The notes beneath the pieces were generated by a model. The model had not been told where the DNA came from. It saw only the letters and a list, made by a program, of their open reading frames with translations, and ran no database searches. A program made the position numbers and the translations under genes. This document shows positions 1 to 64,000 of a stretch of DNA of 64,000 nt, in pieces (the first letter of the stretch is position 1; each line of letters opens with the position of its first letter). This DNA is from Alphaproteobacteria bacterium (GTDB lineage: Bacteria > Pseudomonadota > Alphaproteobacteria > ATCC43930 > CGMCC-115725), in NCBI GenBank assembly GCA_019240125.1, contig JAFAYW010000183.1:1-64000 (forward strand). Direction: 5' to 3'.

Positions 1-82
1 GTGAGCATACGCAGCCATTCGGCGAGACTGTCATCACTGATGATGGAGGTGTGGTGGCGGAAGCGCATTGCACGCGCTCCAC

Positions 83-472
83 CTAGTAGGACTTCGACGG
101 TTTTTGCTTTTTGCGACGAGCCGAAAATCGTCCCCGGACGCTGGAAAATATTTGTCGCTGCAGGTCATGGTCCAACGTACCATCGGGCGGTGGCTGAAAC
201 GCGACTACCACAAGGTCAGTATTCAATCTGGTAAATGTCTTTGGGGATGTGGCAATGTATTGAATGTAGGTTTCAGCCTCGTCGCGAGAATAACCAAGCT
301 GCTTGATAAGTTCGTTGCGATGTACTGCATGAAGCGCTCGTATTACTGCAGCCGCAAGCTCGAAATTGGATAAGCTAGCAGCGTTTGGGACGTAGACGGT
401 GCATTCTCCGGGCGCCGCACCAATAAGGCGACCGGACTGTTGACTCTTAGGCCGTTTGATAAGGTTAGACAT
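83..472 (-). CDS. hypothetical protein
   Basis: 129 aa ORF, longest plausible ORF here; basic C-terminus; no family recognised. Confidence 0.4.
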   Translation of the reverse strand: MSNLIKRPKSQQSGRLIGAAPGECTVYVPNAASLSNFELAAAVIRALHAVHRNELIKQLGYSRDEAETYIQYIATSPKTFTRLNTDLVVVAFQPPPDGTLDHDLQRQIFSSVRGRFSARRKKQKPSKSY

Positions 473-756
473 GATTGCCTCCGATTATTGTGATTCGGAG
501 GCAAGGCGCTGACAGATTCCACCCCCGAACCCAAATGGGTTTTCTAAGGAGTGGCGGCCCTATCATCCCGGCCGTCGTTGGCGCCTACGAGACGCTATGC
601 GCCTCGGTTCTAGGATTATCTTACATCGGCAATTCTTCCAGTCAAGCCCTCCCAGTCGTAGGGTCGGGGGACAAGACGTTCAGAACGTCCAAGGCGCCAA
701 CTCAGGAAACCATGAATTACGAGGGGCAACTCAGAATTGAGCCGCCGCCAATCCTT

Positions 757-1155
757 TTACACGGTTTGATAGTATTTCCCGCCGTCGCGGCGGACCTGGC
801 CGTTCTTCGTGAGCGCGGTTAGCGCGTTCGATACCGACATCTCACCGGACTTGTCGCCTCTCAGTCCCATCCTGTCGATGATCTCGCCGCGAGAGAGACC
901 ATCGGCGTCATTGATCAGCCGTATCAAGTCTTCCCGCTTCGATCCGCGGCGTGTCGCGCGAGGATGGCCCGAGGAACTAGCTCGCGCAGTTTTGCCAGTC
1001 TTAGCCGCTTCGTAGGCACCGATCGCTGACAGCTCTTTGTCGATACCGGCGAGTTGCTGTTGCAGCTCACGCTGTTGAGCTAAGGCCGCCTCGCGTTCTT
1101 GCCTCAAGCGCTCGCGCTCTTGCGCAATGAAGTCGGAAAAGTTGCCTTCAGCCAT
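757..1155 (-). CDS. coiled-coil plus winged-helix-like small protein, coupled to integrase
   Basis: ATG at 1155 (MAEGNFSDFIAQERERLRQEREAALAQQ...); its start overlaps the integrase stop; C-terminal 'REDLIRLINDADGLSRGEIIDRMG...SNALTALTKNGQVRRDGGKYY' looks like a wHTH. Confidence 0.6.
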   Translation of the reverse strand: MAEGNFSDFIAQERERLRQEREAALAQQRELQQQLAGIDKELSAIGAYEAAKTGKTARASSSGHPRATRRGSKREDLIRLINDADGLSRGEIIDRMGLRGDKSGEMSVSNALTALTKNGQVRRDGGKYYQTV

Positions 1156-2302
1156 GCAGGTCCTCCGTTGTTGATAGAAGTGCTGTGAGCTTTTCTTCCC
1201 ACTTTTGCAAGGCCGATCGCATTTCAGGTAGATAATGGAAGCGGTTATAGGTAGCCGCAACGCCGGAGATAGTGCCACTCGCGTGATTGATGAGTCGCTC
1301 GATGACATGCGGAGCGACATGCAGGGCCGCAAGTTCTGTGGAGAAAGTGCGGCGAAGATCGTGCAATGTCCAGCCGGTCACCCCGCACTCGTGATCAAAA
1401 TCTCGTTTCCCCTCGCTAAAGCCAGTGATTGTTGAAGTTGATATGCCTCGGACATGAGAACGTGATGCGGGAAAGACGTAGGTCGAATCGTATCTCGGAA
1501 ATGCGGCAATCAGTTCTTGCGTAACTGGACCGATAGGAAACGTGTAAGACCTCTTGGATTTTACGATCTCGGCCGGAAGTGTGATCGTATCCGACCCGAT
1601 ATACGCCCATCTAAGGGCAGATATCTCCCCTCGCCGACAGCCGGTATGGATGAGGAGACAAACGAGCCTGTGAAATGCCGTTTTAGAGTGTCTGGCGTAC
1701 GTGTAGACCGCTTTCAACTCGGCTTCTGATAGGACCCGATCGCGCGGCTCTCCAACGGGAGGCTTCTTGATGGTATCCATCGGCGAGCGTTCGATCATAT
1801 GCTGACCAACGCACCAAGTGAAAAATGTTCTGCCAGTACGGAAGGCGTGCTCTTTCTCTGCGGGCGTATCGTTGAGGCGATTGAGCCGTTCGACAATCTC
1901 GCGTGGAGTTATATCGCCGATGCTGGAACGGCCGAACGGATAATGGGTCTTGAGATGCCGGCGATAAAGACGCACGGTGATCGGCCGGAGTCGCGTAGCG
2001 CATTCGTTCAGGAAATCATCGCGGGCATCCTCAAACGCCACGTGCGTCGGTCTCACATTGCCCAGCGTGCGCTCCGCCAGGATGCGGCGAGCCTCGGCGC
2101 GCGCTTCGGCAAGCGTAAGTCCGCCGGGACCGTACTTGCCGATGGTCTGACGCCTTCCTTTGCCGATAAGAACGCAGAAGGCTTTCGAGCCGCTCTTGGC
2201 AGAAACGCGGACGCCGAAGCTGCGCAGCGAGCTATCCCAGACGTAGGTGTACCCGGCATCCGGCGCCTTCAGCGCTCGGATCGCGGCATCAGAAAATTGC
2301 AC
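1148..2302 (-). CDS. tyrosine-type site-specific integrase (phage/island type)
   Basis: N-terminal 'FSDAAIRALKAPDAGYTYVWDSSLRSFGVRV...' and catalytic 'HTGCRRGEISALRW', 'LHDLRRTFSTELA', 'HxxG/Y' motifs; GTG start at 2302 (or TTG 2305) behind GGAGGT; the longer ORF to 2806 runs through tRNA sequence. Confidence 0.88.
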   Translation of the reverse strand: MQFSDAAIRALKAPDAGYTYVWDSSLRSFGVRVSAKSGSKAFCVLIGKGRRQTIGKYGPGGLTLAEARAEARRILAERTLGNVRPTHVAFEDARDDFLNECATRLRPITVRLYRRHLKTHYPFGRSSIGDITPREIVERLNRLNDTPAEKEHAFRTGRTFFTWCVGQHMIERSPMDTIKKPPVGEPRDRVLSEAELKAVYTYARHSKTAFHRLVCLLIHTGCRRGEISALRWAYIGSDTITLPAEIVKSKRSYTFPIGPVTQELIAAFPRYDSTYVFPASRSHVRGISTSTITGFSEGKRDFDHECGVTGWTLHDLRRTFSTELAALHVAPHVIERLINHASGTISGVAATYNRFHYLPEMRSALQKWEEKLTALLSTTEDLHG

Positions 2303-2435
2303 CAAAATTGCACCTCCAAGAGCTGAGATAGGGCGGGTCAGGATGTGCTGCTTTGCACTCCTGAAATGGCCTAAATCCTTGGATTTGCTAGGTTTGTGGG
2401 GCGCAATGAGGCAGGAAAGAATACCCTTAAAGGTA

Positions 2436-2473
2436 CTTGGGAAGCTTCTGCTCTGCCATTGAGCTACACCCGC
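2436..2473 (-). pseudogene. truncated tRNA-Gly(CCC): 5' half only
   Basis: Reverse strand GCGGGTGTAGCTCAATGGCAGAGCAGAAGCTTCCCAAG = acceptor 5' strand, D-arm, 5' anticodon stem and CCC loop; no matching 3' anticodon stem, T-arm or acceptor 3' strand follows. Confidence 0.7.
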
Positions 2474-2566
2474 GCGGGCGCCGAGGATAGGCGAACCTGT
2501 CGCGGATGCAATACGCTTGCGCGGCACGCGGCGGCAAAACGGCCCCCCGCGTGCTATGGTCGGGGC

Positions 2567-3511
2567 ATGCCGAGCATCGACCGTGACCGCATCGCCGCCG
2601 CCGAGCGGCTGATCCGCCCTTATATTCGGCACACGCCGATCATGCGGGTCGCGGGCGCGGATTTCGGGTTGGAGGCTGCATCGCTGGCCCTGAAGCTCGA
2701 GTTCCTGCAGCACACCGGATCGTTCAAGCCGCGCGGCGCGTTTGCCAGCCTGCTGAGCCGCCAGGCACCGGATGCCGGCGTGGCGGCCGCCTCGGGCGGT
2801 AATCACGGCGCGGCGGTGGCGTTCGCGGCGCGACAGCTCGGGGTGCCGGCGACGATCTTTGTGCCGCGTATCACCTCACCCGCCAAGCTCGATCGCATCC
2901 GAAGCTATGGCGCGGAATTGGTGGTTGGCGGCGAGGTCTATGCCGACGCGCTGCGGGCCAGCGAAGAGTTTATCGCGCGCCGCGGCGCGCTGGCGGTGCA
3001 TGCCTACGACCAGCCGGAGACCCTGCTCGGGCAGGGTACCGTCGGCCTCGAGTTCGAGGCCGACGCGCCAGAGATCGAGACCTTGCTGGTGGCGGTGGGG
3101 GGCGGCGGGTTGATTGGCGGCATCGCCGCCTGGTACGCCGCCCGGGTGCGTCTCATCGGGGTTGAACCAGAGGCCGCGCCAACCCTGCATCTGGCGCTCG
3201 CCGCCGGGCAGCCGGTCGGCGCCCCGGCGGGCGGCATCGCTGCCGACTCGCTAGCGCCACGCCAGGTCGGCGCCCTGATGTTTCCGATCGCGCAGCGCTT
3301 TGTGGAGCGGGTCGCGCTGGTGCCGGACCATGCCATTCGCGACGCGCAGCGCCTGCTGTGGGAGGTCTTGCGGATTGTCGCCGAGCCAGGCGGCGCAGCC
3401 GCGCTGGCGGCCCTGCTGTGCGGCGCCTATCGCCCGGCGGCCGGGGAGCGGGTCGGCGTGTTGCTGTGCGGCGCCAACACCCATGCGGTCGATTTCGATC
3501 GCGGGTATTGA
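2567..3511 (+). CDS. threonine/serine dehydratase-like PLP-dependent enzyme
   Basis: 'GSFKPRGAFASLL' PLP-Lys motif, 'ASGGNHGAAVAFAA', 'GGGGLIGGIAAW'. Confidence 0.85.
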   Translation: MPSIDRDRIAAAERLIRPYIRHTPIMRVAGADFGLEAASLALKLEFLQHTGSFKPRGAFASLLSRQAPDAGVAAASGGNHGAAVAFAARQLGVPATIFVPRITSPAKLDRIRSYGAELVVGGEVYADALRASEEFIARRGALAVHAYDQPETLLGQGTVGLEFEADAPEIETLLVAVGGGGLIGGIAAWYAARVRLIGVEPEAAPTLHLALAAGQPVGAPAGGIAADSLAPRQVGALMFPIAQRFVERVALVPDHAIRDAQRLLWEVLRIVAEPGGAAALAALLCGAYRPAAGERVGVLLCGANTHAVDFDRGY

Positions 3512-3532
3512 TCAAACATCGAGAGGCGGGAC

Positions 3533-5137
3533 CTAGTCGATCGAGATGCTGGTGAAATCCTGGTACCAGCTCTGCGCCGGCTGGAAGCCCTTCACCTTGG
3601 CCGACATGGCGCGCGGGTTGAGGTCGTGAACGATCCACGCCCAGGGCGCTTCGTCGACGATCATCCCATGCGCCTGCGCCAGCACCTTGTCGCGCTCGCC
3701 GGGGTCGAAGGTTTCCTGTGCCTTCAGCAGCAGGTTGTCGATCTTGTTGTCGCTGAAATGGCCCCAGTTCCAGTTGGCCGGCGAAAAGCTGAAGGTGTCG
3801 TGATAGCGGTACATCGATGATGGGTCGGTGTAGCTGAGGCTGCAATTGATGCCATCGACCCCCTTGCTGGCCGGCGCGTCGGGCAGGTTGCGCACCGCGA
3901 CCAGCATCGCGCCCCATTCGACCACCTCGAAATCGATGTCGAACCCGGCCTCCTTCATACTTTGCTGCAGGTATTCGTTCATCGGCAAGGGCAGCATCTG
4001 CCCTGAGCCGCTGGTCGAGATCATGATCTTCGCCTTGACCGGCTCCTTGAAGCCGGCATCGGCGAGCAGTTGCTTGGCGTGCCCCGGGTCGAATTTATAG
4101 TGATTTTCCGGCGTGCCGAAGACCGGGTTGTTTTGGGGGTAGAGGCCAGTCGCCGGCTCGGCGGTACCGTTCAGCAATTTCACCAGTCCGTCGCGGTCGA
4201 TCGCGTAATTCACCGCTTGGCGCACCCGCTTGTCCTTGAAAGGTGAGTTCCCGGTGACATTCAGCATATAGGGCCAGGTATGCGGATAGGGCCACAAGCT
4301 GATCTGGAAGCCGGCGGATTTGAGGCTGTCGATTGCGTCGGCGGGCGGCACCTCGATCCAATCAACCTGGCCGGCGCGTAAGGCCGACACGCGGGTGTTC
4401 GCCTCCGGCATCGGCATCACGATCATGCGGTCGAGCTTGGGAATGCGGTCCTTGTCCCAGTAATCCGAATTGCGCGCCATTTCGACGCTGACTCGCGGCG
4501 TCACCTTGGTGATCTTGAACGGGCCGGTGCCGGCCGGCGCCTTGGCAAACTCGGTCCAGTTGCGCCCGGCCTTCTCCCAGGCAGTCGGGCTGACGATCAA
4601 CAGGCGCGTGATCAGGTACGGGAAGTGACTGAACGGCACCGTCGTGTTGATCGTGATCGTGTAATCGTCGACCTTTTCCCAGCTCTTCAGCATGCTGACC
4701 ACCGAGCGTACGATCGGTGACGCCTGCGCATCGAATTGCGGCGACTTGTCGTCGTAAATACGACCGAGATTGAATACCACGGCATCGGCATTGAAGTCGC
4801 TGCCGTCGTGAAACTTGACGCCCTTGCGCAGGTGGAAGATCCACCTTGTATGGTCGGCTTCGTCGATCTCCCAACTGGTCGCGAGACCGGGCGCCACATC
4901 GGCGGTTTTGTCGGTGTGCTTGAAGTCCCAGTTCACCAGCGCATCGAAAGCCGGATAACCGAGAAACCGATAGCCCTCGCCGCCATTGTTCGGGATGCCG
5001 CCGGTAGTCGGGATATCCGACGCAGTCATCGCGACACGCATGACCTTGTCGGCCCGCGCCCCCGGAATCGTCACGGGGATCAGCGCCATCCCCAGCACAA
5101 CGCCGCACACCCAACCGCCAATGTGCTTCACCCGCAT
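3533..5137 (-). CDS. ABC transporter substrate-binding protein, family 5 (peptide/nickel type)
   Basis: Signal peptide, 'DVAPGLATSWEID..THWIFHLRKGVKFHDGSDFNADAVVFNL'-type SBP_bac_5 signature. Confidence 0.88.
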   Translation of the reverse strand: MRVKHIGGWVCGVVLGMALIPVTIPGARADKVMRVAMTASDIPTTGGIPNNGGEGYRFLGYPAFDALVNWDFKHTDKTADVAPGLATSWEIDEADHTRWIFHLRKGVKFHDGSDFNADAVVFNLGRIYDDKSPQFDAQASPIVRSVVSMLKSWEKVDDYTITINTTVPFSHFPYLITRLLIVSPTAWEKAGRNWTEFAKAPAGTGPFKITKVTPRVSVEMARNSDYWDKDRIPKLDRMIVMPMPEANTRVSALRAGQVDWIEVPPADAIDSLKSAGFQISLWPYPHTWPYMLNVTGNSPFKDKRVRQAVNYAIDRDGLVKLLNGTAEPATGLYPQNNPVFGTPENHYKFDPGHAKQLLADAGFKEPVKAKIMISTSGSGQMLPLPMNEYLQQSMKEAGFDIDFEVVEWGAMLVAVRNLPDAPASKGVDGINCSLSYTDPSSMYRYHDTFSFSPANWNWGHFSDNKIDNLLLKAQETFDPGERDKVLAQAHGMIVDEAPWAWIVHDLNPRAMSAKVKGFQPAQSWYQDFTSISID

Positions 5138-5184
5138 GCAAGCCTCCCCGTCTGCAACAGGGGACGCAAGCGACATGCCAGCCC

Positions 5185-5505
5185 TTATTTGTTGCGCGAC
5201 CAGTAATCTGCGGCGGCCGGGAAGACCGTATCGCAGCGCGTCGCCTGGGTCGGGCCGTCGAGTGTGTCGGCCGCGGCGCGCCACACTGCGTAATGCGGCG
5301 CCGCGCGGTGCGCCTCGAGCGCCGCCTCGTCCTTGTAGACCTCGAAGAAATAGTAGGTGTTGGGGTCCTGCGCGTCCTGCAGCACATTGAAGCGCATGCA
5401 GCCGGGCTCATCGCCCTCGGAGCCCAGCGCGTCGACCTCGATCGCCTTTAGGAAACGCTCACGTTCCGTCGGCTTCACCTTGACCTTTACCCATAATGCG
5501 ATCAT
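5185..5505 (-). CDS. putative quinol monooxygenase (ABM-domain)
   Basis: 'VKVKPTERERFLKAI...EPGCMRFNVLQDAQDPNTYYFFEVYKDEAALEAHRAAPHY'. Confidence 0.85.
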   Translation of the reverse strand: MIALWVKVKVKPTERERFLKAIEVDALGSEGDEPGCMRFNVLQDAQDPNTYYFFEVYKDEAALEAHRAAPHYAVWRAAADTLDGPTQATRCDTVFPAAADYWSRNK

Positions 5506-5589
5506 GGCGTTTTCTCCCGTATTGACAGGTCAAGCCCTAGCAAACCGCAGCGCGAAAGGCGAGCGCCGCGCCGGAAAGGATGATGCGCC

Positions 5590-6654
5590 ATGCCTGTAGA
5601 GATGATCGGCTGGATCGCGCCGCGCGTGTCGTCGGAGATCATCCCGGCGCACGGTCCCGCTTTCGATAGCGCCACGGTCGCCGAAACAGCGCGGATCCAT
5701 GAGCGGGCTGGCTTTGATCGCGTACTGATCGGCTATTACTCGGATGCGCCCGACGGATTTCTAGTCGGCGCCTGCGCTGCCGGCGTGACCGAGCGGCTGG
5801 GCTTTCTGCTGGCGCACCGGCCGGGTTTCGTGGCGCCGCCGCTGGCCGCCCGCAAGCTCGCGACGCTCGACCAGCTCTGCGCCGGCCGCCTCGCGGTGCA
5901 CATCATTTCGGGCGGCAGCGACGCCGACCAGGCAAAAGACGGCGACTGGGCTGACCACGCCGCCCGCTACCGCCGTTCCGCCGAATATGTCGGGCTGTTG
6001 CGCCGGGTATGGACCGAGCCCGCGCCATTCGATCACGAGGGCGAGTTCTACAAAACCCGCGGCACCTATTCCAACATACGCTGCCATCAGCAGCCGCATA
6101 TCCCGATCTATGGCGGCGGTGGCTCTGAGCAGGCAATCCAGTCGCTGGCGCCGCATCTCGACGTCTTCATGCTGTGGGGTGAACCGCTCAAGGAAACCGC
6201 TGCTTTCATGGCTCGCGTGCGCGGTGCGGCGGCAGCGGCCGGCCGACGTGTCACGTTCAGCCTGTCGACCCGCCCGATCCTCGCGGCGACCGATGCCAAG
6301 GCGTGGGAGCGGGCGCGCGCGATCCTCGACAAGGTACTCGCCAACCGCGCCGGCACCGCCACACCTCAGCGCCAGAATGTTGGCTCGCAGCGCCTGTTGC
6401 AGGCCGCTGCGGCGAGCGCTGTACACGACACCTGCCTGTGGACGCCACTCGCCGCGGCGACGGGTGCGCAGGGTAACTCCACAGCCCTGGTCGGCTCGCC
6501 CGAGACGGTCGCCCGCGCCCTCCTCGAATACTACAAGCTCGGCGCCACGACGCTGCTGATCCGCGGCTACGACCCGCGCCCTGACGCGGTGCAGTATGGT
6601 GAAGAACTGATACCGCGGCTGCGCGAATTGGTGGCACATTACGATGCCGAATAA
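5590..6654 (+). CDS. LLM-class flavin-dependent oxidoreductase (SsuD-like)
   Basis: 'LATLDQLCAGRLAVHIISGGSDADQAKDGDWADHAARYRRSAEYV' alkanesulfonate monooxygenase-type motif. Confidence 0.85.
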   Translation: MPVEMIGWIAPRVSSEIIPAHGPAFDSATVAETARIHERAGFDRVLIGYYSDAPDGFLVGACAAGVTERLGFLLAHRPGFVAPPLAARKLATLDQLCAGRLAVHIISGGSDADQAKDGDWADHAARYRRSAEYVGLLRRVWTEPAPFDHEGEFYKTRGTYSNIRCHQQPHIPIYGGGGSEQAIQSLAPHLDVFMLWGEPLKETAAFMARVRGAAAAAGRRVTFSLSTRPILAATDAKAWERARAILDKVLANRAGTATPQRQNVGSQRLLQAAAASAVHDTCLWTPLAAATGAQGNSTALVGSPETVARALLEYYKLGATTLLIRGYDPRPDAVQYGEELIPRLRELVAHYDAE

Positions 6655-6678
6655 TCGTAAAGGCATGGGAGAGACGCG

Positions 6679-7056
6679 ATGAACGTAGTGACCCTGAAGA
6701 ACATTCCCGACGTCCCCGTTGAGGGCGCCGACCGCATCGAGGGTTGGACCGGGCCGGTGCAGCGCACGCGCCAGACCATCATCGAGCCGGGCGACTCGAA
6801 GAACTACAATTGCAGCGTCGTGAATTTCAGCCAGGGCTGCACCACCGGCTGGCATACCCACACCTGCGACCAGATCCTTGTCGTCGTGTCAGGTTCCGGC
6901 ATGGTCGCGACCGAAGGCGGCACGCCGCAGGAGATCAATGTCGGCGATGTCGTTCACATCAAGGCCGGCGAACGCCACTGGCACGGCGCCAAGGCCAATT
7001 CGACAATGGGCCACATCACAATCACCGCCGTCGGCGGTGAGGCGAAGTGGGGTTAA
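6679..7056 (+). CDS. cupin-domain protein
   Basis: 'GWHTHTCDQILVVVSGSGMVATEGG...VGDVVHIKAGERHWHGA'. Confidence 0.85.
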   Translation: MNVVTLKNIPDVPVEGADRIEGWTGPVQRTRQTIIEPGDSKNYNCSVVNFSQGCTTGWHTHTCDQILVVVSGSGMVATEGGTPQEINVGDVVHIKAGERHWHGAKANSTMGHITITAVGGEAKWG

Positions 7057-7474
7057 GGCCACACACTTTTCTTCTGATCCGCCACAACGGCGCGCGCGGC
7101 GTTAAGGGGCGCTCACCAGTCTGCGCCGCGCCGGGAAAGGGACTTACTTAGTGCCTTAAGAGCGTAGCTGCCGCTGCGGCGGATGCGCTTAAGTCACGGA
7201 AGTGTTATGAGTTCTGCGCATATCGGACTTGACGGCTGTGCATTTCTGTGGCGTGAATAAATCAGCTTCCGCATAGGAGGCAAAATCCGGGAGCGGGCAA
7301 ACCCGCCTCGATTTCGAACAGGAGGAACCACGGCGCGCGGCTTTGACCGCTGCGGCCGATGGGCGAGGCTTCACGTCGGGAGATCGTAGCAAGAAACCAC
7401 CCAACATCCTGGATACAAGCGGCCGCGACCATCGCCGTTGCTGTCATGGCGGCTCCGTCTCAGGAGCATAGGTC

Positions 7475-8887
7475 ATGATCGAACGTTTGGAGCAGCAAAG
7501 GAAGCTGACGGGTAACCAATGGCGGATCATCCTGACCGCCAACCTGGGAGACATGCTCGACTTTTTTGACTTCTTTTTGATTGGTTACGTCCTCGCTTTC
7601 ATCCTCAAGGATTGGCACATCACTTACGGCCAATCCGCGATCGTCCTGATATCGGCCGGGCTGGGTGCGGTGCCGGGCGCCTTTTTCTGGGGCTGGATGG
7701 GCGACCGCATTGGCCGCCGCACCGTCTTTATCCTGACGGCACTGAATGTCGCCCTCGCGACGGGTGTCATGTACTTCACGCCAGAGCAGAACGCCCTGAT
7801 CCCGGGCTGGCTGTTCCTGGTGTTCTTCCGCTTCTTTGTCGGCTTCGGCAATGCCGGGCTGATCGCCGTCGACATCCCGCTCGTGCAGGAATTCGTGCCC
7901 AGCTACAAGCGCGGTTGGGTCAGCGGTCTGACGACCGTGCTGCTGCCGGCCGGCAATGTGCTGGGAGCAATCTCGGGCGCGTATCTCGCGCCGGAAATCG
8001 GCTGGCGCGGCCTCTTTCTCGTGGGTCTCACACCCGCCGTCTTGGTGCTGCTGATCCGCTACTGGGTGCCGGAATCGCCGCGCTTCCTGATGCGCATGGG
8101 GCGCTATGACGAGGCCCGCAAATCGCTCGCCTGGGCATTGCAGGTCGATCCCGGCGAGATCGAATTGCCGACGGACAGCGCCGATGAAGAACGGACCCGC
8201 TGGCGCGACCTGTTCCAGTATCCGCGCAGCATGATCACGGCCTGCCTGGTCGCGCTCAGCCAGACCGGCGGCGTTGGCCTGCTGATGTGGATCACCGCGC
8301 TGTTTGTGATGGTGTTGCGGATCACCCCGGCCGAGGCTTCCTACCTGATGATCTGGGTCGGTATTGTCGGCGTCTTCGGGCGGCTCGTCGCGTCGTGGAT
8401 GTCGGACGCTCTCGGGCGTCGCAGGTCCGGCTTTGTGATCGGCATGTGCGCCGCGATCCTGATGGCCTTGGCGGGGTATTTCTACGATGTCTACATCGGC
8501 ACACTGTCGGTATTCTTTCTGCTGATCATGGCGCAGCGTTTCTTTGGCGACGCCAGCTATGCGGTCATCGGGCCGTATATCGCCGAAGTGTGGCCGAGCC
8601 GCCTACGCGCCAGCGGCATGGGGTTCAGCTATGGCATTGGCAATCTCGGCAAGATCATCGGACCGCTGGGTTTGGCGCTGATCGTCGGCTCGACCGATTA
8701 CGTCAGCCCCAAGGTGGTGCCGACGGCACTGTTCCCGGCGCTGCTGTTCCTCGCGTTCTGGTATTTCCAGGCGGCGATGGTCTTCCTGCTCGTCGGCTTC
8801 GAAACCAAGGGCCGCACGATCGAGGAAATCAACGAGGCCCTCGAACATGGCGCGATCCCAGCGACAGCGCAGGCCCGCCCGGCCTAA
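7475..8887 (+). CDS. MFS transporter
   Basis: 12-TM-like hydrophobic profile; 'GWMGDRIGRRTVFI', 'PESPRFLMRMGRYDEA'. Confidence 0.88.
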   Translation: MIERLEQQRKLTGNQWRIILTANLGDMLDFFDFFLIGYVLAFILKDWHITYGQSAIVLISAGLGAVPGAFFWGWMGDRIGRRTVFILTALNVALATGVMYFTPEQNALIPGWLFLVFFRFFVGFGNAGLIAVDIPLVQEFVPSYKRGWVSGLTTVLLPAGNVLGAISGAYLAPEIGWRGLFLVGLTPAVLVLLIRYWVPESPRFLMRMGRYDEARKSLAWALQVDPGEIELPTDSADEERTRWRDLFQYPRSMITACLVALSQTGGVGLLMWITALFVMVLRITPAEASYLMIWVGIVGVFGRLVASWMSDALGRRRSGFVIGMCAAILMALAGYFYDVYIGTLSVFFLLIMAQRFFGDASYAVIGPYIAEVWPSRLRASGMGFSYGIGNLGKIIGPLGLALIVGSTDYVSPKVVPTALFPALLFLAFWYFQAAMVFLLVGFETKGRTIEEINEALEHGAIPATAQARPA

Positions 8888-8910
8888 GCGCATTTGAGCT
8901 GAACGGTTGA

Positions 8911-8938
8911 GGGCCCGGTTCGCCGGGCCCTTTTCTTT
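8911..8938 (+). terminator. Rho-independent terminator downstream of MFS gene
   Basis: GGGCCCGG-TTCG-CCGGGCCC stem with UUCG loop followed by TTTTCTTT. Confidence 0.9.
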
Positions 8939-8956
8939 ATCGCGAGTGTTGGCGGG

Positions 8957-9901
8957 TCAGCCCTGCTCAAAGGCACGCCGGAATGCGGTCGCGACCAGGC
9001 GCTGTGCGTTGAGCGCGTCGTCCACCGCCGGGACCATGCCAAAGAAGGCGTGGATCATGCCGGGGAATTCGCGGTACTCGACCGCGACGCCGGCACGCCG
9101 CAGCGCCTCGGCGTAGTGCTCACCGTCATCGTGCAAGACGTCGCATTCGGCCGTAACGATGACCGCCGGCGCGACGCCGGCAAGGCTTTTCGCCTTGATC
9201 GGTGAGGCGCGCCAATCTTCGGCATCGGCGGGGCTGCGCAGGTAATGGCCCTGAAACCAGACCATCGCCTCGCGCGTCAAGACGCCATAGCCGGTAGCGT
9301 ATTTCGTGAAACTGTCGGTGACCAGCCCATAATCGGCGATTGGGTAGACCAGCGATTGCAGCCGCAAGGCCAGGCCGCCGGCATCGCGCGCCATCAGCGC
9401 TACCACCGCCGCCAGATTGGCGCCGGCGCTGTCGCCATGCACCCCGAGGCGCTGCGGGTCGGCCCCGAGGCTCGCGGCGTTGGCATGCAGCCATTGCAAT
9501 GCGGCGAAGGAATCATCGACCGCGGCGGGGAATTTGTCCTCCGGCCCCATGCGGTAATCAACCGACATGACCACCGCCTCGCTCAGCGAGCACAAATTAC
9601 GGGCGATCAGATCGTGGGTGTCGAGGCTGCCGATCACATGACCGCCGCCGTGGTAATAGGCAATTGCCGGCAAGGTGCCGCTGGCATTCGGCCAGTAGAA
9701 GCGCACCGGGATCGGCCCCGCCAGGCCCGGGATCGTGCGGTTTTCGATGCGCGCGGTTGGCAATGGCTCGGCCTTGCGGCTGCGTGCCGTCTCCTCCATC
9801 TGGGTACGCGCCGCCGCGGGGGTCAGCGACTCGATCGGCTTTTGCCCCGAATCGGCGATGATCTTCAGCACGCGTTCGATCTGCGGGTGCAGCGCCGGCA
9901 T
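8957..9901 (-). CDS. alpha/beta hydrolase (HSL-type esterase/lipase)
   Basis: 'YYHGGGHVIGS' oxyanion HGGG and 'GDSAGANLAA' nucleophile elbow. Confidence 0.88.
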   Translation of the reverse strand: MPALHPQIERVLKIIADSGQKPIESLTPAAARTQMEETARSRKAEPLPTARIENRTIPGLAGPIPVRFYWPNASGTLPAIAYYHGGGHVIGSLDTHDLIARNLCSLSEAVVMSVDYRMGPEDKFPAAVDDSFAALQWLHANAASLGADPQRLGVHGDSAGANLAAVVALMARDAGGLALRLQSLVYPIADYGLVTDSFTKYATGYGVLTREAMVWFQGHYLRSPADAEDWRASPIKAKSLAGVAPAVIVTAECDVLHDDGEHYAEALRRAGVAVEYREFPGMIHAFFGMVPAVDDALNAQRLVATAFRRAFEQG

Positions 9902-9990
9902 TCCATCCTCCCCAACATGGCGGGCCAACCTGGCTGGCCCAACCTTAGTGCGCCGCTTTAGGATGCGCCATCGCTAGCGGGAGAGACATA

Positions 9991-10752
9991 GTGCCGGACG
10001 CCGCCACCCCCTTTCGCCTGAACGGCAAGATCGCGTTGGTGACCGGCGCCGGGCGCGGCATCGGCCGCTCGATCGCGCTGGCGCTGGCCGCGGCGGGCGC
10101 CGAGTTGTGGCTCAACAGCCGGACCCCGGCCGAGCTCGACGCTGTGGCGGCGGAGATCGCGGCGGAGGGCGGTCGCGCCCGGCCCCTGGCCTTCGATGTC
10201 ACCGACATCGGCGCGGCGCGCGCCGCCATCAGCGGGCTCGAACGGCTCGACATCCTGGTCAACAACGCGGGCCTTAACCGGCCGCAGCCCTTTCTGGAGG
10301 TGGAAGAGGCTACGCTTAATCTGCTGATCGACGTCAACATCCGCGCCGTGTTTGTCGCGGCGCAAGCGGCGGCGCGGCTGATGGCGGCCGCCGGGTCGGG
10401 GGTCATCATCAATATGTCGTCGCAGATGGGGCATGTCGGCTCGGAACTGAACCGCACCGCCTATGTGATGACCAAGCACGCGGTCGAGGGCCTGACCAAG
10501 GCGATGGCCGTCGAATTGGCGCCAAAGGGCATCCGCGCGGTGACGATCGCCCCGACTTTTGTCGAGACGCCGATGACCCGGCCGTTTTTCGAAAACCCGC
10601 AGACCCGCAAATGGATCCTCGATCGCATCCCCGCCGGCCGCCCCGCCACGGTCGACGAGGTGGCGCAATCCGTCGTGTTCCTCGCCTCGCCGGCGGCGGC
10701 GATGGTGACGGGCTCGTCGCTGCTGGTCGATGGCGGCTGGACCGCTTGGTAG
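9991..10752 (+). CDS. SDR-family oxidoreductase
   Basis: 'ALVTGAGRGIGRSIA', 'LVNNAG', 'YVMTKHAVEGL'. Confidence 0.9.
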   Translation: MPDAATPFRLNGKIALVTGAGRGIGRSIALALAAAGAELWLNSRTPAELDAVAAEIAAEGGRARPLAFDVTDIGAARAAISGLERLDILVNNAGLNRPQPFLEVEEATLNLLIDVNIRAVFVAAQAAARLMAAAGSGVIINMSSQMGHVGSELNRTAYVMTKHAVEGLTKAMAVELAPKGIRAVTIAPTFVETPMTRPFFENPQTRKWILDRIPAGRPATVDEVAQSVVFLASPAAAMVTGSSLLVDGGWTAW

Positions 10753-10848
10753 GCTCGCCACCCCCAACCTCGCCAACCCCGCCCCCCAGTGTTACCCTCG
10801 CGCTTGATAACGCCGGCAACGGCGCGCTAAGCGGGAGGACAGGGCGGC

Positions 10849-11925
10849 ATGAAAGTGTCGTTTTTCGAGACCGGGCGGTACATGCCGCCCCCGGATATGC
10901 CGCGCGAATGGCCCGTGCCCTCGGGGGTCTACGACCCCGAGATCGGGCTCAAGGCGCAGCATCAGATGGTCGAGCGGCTGCGCTTTGTCGAAAAGATCGG
11001 CTTCGACTGGGTCAGCCTGTCGGAGCACCATTATTCGCCGCGCATCCTGACGCCCTCGACGATCGTCGCGGCGGCGCATGTCGCGGGTATCGTCAAAAAT
11101 ATGAAGATCGCGCTGCTCGGCCCGATCGTGCCGCATGGCAACCCAGTGCGCATCGCCGAGGAACTGGCGATGGTCGATACGATGGCCGAGGGGCGGCTGA
11201 TCGTCGGCCTGTTGCGCGGCACGACCAACGAGGCATTGAGTTTCGACCTCAACCCCGCCGAGGCGCGCGAGCGCACCGATGAAGGCATGGAACTGATCCT
11301 GCGCGCCTGGACCGAGCCGGAGCCGTTCGGCTGGCAGGGGCGGCATTTCCAGTACCGCACGATCTCGATCTGGCCGCGCCCGTTGCAGCAGCCGCACCCA
11401 CCGACCTACGCACTCGGCACCAGCGCCGAAAGCTGCGACTTCGCGGCGCGGCACCGCCTGGGGCTCGGGGTGTCCTACGGTCCCAATGAGGTGATGGCGA
11501 AATCGACCGGCCGCTATCGCCAGAAATGCGCCGAATACGGCTGGGAGCCGACGCCGGAGCACATCGTCTACCGCGCCAACATGCTGCTCGCCGAGACCGA
11601 TGAGAAGGCCGAGGCGCTGATGAACCAGCAGCGCGGTATCGCCCCGTTCCCGGTCCGCGACAGCCTGCGCGACGCGTTGATCGAGGCCGACCAGCGCAAC
11701 ATCGCCGGCGAGAGGCGCACCGCCAGCGTCGGCAATGTGCTGCCGACCACCTTTATCGGCGGCCCGGACACGGTCGTCGAGCAGATCAGGCGCTGCCGCG
11801 ATGTAATGGGAGCCGGTGTCCTCGACCTGTCATTGCACCCGCCCGGTTCCGGCGACATCGACGCGCTGATAAGCGCGCTCGACTTGTTCGGGCGCACCGT
11901 GTTGCCGCGCATCCGCGAGATCTGA
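10849..11925 (+). CDS. LLM-class flavin-dependent oxidoreductase
   Basis: luciferase-like 'FDWVSLSEHHYSPRILTPS', 'EELAMVDTMAEGRLIVGLLRG'. Confidence 0.87.
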   Translation: MKVSFFETGRYMPPPDMPREWPVPSGVYDPEIGLKAQHQMVERLRFVEKIGFDWVSLSEHHYSPRILTPSTIVAAAHVAGIVKNMKIALLGPIVPHGNPVRIAEELAMVDTMAEGRLIVGLLRGTTNEALSFDLNPAEARERTDEGMELILRAWTEPEPFGWQGRHFQYRTISIWPRPLQQPHPPTYALGTSAESCDFAARHRLGLGVSYGPNEVMAKSTGRYRQKCAEYGWEPTPEHIVYRANMLLAETDEKAEALMNQQRGIAPFPVRDSLRDALIEADQRNIAGERRTASVGNVLPTTFIGGPDTVVEQIRRCRDVMGAGVLDLSLHPPGSGDIDALISALDLFGRTVLPRIREI

Positions 11926-11937
11926 GGAGCGCCTGGG

Positions 11938-12744
11938 ATGGAAACGACACGACCAGGCGTCGGATTTGCCGAGAAGCACGTCGAGGCTGACGGGTTCCGC
12001 ATCCGCTATTGCGAGGCCGGCGACGGACCGCCGCTGATCCACCTGCATGGCGCCGGTGGCATGCGGCTCAACCGGGCGCACGATCAGCTGGCGCGGTACT
12101 ACCGGGTGATGGCGTTCGAGATGCCCGGCTTTGGCGCCTCGCCCGAGAACACACGCAGCCAGAGCCAGGCCGAACTCGCCGCCACGATGCTGAAGGCGGC
12201 TGACGCGCTGCGGCTCGACCGCTTCAACCTGTGGGGCACTTCGTTCGGCGGGCGCACGGCATTGTCGCTCGCGACCCAGGCGCCGGAGCGGGTGCTTGGG
12301 CTGGTGCTCGAGGCGCCGGCCGCGATCCGTCCTGTCGGCACGCAGCCGCCGTCGGGCTCGCCGGACCAGATGGCCGCGCTGCTTTACGCCCATCCCGAAC
12401 GCATGCCGCCAATCGTCCCGCCGGAACCGGCCATCGCGGCAAAGACGCGCGATCTCGTCATGCGCCTGCGCGGCCCTGATCGCGATGCCGACCTCGAAGA
12501 CAGGCTGGGCCGGCTGCCGACCCCGGTTCTGGCGATTTTCGGCACGCGCGACCGAGTAATCCCGGCCGAGATGGGCCGCCTCTACAAGCGCCTCGTCGCG
12601 AACTGTCACCTGCTGCTGGTCTACGACGCCGCCCATGCGATAGGCGCTGAGCGCCCCGACGCCTTTACCGAAGCCGTGCACGACTTCCTGCAGCGCCATG
12701 ACGCCTTTGTCATCAGCCGGCAGAACACCGTGCTGTTCCCATAG
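11938..12744 (+). CDS. alpha/beta hydrolase
   Basis: 'PPLIHLHGAGG', 'LWGTSFGGRTALSLA', C-terminal 'DAAHAI'. Confidence 0.87.
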   Translation: METTRPGVGFAEKHVEADGFRIRYCEAGDGPPLIHLHGAGGMRLNRAHDQLARYYRVMAFEMPGFGASPENTRSQSQAELAATMLKAADALRLDRFNLWGTSFGGRTALSLATQAPERVLGLVLEAPAAIRPVGTQPPSGSPDQMAALLYAHPERMPPIVPPEPAIAAKTRDLVMRLRGPDRDADLEDRLGRLPTPVLAIFGTRDRVIPAEMGRLYKRLVANCHLLLVYDAAHAIGAERPDAFTEAVHDFLQRHDAFVISRQNTVLFP

Positions 12745-12756
12745 CCATGCGTCGGC

Positions 12757-13623
12757 TCAGTCGAGCCGCAGGTAGCGGTCCTCCAGCGCACGCCAATGAG
12801 CGGTGCCGACCGCATCCTCGCGTTCCTGGAAGGTGGCGAGATCGGGTTCGATACGACTGGTGTCGCCGTCTTCCTTCATCGCGAGCAATATCCGCTGGGC
12901 GGCGCGGATCGCGGCGCGATGAGTCTGCGACGGGTAGATGCCGAGCCGGAAGCCCATCATGTCGAGATCGGCCGCGGCCAGGACCGGCGTCTTGCCGCCC
13001 TCGAACACGTTGACCAGCGCCGGCCCCTTCACCGAGCGGCCGACGATGCGCAATTCCTCGACCGTCTGCGGCGCCTCGACAAAGCCGATATCGGCGCCGG
13101 CTTCCAGATAGGCGTTGACCCGGTCGATCGCCGCCTCCAGCCCCTCAACCTGGCGTGCGTCGGAGCGGGCGATGATGAGCAGATCGGGATCGCGCCGGGT
13201 GTCGGCCGCGGCCTTGATCTTGCCGACCATCTCGGCACAAGGGATGACGTCCTTGCCCTCGTAATGGCCGCACTTCTTTGGCGCGACCTGATCCTCTATG
13301 TGGAACGCGGCAACACCGGTCTTTTCATATTCCCGCACGGTGCGGATCACATTGATCGCATTACCATTGCCGGTATCAGCGTCGGCGATGACCGGGATCG
13401 ATACCGCCTCGACCGTGCGGGAGATGAATTGCGCATTTTCGGTCAGCGTGAGCAGCCCAAGATCGGGATAGCCATTGGCGCGCGAGTAGCCGCCGCCAGT
13501 CAGGTACACCGCAGCAAAGCCAGCCTGCTCGACCAGCCGCGCCGTCAGCGTGTCATAGGCCCCCGGCACCATCGTGTATCCGGTGCGCTCGATAAGCTTA
13601 CGCAAAGTCTGGCGCGGGTTCAT
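12757..13623 (-). CDS. isocitrate lyase/PEP mutase superfamily protein
   Basis: 'PVIADADTGNGNAINVIRTVREYEKTGVAAFHIEDQVAPKKCGHYEGKDVIP'. Confidence 0.88.
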   Translation of the reverse strand: MNPRQTLRKLIERTGYTMVPGAYDTLTARLVEQAGFAAVYLTGGGYSRANGYPDLGLLTLTENAQFISRTVEAVSIPVIADADTGNGNAINVIRTVREYEKTGVAAFHIEDQVAPKKCGHYEGKDVIPCAEMVGKIKAAADTRRDPDLLIIARSDARQVEGLEAAIDRVNAYLEAGADIGFVEAPQTVEELRIVGRSVKGPALVNVFEGGKTPVLAAADLDMMGFRLGIYPSQTHRAAIRAAQRILLAMKEDGDTSRIEPDLATFQEREDAVGTAHWRALEDRYLRLD

Positions 13624-13708
13624 CCACAGATCCTCCCTGGAATTCGGTCACTCAATATTAACCCGGAGCGAAGACGATAGCGGTGACTTCCTTTCAAGGG
13701 CGCCGGAC

Positions 13709-14368
13709 ATGATGCTGCGGTTACTGGTGTGTATCGTTCTCGTCTCTTTCGCATCGATAGCGTCAAGCCGGGCCGAGGACAGCGCGGCGGGGTGCCAGAT
13801 CACCGGTACAAATATCGGCAGCACCGACAAGGGCTATGTCGAGATGACCTGCGGGGGCATCACTCAAGACACCGGCAATCAGCTTAACGACATCATCAAC
13901 CGGATCGTCCAGAACCGCCTCGACCCACAAGTCATCAGCGCCCGGCTCGACGACATCGTCGCGATGCCGCCCGACGACAAGCCGCGGGCCGTCAGCGACG
14001 ATCAACGCCAGAAGATCATCAAGAGTCTGGTCGGAATACCGCCGCAGGAAGTCGGGATCACGGCTCATCCGCTTGCCGATGACAGCGTCGATTATGCACG
14101 CACTATCGCTGCGGCGCTATTGCAGGTCGGCTGGAAGATCGATGGCCAGGAGATTCAGCGGATCGCCCCTAGAGTGCTCAATCCGGTGCTGGGGACAGCC
14201 ATCGTCGTGCGCGACCGGGACAATCCGCCCGCCAAGGCGAGACAGCTCAAGGCGGCGCTGCTGATGGCGAGTGTCGCAGCTCCGCTTGTGTCAGACCCGT
14301 CGATGAGCCCGGACACCGCTATTGTGTGGGTAGGCCGGCGCCCTGGCATGCCGGGGCTTGCGAAATAG
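13709..14368 (+). CDS. hypothetical secreted protein
   Basis: ATG at 13709 gives N-terminal signal peptide MMLRLLVCIVLVSFASIASSRA; no family recognised. Confidence 0.6.
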   Translation: MMLRLLVCIVLVSFASIASSRAEDSAAGCQITGTNIGSTDKGYVEMTCGGITQDTGNQLNDIINRIVQNRLDPQVISARLDDIVAMPPDDKPRAVSDDQRQKIIKSLVGIPPQEVGITAHPLADDSVDYARTIAAALLQVGWKIDGQEIQRIAPRVLNPVLGTAIVVRDRDNPPAKARQLKAALLMASVAAPLVSDPSMSPDTAIVWVGRRPGMPGLAK

Positions 14369-14373
14369 CGGGC

Positions 14374-14799
14374 TCAGTCGCGCCGGTAGGGGTAGCAACG
14401 GGCACGTTCCAGGGTAATACCGTAATGCTGCGCCAAGGCCCGAATCGCGTCGCCCTGATCCGGGTATGGATCAGCATTGCCAGTACCCACAATGATCGGG
14501 CGAAAGCTACGATCGTCATGGCCGTTGGGCGGCAGCATCGCGGTCGCCAGCGGTGTCCCATCCATGTCGCGCAAGGTTAGGAATAGCGGCATCTCGCGCT
14601 GGATGTGCGCCTTCAACCCGATTTCCTGCTCGAAATAGACGTTCGAGACCGGGCGGAAGCTCTGCGCCGCCTTGTCATGCTCCTTGCGGAAATACTTCTC
14701 GACAGCGTGGTGCATGGCCTCGGATTCGGCCACGGCTTCGCCTTCGTTTTCGATGCGAAACCAGGTCTTATTCCCCGGCGCATCGCAGACGTATCTCAT
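14374..14799 (-). CDS. hypothetical protein
   Basis: 141 aa ORF with good start context (MRYVCDAPGNKTWFRIENEGEAVAES). Confidence 0.55.
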   Translation of the reverse strand: MRYVCDAPGNKTWFRIENEGEAVAESEAMHHAVEKYFRKEHDKAAQSFRPVSNVYFEQEIGLKAHIQREMPLFLTLRDMDGTPLATAMLPPNGHDDRSFRPIIVGTGNADPYPDQGDAIRALAQHYGITLERARCYPYRRD

Positions 14800-14927
14800 G
14801 CTTCCTCCGTCGGATCCGATGCCGCCCGCGTACGAGCTGCGATGTGTCGGACCGAAGCAAAATCCCGCGCGCCAAGCGAGTCAACCACCAGTTCGCAGTG
14901 GCACTCTTCGGTGCCACGTCCGATGTT

Positions 14928-16151
14928 TCAGACCCCGTGAGCCCGGCCCTGTCGTGGGTCGACGATGACGGTGGCCTCAGCCTCGTCGGGTACCGGCTCA
15001 AGCCGGGTGAACGTCCATTCGCGCCACAACGCCACCAGCGCCGCCATCATTGCCGGCCCGAGAAAAAGCCCGATGAAGCCCATGCTCTCGAGGCCGCCGA
15101 GAATGCCCAGCAACACCAGCAGAAATGGCAGGCGTGTCGAACCGCCAATCAGAAACGGCCGCACAAAATGGTCGGCTACAAATACCACCACCGTTCCGAC
15201 GGCCGCGATGATGATGGCCCCGGTTGTATTGCCGATGGTGAAGAGATAGAGCGCCAGTACGCCGTAGACAACGGGGGCGGCAAACGGGATCACCGCCGCC
15301 ACCGCGGTCATCGCTCCGAACGAAGCCGGATACGGCAAACCGGCGACGACGTAGGAAATTCCCAGCAGCACGCCCTCGGCAAGACCGACCAGCACCAGCC
15401 CGTTCACCGTTCCATGCACCGCGGCAATCATCTGCAGGGCTATGCGCTCTCCACGGCGGCCGATCAGCCGATCGCTGATGTCACGCAGCTGTTGCGCCAG
15501 CATACGCCCATCACGGAACAGGAAGAACAACGTCAGCAGGGTGAACAGGAAGATGGCGAGACGATGGGCGACCTCGCCGCCATACTGGCGCACCGATCCG
15601 GTCAGGGTTCGCATGTCGAGGCGGCCTACCAGTTCCTCGGCCATCGCGGGATCGCCGATATTGCTGTTCCACCAACTGGTCAATGCGGCACCGATCAGCG
15701 GAAATCGCTCGAGCCACTCGGGCGCCGCGATCCCATGGTGCCGAGCCTCGGACACAAACGCGATAACCACATGGCTTTCGCGAGCCACCGCCGTACCGAT
15801 GACGACGAGCGGCGCGATGAACACAATACCGATTGCCAGCGTCGCGCTGAGCGGCGCCCAGACGCGCTCGGCGGTGGGCGACATCATGCGCAACAGGCGC
15901 ATGTAAAGCGGCCACATCGCTACCGCCAGCACCGCCGCCCAGGCGAGGGCCGGCAGGAAGTCGAACAACACCCAGATGCCGATCGCCACCAACGCGGTAG
16001 CGAGTGCGATACGGGCAAGCCGCTGCGTGGACTGGGACGCAGTGGGTGGCGTCGCTCGGTCCGGCTCCATGAAAATCTCCTTCTCGATGCGCTCAATATC
16101 GCTGCGCTCGGCCGGCGACGCCATTGTGGGCCGCTTGCCCGCGATGAACAT
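14928..16151 (-). CDS. AI-2E family transporter (PerM-like)
   Basis: Multi-TM protein, 'LPYPASFGAMTAVAAVIPFAAPVVYG' and 'LRPFLIGGSTRLPFLLVLLGILGGLESMGFIGLFLGP'-like motifs. Confidence 0.85.
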   Translation of the reverse strand: MFIAGKRPTMASPAERSDIERIEKEIFMEPDRATPPTASQSTQRLARIALATALVAIGIWVLFDFLPALAWAAVLAVAMWPLYMRLLRMMSPTAERVWAPLSATLAIGIVFIAPLVVIGTAVARESHVVIAFVSEARHHGIAAPEWLERFPLIGAALTSWWNSNIGDPAMAEELVGRLDMRTLTGSVRQYGGEVAHRLAIFLFTLLTLFFLFRDGRMLAQQLRDISDRLIGRRGERIALQMIAAVHGTVNGLVLVGLAEGVLLGISYVVAGLPYPASFGAMTAVAAVIPFAAPVVYGVLALYLFTIGNTTGAIIIAAVGTVVVFVADHFVRPFLIGGSTRLPFLLVLLGILGGLESMGFIGLFLGPAMMAALVALWREWTFTRLEPVPDEAEATVIVDPRQGRAHGV

Positions 16152-16197
16152 TGGCCCTAGTCTATCTGTATCCTGCTGCGAACGAGGGGGGAGCCCG

Positions 16198-16704
16198 ATG
16201 AGTTACACACTCGAGCAGTTTTCTGCCGATTGTCATAACGCGCTGGCCGCAAGCCCGGGACCCGATGGTCGTAAAAAAGTTTGCGATCTGGTCAAAAAGG
16301 CCTGTGTCGATCCGGAATTTGTGAGCAAACACCTGCCGGAGAATGGGCCGGAGCGGAAAATCCTGTACGAGGATCCGGAACTCGGCTTTTGCATCCTGGG
16401 GCACGTCTATAACGGGGCCAAGCAGAGCCCGCCGCATGATCACGGCCCAACCTGGGCGATCTATGGCCAGGCGGTCGGTGAGACAATCATGACCGATTGG
16501 TCTTTGGTGTCCCCGGCCAGCGAGGCGCAGACCGGCAAGGTCAAACACGTGCGCGACTACACGCTGACACCCGGCGCGGCCTATGTTTATAACGAGGGGG
16601 ACCTCCACTCGCCGCGCCGCGAAGGCTCGACCCGCTTGATCCGCATCGAGGGGCGCAACGTCGAGAAAATCCGCCGCTTCCCCTATGAGAGGGTCGACGC
16701 CTGA
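16198..16704 (+). CDS. cupin-fold, cysteine dioxygenase-like protein
   Basis: ATG at 16198; 'PPHDHGPTWAIYGQAVGETIMTDW' and 'DLHSPRREGSTRLIRIEG'. Confidence 0.7.
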   Translation: MSYTLEQFSADCHNALAASPGPDGRKKVCDLVKKACVDPEFVSKHLPENGPERKILYEDPELGFCILGHVYNGAKQSPPHDHGPTWAIYGQAVGETIMTDWSLVSPASEAQTGKVKHVRDYTLTPGAAYVYNEGDLHSPRREGSTRLIRIEGRNVEKIRRFPYERVDA

Positions 16705-16810
16705 CGCGTCGCCCGCCTGTTATACACAGCGAACAAGGGCCCCATTAACGGCGCCCTTGTTGCGTCAGGCAGCGCGGCCGAGCGGTCCACCGCCCGGCCG
16801 ACACAATGCT

Positions 16811-17254
16811 TTACTCTACGACGGTCACGCGCCGGTTGCGCGGCTCGCGGACGCCATCCGGGGTCGGAAGGGCAAGGTCGTTTTCGCCATGACCGGAGAT
16901 CGCCATCACATTCCAGGGCACGCCCATGCGCGACAATATCTGAGCCACATGGCCGGCACGACGCTCCGACAGGCGCTGATTGTAGGGAACCGAGCCCGAC
17001 GTATCGGTGAAGCCGGTCACCTGCACGGTCACGACACCGCCCATGCGGTAAACCGCGGCGGCCTGCTGCAGAACGGCCATGCCGGCGGGGCCAACCCAGG
17101 ACCTGTTCCAGCCGAAATAAACAGTGAAGATGCGACCACCCGCCGGGGCCATCATCGTGCTTTCAGTCGTCTGCATGGCCGGCGGCGGGGGTGGGGGCGG
17201 CGGCACGCATGCGGCGAGGGCCAGCAGCGAGCAGACGGCAATCACACGTTTCAT
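16811..17254 (-). CDS. OmpA-family lipoprotein
   Basis: Lipobox 'LLALAAC', poly-Pro linker and OmpA C-terminal 'GFTDTSGSVPYNQRLSERRAGHVAQIL'. Confidence 0.88.
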   Translation of the reverse strand: MKRVIAVCSLLALAACVPPPPPPPPAMQTTESTMMAPAGGRIFTVYFGWNRSWVGPAGMAVLQQAAAVYRMGGVVTVQVTGFTDTSGSVPYNQRLSERRAGHVAQILSRMGVPWNVMAISGHGENDLALPTPDGVREPRNRRVTVVE

Positions 17255-17456
17255 CGGGCTCCTCCCGTGGTTGAGGAGTACACCTTATAATAAATCGCCT
17301 AGTTGTACTAGTATAAACAGTTGTATGTCTGCTGCGAATCTGACGTTCCGCGCGCTTGAAATGCCGGTGGCACGCCTTGCTTCACCGCATGCCGTTTCTA
17401 ACCAACTTCCTGATATCGTTTTTGGACTCGCAGGAGCGCGTCTGGCAAGCGCGGTC

Positions 17457-18641
17457 TCAGCGGACCACCCCGGCATCTCGCATCCGCGACACTTCCGTGG
17501 GGGAAAACCCATATTCGGCAAGAATAGAGTCGCTATGCTGTCCGAATACTGGAGATGCCACCGGCGCGGGGCCCGGCGTATCGGAAAACGCCACCGGCTT
17601 GGTCATCGTGCGGTACTCACCGACCACCGGATGATCGAGCGTTGCGATCAGATCGTCGGCCACAACCTGGGGATGGTCGAACATATCCTCAATCGGGCGC
17701 ACGGCGGCGCACGGAACGCGCTCACCGAAAATCTCCTCCCATTCGCGTGCCGACCGCGCCGCCAATCCCGCGCGCAATTCCGGTAACAATTCGGCCGCAT
17801 GCGCCGCCCGAGTGCGCATCGACGCACAGCGCGGGTCGCTCGCCAATTCGGGCTTGCCAATCAACTCGCAAAGCGCCGCGAAGAAATGATTAGAATGGAC
17901 TGAAATATAGAGCATCCCATCCTTTGTGGGATGTATGCCCGTAAGGCCGCCGGCGCCGGAGTCGCGCGCCACGTCGCGCCCTTCGCTATTGGCCCAGACA
18001 AAGCGCCCGGCCTGGATAGTCAACGCGCTGCGCAACAGCGACAGGCTGAGATATTGACCGGAACCGCTGCGCTCGCGGTGGAACAGCGCCGCGGCTACGC
18101 CATACGCCAGCAGTGCCGAGGTGAAATAGTCGAGCACCGAGCCCAGCACCAGCTGCGGCTTGTCCGCACCGCCGCCCTGGAACACCGCCATACCAGTCAG
18201 GCATTGCAAGACCTGATCGAAGCCGCCTTTGTCACTTAGCGGGCCGCGATCGCCATATCCCGTCAATCCGGCATAGATCAGACGCGGGTTGACCTTCTTG
18301 AGCCGCGGAAAATCGATCCCCAGCCGCGCCGGCACGCTGGGCCGGAAATTTTCGACGAGCACGTCGGCGCTTTCAACCATGCGATGCAAGACCGCGAGCC
18401 CCTCCGGCTGCTTCAGGTCCAGCGCCAAGGCGCGCTTGCCCCGGTTGGTGCCGAGGAAAAACCGGCTTTCATTCGGCAGGCTCGAGGGAAACTGCCGCAG
18501 CATGTCGCCCTGCGGTGACTCGATCTTGATCACATTGGCGCCGAGATCGGCGAGCAGCGTGCAGCCATAGGGGCCGGCGAGATAACTGCACAGATCGAGG
18601 ACGGTGACGCCGCTCAGGGCGCCTATGGCATTGGCGGCCAC
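17457..18641 (-). CDS. CoA-transferase family III (CaiB/BaiF)
   Basis: GTG at 18641 behind GGAGG; 'LDLCSYLAGPYGCTLLADLGANVIKIESPQGDMLR', 'ENFRPSVPARLGID'. Confidence 0.9.
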   Translation of the reverse strand: MAANAIGALSGVTVLDLCSYLAGPYGCTLLADLGANVIKIESPQGDMLRQFPSSLPNESRFFLGTNRGKRALALDLKQPEGLAVLHRMVESADVLVENFRPSVPARLGIDFPRLKKVNPRLIYAGLTGYGDRGPLSDKGGFDQVLQCLTGMAVFQGGGADKPQLVLGSVLDYFTSALLAYGVAAALFHRERSGSGQYLSLSLLRSALTIQAGRFVWANSEGRDVARDSGAGGLTGIHPTKDGMLYISVHSNHFFAALCELIGKPELASDPRCASMRTRAAHAAELLPELRAGLAARSAREWEEIFGERVPCAAVRPIEDMFDHPQVVADDLIATLDHPVVGEYRTMTKPVAFSDTPGPAPVASPVFGQHSDSILAEYGFSPTEVSRMRDAGVVR

Positions 18642-18651
18642 GGCAACCCTC

Positions 18652-18939
18652 CTAGGCGCCGTCGACGATAAAGACGTGGCCCCGCGAATTGGCCAGCCGG
18701 ATCGGCAATGCCTTCTGGTATTCGGGCGAGTCGTACCAGCGCCGCGCCGCCGCGGCATCGGGGAACTCGATCACGACAAGCCGCGGCGCGCCGCCCTCGC
18801 CCTCCAGCCGCTCGGCCTTGCCGCCGCGCACGACAAAGCGGCCGCCATATTGCGCGACACTGGCGCCCGCGAGTGGTCGGTATTCCTCGTAGCCCGAAGG
18901 GTTGGTGACCTCTACCTCGGCGATAACGAAAGCCGGCAT
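18652..18939 (-). CDS. DUF1330-domain protein
   Basis: 'YEEYRPLAGASVAQYGGRFVVRGGKAERLEG...LVVIEFPDAAAARRWYDSPEYQ'. Confidence 0.85.
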   Translation of the reverse strand: MPAFVIAEVEVTNPSGYEEYRPLAGASVAQYGGRFVVRGGKAERLEGEGGAPRLVVIEFPDAAAARRWYDSPEYQKALPIRLANSRGHVFIVDGA

Positions 18940-19003
18940 GCGTTCCTCCGCCCCTATTGGCCGCGCCGCTTGATCGGGCGGCGCGATACCTGATGCGGCG
19001 ATG

Positions 19004-20890
19004 CTATTTGGCGGAGGAAGCCTTTGTCACCCCCTGAGTTTCACCCAGTTGAGCCGGCGTCGGGCGCGAGAGTCCGACGGTGCGGCCGGGAAAGCCGGCG
19101 GCATCGAAATAGCTGGTGTCGCCGACCCGCTGTGTTTCAAGGATGGTGCGCAGCCCTTCCTCGGTCGCATCGGACTCAAATCTCTCCCTAGCGGTTTGCG
19201 GCATGCTGCCGCCTGGTATGGCCTCCTCGATAACGCGGCCAACCAATTGCCCCTTATTTGGAAGGTTCAGCTTGAGTATTTGGGCGATTGTTTTGCCGAT
19301 ATCGGCATTGCTGACCGGCGCCTCGTCGACAAAGTGCTGTTGAAAATCCGGCCCAGTCGCCGCCATGAAGTTCATCGTGTCGGCCCGGCTGAACGAGCCG
19401 TGCATGCCCTGGCCCTGCTGCAACCCGGCATCGGCAATCTCCGCCGTGCACTTGACCGGAACGCCGCATCCCGTATCGAACGAGCGAAAATTCACCGCGA
19501 TTGCCGGATGTGGCGTCACCGCCTTGCCGAACAGATTGGCGGCGCTGAGCGGCAACGTGCCGGCCAGCTTGCCCAGCGCATCGTTCACGAAAAGTCCGCT
19601 GACATAATCCTGCGCCTGCAGCGCGGTGACGATGCGCTGCGCCGCCTGCTTGTCGTTGCCCGGCAGGTAGACGAGGTCCGAGCCACCATTCGCCGCCACA
19701 ACGGCTACCGGCGCTTCGGCCGAGGGACCGATCAACCCATTGCCCTTGGCGGGGTGATGGCTCGGCTCAACCCGCGCGTTCTTGGCATCGGGGTCCCATA
19801 GCGGCATGTCGAGTGCGGCGGCGATATCCAGCGCGAGAAACCCGACCGGCAACTGACCTTTGGGTACGTCTGGATAATCGGCCCTGGCAGCGGGGCTGGT
19901 CTGGCTGTCCTTGGCGATTGTCGAAAAGCCGTGATCGGCGGCAATGATCACATCGGTGGTTGCGGCAAGGCCCTGCGCATCGAGCGCTTGCCGCAATTGC
20001 GCGAGATCGTTATCGGCGTTTCTGACTGCCGCCATCGAAGTCGGCCCGTTAATACCCGGAATCAGCTGCCCGGCGCTGTCGCCCTGGAAATGCTGCGTGC
20101 CATCGGGGTCGCGCGACCAGAACACCAAGACGAAGGGCTTGCCGCGCGATTTCAACAGCGGCAGCACGGCACGTGTCGCGACATCGACGAAGTAGTTCTG
20201 CTGTTCGACATTGGCATTCTTTGTACCGGGATGGGTCATGTCGCCCGGCTTGCCGTTATCGCCGCGGCCCGGTGCCTTGTCGGCCAGCCCGGCGGCCGCG
20301 ATCGCCTTGGCAAGTTCGGGCGACACCGGGTGGCCGCCGGCATTGCCGGTGGCGTCATCGATCAGAATGGTCGTGCTGCCATCACGGGCGGTCGGATCGA
20401 AGATATAGGCCGGGCCGATCTTGCCGATCGCCGCAGTGCCGTACCCGGCCTCGCACGCCGCCTGTAGCACCGCCTCTTCATCGAGATAGCTGCCACCGGC
20501 CATATGGTCGTCGACCTCGTCGATAACCTGGTCGTTTTCGAGAAACGGCGTGACGCTGCCGGCCGCCGCTTTGAGAGGAAATCCGGTATAGATCGTGTTG
20601 CTGAAATCGCCGGTGTCGCCAAGATAGTGCCCGGTCGCCATCGCCGAGGCATTTGCCGTCGTAAAGGTCGGGAACAGCGAGTGCGGGTTGGCGAAGTTGA
20701 CGCCCTTGTCACGCACCGCGGCCATCGCCGGCGCGGTCGCCGGATCGACCACAGCCGCACGCAACCCATCGGGTACAAACAGAATGACATTGTGCGCGGC
20801 TGCCGCCGCTGGCGCGGCGCTCTGCGCCATCGCGGGCAGCGGCACGGTTGTCAGCAGCAACGCGGCCAGAAACGAAAACCTACGCAACAT
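19004..20890 (-). CDS. alkaline phosphatase/type I phosphodiesterase family protein
   Basis: 'NVILFVPDGLRAAVVD', 'VIIAADHGFSTI', signal peptide. Confidence 0.8.
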   Translation of the reverse strand: MLRRFSFLAALLLTTVPLPAMAQSAAPAAAAAHNVILFVPDGLRAAVVDPATAPAMAAVRDKGVNFANPHSLFPTFTTANASAMATGHYLGDTGDFSNTIYTGFPLKAAAGSVTPFLENDQVIDEVDDHMAGGSYLDEEAVLQAACEAGYGTAAIGKIGPAYIFDPTARDGSTTILIDDATGNAGGHPVSPELAKAIAAAGLADKAPGRGDNGKPGDMTHPGTKNANVEQQNYFVDVATRAVLPLLKSRGKPFVLVFWSRDPDGTQHFQGDSAGQLIPGINGPTSMAAVRNADNDLAQLRQALDAQGLAATTDVIIAADHGFSTIAKDSQTSPAARADYPDVPKGQLPVGFLALDIAAALDMPLWDPDAKNARVEPSHHPAKGNGLIGPSAEAPVAVVAANGGSDLVYLPGNDKQAAQRIVTALQAQDYVSGLFVNDALGKLAGTLPLSAANLFGKAVTPHPAIAVNFRSFDTGCGVPVKCTAEIADAGLQQGQGMHGSFSRADTMNFMAATGPDFQQHFVDEAPVSNADIGKTIAQILKLNLPNKGQLVGRVIEEAIPGGSMPQTARERFESDATEEGLRTILETQRVGDTSYFDAAGFPGRTVGLSRPTPAQLGETQGVTKASSAK

Positions 20891-20987
20891 CTCGACGCCT
20901 CACCCGGGAAACCGCCGGCACCCTAACCCGCTTCCCGGATGGAATTGTGACAATCCGCCGACAAAGTGGAGCCGGCGGCGTCTGTCG

Positions 20988-23318
20988 CTACTGCGACAGG
21001 CGCAGATGAATGATCGAGGCCGCGATCGACTGGAACGCCGTATCGATAGTGGCGGGTGTCGCCTTATAATAATAGTTGGGATTACTCGCGCAGTTTTGCA
21101 ATTGCGAGTTGTTCTGCCCATCATAACCAAGACCAATCGTATAGACAATAATGCCGGCGTTATTCATATTTGTACAGAGCGTCGCGAGCCGCGTTGCCAG
21201 GTTTGCTGGCGCATTGTTGTAGTTCGTTGTATTGATCTTGCCGTCGGTAATTGGACCGAGGCCCGTGTACTCGCCGCCCGTTACCCACTCCTCGGTTCCG
21301 TCGGTCATTAGCACGACGATCTTCTTCCAGCCGGTGTTCGTAGCGGTCGAATAAGTCAATGGGTGACCGTTATTCGCGGTGAATGGCCCGTTCGGGTCCA
21401 ATGTCCGCCAGCCCCAGGCCATTCCGATATGAACCTGCGTGCCATCGGCATCGCGCGGCCACATATTGTTGATCGCTTGGTTGACCTGAGCGAGGCCGCC
21501 ACCCGAAGACTGGTCGGTGATGTCCTGCAGCGACAACATCGGCGCCGGACACCCCTGGTTGGGACCCGGCAGGCTATCATAGGAGCCGACGCTGCCCTGA
21601 GCCTCGCCGGCGTAACTCTGGTACTTGATGCTGCCGGACGTTTGCGATGACCAACTGTTGACGTTGCCGGAGAAGCTGTTCGGATCGCTGCTCGATAGCC
21701 ACCATAAGGGATACCATTGCATACCGGCGATCGGCGCCTTTGTGTCCGGGTCGGCACCCGAACTGCCGTAAGGGATAACCCCTGACACACCCGTATTTTC
21801 ATCGGAACTGGTGGGTTCCACGACGCAGCCACCCCAACCGGCGGTCACCGCGCCACTCGATGTCATCGCCGGCGCTGCGTTGTTGTATGCGGCATCATAG
21901 TTGACTGGATTGTAGAAGCTGAAGTTCTGGTAGCTCGCCGTCGCCGTCGCCGCCTTACACAAGGTGATCGAGGTTGTGCTGTTCACGGTTTGAATGGCGT
22001 CGTAGGCCGGGATACCGTTTCCTGTCACCACCATACCCGCAGCAAGCGTGCTACTCGGATTCGACGTAAACGTCACCGTCGTGCTGCCGCTGGTGGTTGA
22101 GGCACCGCCCTCGTTAACCTTAAAAGATTGGCTAGTGAGGGTAGAGGAATTGGTTGTCTTTGTGCTGATTGTTATTTGCGTGGTGGAATTAACCGCTGTT
22201 ATGTATGCACCACTTGGTATATTGCTATTCCCCGATAGGGTCATTCCAGTTAGCAAGCCGGAAGTGTTCGGACTGACGCTCGTGATCGTAGTGGTCTTCG
22301 CGCCGAGGGTTCCCTTCAAGCTTGTTTGTTTATCGGTGGCCGACGAAGTTGCTGCCGGCGAGGCTGTACCATCATAGATGACATTGCCACGATCGTCGGT
22401 GAAATCGCCGCTGCAGCTATCCTGTGTTATGTTTGTACAATTCGTCGAATTCGTCGTACAGTTGAATGCCTGACCGACATTGACCGTTGTCACATACGGC
22501 ACAATGGACATGTACAATGATTTTGGGCCGGGCGCGGCGATTTGTAACGTCTGCACAAAATCCTGCGCCGCCTTGATAAGCGTGCAAATACGACTTGGAT
22601 TGGTGCTCGTGGCAATATTGGCGCAATTGCCGCCGCTACTGGGCGGATTGGTCGAATCTACGGAGCCGCAAGGGCTGTATAACGGGCCCGTCGCCGCGCC
22701 ATTGCAAAGCATCGAGCCGGTATTGTCGAGCACGACGGCGACTTCCATGCCAGGAAACTTGGTGATCTGCGAGGTCACCGTGACGTTAACGGGATTAACC
22801 TGATAGCTCGAGAATCCCGGCAAGACCGACAATATCGGCATGAAAATCGTGTTCAGCTGGGCCGTGGCCTGAAACGTGACCGTCGCGCCGGTGATCGGGT
22901 CCGGTGAGTTTGGTGCGACACCAAGCGAGGTGACCGTCTCGCCCGCCACGGTCGAGTTACACGAAGTCACGGTCGTGCCGCCCGCGACCGACCTGCAGTA
23001 ATTATTGTAGAAATAATTGTTCAAGGCGGTCGTCAATGCCGACGAGGTCTGGTTACTCTGTGACCCGACATCGAGCGCCGCGGCATCGAGGGCGGCGCCG
23101 AGCCGCGTCTTCACCATGTATATCCGGGTCACGTCCATCGCGATGCCGGCGGCGACGATCACCGGCACCGCCGCCAAGCCAAAAAGCAGCGCCACATTGC
23201 CGTCGCGCCGCCGCATGATCGCCCACAGAGTGCCCAGCATAGCGTTTACTGGCCCCATAAAGAGATGACCGGCAAACAAATGGCTGGCAAACAGATGAAA
23301 TGCGCGTCTCATCGGCAA
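20988..23318 (-). CDS. TadG-like protein with vWA domain carrying an inserted repeat region
   Basis: 'RRRDGNVALLFGLAAVPVIVAAGIAMDVTRIY' TadG N-terminus; MIDAS-like 'VVLDNTGSM'; 'VVLMTDGTEEW'; insert between them. Confidence 0.8.
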   Translation of the reverse strand: MPMRRAFHLFASHLFAGHLFMGPVNAMLGTLWAIMRRRDGNVALLFGLAAVPVIVAAGIAMDVTRIYMVKTRLGAALDAAALDVGSQSNQTSSALTTALNNYFYNNYCRSVAGGTTVTSCNSTVAGETVTSLGVAPNSPDPITGATVTFQATAQLNTIFMPILSVLPGFSSYQVNPVNVTVTSQITKFPGMEVAVVLDNTGSMLCNGAATGPLYSPCGSVDSTNPPSSGGNCANIATSTNPSRICTLIKAAQDFVQTLQIAAPGPKSLYMSIVPYVTTVNVGQAFNCTTNSTNCTNITQDSCSGDFTDDRGNVIYDGTASPAATSSATDKQTSLKGTLGAKTTTITSVSPNTSGLLTGMTLSGNSNIPSGAYITAVNSTTQITISTKTTNSSTLTSQSFKVNEGGASTTSGSTTVTFTSNPSSTLAAGMVVTGNGIPAYDAIQTVNSTTSITLCKAATATASYQNFSFYNPVNYDAAYNNAAPAMTSSGAVTAGWGGCVVEPTSSDENTGVSGVIPYGSSGADPDTKAPIAGMQWYPLWWLSSSDPNSFSGNVNSWSSQTSGSIKYQSYAGEAQGSVGSYDSLPGPNQGCPAPMLSLQDITDQSSGGGLAQVNQAINNMWPRDADGTQVHIGMAWGWRTLDPNGPFTANNGHPLTYSTATNTGWKKIVVLMTDGTEEWVTGGEYTGLGPITDGKINTTNYNNAPANLATRLATLCTNMNNAGIIVYTIGLGYDGQNNSQLQNCASNPNYYYKATPATIDTAFQSIAASIIHLRLSQ

Positions 23319-23326
23319 CGGGGCTC

Positions 23327-23920
23327 TCAGGGACAGACGGAGTTAGTATTCATCGTCGTCGGCACGCAGGTTACATAGCGCGGACGGTTGAATGCCGATT
23401 CGTACAAGGTGAAACTCTGGCTCAGATAATTCGAGATCGGCGAGGTGTAGGGATAGGTCAGCTGCACGACGATGACGCTATCCGACGAACCCGCGGTCGC
23501 ATTCCCCAGGCTTGCTGCGTTGACACCGTTAGGCAGAGTCGCGATCGTAAGCGGGGTGGCGCTGTTAACCTCATAATGCCAATCGATTTTCGCCGACCCG
23601 GTGTTGTAGGTAACGCTAGCATAAGCGATCTTGAGGCCGCTGGTCGACAATGGCGTCATGACCAGATCGACCGCGGCGCTTATATAGGTAAAATCGGCTG
23701 CCGCCAGAACCGTACTCACATTCGTTTGTGCGACGAGATCGGCCGCCGCTTCCGCCGCCGCTTCAAGCTTCAAATACGTCAGTAGCAGATAGGATGTCTC
23801 GTAGCTTCCGATAAAGAGGGTAAACAATACCGGCAATAACAGGGCGAACTCGACCGCCGCGATACCTGCGCGGTCGCCAACGAGCCGCGTGGTCGCGGCG
23901 AGCATGCGGCAAGTCTTCAT
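23327..23920 (-). CDS. TadE-family pilus assembly protein
   Basis: 'DRAGIAAVEFALLLPVLFTLFIGSYE' TadE N-terminus. Confidence 0.85.
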   Translation of the reverse strand: MKTCRMLAATTRLVGDRAGIAAVEFALLLPVLFTLFIGSYETSYLLLTYLKLEAAAEAAADLVAQTNVSTVLAAADFTYISAAVDLVMTPLSTSGLKIAYASVTYNTGSAKIDWHYEVNSATPLTIATLPNGVNAASLGNATAGSSDSVIVVQLTYPYTSPISNYLSQSFTLYESAFNRPRYVTCVPTTMNTNSVCP

Positions 23921-24606
23921 GATGATTGCTGCGGGAACGGTTCGTTTTTCATCACGACGGTCGAAAACAGGGTCACAAACCCGGTTCCCGTCGCCGAGCC
24001 GTTCTGGCTACCCGTTCCGACCCAGCAATTACCCCCGGGCGTCAGGCAGGCACTCACCCAAGGCACGATAAACTGGTAAGGATAGCTGACCTGCACCGCG
24101 ACGATATCGGTTCCCTGACCCGAGCTGAACGGGCATTGAGTGCCAAATCCCGTGGCGTTCGCATTGTAGGTGCAGGGCGAAAACGAGATGTTGCCGAAGT
24201 CCGCGTTAGAGGAGGAGTAGCTATTAACCTCGAAGAGCACGCTGGCTTGGCAGGTTGACGTGCTCATGATCGAGCTGAGATCGTAGCAGAGACAGGCTTG
24301 AAAGGCCGAAATCGGGCTGCCTGATTGCGGACCGCACCCTGCGCTGGTGCCACTCTGTTCGGCTTGCCCGGTGCGGATCAACCGGGAGGCATCGCGCGCC
24401 GCCCCATCCAGCAAGGCTTGTGTCAGCAGCATAAAGCCAAGATCGATGATGCAGAACAGCAGCAGGAAGAGCATCGGCGCAACCAGGCCAAACTCCACGA
24501 GCGTGGCGCCGCGATTGTCGAGGCGACGCGCCAGCCGGGCGGCTCTGGCAAGAGGCCACATGACCGTGCGGCCCATTCGACCCACAGGAGCGATCACGCG
24601 CACCAT
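23917..24606 (-). CDS. TadE-family pilus assembly protein
   Basis: 'NRGATLVEFGLVAPMLFLLLFCIIDLG'; stop/start overlap with downstream tadE. Confidence 0.85.
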   Translation of the reverse strand: MVRVIAPVGRMGRTVMWPLARAARLARRLDNRGATLVEFGLVAPMLFLLLFCIIDLGFMLLTQALLDGAARDASRLIRTGQAEQSGTSAGCGPQSGSPISAFQACLCYDLSSIMSTSTCQASVLFEVNSYSSSNADFGNISFSPCTYNANATGFGTQCPFSSGQGTDIVAVQVSYPYQFIVPWVSACLTPGGNCWVGTGSQNGSATGTGFVTLFSTVVMKNEPFPQQSS

Positions 24607-24905
24607 CTCCCGTGCTGAACCGGCGACTGCTGAACTGGCGACATTGGGGATATCTTGGTCTGGTTGCTCGGCATGCGTGTCACCAATGTGCTACAGCGTC
24701 CTTAATGACCGGTTAAAGGCACCGTAGCCGCCAGTGCAAAGCCCGGACGCACCAGCGTCATATTATCGGGCGCGCGGCTGGTTTTGGCGAGAGATTGAAG
24801 AACCCGCGAAAGCGACGTCAGGCCCGTTGTTCCTTCCCGAGCCCTCTGGCATTCTCACGCCCCGGAGCGCTGCGGGGCGCTCCCCCAGAGGCGAGAGGCG
24901 CAGGC

Positions 24906-25694
24906 ATGGAATTCGGCTCGGGCGGCAGCGGGACGAGGCGCGACACTCCGCGTCAAGCAACGCGCCGGCCGGTCGAGACCCTTGGCATACTGCATCAATT
25001 CTTCGCGACGGGCTCGGTTCCCTGCCCCTATCTGCCAGGCCACGCGGAACGCAAGCTGATCGTCGAACTCGCCGGAAAATCCGCGCCGGGGTTTTATGAC
25101 GAGCTGTCGCGTGCTGGCTTTCGCCGCAGCCATCGTTTCGCCTATCGGCCTGCCTGCCGCGCCTGCGCCGCCTGCGTCCCGGTGCGCATCGATGTCGCCC
25201 GCTTTATGCACAGCCGGTCGACGCGCCGGGTCCGCAACACCAACAATGATCTGTCGCGCCGGATCCTGCCGTCACGCGCCACGCCCGAGCAGTTCGGGCT
25301 GTTCACCGCATACCAGCACTCGCGGCACCACGACAGCGACATGGCCGCGATGAGCTATGGCGATTACCGCGCGATGGTGGAAGACACCGCGGTACGCAGC
25401 GCTCTCGTCGAATTCCGCGAACCCGAAGGAGCGCTCCTCGCCGTATCGCTGTTCGACCGGCTGGATGACGGGGTCTCGGCGGTTTACAGCTTTTTCGACC
25501 CCGCCCTGCCGCGCCGCAGTCTTGGCACCTGGACCATCCTCTGGCTGGTCGAGGAATGCCACCGCCTGGGTCTGCCCTATGTGTATCTCGGCTACTGGAT
25601 CGCCGAGAGCCCGAAGATGGCCTACAAGGTGCGCTTTCCGGCGCTCGAGCGCTTGAGCGACGGAAGCTGGACGCCGTTCGCGATCGATTGTTAG
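24906..25694 (+). CDS. bpt: bacterial arginyl/leucyl-tRNA-protein transferase
   Basis: 'PCPYLPGHAERKL', 'GFRRSHRFAYRPACRACAACVPVRIDVARF', 'YVYLGYWIAESPKMAYKVRFPALE'. Confidence 0.9.
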   Translation: MEFGSGGSGTRRDTPRQATRRPVETLGILHQFFATGSVPCPYLPGHAERKLIVELAGKSAPGFYDELSRAGFRRSHRFAYRPACRACAACVPVRIDVARFMHSRSTRRVRNTNNDLSRRILPSRATPEQFGLFTAYQHSRHHDSDMAAMSYGDYRAMVEDTAVRSALVEFREPEGALLAVSLFDRLDDGVSAVYSFFDPALPRRSLGTWTILWLVEECHRLGLPYVYLGYWIAESPKMAYKVRFPALERLSDGSWTPFAIDC

Positions 25695-25773
25695 AAACAC
25701 ACCAGTATTCGCCCGCCTGCCCGCTTGGCCGGGCCCCCTGTCATCGCCCGTCTGAAGGGAACCCGGCACAGCC

Positions 25774-27138
25774 ATGAGCCTCGGTATGCTTTCGTCGTCG
25801 CTGTTTGGCGACATGTTCGGCACCGCCGCGATGCGCGATGCCTTTGGTGACCTGGCGTTCCTCGCCCGGTGCTCTGAGGTCGAGGCGGCATTGGCGCGGG
25901 CCCAGGCACGCGCCGGCATCGTCCCGCAGGGAGCAGCCGTGGCGATCAGCGAGGCCGCCGCGGCCGTGTCCGCCAACCCGGCCTCGCTCGATCTCGATCG
26001 CCTGAAGCGCGAGACCGAGAATGTCGGCTATCCGATCCTGCCGCTGGTGCGGCAACTGGCCGACCGGGCCGGTGCGGCGGGGCGCTATCTCCACTGGGGC
26101 GCCACCACGCAAGACATCATGGACACCGCCGCGGTGTTGCAGATCCGCGATGGCCTGGCGCTGATCGAAGCCGATTTGACCGCGGTGCGAGGCCACCTTG
26201 CAACGCTGGCGCGGCGCTATCGCGATACGCCGATGGCGGGGCGCACGCATTTGCAGCACGCGCTGCCGGTCTCCTTCGGGTTCAAGGCGGCGGTGTGGCT
26301 CGATGGCTTCGACCGACATGCAGCGCGGCTCGCGGAATTGCGGCCGCGCGTCTTGACGGTGCAGTTCGGCGGTGCCGCCGGGACGCTGGCCTCGCTCGGG
26401 AGCGGCCCGGAAGGGATCGAGTCACGGGTTGGCATGGCCCGGGAACTCGGCCTCGCCGACCCGCCGATCACCTGGCACGTGGCGCGTGACACGATCGCTG
26501 AGACTGTGCAGTTCCTGGCGCTGGTCGGCGGCAGCCTCGGCAAGATCGCGTATGACGTGATGATGATGTCGGCAACCGAGTTCGGCGAAGCGGCCGAACC
26601 GTTCGTCGCTGGCCGCGGCTCGAGCTCGACGATGCCACAGAAGCGCAACCCGATCTCATGCGAATTGATTCTCGCCGCCTCCAAGGCGTTGCGCCAGCAC
26701 GCCGGACTGGCGCTGGATGCGATGGTCAGCGATTTCGAGCGCGCCACCGGACCTTGGCATGCCGAATGGATCGCGCTTCCCGAGAGCTTTGGCTACGCCG
26801 CCGGCGCCTTGCATCAGGCGGCATTCATGCTGAGCGGCCTGATCGTCGATCCGGCGCGTATGCAGCGCAACCTCGAGATGACGCATGGGTTGATCGTGGC
26901 CGAGGCGGTGATGATGGGTCTGGCGCCGCATACCGGCCGCAATGAGGCGCACGACCTTGTTTACGACGCGTGCCGCGCCGCGATCGAAAGCGACCGGCCG
27001 CTCTATGACGTGCTGCTGGAAAGTCCGGAGGTGGCGGGCCCGCTCGGTGCGGAAAAGCTGCGGGCCCTGACCGATCCCGCCAATTACCTGGGCTCGGTAC
27101 CCGCGATGATCGACCGCGTGCTGGCCGGCCGCGGATAA
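25774..27138 (+). CDS. fumarase/aspartase-superfamily lyase (adenylosuccinate lyase / carboxy-muconate cycloisomerase-like)
   Basis: 'GRGSSSTMPQKRNPISCE' signature and 'HWGATTQDIMDTA'. Confidence 0.87.
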   Translation: MSLGMLSSSLFGDMFGTAAMRDAFGDLAFLARCSEVEAALARAQARAGIVPQGAAVAISEAAAAVSANPASLDLDRLKRETENVGYPILPLVRQLADRAGAAGRYLHWGATTQDIMDTAAVLQIRDGLALIEADLTAVRGHLATLARRYRDTPMAGRTHLQHALPVSFGFKAAVWLDGFDRHAARLAELRPRVLTVQFGGAAGTLASLGSGPEGIESRVGMARELGLADPPITWHVARDTIAETVQFLALVGGSLGKIAYDVMMMSATEFGEAAEPFVAGRGSSSTMPQKRNPISCELILAASKALRQHAGLALDAMVSDFERATGPWHAEWIALPESFGYAAGALHQAAFMLSGLIVDPARMQRNLEMTHGLIVAEAVMMGLAPHTGRNEAHDLVYDACRAAIESDRPLYDVLLESPEVAGPLGAEKLRALTDPANYLGSVPAMIDRVLAGRG

Positions 27139-27202
27139 CCGGACCGCTCCGGCGCGGCGGCGACACCGGACGCGGAGCGGGCGGCTCTCTTCAGAAAGAC
27201 GA

Positions 27203-27574
27203 TCAGTCGAAGGAGGCGCGGGTCACGTCGTTCTTACGGTCGTAATGGATCGTGATCTTGTCGACCGAGCACAGATCGATGTCGCTCCAGACCGCGCTGG
27301 AATTATCGTCCGTATAAACGACCTTGAGGTCCCATTTGCAGGTTTTTACCTTAGGGCTGAAATGGATGTTGACCGACTTGCCGTCCTCCAGCACGTCCTG
27401 GCCCATGACGTCTTCCTGCCAGTTATCTGCCTTGGCGGGTGATACATAGACTTCCTTGAGCTCATAGCCGGTGCGATTTATCAGCCGAAAGTCCTGCTTG
27501 GCGTCCTGAGCGTTCGCGGGTGTACCTAAGGCCAAGCCGATCGCCGCTACGGTGCCAAGTATAAACGTCCGCAT
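27203..27574 (-). CDS. hypothetical periplasmic protein
   Basis: ATG at 27574 with signal peptide MRTFILGTVAAIGLALGTPANA. Confidence 0.65.
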   Translation of the reverse strand: MRTFILGTVAAIGLALGTPANAQDAKQDFRLINRTGYELKEVYVSPAKADNWQEDVMGQDVLEDGKSVNIHFSPKVKTCKWDLKVVYTDDNSSAVWSDIDLCSVDKITIHYDRKNDVTRASFD

Positions 27575-27732
27575 TATCTGTCCTCTAACAAAGTGCGAGG
27601 CGGAGTGAGTAGCATTACACGCCATGGTTGCCAATAGCAGTCGCTCAGTTACACATTTCGGTAGCCTCGGCAAAGACTTTGGCGGGTGTCGCGAGGCGAG
27701 AAAACCATCTGAGCCTGTTTGGGAGGCCGAAA

Positions 27733-28596
27733 ATGCCGGTTAGTAAAGATATCGGCATCGCGCGTACCGTCGCTGACTTGCGCCACATGATCGCCGCCTG
27801 GCGTTCGAGCGGCGAGACGGTGGGTCTGGTGCCGACAATGGGCGCCATCCACGCTGGGCACCTCGCGCTGGTCAACGCGGCTCAATCTCAGTGCCACCGG
27901 TGCGTCGCATCGCTCTTTGTCAATCCAAAGCAATTTGGCCCCAAGGAGGATTTCGCCGCTTATCCGCGCTCCGAGGGACGCGACGTCGCCGCCTTTGCCG
28001 AGCGCGGCGTGGACCTCGTCTTTATTCCCGCAGTTGACGCGATGTACCCCTCCGGTTTCGCCACCACCGTGTCGGTGGGCGCCGTCACAGACGACCTCGA
28101 AGGCGCTTTCCGTCCGGGGCATTTCGAAGGGGTCGCGACGGTCGTCACGAAACTGCTGCTGCAGGCCTTGCCCGACGCCGCCTATTTCGGTGAGAAGGAC
28201 TTTCAGCAGCTGACTGTTGTGCGCCATTTCGTCCGTGATCTCGATATACCGGTGCGTATCGAGGGGGTTGCGACGCTGCGCGAACCCGATGGCCTCGCCC
28301 TGTCGTCACGCAATGTGTACCTGTCGCCGGAGGAACGGCGGATCGCCCCCCGGCTGCATCAGGTCATGAGTGCGTGCGCCACTGAACTGCGCGCCGCACC
28401 GCACGCGCTCGTTGCCGTTTTAGAAAACGGCAGGACGCAGCTTGGCGAGGCGGGTTTCCGGGTCGATTATCTGGAGCTTCGCGCGGCGGACGACTTTGCC
28501 CCCCTCGAGCAGCTCAGCCGCCCGTCCCGTCTGCTGGCGGCAGCCTATCTCGGGCGCACCCGTCTGATCGACAACATTCCGGTGGTGCCTGGGTAG
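27733..28596 (+). CDS. panC: pantothenate synthetase
   Basis: 'VGLVPTMGAIHAGHLALV', 'ASLFVNPKQFGPKEDFAAYPR', 'YFGEKDFQQLTVVRHFVRDL', 'LSSRNVYLSPEER'. Confidence 0.95.
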   Translation: MPVSKDIGIARTVADLRHMIAAWRSSGETVGLVPTMGAIHAGHLALVNAAQSQCHRCVASLFVNPKQFGPKEDFAAYPRSEGRDVAAFAERGVDLVFIPAVDAMYPSGFATTVSVGAVTDDLEGAFRPGHFEGVATVVTKLLLQALPDAAYFGEKDFQQLTVVRHFVRDLDIPVRIEGVATLREPDGLALSSRNVYLSPEERRIAPRLHQVMSACATELRAAPHALVAVLENGRTQLGEAGFRVDYLELRAADDFAPLEQLSRPSRLLAAAYLGRTRLIDNIPVVPG

Positions 28597-28611
28597 GGCG
28601 GCGAGCGCGAT

Positions 28612-29955
28612 CTAGGGACAGATATAGCCTGCGCCGCTCGGGTTCTTGAAACAGCCCACCGATTCCGGGAACAGGTGTCGCGGCAGGAACAACACCGTGT
28701 CGGGTACGAAAATACACACCGCAATGGTGATGAAAAACACGATGTAGATCGACAACGAGGCGCCCAGGGCCTTGCTGAACCGGACCCCCACGAATTTCGA
28801 CGCCATCAGCAATGCCAGGCCGTACGGCGGAGTGATCAGCCCGAAGGCCAACGTCACGATCAATACGACGCCCATGTGCACCGAGTTGATACCGCCGGCA
28901 TCGGTCAGCGCGTTGACGATCGGCATGAAGATGACGATGCACGGCACCGGCTCGATAAAATCGCCGACAATGACAAACAGCGCGACCAATGCGAACATGA
29001 TCTTGTAGGGGTCGTCGCCGGCAAACCCGGTGATCCACCCCGAAACCACGATCGGACCGCGCAGATAGGCCAGCATCCAGCCGAAAGCCGAGGCCGCGCC
29101 GATCGTGATCAGCGGCAATGAATAGATCAGCCCGGCCTGCGCGAAGTCGCGCGGCAGATGCTTCAGATGCGCGAAATTGAGGAAGGGGATGACCACGAGC
29201 AGGATGTAGGCGATCGCGATCACCCCCGCCTCGGTCGGCGTGAACCAGCCCGACAGGATGCCGCCGAGCAGGATGATCGGGATCACCATCGGCAACAGCG
29301 CCGCCTTGCCCGCCTCGCTCAGTTGCCCGAACGATGACCGCGGCCGACGCCGCCCCGGCGGCCCGAAGAAGTAACAGTAGATCATCAGCCCGAAGCCGAC
29401 CATCAGCCCCGGCGCGATACCGCCGAGAAACAGCCCGGCGATCGAGACGTTGCCGATCGCGCCATACACCACCGCCATGATGCTGGGCGGCACCAGATTG
29501 GCGATCGTCGCGGCGGCGGCGATCAGCGCCGCGATGAAGGCCGGATCGTAGCCCTCCTGCGACATCGGTCGCGCCATCGTGCGGCTCAGCACCGCGACAT
29601 CGGCCGAGGACGAGCCTGACATGCCCGAAAAGAACATGCTGAACACGGTCACGACCTGCGCCAGCCCGCCGCGGATATGACCGACCAAGGCCTGCGACAG
29701 GTTGGCGATGCGCACGACGACATTCGCCGAGGTCATCAATTCGCCGACCAGCAGGAAGAACGGCACCGCCATCAGGGCTTCGGAATCGATGCCGTTGAAC
29801 AGTTGCGTCATGATCGAGGGCAGGCTGACCGGCGTAAAGCAGGTGCCGACCACGACACCGGCGATCAGCGCAAAGGCGACCGGCACGCCCATATAGCCGA
29901 ACACTAGAAACAGCACCGCCATCAGCGATACGATCAACCCATTGGCGGTTGTCAT
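28612..29955 (-). CDS. dctM: TRAP transporter large permease (DctM)
   Basis: 'SGSSSADVAVLSRTMARPMSQEGYDPAFIAALIAAAATIANLVPPSIMAVVYG'. Confidence 0.93.
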   Translation of the reverse strand: MTTANGLIVSLMAVLFLVFGYMGVPVAFALIAGVVVGTCFTPVSLPSIMTQLFNGIDSEALMAVPFFLLVGELMTSANVVVRIANLSQALVGHIRGGLAQVVTVFSMFFSGMSGSSSADVAVLSRTMARPMSQEGYDPAFIAALIAAAATIANLVPPSIMAVVYGAIGNVSIAGLFLGGIAPGLMVGFGLMIYCYFFGPPGRRRPRSSFGQLSEAGKAALLPMVIPIILLGGILSGWFTPTEAGVIAIAYILLVVIPFLNFAHLKHLPRDFAQAGLIYSLPLITIGAASAFGWMLAYLRGPIVVSGWITGFAGDDPYKIMFALVALFVIVGDFIEPVPCIVIFMPIVNALTDAGGINSVHMGVVLIVTLAFGLITPPYGLALLMASKFVGVRFSKALGASLSIYIVFFITIAVCIFVPDTVLFLPRHLFPESVGCFKNPSGAGYICP

Positions 29956-29956
29956 G

Positions 29957-30550
29957 TCAGAGGCCGGCATCCCCTTCGTGCAGCAGCGAGTCGCGTGCCT
30001 CTTCGGGCGGCCCGGCAAAACCGTGCCGCCAACCATTGACCAGTTGCTCGATCGTAAACAGCGCCACCAGCGCCCCCGAGGCTGGGATCGGCGCGTAAAG
30101 CGTCGCCAGCGGCGTCATCGACGGCATGCGAAAACTGCCAAAGCCCTGCAGGAAGTTGATAAAGCCGAAATAGACCATGCATGAGGCGGCGCCGAAGATG
30201 ACCACGCGGTTGAAGGTCTCGATGGCCAATCGGCTGCGCCCGCGCATCGCCTCGCTGATCGCGGAGAGATAGAGGTGGTCGTTGCGCCGGGCCGCCACCG
30301 CGGTGCCGATAAAGATGCCGTAGACAAAAAAGGTGGTCGTCACCTCCTGCACCCACAGCACCGGGTGCCCGAGCGAGCGGGTCACCACATCGAAAAACAC
30401 GGTGGCGCTGAACCCGGCGAGCGCGATGCCGCACATAACCATCAGCAATTGCTCGAGCCAGTCGAGCGACACCCATTTCAGGTGGCGCTGCCGGTCAAGG
30501 ACCAGCGAGTAACGCGGACTCACGTTTGAGGCTGGGGCGTGCGACAGCAC
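29957..30550 (-). CDS. dctQ: TRAP transporter small permease (DctQ)
   Basis: 4-TM-like small protein between dctM and dctP; 'VVTRSLGHPVLWVQEVTTTFFVYGIFIGTAVAARRNDHL'. Confidence 0.9.
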   Translation of the reverse strand: MLSHAPASNVSPRYSLVLDRQRHLKWVSLDWLEQLLMVMCGIALAGFSATVFFDVVTRSLGHPVLWVQEVTTTFFVYGIFIGTAVAARRNDHLYLSAISEAMRGRSRLAIETFNRVVIFGAASCMVYFGFINFLQGFGSFRMPSMTPLATLYAPIPASGALVALFTIEQLVNGWRHGFAGPPEEARDSLLHEGDAGL

Positions 30551-30557
30551 GAGCCAG

Positions 30558-31550
30558 CTATTTCACGTCCCGCACCAGTTTCAGCATCTTGACCGCCCCC
30601 GGCCCGAGCTGTTCGGCGAGCTTGTCCTGCAGCGGCTCGGCATCCTTGATGAAGCCGGATTTGTCGACATCGGTGACAAACTTGACACCCATCTTCTGCA
30701 GTTTCGCCGCCGAATCGTGTTCAAGCTGCAGGGCTGCCTTGGGTTCAACCTTCTGCACCTCGTCAGCCGCCTGCTGCACCCAGCCTTTCTGTTCGTCGCT
30801 GAGGCTGTTCCACACCTTGTCACTGACCCAGACGACGTTGTTATTCGCCTCGTGCTGGGTTTCCGAGAGGATCGGCGCGACCTCGTAGTGCTTGTTGGAC
30901 TGGTACACGTTGATGCCGTTCTCGGCCATCGCGACGACACCAGTCTGCAGCGCCGTGTACACATCGCCAAACGGCATATGCACGGTCTGCGCGCCATAGG
31001 CCGGGAACATCGTATCCTCCGTCGCCGTCGCCTGCACCCGCACCTTGACGTTCTTCAGATCGTCGACCTTGTGGATCTCCTGTTTTCCGTACATGTCGCG
31101 CAGCCCCATCGTGCCCATTGCGAGGATGCGCGCGCCCTGAACCTTCGCGTTGACCATCTCCTTGAACGCGCTTACCACCCCCGGATCAGACAGGGCCTTA
31201 AGGAGGTGGTCCTCGGAGCGAAAGACGAAGTGGATCGAGAAGACGCCGGCCTCCGGCTGTACCGAGGCCGAATTCGCGGTTGAGGTAATGCTGAAATCAA
31301 CGTCACCGGTCCGCAATTTCTGCAAAACCTGCGGTTCCTGTCCCAGTTGCGCTCCGGGAAACTGATCGACCAGCATTGTCCCTTTGCTCAGCTCCTCCAG
31401 CTTCTTGGCAAAGGTATCTCCGGCTACGCCGTAGGCAGTGGTATGCGGCTGGTCGTAGGCAAAGCTGAAATGACGCGTGTCAGCCGCTTGTGCGCTGGCG
31501 GCAAGCACCAGCGGCAGGGCCGCAGCCAGTACAATTCGTCTTGCAGTCAT
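30558..31550 (-). CDS. dctP: TRAP transporter substrate-binding protein (DctP)
   Basis: Signal peptide; 'FAKKLEELSKGTMLVDQFPGAQLGQEPQVLQKLRTGDVDF'. Confidence 0.93.
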   Translation of the reverse strand: MTARRIVLAAALPLVLAASAQAADTRHFSFAYDQPHTTAYGVAGDTFAKKLEELSKGTMLVDQFPGAQLGQEPQVLQKLRTGDVDFSITSTANSASVQPEAGVFSIHFVFRSEDHLLKALSDPGVVSAFKEMVNAKVQGARILAMGTMGLRDMYGKQEIHKVDDLKNVKVRVQATATEDTMFPAYGAQTVHMPFGDVYTALQTGVVAMAENGINVYQSNKHYEVAPILSETQHEANNNVVWVSDKVWNSLSDEQKGWVQQAADEVQKVEPKAALQLEHDSAAKLQKMGVKFVTDVDKSGFIKDAEPLQDKLAEQLGPGAVKMLKLVRDVK

Positions 31551-31843
31551 TCCAGCGTCCCCTCTTTTTCAATCAGCGCGTTTGCCGCGACCTTGGCTGG
31601 CATCCTGCTGTTCACAGCGGCAAGGTCAAGCGCCTTTCGGCGGCCAGAGCCGCGAAATCACGCTTGTCGCGCCCCGCTGCCCGGCATGCGCGATTGCCCC
31701 AGGAGGGCTAAAAACGGTTCTGTAGCGCGCGCGTTTGTCGTTAAGGATATTTTATCGATAGCCTGACTTAATCTGCGAGGATCAGGACGCACACCAGGGA
31801 CCAGGCGTAATTCGCGTTCGCGCTAGAAGGAGCGGGTAGTGCC

Positions 31844-33037
31844 TTGAAGACCATTCGATTTGGCCTCGTTGTTATCGCGATCTGCGCCCTCCTGGTTCTG
31901 GCTGCGGGCATTAGAGCGGCGATCTGGGTACACCAGATCGAGGCTATCGCCGTCGATCAAGAGCTAGTCAGCGTGCAGGAACTGATCCTGCGGGAGACCA
32001 CCGAGGCTCTATTGCAGATCGAAACCACCGAACGCAGCTACCTGTTAACTGGCGATGCCGCCTATCTCGGCCGCCTCGATCAGTCCCGGCAGGACCTCCG
32101 CGCCGCTTTGGCTAGGGTCGACGCGTTGATTCACGATTGGGCCGTGCGCCCCGAGGATGTCGGCGAGTTGGAGAGGCTGGCCGCCGCGGCGGAGGCGATT
32201 GCCTTGCACGCCATCGACTTGCGACGCGAAGGCCAGCAGCAGGCCGCGCTCGATCTCGCCCTCGGCGATAACGCCAAGCAGCTTGCCGAGGATTACCGGT
32301 CGCGGTTCAGCTCCGTTCTCGATCAGATCAGACAAGGCCGGTTGCGGCTCGACGCGCAGTACACCGACACCTTCCGTGATCTTTACATCCTCCTCGCGAT
32401 CGTGGTGCTTGCGGTCGATCTGCTGATCGTCGTCGCCATCGTCACCCTCAGCATCGCGGTACAACGTCTGCGTGAACAGCAACGCGAGCACGAGCAGGTC
32501 GCGATGCACGACGCGCTGACAGGGTTGCCGAACCGGCGCTATCTCAGCGAATGGCTGACGATGTCGCTGGCGGCGGCACGCCGCTCCGGGCAGCGGCTTG
32601 TCGTCCTGTACTTCGATCTCGATGGGTTCAAGGCGGTTAACGACAATCTCGGCCACGAAGCGGGCGATCGGGTGCTTCAGGCGACGGCGGCCCGCCTGCG
32701 CCGGGCACTGCGCATGTCGGATTTTGTCGCGCGTCTGGGCGGTGATGAATTTGTCGCCGCCCTGCCCGAGGCGCCAACTCCGGCGGCCCTCGCCATGCTG
32801 ATCGAGCGTCTGCAGAATGAAATCATGAAGGCGCCGATCCCCGAGCTGCGCGATGGCGCGATTCGCGCCAGCATCGGCACTGCAACGTTCCCCGCCGATG
32901 GCGAGACCGTCGATTCGCTGCTCTCGGCCGCCGACCGCGCGATGTACGAAATCAAGCAGGCCGGCAAGCAACGTCGAGCGGCTCTTGCAGCGGCTAGAGA
33001 AGCCACGCCGGCCGCAACGGCTTCGGCCGCAGAGTAA
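31844..33037 (+). CDS. diguanylate cyclase with CHASE3-like periplasmic domain
   Basis: 'ETTERSYLLTGDAAYLGRLDQSRQDL' CHASE3-like; 'DALTGLPNRRYL', 'LYFDLDGFKAVNDNLGHEAGD', intact 'RLGGDEFVAAL'; TTG start. Confidence 0.92.
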   Translation: MKTIRFGLVVIAICALLVLAAGIRAAIWVHQIEAIAVDQELVSVQELILRETTEALLQIETTERSYLLTGDAAYLGRLDQSRQDLRAALARVDALIHDWAVRPEDVGELERLAAAAEAIALHAIDLRREGQQQAALDLALGDNAKQLAEDYRSRFSSVLDQIRQGRLRLDAQYTDTFRDLYILLAIVVLAVDLLIVVAIVTLSIAVQRLREQQREHEQVAMHDALTGLPNRRYLSEWLTMSLAAARRSGQRLVVLYFDLDGFKAVNDNLGHEAGDRVLQATAARLRRALRMSDFVARLGGDEFVAALPEAPTPAALAMLIERLQNEIMKAPIPELRDGAIRASIGTATFPADGETVDSLLSAADRAMYEIKQAGKQRRAALAAAREATPAATASAAE

Positions 33038-33188
33038 CGGGCTCAAGCCAAGGTTGTGGAGCGGCACTAGCCAGGATTGAGCAAACCAGATACGATAATG
33101 CGTTACTTGGCGCTGGTGTCAGGTAATGACGCGCAGCCTTCGGCCCGGATCGTCAACCACCTTTTATGTGTTACCGCGGGGGAACCAG

Positions 33189-33350
33189 ATGCTTACCACT
33201 CTGATCAGGCTCGTGAAGAACGAGGAGGGCGCAACCGCAATCGAATACGGCTTGATCGCCGCACTGATCGCGGTGGCAGCAATCGCTGCATTCCAGCTGG
33301 TCGGCACCAATCTAAGCTCGGTTTTCAACACCGTCGCGACAAAGCTCTAA
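33189..33350 (+). CDS. Flp/Fap-type IVb pilin
   Basis: 53 aa; 'NEEGATAIEYGLIAALIAVAAIAAF' class III prepilin motif; RBS upstream. Confidence 0.9.
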   Translation: MLTTLIRLVKNEEGATAIEYGLIAALIAVAAIAAFQLVGTNLSSVFNTVATKL

Positions 33351-33546
33351 TCCGAGCCCGGCTTCGCGGTTGGGCCATCCGCTCCTGCTCGACCAGGAGC
33401 GCGACGGCCCAATTGACAGGATCGTGCCTGCGGGAGCCGAGATGCTCCGGCTTGGGGCGTACGTCAAAGATCGGTCGGCTAGTTCAGTATTTTGCAGCGC
33501 GCGGTGCTTACCGGGCGCTGTTCGCATCTATATAGTGTGGCTGCAC

Positions 33547-33632
33547 GCGGGTGTGGCGGAATGGCAGACGCGGCAGACTCAAAATCTGCTTCCCGTAAGG
33601 GAGTGGGGGTTCAAGTCCCTTCACCCGCACCA
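33547..33632 (+). tRNA. tRNA-Leu(CAA), CCA encoded
   Basis: Acceptor GCGGGTG/CACCCGC; anticodon arm GCAGA-CTCAAAA-TCTGC; variable arm; T-arm GGGGGTTCAAGTCCCTT; ends ACCA. Confidence 0.95.
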
Positions 33633-33723
33633 ACTATCGATCACTTAGATCCAAACCCGAGGATACGCTGACGGCGGTTGCGACTTTCGGTCGTCGGCCC
33701 CTCGGGTTCCCCTGAGATGTCGA

Positions 33724-34737
33724 CTATCTGGATGATCCGTCGGTCGATCTCACCCTCCCGGTAGGTCGATCTACGTCACCCGGTTCCTCTCTGGCGGGCG
33801 CGGTACGAAGCGCCTCCAAGGCGATCAGCGCGTTGCGCATGGCGCCGGCGCATTGCTCGACCAAGGGAACCAGTCCGTCGCTGAGTTGAGCGAGATGCTG
33901 ACCGACTGCCGAGGTCGCCAACGCGTCGTCCTGATCCGGTAGAGGAAGCTCCGACGCTGCGTTTGCGAACAACGCGTGCTCGACGGTTGCGCTGAGGCGA
34001 GCGACCCAGCCGGTCACCTGAATGAATTCCTGGTAGGCGGCAATGACCTGTTCGCTCAGCAATATCGCTGCGCAATCGTCACCATAATCGTCGATAAGAC
34101 GCCGCCGCATGTCAGACAGCGATGCCGCCTGACCGTCATCGATCACACCGATCGTCCCGAGCCGGCGAAGCAAAAGCGAGGCCGGCGTCACAGTTCCCGG
34201 ATCACGCGAGGCACTTGCCTCGCATTGCGGATTAACGCGCTCGACAGCAAAAGGCGGCCGGTTCACGGCCACTCTGCTCGTATCGTCACCTGATTCGCAA
34301 CTACCGCTTGCCGATCCGGTTGGGCGGCCAATGATCACGTTTGGAGGTGCGGGCGGAGCAGCGATCAAGGCAGGCGAGCCGGCGCCCCTATCTCCTACCA
34401 GCACTCTGGCAGTAAAGCGGTAGCCGTATCCTGTGACAGTCTGAATACAGCTTCCATGTACCCTGTCTTGGTCGAGAATGTGCCGCAGCTTCGATATCTG
34501 CACATTAAGATTAGCCTCCTCGACGGCTCTGCCTGACCAGACAATGGTCATCAATTCTTCCTTCGTCACCGTCTCGCCATTACGTCGCGCGAGGAGTGAA
34601 AGCAGATCAAGCGTCCGTGATCCCAGCGGCACAAGGCTGGCGCTTCCCCTCTCATCGACACGGAACAGCCCACCCGCCCGCCGGTCAAGCCGGAAGCCAT
34701 CGAGAAGCAGCACGTCATCGGGAGCAGGCGAAGGCAC
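33724..34737 (-). CDS. wHTH (OmpR/CadC-type) transcriptional regulator
   Basis: N-terminal 'LVPLGSRTLDLLSLLARRNGETVTKEELMTIVWSGRAVEEANLNVQISKLRHIL...IQTVTGYGYRFTA'; divergent from the RiPP-like genes; unknown C-terminal domain. Confidence 0.88.
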   Translation of the reverse strand: MPSPAPDDVLLLDGFRLDRRAGGLFRVDERGSASLVPLGSRTLDLLSLLARRNGETVTKEELMTIVWSGRAVEEANLNVQISKLRHILDQDRVHGSCIQTVTGYGYRFTARVLVGDRGAGSPALIAAPPAPPNVIIGRPTGSASGSCESGDDTSRVAVNRPPFAVERVNPQCEASASRDPGTVTPASLLLRRLGTIGVIDDGQAASLSDMRRRLIDDYGDDCAAILLSEQVIAAYQEFIQVTGWVARLSATVEHALFANAASELPLPDQDDALATSAVGQHLAQLSDGLVPLVEQCAGAMRNALIALEALRTAPAREEPGDVDRPTGRVRSTDGSSR

Positions 34738-34850
34738 GGCTTTCCCCTACCTAGTCGGCGATTGTTTGCAACTCTACTGCAACGTCTCCAGACATGAGCG
34801 TGAGTTACTTCACACCATCGTAAAAGCCCGCCTGCTCGCTTTTTACACGA

Positions 34851-34882
34851 GTGACTAACAACCGGTTTCGGCAGTTAGTCAC
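34851..34882. promoter_or_regulatory. 9+9 bp perfect inverted repeat, candidate operator
   Basis: GTGACTAAC-N14-GTTAGTCAC in the divergent region between regulator and cluster; related GTGAGTTAC at 34800-34808. Confidence 0.5.
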
Positions 34883-35013
34883 AAACTGCCAGGTGATTTG
34901 GAACGTTTTGGCCCGGCCTCATAGTGCGACCCTGGCACCTAGCTCAGATTGCAGCACGGCCTGGGACACAATAACACATGCGTCACCCGACCGAACATCT
35001 GAAGGAGATCGAG

Positions 35014-35157
35014 ATGAAAGTAGTAACGAGGCCTGGTGCAACTGCGGAAAGGCACGCACCGCCGCAGCCCGTCGTACTCCCGCCGGAATGGCTTGAGCAC
35101 GTCGCCGGCGGCTTAAATCCGCAACCGCTGCCGCCGCGTCACGAAGAGTTTAGGTGA
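35014..35157 (+). CDS. candidate RiPP precursor peptide 1 (47 aa, GG leader)
   Basis: Read directly, absent from ORF track: MKVVTRPGATAERHAPPQPVVLPPEWLEHVAGG|LNPQPLPPRHEEFR; RBS GAAGGAG upstream; leader shared with 35220 and 39728 ORFs. Confidence 0.72.
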   Translation: MKVVTRPGATAERHAPPQPVVLPPEWLEHVAGGLNPQPLPPRHEEFR

Positions 35158-35219
35158 GCGCAGCGCGCCAGCGCGAGTTTCCCGGCTCATAAGCCAGTCA
35201 TTGGATAGTGGAGGAAGAA

Positions 35220-35408
35220 ATGTCGTCACCCAAACACGAGCAGCAAGATTGCGCGCCGCTGCCGAAACCAATCGCGTTAACCGCCGACCAGCTGCAGCAG
35301 GTGGCTGCCGGTACGGCGCTGTTACTGCCGATCGCCACGCTACGGCCAATCATCGCCGGCCCATACCCGGTGGGGCCGATATGGGCCAGCGCTACCGCAG
35401 CTGAGTAG
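35220..35408 (+). CDS. candidate RiPP precursor peptide 2 (62 aa, AG leader)
   Basis: MSSPKHEQQDCAPLPKPIALTADQLQQVAAG|TALLLPIATLRPIIAGPYPVGPIWASATAAE; RBS GGAGGAAG. Confidence 0.72.
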   Translation: MSSPKHEQQDCAPLPKPIALTADQLQQVAAGTALLLPIATLRPIIAGPYPVGPIWASATAAE

Positions 35409-35483
35409 ACACGGATGCCCGGCAGCGGGTCCCAAACACACTGCTGCCGGGCGCATCCTTTCTCGCTGCGGAGGAAGCGCGTC

Positions 35484-35921
35484 ATGAACAGGTTCGATGA
35501 AGAGAAAGCGGTGGTCCTGTGCCCGAGCGCCACAACGATCGGCCCAAGCTCAAAGGTATTCGGCGTGTTGACCGGAACCCCCGAGGCCGGTTTTCAGGTC
35601 GCCTATCTGACAGAAGCCGTCCCGGCGACACCACAGCTCCTTGAGGCGATTGCGCCGGCAAAACCGACCGAACTCCTGCGGGTCGCGTCGCCCTGCGTTG
35701 AACACGCCTGCCAGCATTTTGACGGTGCAAATTGCCAGCTCGGGAAGCGCATCGCGACGATGCTGGACCCGGCTGTCGCCACATTGCCGCGATGTGCGAT
35801 CCGTCCACGGTGCCGGTGGTTTAGCCAGGAGGGGCCTGCCGCGTGCCGGCGCTGTCCACTGGTTGCCACGGAACAACGCAATCCGAACGAGCTGCAACGT
35901 ACGGTCGCCGGTCGAGAGTGA
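35484..35921 (+). CDS. Cys-rich protein of unknown function in RiPP-like locus
   Basis: ATG at 35484; pattern CVEHACQHFDGANC...RCAIRPRCRWFSQEGPAACRRCP; lies between precursors and exporter genes. Confidence 0.75.
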   Translation: MNRFDEEKAVVLCPSATTIGPSSKVFGVLTGTPEAGFQVAYLTEAVPATPQLLEAIAPAKPTELLRVASPCVEHACQHFDGANCQLGKRIATMLDPAVATLPRCAIRPRCRWFSQEGPAACRRCPLVATEQRNPNELQRTVAGRE

Positions 35922-35928
35922 GATCGCG

Positions 35929-37176
35929 ATGGCAGTCACTCTCTTTCGTCAGCAGGCGATCGACCATCAGCGCCATCGGATCTGGGGTGAGGTGGCGCTG
36001 TCCGTGCCCCTGTCGTACACGCTGGTGACGGGATTCCTGGCGCTCTCCTTGCTCGTGGCAGCGTCATTTATCGCAACCCACACCTATTCCCGGAAGGAGC
36101 ACGCGATCGGCTTTCTGTTGCCCACAAGCGGCATCGCGCGGATCACGCCGCCGCGGCCGGGCATCATCAGCGCGGTAAGCGTTGTTGAAGGTCAGCGCGT
36201 CGAGCGCGGCGCGACGCTGCTCAAGGTAACAGACACCCAGACCTCTGAGCAGGGCGAGAATCTCGACGCCACCAAGGCCGACGAGCTGCGCAAGCAGCGC
36301 GGCGAGCTGCAGGCACAACGTGCGCTGGAGCGCGACAAGACCGCTGTCGAAGAACAGGGTCTGCAGTCGCGGATCGAAAGCGGTGAGGAGGGACTTTTGG
36401 CGCTGCAACGCCAGCAGGCAATCCAAGTCGACCGTATCAATATCGCGCAACGGCAAATGGCCGGAGCCATCGAGCTCGCCGGCAAGGGCTACTTTTCCGC
36501 GGTCGAGCTGCGGCGTCGCCAGGATGCCTATCTCGCGGAGCAGCAAAGCGAAAGCGCGCTTGCCCGCGAGGCCGCCGCAAAGCAGGCCGAACTCGGCCAA
36601 TTGCGAGACAATCTACGCCAGCTGCCGATCGCGACCGCGCAGCGTACCGCGCAGTTTGCGGCCAGCATTTCCGAGATCGATGCCCGGCTGACCGAAATCG
36701 AAGGTCGCCGTGGGTATCAGGTACAGGCTCCGATCGCCGGTCGTGTGTCCACATTGCAGGCGTGGGTCGGCAAGACAGCCGATCCGAAAATCCCCGTTCT
36801 GTCGATCGTGCCCGCCGATGACGTCCTCGAAGCCGAGTTGCTGATACCGGCACGCGCTATCGGCTATGTCGCGCCCGGTCAGACCGTTCAGATCAGCTAT
36901 GACACATTCCCGTTCGCGCAATTCGGGTTCGCGCGCGGAACGGTTCGTGTGGTGTCCCACACAATGCTGAAGCCCGACGAGATCGTTGGCCCGCTGCAAT
37001 TGCGCGAGCCGTCATATCCGATATCCGTCGCGTTGCAGCGGCAAACCGTCACCGCGCATGGCGCCGAGCTGCCGCTGGAGCCGGATCTGCAGCTGCAGGC
37101 CGACATCGTCTCGGAACAACGGACGCTGCTTGCCTGGATACTCGAGCCCGCCTTCGGTGCCTGGAGACAGCGATGA
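35929..37176 (+). CDS. HlyD-family periplasmic adaptor subunit
   Basis: Single N-terminal TM, coiled-coil, 'YQVQAPIAGRVSTLQAWVGKTADPKIPVLSIVPADDVLEAELLIPARAIGYV'. Confidence 0.9.
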   Translation: MAVTLFRQQAIDHQRHRIWGEVALSVPLSYTLVTGFLALSLLVAASFIATHTYSRKEHAIGFLLPTSGIARITPPRPGIISAVSVVEGQRVERGATLLKVTDTQTSEQGENLDATKADELRKQRGELQAQRALERDKTAVEEQGLQSRIESGEEGLLALQRQQAIQVDRINIAQRQMAGAIELAGKGYFSAVELRRRQDAYLAEQQSESALAREAAAKQAELGQLRDNLRQLPIATAQRTAQFAASISEIDARLTEIEGRRGYQVQAPIAGRVSTLQAWVGKTADPKIPVLSIVPADDVLEAELLIPARAIGYVAPGQTVQISYDTFPFAQFGFARGTVRVVSHTMLKPDEIVGPLQLREPSYPISVALQRQTVTAHGAELPLEPDLQLQADIVSEQRTLLAWILEPAFGAWRQR

Positions 37177-39281
37177 AACTCACCGGACTGCCGCGCCGCT
37201 TGCCGGAAATCCGCCAGGCTGCGGCGAGCGAATGCGGTCTTGCGTGCCTCGCGATGATCGCTAGTTTCCATGGCCGCCACACCGAACTTGCCGCGCTTCG
37301 GCGGGAATTTCCGGTGTCGCTGAAAGGCGCGACGCTGGTGACGTTGATGGAAATCGCAACGCGGCTCGGCCTCGTCGGACGCCCGTTGCGGCTGGAGGTA
37401 GCGCATTTGCGCACACTCCAACTCCCCGCCGTCCTGCATTGGAATATGAACCATTTCGTCGTGCTGCGGGACGCCGGCCGCACCGGTGTCACCATTCACG
37501 ATCCGGCATTCGGCGCCCGGCGGTACAGCTATGAGGATGTCTCGAAACACTTCACCGGCGTGGCACTCGAACTGACAAAAGACCTGGCGTTTCAGGCACA
37601 ACAAGCCGCCACGAAACTCTCAATGCTGGATTTCTTCGGGAGGATCACGGGCTTCGTCCCGGCCTTATTGCAGACACTGGTTCTTTCGGCGGTATTGCAG
37701 CTCTACGTGCTTGCCAGCCCGTTCTATATGCAGCTCGCCGTCGATAATGCGATTGCCCGCGATGACCACGATTTGCTGTTCGTGCTGGCGTTCGGGTTCG
37801 CGCTGTTTCTGCTGATCAACACCGGCGCCAGCCTGATACGCGCCAAGCTGTTGGCGCAGGCTCAAAGCGCGCTGGCCTTCCAGATGGGCGCCGGTCTTTT
37901 CCGGCACCTGCTGCGCCTGCCGCTGGTTTATTTCGAGAAGCGACATGTCGGGGATCTCGTATCGCGCTTCTCATCGACGGAGCCGGTGCGCAACCTGCTG
38001 GCCGAAGGGCTGGTGACGGCGATTATAGACGGCGCGATGGCCAGCCTGACCGCGGCGATGATGTTCATCTACCGGCCGTCGCTCGGCCTCATCGTGCTTG
38101 CCGCACTCGCCGCCTACATTCTCGTTCGCATCGCCTTTTTTCATCTCACGAAACGCCGCACGCTCGATCTGATTGAAGCCAGGAGCCGCGAGAGCACGAC
38201 CTTTATCGAGACAATGCGAGCGGTCCAGAGCATCAAGATTTTTACGCGTGAGAACGAACGCGGCGCGGTATGGATGAACCGCTATGCGGAGGTGGTCCGC
38301 GCCGAGGCGATATCGGGGTTTCTGAAGCAGGCGTTCCGCATCGCCAATGATCTGATTTTTGGCCTGGAGAACGTGCTGATCGTCTATCTCGGCGCCCGGG
38401 CGGCGCTCGACGGCGAGATGACTGTCGGAATGCTGTTCGCGTTTATTTCCTATAAGCAGCAATTCGGTGACAAGGCGGCCCGGCTGGTGGAGCGGGCGAT
38501 CGAATTCCGGATGCTCGACCTGCATCTCGAACGTCTGAGTGACATTGCGGGCACCGAACCGGAAGCATCGCATTTCCGCGCGGCAGCCTATCAGCCGCCG
38601 ATCCAGGGAAATCTGGAAGTACGCAACCTCTGCTTTCGCTATGCCGATGGCGAACCGCTGGTGTTGCAGGACGTCAATTTCAGCATTCGGGCGGGTGAAT
38701 ATGTCGCGATCACCGGTCCTTCCGGCGGCGGCAAGACGACCTTACTGAAGCTGATCCTGGGGCTCTTGGAACCGACTGCCGGGGAGGTTCTGATCGATGG
38801 CATGCCATTGCAGGTTATCGGCCATGAGCTGTTTCGCAAAAACATCGGGGTTGTCATGCAGGACGACCAGCTGCTGTCCGGTTCGATCGCCGACAACATA
38901 TGCTTCTTTGACGACAGCTTCGACCTCGACCACATGGTGCGCTGCGCCGAGCTCGCCGGCATCCACAACGAGATTTCTCGCATGCCGATGGCCTATAACA
39001 GCCTGATCGGCGACATGGGAACGTCATTATCCGGCGGACAGAAGCAACGCATCTTGCTAGCACGCGCCTTGTACCGCCGGCCGCGCTTGTTGTTCATGGA
39101 CGAAGGCACCTCGCACCTCGATCTGGCGACCGAGCGTCAGGTGACAAATGCGGTGAAATCGCTCGGATTGACACGCATCATCATCGCCCATCGTCCCGAG
39201 ACGATTGCATCGGCGGCGCGCTGCCTTACGTTGCGCGACGGGCAACTACATGAAGCGCACGAGCGTCTGGCAGCCGCTTGA
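37173..39281 (+). CDS. C39 peptidase-containing ABC exporter (bacteriocin-type PCAT)
   Basis: C39 'IRQAAASECGLACLAMIASFHGR', 'LHWNMNHFVVL', 'IHDPAFG'; ABC Walker A 'GPSGGGKTTLLK', 'SLSGGQKQRILLARAL'; 4-nt overlap with HlyD gene. Confidence 0.95.
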   Translation: MKLTGLPRRLPEIRQAAASECGLACLAMIASFHGRHTELAALRREFPVSLKGATLVTLMEIATRLGLVGRPLRLEVAHLRTLQLPAVLHWNMNHFVVLRDAGRTGVTIHDPAFGARRYSYEDVSKHFTGVALELTKDLAFQAQQAATKLSMLDFFGRITGFVPALLQTLVLSAVLQLYVLASPFYMQLAVDNAIARDDHDLLFVLAFGFALFLLINTGASLIRAKLLAQAQSALAFQMGAGLFRHLLRLPLVYFEKRHVGDLVSRFSSTEPVRNLLAEGLVTAIIDGAMASLTAAMMFIYRPSLGLIVLAALAAYILVRIAFFHLTKRRTLDLIEARSRESTTFIETMRAVQSIKIFTRENERGAVWMNRYAEVVRAEAISGFLKQAFRIANDLIFGLENVLIVYLGARAALDGEMTVGMLFAFISYKQQFGDKAARLVERAIEFRMLDLHLERLSDIAGTEPEASHFRAAAYQPPIQGNLEVRNLCFRYADGEPLVLQDVNFSIRAGEYVAITGPSGGGKTTLLKLILGLLEPTAGEVLIDGMPLQVIGHELFRKNIGVVMQDDQLLSGSIADNICFFDDSFDLDHMVRCAELAGIHNEISRMPMAYNSLIGDMGTSLSGGQKQRILLARALYRRPRLLFMDEGTSHLDLATERQVTNAVKSLGLTRIIIAHRPETIASAARCLTLRDGQLHEAHERLAAA

Positions 39282-39727
39282 GGGACAGCCACTGCGGCGC
39301 ATACCAGTGTCGTTTACTCCACGTGGCAAAGTGATTCTCACCTAAAAATATAAGGAAACTTTGCGAACGCAGGGACCCACCCCCTCAACGCGCTTCGAAT
39401 TTGGAGTTTAGCGCCACAACGGCGCGTCGCGCCGGCCGCGCAGGAGCCCTGCCCTACGGTGGGCCCCCTGCTTTCGCAGGCACGACATCGTGTGCGGGAG
39501 TTGTTCCATCGGAACACAGCAAAGTCTAAATTTATAGCGGTGTTTATTTGCTATATTTTCTACTAAGTAATTTACAAATATTCATACGGAAGTCACAGAA
39601 ATACACCACTCCAAATCGCATAGTGGGACTGTCACCGGCGCGGTTGGCACCAACAAGGGACCAGCACCACCGGAACCACGGTCACATACGTGATCGGCGT
39701 TTCACTTGCAATGACAAGGAGTTGTAC

Positions 39728-39910
39728 ATGAGCGACATCGACACCCGCACGCGCCCGTCAACCGAGACAGGCGAGTTCGAACTGCCCCTGCCGGAGCCGA
39801 TCGTGCTCGGCACGGAAGCGACGAAAGCAGTCGCCGGCGGGCTGATCCGTCCGACCCTTTGCACGACCTGTGGCCTGATGCAGCCATTCCCGGTTGAGAA
39901 GCTCGCCTGA
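39728..39910 (+). CDS. candidate RiPP precursor peptide 3 (60 aa, GG leader, CTTC core)
   Basis: MSDIDTRTRPSTETGEFELPLPEPIVLGTEATKAVAGG|LIRPTLCTTCGLMQPFPVEKLA; RBS AAGGAG; 2 nt before MNIO gene. Confidence 0.82.
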   Translation: MSDIDTRTRPSTETGEFELPLPEPIVLGTEATKAVAGGLIRPTLCTTCGLMQPFPVEKLA

Positions 39911-39912
39911 CA

Positions 39913-40869
39913 ATGACCCTCGTCCCATCCGCGCCCATCATGCCGTTCGCCAGCGTTCACAAAACGCCGCGGCCGCTCGGCATCGGCTTTTCCTATCTGC
40001 CGGCTTTCCCGGCCGAATTCTATCGAACCGAGCTGCTGGACTTTGTCGAAATGACACCGGAAAAGCTGTGCCGGGCGCGGTGGGACGGTGGGTTTTTCAA
40101 GCTCGACCTGGTCTCGGAGAAAATAGACACCGCACAGCAAGCCTGTCACGACTTGCCACTTGTCGTGCACGGGATCGAGCTATCGATCGGCTCAGCGGCA
40201 GGCTGGAACGGCGGCTATCTTGAGATGCTCGACCGGTTTCAGGAGCGCTGGCCGTTTCGCTGGCACAGCGAGCACCTCAGCTACCAGACCATCCCGCGAG
40301 ACGCAGGGGGCGCCACCAGCATCGGCACCCCGCTGCCACTCCCCGGCGGCATGGAAGCGGTACAGCTCGTTGGCGAACGAGCGCGCGAAATCAACCGCCG
40401 CTACGGTGTTCCATTCCTTCTGGAGAACCCCGCGCATTATCTGCGCGAGCTGCCATACGAAAGCCCGATTGGTGACGAATTCGACCTGATGGCGGCCGTC
40501 ACCGACCATGGGGAGTGCGGTCAGCTGCTTGATCTCCATAACCTCTACTGCAATGCGATCAATCACGGCTTCGACCTCAGCGCCGCGCTCGACCGTATTG
40601 CGCTTGATCGGGTTAGCGAAATCCACGTTGCCGGCGGACGCTGGGAAAGCAGGTTCTGGGTGGACGCGCATGACAGCCTGGTTCCCGAGCCGGTCTGGAA
40701 CCTGCTCGCGGCCACCTTGCCACGCTGTCCGAACCTCGCGGGGATCGTATTCGAATTGCTCGATTTTTTTGCCCCGACAGTCGGGGTTGAAGCTGTCACA
40801 GCCGAGCTGCGCCGCATGCAGGACGTATGGCACCGTTTCGGCCCGGCGGACGGCGCAGCGAGGCATTAG
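39913..40869 (+). CDS. DUF692 / multinuclear non-heme iron oxidative (MNIO) enzyme
   Basis: 'GIGFSYLPAF', 'HGIELSIG', 'WHSEHLSY', 'NRRYGVPFLLENP', 'LLDLHNLYCNAINHGFD', 'EIHVAGG', 'DAHDSLVPEPVWNLL'. Confidence 0.95.
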   Translation: MTLVPSAPIMPFASVHKTPRPLGIGFSYLPAFPAEFYRTELLDFVEMTPEKLCRARWDGGFFKLDLVSEKIDTAQQACHDLPLVVHGIELSIGSAAGWNGGYLEMLDRFQERWPFRWHSEHLSYQTIPRDAGGATSIGTPLPLPGGMEAVQLVGERAREINRRYGVPFLLENPAHYLRELPYESPIGDEFDLMAAVTDHGECGQLLDLHNLYCNAINHGFDLSAALDRIALDRVSEIHVAGGRWESRFWVDAHDSLVPEPVWNLLAATLPRCPNLAGIVFELLDFFAPTVGVEAVTAELRRMQDVWHRFGPADGAARH

Positions 40870-40872
40870 CGC

Positions 40873-41622
40873 ATGCCTCTACTTCAGCAGCAGATTCTTC
40901 TGGGGCGGTGCCTGTTGGCAACCGATCCCGAAGCGGTCATCGCGACAGCTCCCACTGCTGTCTTGGCGCGCCCGGCGGAAGTGGCGCGGCTGCAGGAACT
41001 CATTCATGGCGACGGCTTTCAATTCACGCGCGCCATTCATCGCTCGTGGTGCGTCGCCCGCGCGGCTGGTGCCGTACGCATGACGCTGTCGGTCCTGGCA
41101 CCCGAGCAGCGTCGGCGGCTTCTCGATGATTGGGTCGAGGCCGGCGGCGGCAACGCGCTTGACGTGACGACTGAGGCCGCCGGTTTTCTCGATGTCGTTG
41201 CGCAGCATCTGCCCGATCCGTCACACGCGCTCTCAATCTGCCGGATGGAACAAGCGGCCTACCGGGCGAGCGCCGCTGCCGCCTGCTTCACCCCGCCGAA
41301 CCCGACGGCTCTAAACAATCCTTGGACGATGCTGCGACGCGGTAGCGATGCCGCCCTCGTCCGGTTCCTTGCCGAGCCGCGCCGCGTTTTCGAGGCTTTG
41401 GCGGCCGGTGAGCCATTGCCGCCGTTCGAAGGCTCATTCCCATACCTTTTCGCGCCAGGTCTGGCGACGCTGCGGCGGCCGGCAACGCCAGATGAAACAG
41501 CGCTCTGGGACAGGCTCCTGATGCCGACACGCCTTGGCGTGCTCGGCGATAATGCCGTGTCAGCTTCCCTGATCGGGGAATTGCTCGCGGTGGGCGCGAT
41601 CACGCTCGCACAACCCAGCTGA
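40873..41622 (+). CDS. putative MNIO partner / peptide-recognition protein
   Basis: 249 aa ORF 3 nt after MNIO; 'SICRMEQAAYRASAAAACF' faintly like the DUF2063-type partner motif; position only otherwise. Confidence 0.55.
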   Translation: MPLLQQQILLGRCLLATDPEAVIATAPTAVLARPAEVARLQELIHGDGFQFTRAIHRSWCVARAAGAVRMTLSVLAPEQRRRLLDDWVEAGGGNALDVTTEAAGFLDVVAQHLPDPSHALSICRMEQAAYRASAAAACFTPPNPTALNNPWTMLRRGSDAALVRFLAEPRRVFEALAAGEPLPPFEGSFPYLFAPGLATLRRPATPDETALWDRLLMPTRLGVLGDNAVSASLIGELLAVGAITLAQPS

Positions 41623-41641
41623 TCCGTCGCGCGCGTTAGCC

Positions 41642-43606
41642 TTAAGCGCCGCCTCTCTCGGGAGCGGTTTGAGCCGGTTTCTGCTCGGCCAACTCGGGCG
41701 CGGCCGCGAGATCAAGCGTTGCCGGGGCCAACAGCAGAGCGCTTTCGCCGGGGATATGCAGAAAGCCGTTGCGATACAGCGGCGGCACTCCCATTCCGCC
41801 GTATTTCGCGCGCTCGCTAGTCCATAAGATTTGCCAGGCCTTTTCTTCTGGTGGCGCCAGCAGCGGCTCCGGCATCGGCGACAATGTGAGGTCGAGGCCA
41901 AGATTGATGATCAGGACGCGGTCATCCTCAGCGCCGAAGAAGCGCAGCATCCAGGCCCGCTCGGCTATTTCTGTTCCATCGACGTGCCTTGGCCGGGATT
42001 TCAGCACAGGGTCGCTGCGACGCAGGGCCAGCAGATCGCGGTGCAGCGCATATGCCGCGGCGTGCGTCTCACGCTCAGCGAAGTCGAGGACACAACGGCG
42101 GAATGTGGCCTCGTCGTCAGGGGCTGGAATACGCGCCTGCATCTCGGGGTCGGCGAGGTTGGGGAATTGCGCGAGAAATTTGCCGCGTCCGGCGCTGACC
42201 GCCGCCGCCAAGTCCGGCTTGTGATCGGCGAAATACAAAAATGGTTTCGAGGTCGAGAATTCCTGTCCCTGCAACAGCATTGGTATCCCGGGCATCAGCA
42301 GGAAATACGCGGTCAAGGCGCGGTGCTTGCCCGGGCTGGTGAGCTGATGGACACGCCGGCCGCTATCGGAATTGGCGATCTGATCGTGATTTTCCAGAAA
42401 TACGACAAAGCAATCCGGGGTGAGGTCCAAGGCCGGCTTGCCGCGTCGCTGTTTTTGCCACGCGTACCGCTGACCCTGGTAGAGGAAGCCGTGTTTGGCC
42501 GCGGCGACGAACTCGCGCGGCGTGCCGCGATAGTCGGTGTAATAGGCCTCGTGATGTCCGGTCAGCGCGACGAATGCGCTGTGATGAAAGTCGTCGTTCC
42601 ACAGCGAGTCGATCCCGTACCCGCCGCGCTCGGCGGGGCGCACCAGCTTGCCTTCCTGGCGTTCGTTTTCACCAACGATGAAGGTGGCGCGGCCCCGCCC
42701 GGCCGCCCGTACGCGGCGCGTTATCGCAGCGATGATGTGGTCTTCGGAGGCGTCGAATATCTGCTGGGTAGCGTCGAGGCGCAGCCCGTCGAGATGGTAT
42801 TCGTCGATCCAATAGCCGGCATTGGCGATAAAATACTCGCGCACCGGCCCGGCATCGGGGCCATCGAAGTTAAGTGCCTCGCCCCATTCGTTCGAGTAGC
42901 GGTGGCTGATGTACTGACCGGCGAAACAGCTCAGGTAATTCCCATCGGGTCCGAGATGGTTGTAGACGACGTCGAGGATGATGGCGATCCCGAGACCGTG
43001 CGCGCGATCGACAAAAGTCCGCAGGTCATCCGGATTGCCGTAGAGCCGCGTTGGTGCGAACAGATTGACGCCATCATACCCCCAGCCAAAGCGGCCGGCA
43101 AAGTCGGCGATCGGCATCAGCTCGATGCACGTAACGCCGATATCAGCCAGCTCGGCGAGTTGTTCCGCGGCAGCCCGCCAGGTCCCCTCCGTCGTAAACG
43201 TACCGACATGCATCTCGTAAATGACCAATTCCTCGCGCCGCCGTCCCTGCCATGCTGCATCGCTCCACGCGAAGCCGCTGGGATCGACGATCTGGGATGG
43301 CCCGTGCGGACCGTCTGGTTGGAAGCGGGACGCAGGATCCGGCCATGCCATATCCCCACCCTTGGCGCGGAAGCGATAGCGCATGCCGGCGTTGGCGGCC
43401 GAGAGAAAGGCCGAGAAGTAACCGTCGGGTTCAGGCACGAGGTCATGCGGCGCCAGACCTTCGATCTCGACGGCAAGGTCCTGGCAGCGTGGGGCCCAAA
43501 CGCGAAAATGCACGCCGCCCTCGGACATCTCGGCGCCGACCGGGAGCCGGCGGAGCGTCGGCCCGGGCTCGCCGCTCACAGCGGCAGCGAGGTTCGACTT
43601 GTTCAA
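41642..43606 (-). CDS. treZ: malto-oligosyltrehalose trehalohydrolase
   Basis: 'YEMHVGTFTTEGTWRAA', 'IELMPIADFAGRFGWGYDGVNLFAPTRLYG', 'VYNHLGPDGNYL', 'GLRLDATQQI'. Confidence 0.95.
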   Translation of the reverse strand: MNKSNLAAAVSGEPGPTLRRLPVGAEMSEGGVHFRVWAPRCQDLAVEIEGLAPHDLVPEPDGYFSAFLSAANAGMRYRFRAKGGDMAWPDPASRFQPDGPHGPSQIVDPSGFAWSDAAWQGRRREELVIYEMHVGTFTTEGTWRAAAEQLAELADIGVTCIELMPIADFAGRFGWGYDGVNLFAPTRLYGNPDDLRTFVDRAHGLGIAIILDVVYNHLGPDGNYLSCFAGQYISHRYSNEWGEALNFDGPDAGPVREYFIANAGYWIDEYHLDGLRLDATQQIFDASEDHIIAAITRRVRAAGRGRATFIVGENERQEGKLVRPAERGGYGIDSLWNDDFHHSAFVALTGHHEAYYTDYRGTPREFVAAAKHGFLYQGQRYAWQKQRRGKPALDLTPDCFVVFLENHDQIANSDSGRRVHQLTSPGKHRALTAYFLLMPGIPMLLQGQEFSTSKPFLYFADHKPDLAAAVSAGRGKFLAQFPNLADPEMQARIPAPDDEATFRRCVLDFAERETHAAAYALHRDLLALRRSDPVLKSRPRHVDGTEIAERAWMLRFFGAEDDRVLIINLGLDLTLSPMPEPLLAPPEEKAWQILWTSERAKYGGMGVPPLYRNGFLHIPGESALLLAPATLDLAAAPELAEQKPAQTAPERGGA

Positions 43607-43773
43607 TTTACTGTAGCCCTCGCCCAGTTCGGCGGCGGTTGCCGGCTGCCAGATGGCGCAAATCGTTAACGCTGCCGCGCCGAATTCGGCCTCAGCGCAG
43701 CGGATGTCCTGATTGGCTCATCGTCGCGGCACGGTCGCGTGCCAGCGATCCTCTGGTTCCCGCGCTGCTGCTT

Positions 43774-44553
43774 CTATCGTTTTGGACAGACCGTCGGCTG
43801 GCCATCGAGGCCTTCCTGGCGCCGTTCGAAGGTCGCCGTCGCGCCCCGCGCAGTATGGGTCACCTTGACGACGTAAATGCTGTCGAAATCGTTCCCCTGC
43901 CATTCAGGGACAACTGCCGGATCACCTCCCTGATCAGCGATCAGCAGCCGGGCCAGCTTGGCGGCATCGCTATGCTCCCAGGCGACAAGCAGAAAAGCGC
44001 TGTGATATTCAGATGCCTCGAGTTTCTGCTTCAGCGCGGCCAGATCCGAGACGCCGATGCTGGCGTCGATCGGCATCCCGTAAAAGATCGCGGTGGGCTC
44101 GATGGTCGCGAGCGGCCTTACATAATCATAAAGCCTGCCGCGATCCTCCTTGGCGACGGCCGGATCGGGCGCGAAAATCGCATCCGGCTTGCCGAATTGC
44201 TTCGCGATGACCGACGGCAACGCGAGGGCGCGATTCAGCCCCTGACAGTTCAGTTGTCCCAGCCCCAGATCCGGCTTCTCCCCATGCCGGACGAGCACAA
44301 TCGTCTCGGTCGCCGGGCGGTCGTCGGCAACGGCCGGTATCCATACCGCACCCAGGGTCAGCGCTATTCCAAATGCGACCCTGGATAGCCGGTGTCTGTG
44401 CTCGTGTCCCGTGCCGCGATGGCACGTGCGATAGAAATACAGCGTCAGCGCCTCAATGGCGCTGCGCGAACGGCACGCGGAATTGCATGCACAGCAGCTC
44501 CGCCCCACCAGGTCCGGCGATCGCCGCGAGCTCGCCATCGGTCGGCGCCACAA
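43774..44553 (-). CDS. histidine phosphatase superfamily protein (start uncertain)
   Basis: 'ETIVLVRHGEKPDLGLGQLNCQGLNRALAL' RHG motif. Confidence 0.72.
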   Translation of the reverse strand: MWRRPMASSRRSPDLVGRSCCACNSACRSRSAIEALTLYFYRTCHRGTGHEHRHRLSRVAFGIALTLGAVWIPAVADDRPATETIVLVRHGEKPDLGLGQLNCQGLNRALALPSVIAKQFGKPDAIFAPDPAVAKEDRGRLYDYVRPLATIEPTAIFYGMPIDASIGVSDLAALKQKLEASEYHSAFLLVAWEHSDAAKLARLLIADQGGDPAVVPEWQGNDFDSIYVVKVTHTARGATATFERRQEGLDGQPTVCPKR

Positions 44554-45223
44554 ACACGCAGGAATTGACGCCGAGCAATTGGGAGCCGGCCGCAGATGCG
44601 CTACCGGCCAGCACCAACCAGTATTGTCCCCCGCCGGTGCTTGGGTCCGGGCCAGTCAATTTCGCGCCCGGTGGCAATTGGTAACGCCATGATGCGAGCC
44701 CGTGATCGCCTTCGATGATCTGGGCATCGGTGATGCCGCTGGCTGCCGCCAGCGTGGCGTCGGTCACCGGGGGGACCGGGTCGGTTGTCGCTTCCCAGTG
44801 CGTGTGCTTGTCGCGCGACGCGCGCAGTTCGACGCGGCTTGCCGGCATGTATTTAGCGCCGGGGTCCCAGCCGTTGCGCAGGGTAAACCAGGCAATGCCC
44901 TCATCGGCGGCAACGATCGGGCCATAGGCGGAAAATGCATCGGTATAGTGGACCGCGACGCTGCCGGTATCGTGCAGGCCGAGCTTGCCGTAACCGCTGA
45001 CGACCACCTGATACTGGTCCGCCCGGTGGAAATGCGGCTTGGTGACTCCACCCGGTCCTTTCTCGACGAGAAACGCAACGGGGTACAGTGCGTCCTCGGC
45101 CGGCGCGGTTTGGTCGGCCTTGAGGGTATAGCGGTTGCTGCCAATGAAGGCGGTGTTCCACCCATTCGGGGTTTCACGCCGGTTGGTGCGGCGGACGATC
45201 TCGGCGTCAGCGGTCAGGATCAC
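44453..45223 (-). CDS. cupin-like protein
   Basis: GTG at 45223; 'VTKPHFHRADQYQVVVSGYGKLG'; overlaps the histidine phosphatase ORF. Confidence 0.7.
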   Translation of the reverse strand: MILTADAEIVRRTNRRETPNGWNTAFIGSNRYTLKADQTAPAEDALYPVAFLVEKGPGGVTKPHFHRADQYQVVVSGYGKLGLHDTGSVAVHYTDAFSAYGPIVAADEGIAWFTLRNGWDPGAKYMPASRVELRASRDKHTHWEATTDPVPPVTDATLAAASGITDAQIIEGDHGLASWRYQLPPGAKLTGPDPSTGGGQYWLVLAGSASAAGSQLLGVNSCVFVAPTDGELAAIAGPGGAELLCMQFRVPFAQRH

Positions 45224-45435
45224 GGGAGCCCATCTTTCTTTGTGTCGACGAAGCCTCGCTAGCCGGCAAATCGGTGTCAACGAATGTTTTCGTCTACACA
45301 AGCCGCTCGTGGGCATAACGGCGCGAGCCATTGAGCGCCGGGAGGGCCGCGGAAGGCCCGAAACGTGTTCAGTCTCAAGCCGCCCGGTTCAGACGCAGCC
45401 AAGGGATTTAGGTCAGTCGGACCGATCGTGGTGCT

Positions 45436-45663
45436 TTAGGCCGCGATCGGTCCGCTGTCGGCGCAAGTGCGGACCGCACTACGCGCGGCGCGCAAAGCTC
45501 TCGCTGCCTCATTTTCTCGATCCGAGGCACAGATGTCGCTGACGGGGCAAACCGGACAGGCGGCGCCATCCCGATCCCGCCCCGCCGCGCGGCAAACCTC
45601 ATACAGGGTGCGCAACGGCGATACGAGATAGCGGCTGCTTGGATTGCTCAACGGTTCCGGCAT
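45436..45663 (-). CDS. small Cys-containing hypothetical protein
   Basis: ATG at 45663; 75 aa; 'CRAAGRDRDGAACPVCPVSDICASD'. Confidence 0.45.
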   Translation of the reverse strand: MPEPLSNPSSRYLVSPLRTLYEVCRAAGRDRDGAACPVCPVSDICASDRENEAARALRAARSAVRTCADSGPIAA

Positions 45664-45736
45664 GGCTTCTCCCTGCGGACGCAGCCTTCTTCTTACCGGC
45701 AATTCGTTGACAAAATGATAATCCCGCCTGGTGACC

Positions 45737-46666
45737 CTAGCTGGACAGGCCCAGCATCAGAGACAGGTTCTGCACCGCCGCGCCCGACGCCCCCTTGCCG
45801 AGATTGTCGAGCCTGGCAATCAGGATCGCCTGCCGTCTGCTCTCGTTGGCACACACCGTCAGTTCCAGGCGGTTGGTGTCGTTCAGCGCCTCGGGCTCGA
45901 CCTTGCCATTCGCCGCCGCCTCGATGACCTGCACATAAGCGCACCCTTCATAATGCTGCGCCAACGCGTCATGCAGATCGGCGCCGCGTGGCTGGCCCGG
46001 CAAGTCGTCGAGGTGCAACGGCACTGAGACCAGCATGCCCTGCCGGAAATGGCCGACCGACGGCACAAAGATCGGGCGGCGGCTGAGCCCGCCATAGAGC
46101 TGGATTTCCGCGACGTGCTTATGTTCGAGGCCGAGCCCGTAAAGTTCAAAGGCCGGGCCGCCCTCGCGGTCGTGCGCCTCGATCATCGATTTGCCGCCGC
46201 CGGAATAGCCGCTGACCGCGTTGATCGCGATCGGGTAATCAGGCGGGATCAGCCCGGCCTCGACCAGCGGCCGGATCAGGCCGATCGCGCCGGTCGGGTA
46301 ACAGCCCGGGTTTGCTACCCTCGCGGACCCGGCGATCCGCGTATCCTGGCCCAGATTCATTTCCGGGAAGCCGTATTCCCAATTCGCCGCCACCCGATGC
46401 GCCGTGCTCGCGTCGAGCAATTTGGGCGCGTCGGCGCCGAGCTCATCGGCCAGGGACGCCGCCTCGCGTGCCGCGTCGTCCGGCAAGCAGAGCACGACGA
46501 GGTCGGCCTCCGCCATCATGTCGCGCCGCGCCGCCGGGTCCTTGCGGCGATCCGGCGCGATGCTCTTCAACGCGACCTCCGGCATCGCCGCGAGTCGGGC
46601 GCGGATGCCCAGGCCCGTCGTGCCGGCTTCGCCATCGATAAACACCACAGGCTTGTTGCTCGCCAT
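45737..46666 (-). CDS. argC: N-acetyl-gamma-glutamyl-phosphate reductase (short type)
   Basis: 'VVFIDGEAGTTGLGIRARL', 'VANPGCYPTGAIGLIRPLVEAGLIP', 'SGYSGGGKSMIE'. Confidence 0.93.
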   Translation of the reverse strand: MASNKPVVFIDGEAGTTGLGIRARLAAMPEVALKSIAPDRRKDPAARRDMMAEADLVVLCLPDDAAREAASLADELGADAPKLLDASTAHRVAANWEYGFPEMNLGQDTRIAGSARVANPGCYPTGAIGLIRPLVEAGLIPPDYPIAINAVSGYSGGGKSMIEAHDREGGPAFELYGLGLEHKHVAEIQLYGGLSRRPIFVPSVGHFRQGMLVSVPLHLDDLPGQPRGADLHDALAQHYEGCAYVQVIEAAANGKVEPEALNDTNRLELTVCANESRRQAILIARLDNLGKGASGAAVQNLSLMLGLSS

Positions 46667-46686
46667 GTCCCGACCCCCCAAAGAAA

Positions 46687-46714
46687 AACCCCGCCGGTAT
46701 CAACCGGCGGGGTT
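46687..46714 (-). terminator. Rho-independent terminator of the Fe-S oxidoreductase gene
   Basis: AACCCCGCCGG-TATCAA-CCGGCGGGGTT; on minus strand followed by TTTTTCTTT. Confidence 0.85.
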
Positions 46715-46890
46715 CTGGATTGTGCCTTATCTGCTGCTGATCACCGGGTGTTACATACCCTTATGACCGGCAACCTGGTCGCACGCAGCCCGAGCCCCGC
46801 CTTCAAGGCGGCGGCTACGTCGTGCGCGGCGCGGACCCATCGAAATCATGTTGTCGAGCCTACGGATCGTGCTGGCGATCGTCAACCGCT

Positions 46891-48204
46891 CTATGCGCCA
46901 CCGAACTCCGCCGCCAACGCATCCCGCACCGTATCGAGGTCGAGGCGGTTGGCTTCGATCATCGGGGCCGTCTCGACGATGATGTCGTCGATCTCGCGGA
47001 TTTGCTTCAACCGCTTGAACAGGTCTTCGCTGTTGAGGCCCAGCCCCTCGCCCAGCAATTCCATGAAATTGACCACTTCGAAGCTGCGGCCGTCGCCGGC
47101 ATCGCACATCTCGCGGTGGCAGGCATGGTAGACCGTGGCAAGCGTATCGACGCCGGCATCGGCTACCGCCTGCAATTCGCGGCGCACCAGCTCCTGCTTG
47201 AACTTGGGCAGTTGCGCCAGGCTGTTGGCCTGCGTGCCGACACGCGGCACATCGATTTCGACCAGCTCAGCGCCAGGGATGATCGAGATCAGCTTCTTGA
47301 CCGCCGCCATCGCTTCGGGGAACACCGGCCGCTCGTGTAGTGCGATGCGTTTGTTGACCGGACGCCGCATCAGCGCCGCCAGCTGATCGGCGCGGTCTCC
47401 GAGGAACGTCAGAAACGGGTTGAGGTCGAACGGCCGCTCGCCGAATTGCGCCTCGTAATTCGGCAATGAGACCTCGCCGATCGAAATCTGGCAGCTCGGG
47501 CACCAGGACAGCACGGTTGAGGTGCCTGCCGAGGCCAGCCCCTCGATCGTCGCATAGGCCATCTTGCTGTTGCTGGCGAAATCGCCTTCGCGGAACTGGT
47601 ACACACCGCAACATTGCCCGACGCCGCCCATCACCTCGTACTCGACATCGAGCAGGTCGAGGATGTCGAGGCACAGCAGCGCGATATGCGGCGTCTTGAC
47701 GACATTGCAGCCGGTATAGAAGACGACATCGGGCGGCCCCGCCTCCGGCCGGCGCGCTGGGCGAAAGCGCGACAACGTCTCGGGCGGCAATTGCAGGCGC
47801 GAAAGCACCCGCACGCCGCGGCTCATCGTTTGAAACGCCTTGCGCCAGCGCGTCTCGAGCGGTGCGCCATCTCGATTGCTGCGGGCGAAGCCCCTCGCCA
47901 GTTGCACCATGAAGCGCGGGTTGATGCCGTGCCGGCAGGCTGGAATGCAGTAGCCGCTGCCGCTGCACGACTCGCCCCAGGCGATGGCGTCGGCGGTGCC
48001 GGCGCCCCCTGTAAGCAGATCGACAATCCCAGCGGCGGTGGCGCTCGCATCAGCGCCGTCCAACCCGGCCGGTCCGGTCATCGGGCAGGCACCGAAACAA
48101 TCGCCGCAACGTGTGCAGGCGTCCGCAATCTCAGATGCACGCGTGCGGAATGCCGTTACATAATCGATGGCCTCCGAGGCGGTGTTCGCATGACCATCCA
48201 TCAT
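46891..48204 (-). CDS. (Fe-S)-binding oxidoreductase (GlpC/LutA/HdrB-like)
   Basis: 'CTRCGDCFGACP', 'CSGSGYCIPACRHG', 'YTGCNVVKTPHIALLCLDIL', 'GGVGQCCGVYQFREGD'. Confidence 0.88.
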   Translation of the reverse strand: MMDGHANTASEAIDYVTAFRTRASEIADACTRCGDCFGACPMTGPAGLDGADASATAAGIVDLLTGGAGTADAIAWGESCSGSGYCIPACRHGINPRFMVQLARGFARSNRDGAPLETRWRKAFQTMSRGVRVLSRLQLPPETLSRFRPARRPEAGPPDVVFYTGCNVVKTPHIALLCLDILDLLDVEYEVMGGVGQCCGVYQFREGDFASNSKMAYATIEGLASAGTSTVLSWCPSCQISIGEVSLPNYEAQFGERPFDLNPFLTFLGDRADQLAALMRRPVNKRIALHERPVFPEAMAAVKKLISIIPGAELVEIDVPRVGTQANSLAQLPKFKQELVRRELQAVADAGVDTLATVYHACHREMCDAGDGRSFEVVNFMELLGEGLGLNSEDLFKRLKQIREIDDIIVETAPMIEANRLDLDTVRDALAAEFGGA

Positions 48205-48431
48205 TCTTCTCCACGGAACTTGACGCTGAATTTGACGGAAACCCACAGATTCGGCCGAGTTGGCATCCATGCATAGATCGCATGAAAGATATGCTGTTAC
48301 GCATGGGATGATCGTCTGTTACAAAATGTTAGCGTTCTGTCATGAGTGAGATATGTGACGTGACCAGAACACGGCGCGCCAGCTTACAGTGTGACAGAGC
48401 AGAAATCTGTGTTGCAGGAGAAAAGTTAGCC

Positions 48432-48617
48432 ATGAACGTCGCCGTCAAGCTTCAGTCGGTCCGTCCCGTCTCTCAGATCGTCATTTCGTCGACCGAGCGC
48501 GATATCCGGGACTTTCTGAACGGCAAGAATAACGGCGAAGACCTCCTGCATGCCATGTATGACGATATCCTCGACGAAGCGGTGCCAGAGCGCCTGCTCG
48601 CCGTTCTACGCGGCTAA
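48432..48617 (+). CDS. NepR-like small protein (putative anti-sigma factor)
   Basis: 61 aa; C-terminal 'DLLHAMYDDILDEAVPERLLAVLRG' resembles NepR LR.xYd.ll.EPVPdRxlxLL motif. Confidence 0.65.
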   Translation: MNVAVKLQSVRPVSQIVISSTERDIRDFLNGKNNGEDLLHAMYDDILDEAVPERLLAVLRG

Positions 48618-48643
48618 TCCTGCAAATCTTTCGGAATGTAACA

Positions 48644-48674
48644 AAAACGGCCCGGTACCGTACCGGGCCGTTTT
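48644..48674 (+). terminator. Rho-independent (possibly bidirectional) terminator
   Basis: AAAACGGCCCGGTA-CCG-TACCGGGCCGTTTT. Confidence 0.88.
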
Positions 48675-48696
48675 CATGTTCGCGTATCAGTTTGTA

Positions 48697-49071
48697 TCAG
48701 TCCGGTAACTTGGTCGACTGCCAGGTGACCATTTGCCACTTGCCGCCTTTGTTCGCGTACACGTCGGTGAACCGCACGCCAAAGCTGTTCGGCTTGCCGC
48801 CGGCATTGACGCTGATTCGGCACACACCGGTCAGAACCACGCTGTCGCCGAGATCCTGCGCCTTGACATCGGACGGCACGACCGAGGTGTAGACCGTGCT
48901 GCCGTTTTCCATGTTGCCGATCAGGCTCTGCTTGGTGTCAAGCCTCGCCGACGAGTGCGTGTAGATCAGATCGTCGGACAGCACCTCGGTGAGTGTGCGG
49001 ATGTCCTTCTCGGCCATCGCGGTCATGCGCTTGCGATCGAGATCGATGATCGTTTGTCCGTTCCCGGCCAT
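48697..49071 (-). CDS. SnoaL-like/DUF4440 (NTF2-fold) protein
   Basis: 'DRKRMTAMAEKDIRTLTEVLSDDLIYTHSSARLDTKQSLI'. Confidence 0.82.
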   Translation of the reverse strand: MAGNGQTIIDLDRKRMTAMAEKDIRTLTEVLSDDLIYTHSSARLDTKQSLIGNMENGSTVYTSVVPSDVKAQDLGDSVVLTGVCRISVNAGGKPNSFGVRFTDVYANKGGKWQMVTWQSTKLPD

Positions 49072-49110
49072 GCTTTCCTCCTGCGTTAACGCCTGGGTTG
49101 TCGAATTCTT

Positions 49111-50034
49111 TCAGCGCACCATCAGCACCAGTTTGCCTTGCAGGTGGCGGCCTTCGCTGATCTTGTGCGCTTCGGCGGCGTCGGCGAGCTTATATCGGGT
49201 GATGGCCGGCGGCCAGACCGCGCCCGCTCCCAGCAGTTCCTTCATGCGTTCGAGATGCGCCCGGTCGCGCGCCACCTTAGGCCGCAACAGCTCGACATCG
49301 TCGCGCGGCTTCTGAAACCCGGCCGGTGCCGCCGCGATCCAGACGAGGCGGCCGCCCGGCTTCAGCACCTCGTAGGATTTGACCTGCACTTCGCCGCCGA
49401 CCGTGTCGAATACGACATCGCATTTCGGTGCTGATTTGGTGAAATCCTGCGTGCTGTAATCGATGATCTCGTCAGCCCCGAGGCTGCGCACGTAATCGTG
49501 GTTACGAGCGCTGGCGGTGGTCACGACGTGGGCGCCGATATGCTTGGCAAGCTGGATCGCGAACCCGGCGACGCCGCCGGCGCCGCCCTGGATCAGCACG
49601 GTTTCGCCGCGCTTCAACTTTGCGGTGTCTTCCAGCGCCCAGATCGCCGTGAGGCTGGTCAAGGCCATCGCCGCCGCCTCAGCATGGTCGAGCTTTGCCG
49701 GCTTTTTGGCGATGATGGCCGCCTTGATCGCGACCTTTTCGGCATACGCACCCTCGATCCCGGCATCGAGCACGCCAAACACCTCATCGCCCACCTGCAA
49801 GTCGGTGACAGCGGCACCCTTCGCGGCGACGACGCCGGAGAAATCGCGGCCGAGGATATAGGGGAATTTCAGCTTCGAATCGTAGCTGCCCTGGCGAACC
49901 TTCCAGTCCGCCGCGTTGACGCTGGCCGCCACGATATCGACGACAACTTCATCCGGCCCGGCCACCGGGTCGGCAATATCGCCATAACGCAGCATCTCCG
50001 GGCCGCCATGCGCCGACAGGATCGCCGCCTTCAT
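49111..50034 (-). CDS. NADP-dependent zinc-type/quinone oxidoreductase (MDR family)
   Basis: 'FPYILGRDFSGVVAAKG', 'VLIQGGAGGVAGFAIQLAKHIGAHVVTTAS'. Confidence 0.9.
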   Translation of the reverse strand: MKAAILSAHGGPEMLRYGDIADPVAGPDEVVVDIVAASVNAADWKVRQGSYDSKLKFPYILGRDFSGVVAAKGAAVTDLQVGDEVFGVLDAGIEGAYAEKVAIKAAIIAKKPAKLDHAEAAAMALTSLTAIWALEDTAKLKRGETVLIQGGAGGVAGFAIQLAKHIGAHVVTTASARNHDYVRSLGADEIIDYSTQDFTKSAPKCDVVFDTVGGEVQVKSYEVLKPGGRLVWIAAAPAGFQKPRDDVELLRPKVARDRAHLERMKELLGAGAVWPPAITRYKLADAAEAHKISEGRHLQGKLVLMVR

Positions 50035-50069
50035 TGCATTCTCCCCGCTTCCAGTGGATTGCCCGGCGT

Positions 50070-50810
50070 TTAGGCTTGCGGCGCGACCGAGAGGCGACCG
50101 ACCGTGCCGTGCCGTTCGATCAGGCTGGCGATAAGCCCGTTCTTCTTCGACTCCTCGACAAATTCGCGCAGGAAGACGAAGGCCGCTTCGTTCTTCTTGG
50201 GGGTGCCGATGGCTTGCTGAACGGACGCGAACTGGCCGTCGAGGATGCGCGAACCCGGGAGTTTTTCGACCAGCTCAATGAGACCGGGGCGCAGCCCCGC
50301 ATAGGCATCCATCTTCTCATCGGTGAAGGCCTTCACCGCCGCGTCGGCGCTGTTGTATTGCAGCAGCTTCGCGTTCTTCAGATTGTTTTCAAGCCACAAG
50401 CAATAGGCGCTGCGGGCGGTCACCGCGACACGCTTGCCGGCCTGATCAACCTCCGCCACCGATTTGATCGGCGAGCCGGCCGGCACCAGATAGGTCGCCT
50501 CGATCTCGCAGTAAGCGGCGGTGAACGACACCACCTGCGCGCGTTGCGGCTCGGCGCCGATATTGCCGATATCCCATTTGTCGTTCGGGGCGTCGTCGGC
50601 CAATTCGCCGGGCTTTTCATACGGAATGTATTTGACCGGCACACCGAGCCGGCCGGCCAGGGCCGCCGCCATGTCGGGCGACACTCCGGTCGGGTCGCCG
50701 GATGGGTCACGGCCGGTGACCAGCAGGAAATTTCCCATGTTGATCGCGGCGCGCAGAACGCCGGTCGGCGCGAGTTGGGCGATGACATCAGATGACGGGG
50801 TTACGGGCAT
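50070..50810 (-). CDS. transporter substrate-binding domain protein (amino-acid ABC type)
   Basis: 'VLRAAINMGNFLLVTGRDPSGDPTGVSPDMAAALAGRLGVPVKYIPY'. Confidence 0.85.
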   Translation of the reverse strand: MPVTPSSDVIAQLAPTGVLRAAINMGNFLLVTGRDPSGDPTGVSPDMAAALAGRLGVPVKYIPYEKPGELADDAPNDKWDIGNIGAEPQRAQVVSFTAAYCEIEATYLVPAGSPIKSVAEVDQAGKRVAVTARSAYCLWLENNLKNAKLLQYNSADAAVKAFTDEKMDAYAGLRPGLIELVEKLPGSRILDGQFASVQQAIGTPKKNEAAFVFLREFVEESKKNGLIASLIERHGTVGRLSVAPQA

Positions 50811-51042
50811 CGGGCGGGATCCGGATATGGTTAGGAATAGAGCAGAGGAATGAGCGAAATCGAGGCGAGGTTAGTACCGATCGGCGCGGCTCGCCAAGCA
50901 CGTGATTTCCCCAGCATCAAGAGGGTGCCCCGGCGAAGAACCCAGTTCTCGGCGCCGCGGGAAGCGGTATAAGGTGACGCCGCGGCTGGCGGGCCGTCCT
51001 GCCGGTTATAACGGCTCGCGCAAGGAGCCAGGGAGCACGCTC

Positions 51043-51990
51043 ATGAAACTCTGTTTCTTCAATGATTTCCGGATCGGCGTCGTCAAAGGCGATAGCGTGG
51101 TCGATGTGACCTCGACGGTCAGCGACATCCCACATGTCGAACCGGGCGACCTGATGAACGGGCTGATCGGCAAATTCGATCAGTATCGCTCAAAGATCGA
51201 GCAGGCCGTTTCAAGCGGCACCGGCGTCGCTCTGTCGAGCGTTAAGATCCGCCCGCCCGTCACCAAACCAGCGACAATCGACTGCATGGCCGTCAATTAC
51301 ATGGAAGACGGCACGCGCAGCGCCCCGGCGCCGATCAATGCCTTTCATAAATCGCCGAGCGCGATCATTGGCGACGGCGACACGATGGTATTGCCCGACG
51401 CACCCGCTACCATTTTCGAGGGCGAAGCGGAAATGGCGGTTATTATCGGCAAGCGCTGCAGCAATGTCAGCGAAGCCGAGGCGATGGATTACGTATTCGG
51501 CTACACCAACTTCATCGATGGCTCGGCACGCGGCTTGCCGCCAGCGGGCAATGTGTTCTTCCAGATGAAGTCGCGCGACACCTTCGCGCCGATCGGTCCG
51601 TATCTCGTCACCAAGGATGAGATCAAGGACCCGCAGAAGCTGCAGATCACGCTGAAGAATAACGGCCAGGTCATGCAGACCTTCAACACCGACGACATGG
51701 GCCACAAGATCGCCAAGTGCATTTCCTGGCTGTCGGCGATCCACACGCTCGTGCCGGGCGACATCGTCGCCACCGGCACCAACCATCGCGGCCTGAACCC
51801 GTTCATGGATGGCGACAAGGTCGAGCTCGAAACCGAAGGGCTCGGCCGGCTGACCTTCCATGTGAAGGACGACCTTAAGCGCACCTGGGCCCGCAAGACG
51901 CGGCTTCAGATGCACGAAGAGGTCAACGAAAAGACCGCGGGGCTCTATCCCGACATCACACCGCAGCTTACCGGCAAATACGCCAAGTAG
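51043..51990 (+). CDS. fumarylacetoacetate hydrolase family protein
   Basis: 'KSPSAIIGDGDTMVLP', 'FEGEAEMAVIIGKRCSNVSEAEAMDYVFGYTNFIDGSARG'. Confidence 0.9.
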   Translation: MKLCFFNDFRIGVVKGDSVVDVTSTVSDIPHVEPGDLMNGLIGKFDQYRSKIEQAVSSGTGVALSSVKIRPPVTKPATIDCMAVNYMEDGTRSAPAPINAFHKSPSAIIGDGDTMVLPDAPATIFEGEAEMAVIIGKRCSNVSEAEAMDYVFGYTNFIDGSARGLPPAGNVFFQMKSRDTFAPIGPYLVTKDEIKDPQKLQITLKNNGQVMQTFNTDDMGHKIAKCISWLSAIHTLVPGDIVATGTNHRGLNPFMDGDKVELETEGLGRLTFHVKDDLKRTWARKTRLQMHEEVNEKTAGLYPDITPQLTGKYAK

Positions 51991-52011
51991 CGGCGGCTTC
52001 CGGCAAACCGC

Positions 52012-52049
52012 TCACCCTCCCTTCGCAAGGTCCTCGCAGGGGAGGGTGA
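52012..52049. repeat. inverted repeat TCACCCTCC-N20-GGAGGGTGA
   Basis: 9-bp perfect arms between convergent genes; could be terminator-like or dispersed palindrome. Confidence 0.5.
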
Positions 52050-52071
52050 TCAGCGCGGCAATACCGTCGCG

Positions 52072-52905
52072 CTAACGGTGGCGGCGCAGGAAATCGATAA
52101 AGATCGCCGCCAATAGGCCCTCCTTGGCGTCCCACTCCTCGAATGCAACATCGAGGTCGGCGCGGTCTTCGGTCAGCACCTCATGATATTCGCTGTTCGG
52201 CATCAGCCGGTGCGCCACTTGACCGGGATTGCGCGGGTGTACCCGGTCATTGCCCGGGATGATGCAGGCCGGCACGGTCATCGACCGCAAATCCTCGGGT
52301 GACAGCCCGATCACGGCATGATCGGAGCCAGCCTCGAAGCTATGCCGCCAGCGTTTCATGCGGGCGATGAAATCCTGCGGTTCGATCGCCATCAAGCGGT
52401 CGCGGCTTTGCGGATTGTTGCCGATGATCTCGCGCCAGTGGTCCATCGCGCAGACCGCCTCCATGCCGCCGCGCTGCGCCGCCTCGACATGCGAGGTGTA
52501 GTACTGATTCGCGAGGTGCTTTGCGGCATAAGCACCGCCGGTCACACGCCACAGCAGAAGGCCGCGCACCGCCTCGGGCCGGCGCAAGGTCAGGACCATC
52601 GCGAGGCGGCAGCCTGACGAGCTGCCGCCGATATAGGCCGGCAATGCGTCGATGCTCTTCAACAGCTCATAAAGGTCTTCGGCCCACACTTCGTTTTCGC
52701 TGTCCCCTTCGATCAAGACGTCGGAGGCACCGGTATTGCGCCGGTCGTAGACCACGACCCTGTAGCCGGCCTCGGCGATCTTTTCGCCGAGCCCGCGTAC
52801 CGACATGCCGCCGCGTCGGCCACCCGGCTGTATCGCGACGAAGGGGCCGCGATCGCCGAGTATATCGTAGTGCAGATTGATGCCGCGGATCTGAGCGACG
52901 GGCAT
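52072..52905 (-). CDS. alpha/beta hydrolase
   Basis: ATG at 52905; 'YVVYDRRNTGASD'-like, 'YIGGSSSGCRLAMVLTLRRP'. Confidence 0.87.
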   Translation of the reverse strand: MPVAQIRGINLHYDILGDRGPFVAIQPGGRRGGMSVRGLGEKIAEAGYRVVVYDRRNTGASDVLIEGDSENEVWAEDLYELLKSIDALPAYIGGSSSGCRLAMVLTLRRPEAVRGLLLWRVTGGAYAAKHLANQYYTSHVEAAQRGGMEAVCAMDHWREIIGNNPQSRDRLMAIEPQDFIARMKRWRHSFEAGSDHAVIGLSPEDLRSMTVPACIIPGNDRVHPRNPGQVAHRLMPNSEYHEVLTEDRADLDVAFEEWDAKEGLLAAIFIDFLRRHR

Positions 52906-52981
52906 GGGGGTCCTCCCTTTCGGTTGGCGAGCGGTTGCCGCGATGGTAGCTGATTTCGCACAGCGGAACAGCGAGGCGGCG

Positions 52982-53980
52982 ATGCAAGTCGGGTTTTTCT
53001 TCTGGCCGTTCAGCCCGGACCTGGTCGGCCGCGTGGCCGAGGCAGCCGAGGGCTTCGGGTTCGACATGATCGGGATCGCTGACACGCCGGGTAATGCGAT
53101 GGATCCATGGATCGCTGCGACACTGGTGGCGCAGGCCACCACTCGGTCCCGCATATCACTCTGCGTCAGCAACCTCACTTCGCGCCATCCGGCAGCATCC
53201 GCCGCGGCGATCGCGTCGCTCGACCTGTTGGCGCCGGACCGCGCGATCCTCGGCATCGGTACCGGGCATAGCGGCACCACCAATCTTGGCCTGCCCCGCT
53301 CGACCATCGCCGAGATGGAGGCCGGCACGCGCTTTATGCAAGCCTTGCTGGCGGGCCAGCCCGCGACCTGGCAGGGCCGCACGGCCCACTTACCCTGGGT
53401 GAAGCGACCGAGCCCGGTCTTTGTTGCCGCCTCAGGGCCCAAGGCGCTGGGCAGCGCAGGCGCTACCGCGAACGGCGCCTTTGTCAATTTTGGCATCGAC
53501 GGTGAAAACCTGAAGCGCACCGAAGCGGCAGTGCGGCAGGGTGCCGCCGCGGTCAGCCGCAATCCGGACGATGTCGAGGTCTGGCAGATCGCCGCGCTCG
53601 ACTGCAACCGCGACGGCACCGCCGCGCGCCAGCGGATCGGCGCTATTCTTGCCTTCATGGCGGGCGGTTACATCCTGCAAGGCGATCCCACCGCGCGTGG
53701 TGTGCCGGCCGAACTATGCGATGCGATCGGCGAATTGCGGCGCCGCTATAGCACGCGCCCGGGCGCCGCCGACGCCGCACTGGTCGATGAATTGGGACTG
53801 TTCGATTACCTGTCACGCCGGTTTGCGATCTACGGCACGCCCGAGCAATGCCGAGACCAAATGCTCGCGGCGCAAGCCGCTGGACTGTCGCGCGTCATGT
53901 TCACCGTCAGCCTGGCGGCCGACCCGGTCGCGACCGTCGAGCTGTTTGGCAGAGAAGTCTTGCCTGCCCTGCAGACATAG
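52982..53980 (+). CDS. LLM-class flavin-dependent oxidoreductase
   Basis: 'MQVGFFFWPFSPDLVGRVAEAAEGFGFDMIGIADTPGNAMDPWIAATLVA'. Confidence 0.85.
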   Translation: MQVGFFFWPFSPDLVGRVAEAAEGFGFDMIGIADTPGNAMDPWIAATLVAQATTRSRISLCVSNLTSRHPAASAAAIASLDLLAPDRAILGIGTGHSGTTNLGLPRSTIAEMEAGTRFMQALLAGQPATWQGRTAHLPWVKRPSPVFVAASGPKALGSAGATANGAFVNFGIDGENLKRTEAAVRQGAAAVSRNPDDVEVWQIAALDCNRDGTAARQRIGAILAFMAGGYILQGDPTARGVPAELCDAIGELRRRYSTRPGAADAALVDELGLFDYLSRRFAIYGTPEQCRDQMLAAQAAGLSRVMFTVSLAADPVATVELFGREVLPALQT

Positions 53981-54143
53981 CCCGAGCCGGCGCTTGCCAA
54001 ACGACGCGCGGCGCCTTACCTAACCCCGGCGTAAACCTCACGCAGGATTTGCGGCGCTCCGCTATGGAGAGCCGCTCCGGTGTCGGCCCGATCTTCGGGA
54101 CCGATCTTCTCCTGCGGCGGCCTAACCGGAAAGGACAGTTCAG

Positions 54144-54977
54144 ATGGCACTTCCCGAGTACTCGATGCGTGGGCTTCTCGAAGCCGGCGTGCATTTTGGT
54201 CACCACACAAGGCGCTGGAACCCGAAGATGGCGCCGTACCTCTTTGGCGTCCGCAACGGCATTCACATCATCGACCTGGAACAGAGCGTGCCGCTGCTGC
54301 GGCAAGGGCTCGAGGCGATCCGCGAGGTCGTGTCCGGCGGTGGACGCGTGCTGCTCGTCGGCACCAAGCGCCAGGCGCAGGACGCCATCGCCGATGCCGC
54401 GAAGCGCTGCGGCCAGTATTATGTCAACTACCGCTGGCTCGGCGGCATGCTGACAAACTTCAAGACGATCTCCCAGTCGATCAAGCGCTTGCGCGAGCTC
54501 GATGAGCGTATCGTCGCCGAGGAAAGCGGCCTCACCAAGCGCGAGCTGCTCGAACTGACGCGCGACCGCGACAAACTCGAACGCGCGCTGGGCGGCATCA
54601 AGGACATGGGCGGACTCCCCGATATCCTGTTTGTGATCGACACGAACAAGGAAGCGATCGCGGTCGCCGAGGCGAACACGCTGCGTATTCCCGTCGTAGC
54701 CGTGCTCGATTCGAACTCGTCGCCCGACGGCATCGCCTATCCGATCCCGGGCAATGACGACGCCATGCGTGCCATTCACATGTATTGCGACCTGGTATCG
54801 GGCGCAGTGCTCGATGGATTGCAGGCCGAGCTCGCGGCATCTGGCATCGATATTGGCGCGCGGGCGGAAGTCCCCGACGAGATGGTCACCGATGACGAGA
54901 CAGCCGACGAGGCTCCGGCTGAAGCCGTCATGGCCGAGGCGGAGACCGAGGGCGAGAGCGCACCCGCCGCGGAATAA
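54144..54977 (+). CDS. rpsB: 30S ribosomal protein S2
   Basis: '[37 protein letters not shown]'. Confidence 0.98.
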
Positions 54978-55004
54978 ACAGGCTCGAACGAGAGGATTTG
55001 ATCG

Positions 55005-55940
55005 ATGGCCGAGATCACGGCAGCGCTGGTCAAGGAGTTGCGCGAAAAGACCGGCGCCGGGATGATGGATTGCAAGCGCGCCCTGGGGGAAACCTCGGGC
55101 GACATGGAAGGTGCGGTCGACTGGCTGCGCAAAAAGGGCCTAGCGGCCGCCGCCAAAAAGGCAGGGCGGGTCGCGGCCGAAGGTCTGGTCGGCATGGCCA
55201 CGCGCGGCCTTGCCGGCGCCGTGGTCGAGGTCAATTCTGAAACGGATTTCGTGTCGCGCAACGAGCTGTTCCAGGCATTTGTGCGCACCGCCGCCGGATT
55301 GGTGGTCGGCGGCGACGGCTCGGCCGAAGGGCTGGGTGCGATGCCCTACCCGGGCACCGGCCGCAGCGTCGCCGACGAACTGACGGAGCTGGTCGGCCGC
55401 ATTGGTGAAAACCTCGTATTGCGGCGGGCTGCCCGGCTGGAAGTGTCGAAGGGTGCGGTCGCCTCCTACATGCACAATTCCTTGGCACCCGGGCTCGGGA
55501 AGATCGGTGTATTGGTGGCTCTTGAGTCCGAGGCCGCCGCCGACGCGTTGGCCGCGCTAGGCCGGCAACTGGCAATGCATGTCGCCGCCGCGAACCCGCA
55601 GTACCTTGAAAGCACCGCGGTGCCCGGCGCGGCGCTCGATCGCGAACGCGATGTGCTGCGCGAGCAGGCATTGGCCAGCGGCAAGTCGGTGGACGTCGTC
55701 GACAAGATGGTCGAAGGCCGTCTGCGCAAGTTCTACGAGGAGACGGTGCTGCTCGATCAGGTCTTCTTCGGACCGGATTCTGACGGTAAGAGCCGGGTGC
55801 GTCAGGTCGTCGAAGCGGCTGCCAAGAAAGCTGGCTCGCCGATCAAGGTGACCGGGTTTGTCCGGATGCAGCTGGGCGAAGGCATTGACAAGCCGGTCGG
55901 CGATCTTGCCTCCGAGGTCGCCGCGACGCTGAAGCACTGA
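55005..55940 (+). CDS. tsf: translation elongation factor Ts
   Basis: '[20 protein letters not shown]', 'ETDFVSRNE'. Confidence 0.98.
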
Positions 55941-56053
55941 CGCAACCGGGACGTGCGCTGCGCGCTGCGGCGACACGTGCAAATCGGATGCGGTTTGTGT
56001 AGGGTGCGCCCGCCTGCGTGGGCGGGCATTTCAGCCAGGTGGGCGCGCGCCGT

Positions 56054-56779
56054 ATGACTGCCGATCTCAAGTATCGCCGGGTGCTGATGAAGGTATCCGG
56101 CGAAGCGCTGATGGGCGACCGCGACTATGGCCTCGATCCCGATATGCTTACCCGCATCGCGGGCGAAATCCGGTCGGTGCACGAACTGGGTGTCCAGTTG
56201 TGCCTGGTCATCGGCGGTGGCAACATTTTCCGGGGTGTATCGGCGGCAGCCGCCGGGATGGAGCGTGCCTCGGCCGACTACATGGGCATGCTGGCAACGG
56301 TGATAAACGCGCTGGCGATGCAAAACGCGCTGGAGCGTCTCAACGTTTCGACGCGGGTCCAATCGGCCATTTCGATGCAGTCGGTATGCGAGCCTTATAT
56401 CCGGCGCCGCGCCATCCGGCATCTGGAAAAGGACCGTGTGGTGATCTTCGGCGCCGGTACCGGCAACCCGTTCTTCACCACCGACACCGCCGCGGCCCTG
56501 CGCGCTTCCGAGATGGGGTGCGACGCGCTGTTAAAGGCGACCAAGGTCGATGGTGTTTACGATGCCGACCCGCACCGCGTTCCGGACGCCAGTCGCTTCG
56601 AGCGGCTCGATTATCACGACGTGCTGGCCCGCGACCTGGAGGTGATGGATGCGTCCGCCATCGCGCTGGCGCGCGAAAGCAGCATTCCTATCCTGGTATT
56701 CTCGATTTTCGAGAGCGGCGGGTTCGCCAAAGTCGTGCAAGGCAAGGGGCGCTTCACGATTATTGAAGAGACCCCATAA
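56054..56779 (+). CDS. pyrH: UMP kinase
   Basis: '[14 protein letters not shown]', '[10 protein letters not shown]', '[39 protein letters not shown]'. Confidence 0.98.
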
Positions 56780-56817
56780 TAGCGTGCAGGGAAGCGGCAA
56801 ACGCGAGGACAGACGTC

Positions 56818-57377
56818 ATGACCGAAGCCGAGTTGATGAAGGATTTGCGCCGCCGCATGGACGGCGCGCTCGATGTATTGCGCAAGGAGTTCGGCGGGCT
56901 GCGCACCGGTCGTGCCTCGGCCAGCCTGCTGGAGCCGGTCGTGGTCGAGGCCTACGGCAATACGGTGCCGCTCAACCAGGTCGCCAGCGTCAATGTCCCC
57001 GAGCCGCGGATGATCACGGTGCAGGTCTGGGACCGCGGGCTCGCCAAATCGGTCGACAAGGCGATCCGTGAATCCGGGCTTGGCCTGAACCCGCAGACGG
57101 AAGGCCAGACCATCCGAGTGCCGATCCCCGAGTTGAACCAGGAGCGACGCAAGGAACTCAGCAAAGTCGCTGGTAAATATGCCGAGGAGGCGCGCATCGC
57201 GGTACGCAATGTGCGACGGGACGGCGTCGAGGAATCGCGCAAGCTGGAGAAAAACGGCGACCTTTCGCAAGATCAGCAACGCAAGTTGCAGGGCGATATC
57301 CAGCACCTGACCGACGACCACGTCAAAAAGATCGACGACACCTTGGCGCAGAAGGAGAAGGAAATCCTTCAGGTCTG

Positions 57378-57378
<1 letters not shown>
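56818..57378 (+). CDS. frr: ribosome recycling factor
   Basis: '[23 protein letters not shown]', '[33 protein letters not shown]'. Confidence 0.98.
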
Positions 57379-58089
<711 letters not shown>

Positions 58090-58112
<23 letters not shown>

Positions 58113-58917
58113 ACGCAGCTCGCTGCTACCACGCATCGCCTCGGCGCTGGTTCTGGCTCCCGTCGCGATTGCCGCAATCTGGTTCGGCGGGCTGCCGTTT
58201 CAGCTGCTGACGCTCGGCGCTGCCGGCATCATGGCCTGGGAATGGGCGCGGCTGTGCCGCGGGGGCACGCTTGGCCGCAGCGGTCTCACCGGGATCGCCG
58301 TCGTGCTGGTGGTCGTGGTGCTCGGCGCGAGCGGCCTGACCATGCCGGCCGTCGTGCTCAGCCTCACCGGGTCGTTGGCGATTTACGCGCTTGGACGGAT
58401 CGACGGCGACACCGCGCCGAGCTGGCTCGCGGCCGGTCTGATCTGGCTCGCCCTTCCCTGCGTCCTGCTGCTGTGGCTGTCGCGGCTTGACCCTGCAGGC
58501 CGCACAACCGTGCTATGGATATTCGCGATTGTCTGGGCGACCGATGTCGGCGCCTACGCCGCCGGACGCGGCATCGGCGGCCCACGGCTGGCGCCCCGGC
58601 TGAGCCCGCGCAAGACCTGGGCCGGTCTGATCGGCGGCGTTTTCTGCGCCGGACTGGCCGGCTGGTCGACCGGTCACTTCACGGCGGTGTCCCCGGTTCT
58701 GCCGCTGATCCTGGTCAGCGCCGCTCTTGCGATTGTCGAGCAGTTCGGCGATCTTGTGGAGTCGATGGCCAAGCGAAGGTTCAATGTGAAAGATTCGAGT
58801 GGCCTCATTCCCGGGCATGGCGGACTTCTCGATCGGCTTGACGGCTTGCTGACCGTCGTGCCGGCGGTCGCCTTATTGACCTGGATCGATAATGGACGCG
58901 TATTGGCATGGCGGTGA
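58090..58917 (+). CDS. cdsA: phosphatidate cytidylyltransferase
   Basis: 'LSPRKTWAGLIGG', 'KRRFNVKDSSGLIPGHGGLLDRLDGLL'; GTG start tentative, overlapping uppS. Confidence 0.94.
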
Positions 58918-60119
58918 ACGCGGCGATGCGGGAGGCTCCCCCTCCCAACCTTTCGACGGATCGCCCACGTCGCGTCAGCATCCTCGGATCGACCGGCTCA
59001 ATCGGCACAAACACCGTCGATCTGCTCGAACGCAATCGCGATGACTTCACCGTCGAGGCGCTGACCGCCAATCGCAATGCCGCGCTTCTGGCCGAACAGG
59101 CCAGGTCCCTTGGCGCGCGCTACGCCGCGGTGGTTGACGAGGCCGAATACCCTGCGCTCAAGGAGGCCCTGGCCGGCACTGGCATCGAAATCGGCTGCGG
59201 CCGCGAGTCGCTGATCGAAGCGGCGGAGCGGCCGGCCGATTGGCTGATGGCCGGTATCGTGGGAGCGGCTGGGCTCGAGCCGACCCTCGCCGCGGTGCGC
59301 TGCGGCCGCATGGTGGCATTCGCCAACAAGGAGGTGCTGGTCAGCGCCGGCAGCCTCTTCATGCGCGAAGTCGCGACGCACGGCGCCACCCTGCTGCCGG
59401 TCGACAGCGAGCACAATGCGATCTGGCAGTGCTTTGACTTCACGCGGGTCGAGGGCATCGAAAAGATCGCCCTGACCTGCAGCGGCGGTCCGTTCCGTGA
59501 ATTTACCACCGAACAGATGCGAGACGTGACGCCGGAACAGGCGGTGGCGCACCCGGTTTGGCGGATGGGCGCCAAGATATCTGTCGACTCCGCGACCTTG
59601 ATGAACAAGGGCCTCGAGGTGATCGAGGCGCATCACCTGTTTCAGCTCGCCTCGGAACGCATCGATGTGGTGATCCATCCGCAGTCGATCATTCATGGGC
59701 TGGTGACGTATTGCGACGGCTCGGTATTGGCGCATCTCGGCTCACCCGACATGCGCACGCCGATCGCCTACGCACTCGGCTGGCCGGCGCGTGCCCGGGC
59801 GCCGATGAAGCGGCTCGACCTCACCGAAATTGGCCGGCTGACCTTCGAGGCGCCCGATGAACGGCGTTTCCCGGCTCTCCGTCTGGCGCGCGAGGTGATG
59901 CGACAGGGAGGTGGCTGCGCGACCATCTTCAACGCCGCCAATGAAACGGCGGTGCACGCCTTTCTGAACCGCGAGATCGCCTTCCTCGAAATTGCCGCCA
60001 CGGTGGAACGCGCGCTCGATGCGATCCCGATGCGTGATCTTGATTCGCTGGATGATGTCTACGATCTCGATAGGACCGCCCGCGACACGGCGACCAAGCT
60101 GATCAAGACGCGCGGCTGA
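58908..60119 (+). CDS. dxr: 1-deoxy-D-xylulose 5-phosphate reductoisomerase
   Basis: 'RVSILGSTGSIGTNTVDLL', 'ANKEVLVSAGSLF', 'LPVDSEHNAIWQCF', 'SVDSATLMNKGLEVIEAHHLF'. Confidence 0.97.
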   Translation: MAVNAAMREAPPPNLSTDRPRRVSILGSTGSIGTNTVDLLERNRDDFTVEALTANRNAALLAEQARSLGARYAAVVDEAEYPALKEALAGTGIEIGCGRESLIEAAERPADWLMAGIVGAAGLEPTLAAVRCGRMVAFANKEVLVSAGSLFMREVATHGATLLPVDSEHNAIWQCFDFTRVEGIEKIALTCSGGPFREFTTEQMRDVTPEQAVAHPVWRMGAKISVDSATLMNKGLEVIEAHHLFQLASERIDVVIHPQSIIHGLVTYCDGSVLAHLGSPDMRTPIAYALGWPARARAPMKRLDLTEIGRLTFEAPDERRFPALRLAREVMRQGGGCATIFNAANETAVHAFLNREIAFLEIAATVERALDAIPMRDLDSLDDVYDLDRTARDTATKLIKTRG

Positions 60120-60156
60120 ACATATCCCCACCCGGGAACGCCTACACGGGAACGCG

Positions 60157-61302
60157 ATGAATTATTTGATGCAGATTGTTCACGGCGGCGTGTTGTACGT
60201 CGGCGTTTTCCTGATCGTACTGACCGTGCTTGTCTTTGTGCATGAGCTTGGCCACTACCTGATCGCGCGGCACAACGGCGTCAAAATCGAGGTATTTTCG
60301 ATCGGCTTCGGGCCGGAATTGTTTGGCTGGTGGGATCGCTCCGGCACGCGCTGGAAGTTCAGCGCCATTCCCCTCGGCGGCTATGTGAAGATGTTTGGCG
60401 ACAGCGACGCCAGCTCGGGCTTGCCCGCCGCAGATGCTGCGGAAATGACCCCGGCCGAGCGGGAAGTGTCGTTTCACTGCAAGCGCCTGGGTCAGCGCGC
60501 CGCGATCGTCGCGGGTGGTCCTTTCGCGAATTTCGTCTTCGCGATTGTCATGCTGGCCCTGCTGTTCATGACGTATGGGCAGCCCTTTACACCGGCGCAG
60601 GTTGGCCAGGTGGTGGCGGGCAGCGCCGCCGCGAATGGCGGGATCAAGTCGGGCGACGACATTGTCAGCATCAACGGTCGAACCGTCGACCGCTTTGAGG
60701 ACGTCCAGCAGATCGTGCGGCTCAATCCCAACGTGGCGATGGATATGGTAGTGCGCCGCGATGACGCCTTGGTGAATCTGAGCGTGACGCCAGCCCAGGT
60801 CGAGGAGACCGACCGGTTCGGCACACACCAGATCGGCCAGCTAGGCATACGCGGTGGCACACCCAAATACGTCCGGCGCAACCCTGCGAGCGCTGTGGTG
60901 CGTGCGGTCGGCGAAACCTGGAACCTGTGTGCCACCACCCTGCAGGCGATGTGGCAGATGGTGATCGGCACCCGCGGTACCGACGAACTAGGCGGTCCGC
61001 TGCGGATCGCGCAGCTATCTGGCGAGGTCGCACAGGGCGGCATAGTGCCGCTGCTGTGGTTCATGTCCGTGTTATCGGTCAACCTCGGGCTGATCAATCT
61101 ATTCCCGGTGCCGGTCCTGGATGGCGGCCATTTATTGTTCTACGCAGCCGAGGCGGTGCGCGGAAAACCGCTTGGACAGCGCGCCCAGGAATACGGTTTC
61201 CGGGTCGGGCTGGCGCTGGTTCTGACGCTGATGGTGTTCGCCACTTGGAACGACCTGATGCGCACCGGGATCGTTGATATTGTGAAGCGCTTCGTGACCT
61301 GA
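60157..61302 (+). CDS. rseP: site-2 metalloprotease RseP
   Basis: 'VFVHELGHYLIARHNGVKIEVFSIGFGPELFGW' HExxH; PDZ region; 'LNLFPVPVLDGGH'-type motif. Confidence 0.96.
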   Translation: MNYLMQIVHGGVLYVGVFLIVLTVLVFVHELGHYLIARHNGVKIEVFSIGFGPELFGWWDRSGTRWKFSAIPLGGYVKMFGDSDASSGLPAADAAEMTPAEREVSFHCKRLGQRAAIVAGGPFANFVFAIVMLALLFMTYGQPFTPAQVGQVVAGSAAANGGIKSGDDIVSINGRTVDRFEDVQQIVRLNPNVAMDMVVRRDDALVNLSVTPAQVEETDRFGTHQIGQLGIRGGTPKYVRRNPASAVVRAVGETWNLCATTLQAMWQMVIGTRGTDELGGPLRIAQLSGEVAQGGIVPLLWFMSVLSVNLGLINLFPVPVLDGGHLLFYAAEAVRGKPLGQRAQEYGFRVGLALVLTLMVFATWNDLMRTGIVDIVKRFVT

Positions 61303-61367
61303 CAGTATCCGCGCCAGAAAACGCACAAGCGTCGGGGTGGGGGTTGGGTCCAACGCGTTTGAGAACG

Positions 61368-63737
61368 ATGCACCGCCTGCTGGTCTGGGCGGTGGCAGTC
61401 GTCACTGTGGCCATGCTGTGGACGCCCGCCGAGGCGCAGCAGCGTGCGCGTCAACCCGCTGTCAGCGCCGCGGCGGGCGCAGGCACCATTGCAAATATCC
61501 GCATCGAAGGAGCGCAGCGGATCGAGAAGGAGACGATCCGCTCGTACCTGATCCTGCAGCCCGGGGATAATTGGGACGCTGAAAAGGTTGACGGATCGCT
61601 GAAGGCGCTGTTTGCCACCGGGCTGTTCGCCGATGTGAAGCTGGTTCGCGACGGCAGCACGCTGGTGGTCCGCGTCGTCGAGAACCCGATCATCAACCGT
61701 ATCGCCTTCGAGGGTAACTCGAAGCTCGCCGACAAAGACCTGAATGGCGAGATCCAGCTGCGACCCCGCGTCGTCTACACGCGCACCCGGGTCGAGAACG
61801 ATGTGCGGCGCATCATCGAGCTCTATCGCCGCCATGGCCGTTTCGCCGCGACCGTCGAGCCCAAGGTCATTCAGCTTTCCGAAAACCGGGTCGATCTTGT
61901 CTTCGAAATCAATGAAGGCGAATCGACGGGCGTGCGCAGCATCAACTTTGTCGGCAACAGGGAATTCGGCGACGGCACGCTGCGCGGTGTGATCGACACG
62001 AAGGAGAGCCGCTGGTACCGGTTTTTCTCGAATGCTGACACCTACGATCCCGACCGGCTGACCTATGACCGCGAGTTGCTGCGCAAATTTTATCTCGCCG
62101 AGGGGTACGCGGATTTCCGCGTCATCTCGGCGGTCGCTGAGCTGACTCCGGACCGCGATGGGTTTGTGCTGACCTTTACGGTCGATGAGGGCGAGCGCTA
62201 TCACTTCGGCAATGTCGATGTGAACATAACCCTCAAGGACCTGCCCAAAGAGCAGGTGATGCCCTTGCTGACCGTGCATTCCGGCGAGTGGTACAATGGC
62301 GAAGCGGTTGAGCATTCGATTCAGGTGCTGACAGACGCACTGGGCAATCGCGGCTACGCCTTTGTCGAGGTAAAGCCGCAAATCACCCGCAATCGCGACG
62401 CCCGCACGCTTGATGTCGTGTTCGATGTGCAGGAAGGTCCGCGGGTCTATGTCGAGCGGATCGATATCAACGGCAACGTGCGCACTCTCGACAAGGTTAT
62501 CCGGCGTGAGTTCCGGCTGGTGGAGGGCGACGCCTTCAACACCAGCAAGATGACGCGCTCGAAAGACCGCATCAAAAACCTCGGCTTCTTCAAAAAGGTC
62601 GATGTCACCAATTCGCCGGGCTCGTCACCCGACCGCACCGTCGTAACCGTCGAAGTGGAGGAGCAGTCGACCGGCGAGCTGTCACTGGGTCTGGGCTTCT
62701 CGACCAGCGACGGGCCGCTCGCGGATATCAGTGTGCGCGAACGCAATTTCCTGGGTCGTGGCCAGGATCTGCGCATCGGGACGGTGGTCTCGTTTCGCTC
62801 GCAACAGGTCGATCTGAGCTTTACCGAGCCCTATTTCCTCGACAAGAACATCGCCGCCGGTTTCGATCTGTTTGAGGTGAAAACCAGCCCGACGGCGAAC
62901 TTCTTCAGCGGCGCGACCCCAGCCTATGAGCAATTCTCTTATGGCGGCGCGTTGCGGGCGGGCTATCAGATCACCGATGATCTGCGACAGACCTTCAAGT
63001 ACACGGCGCGGTCGGACGACATTACCGACCTCCAGACCAACACCTCGTTGTTCATCGTGCTCGAGCAGGGAACGCACACCACGTCGTCGATCGGTCAGGT
63101 TCTGCTCTACGACAAGCGCGACAATCGCCTCGAGCCGACCAGCGGTTACTATGCCTCGCTCGGTAACGACTTCGCCGGCGTCGGGTTCGGGGTGGAGTAC
63201 ATCCGCAACAAGGTTAATGCCGGCTACTACTATTCCTTCGCCCCGGAGTGGGTGTTAAGTGTGACGGGTGAGGCCGGCGACATCTTTGGCTGGGGCGGCC
63301 AGAAGGTATTGCTGCAGGATCGGTTCTTTGTCGGCGGCGACAACCTGCGTGGCTTCGAATCGGCTGGCATCGGGCCGCGCGACGCGATCTCCGGAGATCC
63401 GCTTGGCGGCAATAAATATTATGTCGGCTCGATATCTCTGGGTGTGCCGCTCGGCCTGCCGAAGGAACTTGGTGTCTCCGGCCACCTCTTCTCCGATTTC
63501 GGCAGTTTGTGGTCGAATGATCAGAAGAGCACCCAGTTCACCCCCGCGCAGATCGCCGCGAATGGCGGCATCACGCCACTGATCGTCGACTCGACCTCGA
63601 TCCGTGCCAGCGCTGGGTTTGGTGTCTCCTGGAAATCCCCGGTCGGCCCGGTTCAGCTGGATCTCGCCTATCCGATCAAGCGCGAGCCGTTCGACAAGAC
63701 CCAGTTGTTTCACGTTAGTTTCGGTACGAGGTTCTGA
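61368..63737 (+). CDS. bamA: outer membrane protein assembly factor BamA
   Basis: POTRA repeats; 'RIEGAQRIEKETIRSYL', 'GFSTSDGPLADISVRERNFLGRGQDLR', C-terminal F. Confidence 0.97.
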   Translation: MHRLLVWAVAVVTVAMLWTPAEAQQRARQPAVSAAAGAGTIANIRIEGAQRIEKETIRSYLILQPGDNWDAEKVDGSLKALFATGLFADVKLVRDGSTLVVRVVENPIINRIAFEGNSKLADKDLNGEIQLRPRVVYTRTRVENDVRRIIELYRRHGRFAATVEPKVIQLSENRVDLVFEINEGESTGVRSINFVGNREFGDGTLRGVIDTKESRWYRFFSNADTYDPDRLTYDRELLRKFYLAEGYADFRVISAVAELTPDRDGFVLTFTVDEGERYHFGNVDVNITLKDLPKEQVMPLLTVHSGEWYNGEAVEHSIQVLTDALGNRGYAFVEVKPQITRNRDARTLDVVFDVQEGPRVYVERIDINGNVRTLDKVIRREFRLVEGDAFNTSKMTRSKDRIKNLGFFKKVDVTNSPGSSPDRTVVTVEVEEQSTGELSLGLGFSTSDGPLADISVRERNFLGRGQDLRIGTVVSFRSQQVDLSFTEPYFLDKNIAAGFDLFEVKTSPTANFFSGATPAYEQFSYGGALRAGYQITDDLRQTFKYTARSDDITDLQTNTSLFIVLEQGTHTTSSIGQVLLYDKRDNRLEPTSGYYASLGNDFAGVGFGVEYIRNKVNAGYYYSFAPEWVLSVTGEAGDIFGWGGQKVLLQDRFFVGGDNLRGFESAGIGPRDAISGDPLGGNKYYVGSISLGVPLGLPKELGVSGHLFSDFGSLWSNDQKSTQFTPAQIAANGGITPLIVDSTSIRASAGFGVSWKSPVGPVQLDLAYPIKREPFDKTQLFHVSFGTRF

Positions 63738-64000
63738 TGTTTAGTTCCCGGTTCGGGGCATTGTTACCTGTCGTCGCGCTTGGCTTGATCGGCCCGGCGC
63801 AAGCGCAACAGACCAGCCCCACGCCACCAGCCCCGGCAGCCGCCCCGGCACCCGCCCCCGGTCCGGGGCTGAACATCCTGGTGGTTGATGTGCAATCGCT
63901 GCTACAGAATTCGAAATCCGCCAAGATGGTGCGGCAGCAGATCGAGGCGAAGCGCGCCGAATACGCCAAGGAGATATCGCACCAGGAAGAGACACTGCGG
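63737..64000 (+). CDS. skp: OmpH/Skp-family periplasmic chaperone (truncated by window end)
   Basis: ATG overlaps bamA TGA; signal peptide, Pro/Ala linker, 'LNILVVDVQSLLQNSKSAKMVRQQIEAKRAEY'. Confidence 0.9.
   Translation, partial: MFSSRFGALLPVVALGLIGPAQAQQTSPTPPAPAAAPAPAPGPGLNILVVDVQSLLQNSKSAKMVRQQIEAKRAEYAKEISHQEETLR

Follow-up and report, generated by a model that had tools for sequence, protein, structure and literature searches.

A predicted MNIO precursor cassette probably joined to a double-glycine C39 export locus in an alphaproteobacterial genome

In a 64,000-nucleotide stretch of the alphaproteobacterial contig JAFAYW010000183.1, hereafter the window, we identified a locus in which a double-glycine export system (precursors P1 and P2, a Cys-rich protein, an HlyD adaptor and a C39-ABC exporter) is likely joined to a cassette of a third precursor, P3, an MNIO (DUF692) enzyme and its partner protein, such that P3 would be oxidized, cleaved and exported. 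The enzyme family and the exporter type are known; what appears new is their joining, with a rare MNIO subfamily. The source assembly comprises 6.27 Mb in 372 contigs, with a contamination estimate of 6.5%. The features of the locus are as follows.

33724-34737, minus strand: wHTH regulator with an N-terminal Trans_reg_C domain and no receiver domain (Pfam PF00486, 60.5 bits).
35014-35157, plus strand: P1 precursor; leader, residues 1-33; core, LNPQPLPPRHEEFR; leader signature at 35062-35112.
35220-35408, plus strand: P2 precursor; leader, residues 1-31, ending in VAAG; core, TALLLPIATLRPIIAGPYPVGPIWASATAAE; leader signature at 35262-35312.
35484-35921, plus strand: putative Cys-rich accessory protein of 145 aa, with seven invariant cysteines (C71, C76, C84, C104, C110, C121 and C124).
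35929-37176, plus strand: HlyD-type periplasmic adaptor (HlyD_3, 59.8 bits; TIGR01843, 122.5 bits, below cut-off).
37173-39281, plus strand: C39 peptidase/ABC exporter (Peptidase_C39, 110 bits; ABC_membrane, 118.5 bits; ABC_tran, 115.7 bits).
39282-39727: 446-bp gap with an AT-rich stretch, the sole real gap in the locus, read from the sequence.
39728-39910, plus strand: P3 precursor, in the MNIO operon; Shine-Dalgarno sequence AAGGAG; leader, residues 1-38, ending in VAGG; core, LIRPTLCTTCGLMQPFPVEKLA; leader signature at 39791-39841.
39860-39874, plus strand: CTTCG motif of P3, the predicted modification site, by comparison with CxxCG upstream of the MNIO in relatives.
39913-40869, plus strand: MNIO (DUF692) enzyme (PF05114, 159.7 bits; cut-off, 25).
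40873-41622, plus strand: MNIO partner, predicted PME-type 2 (AlphaFold model and Foldseek; no Pfam or NCBIfam match).

The gene content, established from families and folds, comprises the regulator, three short precursors, the Cys-rich protein, the adaptor, the exporter, the MNIO and the partner. All are co-directional except the divergent regulator, whose position suggests that it controls the operon. The original prediction had described this gene set, its direction and its tight packing around one gap, and Pfam, NCBIfam and the sequence bore it out. The gap probably provides a separate promoter for the MNIO cassette. A sigma-70 consensus scan yielded no site above chance, and neither did a terminator scan. 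The three precursors and the Cys-rich ORF each have a Shine-Dalgarno sequence upstream; for P1, a good AAGGAG sequence places the start at the ATG at 35014 and not at 34978. Neither Pfam nor NCBIfam contained a match for P1, P2, P3, the Cys-rich ORF or the partner.

DUF692/MNIO enzymes, such as MbnB and TglH, modify RiPP precursors. The MNIO of this locus aligned with TglH at all nine iron ligands: H71, H107, E151, D184, N187, H216, D229, H231 and E258 of TglH (ligands from PMC10880893) correspond to H86, H121, E171, D207, N210, H238, D251, H253 and E281, all of which are invariant. The AlphaFold model of the partner, computed from an alignment of seven sequences, had a pLDDT of 78. According to Foldseek, the best structural match was TglI (8hi7/8hci; probability of 1.00, best E of 1.6e-3), with NGO1945 (3dee) third. 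PME-type 2 partners are defined by a TglI/NGO1945-like fold without a DUF2063 sequence match (PMC12452194); with its modelled fold and no Pfam match, the protein fits this type. Signal-peptide-less precursors correlate with such partners (PMC12452194), with which the pairing of P3, lacking a signal peptide, and this partner agrees. The conserved ligands, the PF05114 match and the TglI-like model thus uphold the assignment of an MNIO and its partner.

The three precursors share a leader. The ungapped leader stretches of P1 (PQPVVLPPEWLEHVAGG), P2 (PKPIALTADQLQQVAAG) and P3 (PEPIVLGTEATKAVAGG) are identical at six positions over 17 residues, a number that 0 of 2000 shuffles reached. In a DNA pattern scan, the derived signature, PxP[IV]xL-x7-VA[GA]G, occurred exactly three times in the 6.27-Mb genome, at P1, P2 and P3, and the reversed pattern, used as a control, had no match. 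The pattern was built from P1-P3, so their recovery is by construction; the informative part is its absence elsewhere in the genome. Because P3 carries a signature found only in these three peptides, it very likely shares an exporter with P1 and P2, as judged from sequence. One detail counts against this explanation: the leader of P3 carries T at one usual position, as against L in the other two.

C39-ABC exporters cleave after double-Gly leaders, and the C39 domain has an intact catalytic triad (C21, H94 and D110, read from the sequence). No other C39 exporter in the genome looks active; the second C39 match (L081) is weak and lacks the catalytic Cys motif. Together, the Cys-His-Asp peptidase, the ABC domains, HlyD and three double-Gly (GG/AG) leaders constitute a C39 double-glycine export system, as originally proposed. 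The exporter does not class with NHLP export: TIGR03796, the NHLM ABC1 equivalog, scored 492.8 bits versus a cut-off of 853.3. The nearest plasmid-borne exporter was that of Bradyrhizobium sp. 195 (C39, 54.7% identity; HlyD, 41%), where a small upstream ORF has the leader HPIELSDEELDLVAAG. The P, L, V, A and G positions are invariant across this leader and those of P1-P3. The shared leader and its occurrence beside the Bradyrhizobium exporter thus tie P3 to the exporter. As had been noted for the window, no TolC-family (OEP) match occurred on the contig; ten were present elsewhere in the genome, several of them full genes, so type I secretion is possible.

The MNIO subfamily is rare, with identities of 46-54% in six distant genomes, plus one outlier at 33%. 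The relatives occur in an Acetobacteraceae MAG (54%), Sphingomonas LaA6.9 (51%), Rhizorhabdus and Sphingomonas Y57 (49%), a proteobacterial MAG (49%), a Chloroflexota MAG (46%; reading frame broken) and a Bryobacter MAG (33%). Used alone as a genome-scan query, the MNIO returned nothing; an alignment including a distant relative recovered the others. The scan relied on short exact patterns, and the number of relatives is a lower bound. No further member was found in 398 genomes of the phylum, and 385 genomes of the class contained only one distant full-length member (35%). Relatives of the MNIO were absent from phages and, on plasmids, were distant only; no relatives of the partner or of P3 were found on plasmids.

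In six of the seven relatives, the short ORF directly upstream of the MNIO contains CxxCG (CLECG, CEACG, CEGCG, CEGCG, CNPCG and CSQCG, as compared with CTTCG in P3); in the most distant, the Bryobacter MAG, it contains CGGC. In these loci, the MNIO is followed by a partner homologue. This recurrence identifies precursor(CxxCG)-MNIO-partner as a conserved cassette and supports the earlier proposal that the peptide at 39728, P3, is the likely MNIO substrate. The relatives' precursors do not have the leader signature. In their available flanks, which spanned up to 10 kb but far less for L058 and on one side of L061, we found no C39 peptidase, HlyD or Cys-rich gene, and the ABC matches comprised the ATPase domain only. 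Thus, of the co-occurrence expected for MNIO homologues, the precursor part held in all seven relatives and the exporter part in none of the available flanks; MNIO-C39 is therefore not a general pairing. Overall, the cassette appears to have been joined here to a double-glycine export system. This joining was seen here only, no second genome with the exact joined locus was found, and conservation therefore gives it no support.

In Nostoc, homologues of the Cys-rich protein lie next to Nif11/NHLP precursors, and in Spirosoma next to an NHLP exporter and a VSGG peptide; further homologues were found in Streptomyces, Agrobacterium vitis and Polymorphobacter, among others. In at least six unrelated loci, no MNIO was found beside them. 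Since some homologues sit in peptide loci and none has an MNIO beside it, we assign the Cys-rich protein preferentially to the export half. The cores of P1 and P2 contain neither Cys nor an MNIO-family hallmark. P1 and P2 thus look like cargo, and the Cys-rich protein like an accessory, of the exporter half. On both counts, the original view that the divergent cores form a single MNIO RiPP family was not supported. The description of the peptides as Pro-rich applies to P1 (LNPQPLPPR) and in part to P2; for the core of P3, the CTTCG motif is the more apt description. The NPQPLPP motif of P1 is present in a single copy in the genome, and a literature search on it found no paper.

We weighed three other accounts of the locus. 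The two halves may be separate neighbours, a microcin-like export operon for P1 and P2 beside an independent MNIO cassette with an intracellular product, the VAGG of P3 being coincidental. The 446-bp gap does divide the halves, and the relatives' cassettes stand alone, presumably making intracellular products without an exporter. We nevertheless regard this account as unlikely: P3 has the full 17-residue signature, which occurs elsewhere in the genome only at P1 and P2 and which the relatives' precursors lack.

Slightly less likely still is that the MNIO and partner also modify P1 and P2 at non-Cys residues, giving a modified family with different cores. A common leader could bring the partner to all three peptides, and Asp, Asn or aromatic residues are the targets of other MNIOs (PMC11002830, PMC13060819). 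Against this, every relative's MNIO is paired with a Cys-pair precursor, which the cores of P1 and P2 do not resemble. It is very improbable that the 145-aa protein is itself the MNIO substrate. Its seven conserved cysteines recall the large Cys-rich MNIO substrates proposed in PMC12452194; however, its gene does not adjoin the MNIO, and its homologues occur without one.

Returning to the preferred reading, the joined pathway, we based it on the gene content, the iron ligands, the C39 triad, the shared leader and the conserved CxxCG-MNIO-partner linkage; from these we infer the reaction, the order of steps, secretion and a biological role, in metal binding or antagonism. The partner would bind P3 and present it to the MNIO, which would use iron and O2 to oxidize CTTCG at one cysteine or at both. 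The C39 domain would then remove the leaders, cutting behind VAGG in P3 and P1 and behind VAAG in P2, and the ABC/HlyD proteins, with a TolC protein encoded elsewhere in the genome, would secrete the cores. By analogy, the likeliest product on CTTCG is of the thiooxazole or oxazolone/thioamide type, although other MNIO reactions on Cys are known and may apply instead. This choice follows from the likeness of the Cys-Gly step of P3 to that of EGKCG peptides, whose modification yields thiooxazoles (PMC12538549). More tentatively, and with rather less confidence than in the pathway as a whole, we suggest that two machines recognize the leader of P3: a recognition helix for the MNIO and partner (putatively EATKAV; EAVKAV in the relative L061) may lie inside the C39 export signature PxPIxL...VAGG, the oxidized-Cys peptide being one of three exported by one C39 exporter. 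If true, this would be an export route so far not known for MNIO products.

The locus departs from known MNIO systems, in keeping with the original prediction for methanobactin, TglHI and bufferins. For methanobactin (MbnB/MbnC), TIGR04159 scored 12.4 bits versus a cut-off of 325. The TglHI/pearlin system shares the iron ligands, the LDLHN motif and the partner fold, TglI being the best structural match; it differs in its precursor and genes, the MNIO identity is low, and no TglB-type peptide aminoacyl-tRNA ligase was found in the locus. In bufferins (BufABC), an MNIO and partner likewise act on Cys, as predicted here. Bufferin precursors, of Buf1, Buf2 or EGKCG type, carry Sec signal peptides and are paired with DUF2063 partners, whereas this locus has a double-glycine leader and a predicted PME-type 2 partner; the BufB model scored 135 bits versus a cut-off of 310, and P3 and the partner had no Pfam match. 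CvaAB-type/class II microcin export likewise combines HlyD and C39-ABC with short double-glycine peptides and a TolC encoded elsewhere; we know of no MNIO modification cassette in the classical systems.

In precursor type, P3 with its CTTCG resembles adjamnio-7, a signal-peptide-less CxxC precursor beside an MNIO that was predicted in silico only (Antoine et al. 2025, PMC12452194). The main text of that paper makes no mention of C39, HlyD or a double-glycine leader. The nearest published case is the pfl cluster of Pseudomonas fluorescens, which has an MNIO domain, an NHLP-type leader and two transporters (PMC12636437). There, the MNIO is a nitroreductase fusion accompanied by a HEXXH enzyme, and the authors see no evident double-Gly cleavage site (PMC12636437). 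Our search of the open-access literature turned up no case of an MNIO cluster that pairs a C39 exporter with a double-glycine precursor.

A leader peptidase and exporter in the same locus would define the mature product and its cleavage site, which puts production and testing of the complete peptide within reach. Many MNIO products described to date either exit through Sec or, to our knowledge, lack an assigned protease or exporter. The CxxCG-MNIO-partner cassette is compact, widely scattered (Alphaproteobacteria and Chloroflexota) and testable on one short substrate.

With respect to the genomic setting, tRNA-Leu(CAA) at 33547-33632 was considered as an island attachment site and rejected: its 3' end is not repeated in the window, and the G+C content shows no clear break. 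The treZ-like neighbour at 41642-43606 is found in five congeners (61-69% identity) without the locus beside it, so that the locus may have been gained by transfer.

The Cys-rich protein encoded at 35484–35921 of the window belongs to an unnamed family of about 130–160 amino acids with seven invariant cysteines, to which homologues at loci L065–L069 and L076 also belong. The family matched no model in Pfam, NCBIfam or PHROGs. In Cyanobacteriota, Bacteroidota and Pseudomonadota, its genes repeatedly adjoin genes for double-glycine or NHLP/Nif11 peptides, and a member is also carried by a Streptomyces plasmid.

The window's genome encodes a second MNIO (L001, G000:C365, 411–2624). Upstream of this gene lies one for a membrane protein that matches TIGR04222 at 130.5 bits and has a tail rich in Cys and Gly; a 91-aa ORF lies downstream. 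This gene order agrees with the known TIGR04222–MNIO arrangement.

In Sphingomonas sp. LaA6.9, a CxxCG–MNIO–partner cassette is enclosed by a lasso peptide cluster (locus L057, 7073–18090) that includes the following:

7073–7210, candidate lasso precursor
within 7073–18090, lasso B2 protein
within 7073–18090, asparagine-synthase-like cyclase
within 7073–18090, Atxe2-family isopeptidase (708 bits)
within 7073–18090, TonB receptor, FecR and ECF sigma factor

A lasso cluster containing an MNIO looks unusual.

The coding sequence of the Chloroflexota MNIO (locus L062, 9959–11467) is divided between two reading frames, reflecting either a frameshift or an assembly error. The CxxCG ORF and the partner are still present despite this split. 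Finally, a Burkholderia stagnalis plasmid (L044, 7719–13864) carries a further uncharacterised MNIO cluster, in which the MNIO is accompanied by a radical SAM protein and two proteins containing methyltransferase domains, and a 77-aa hypothetical ORF lies upstream.
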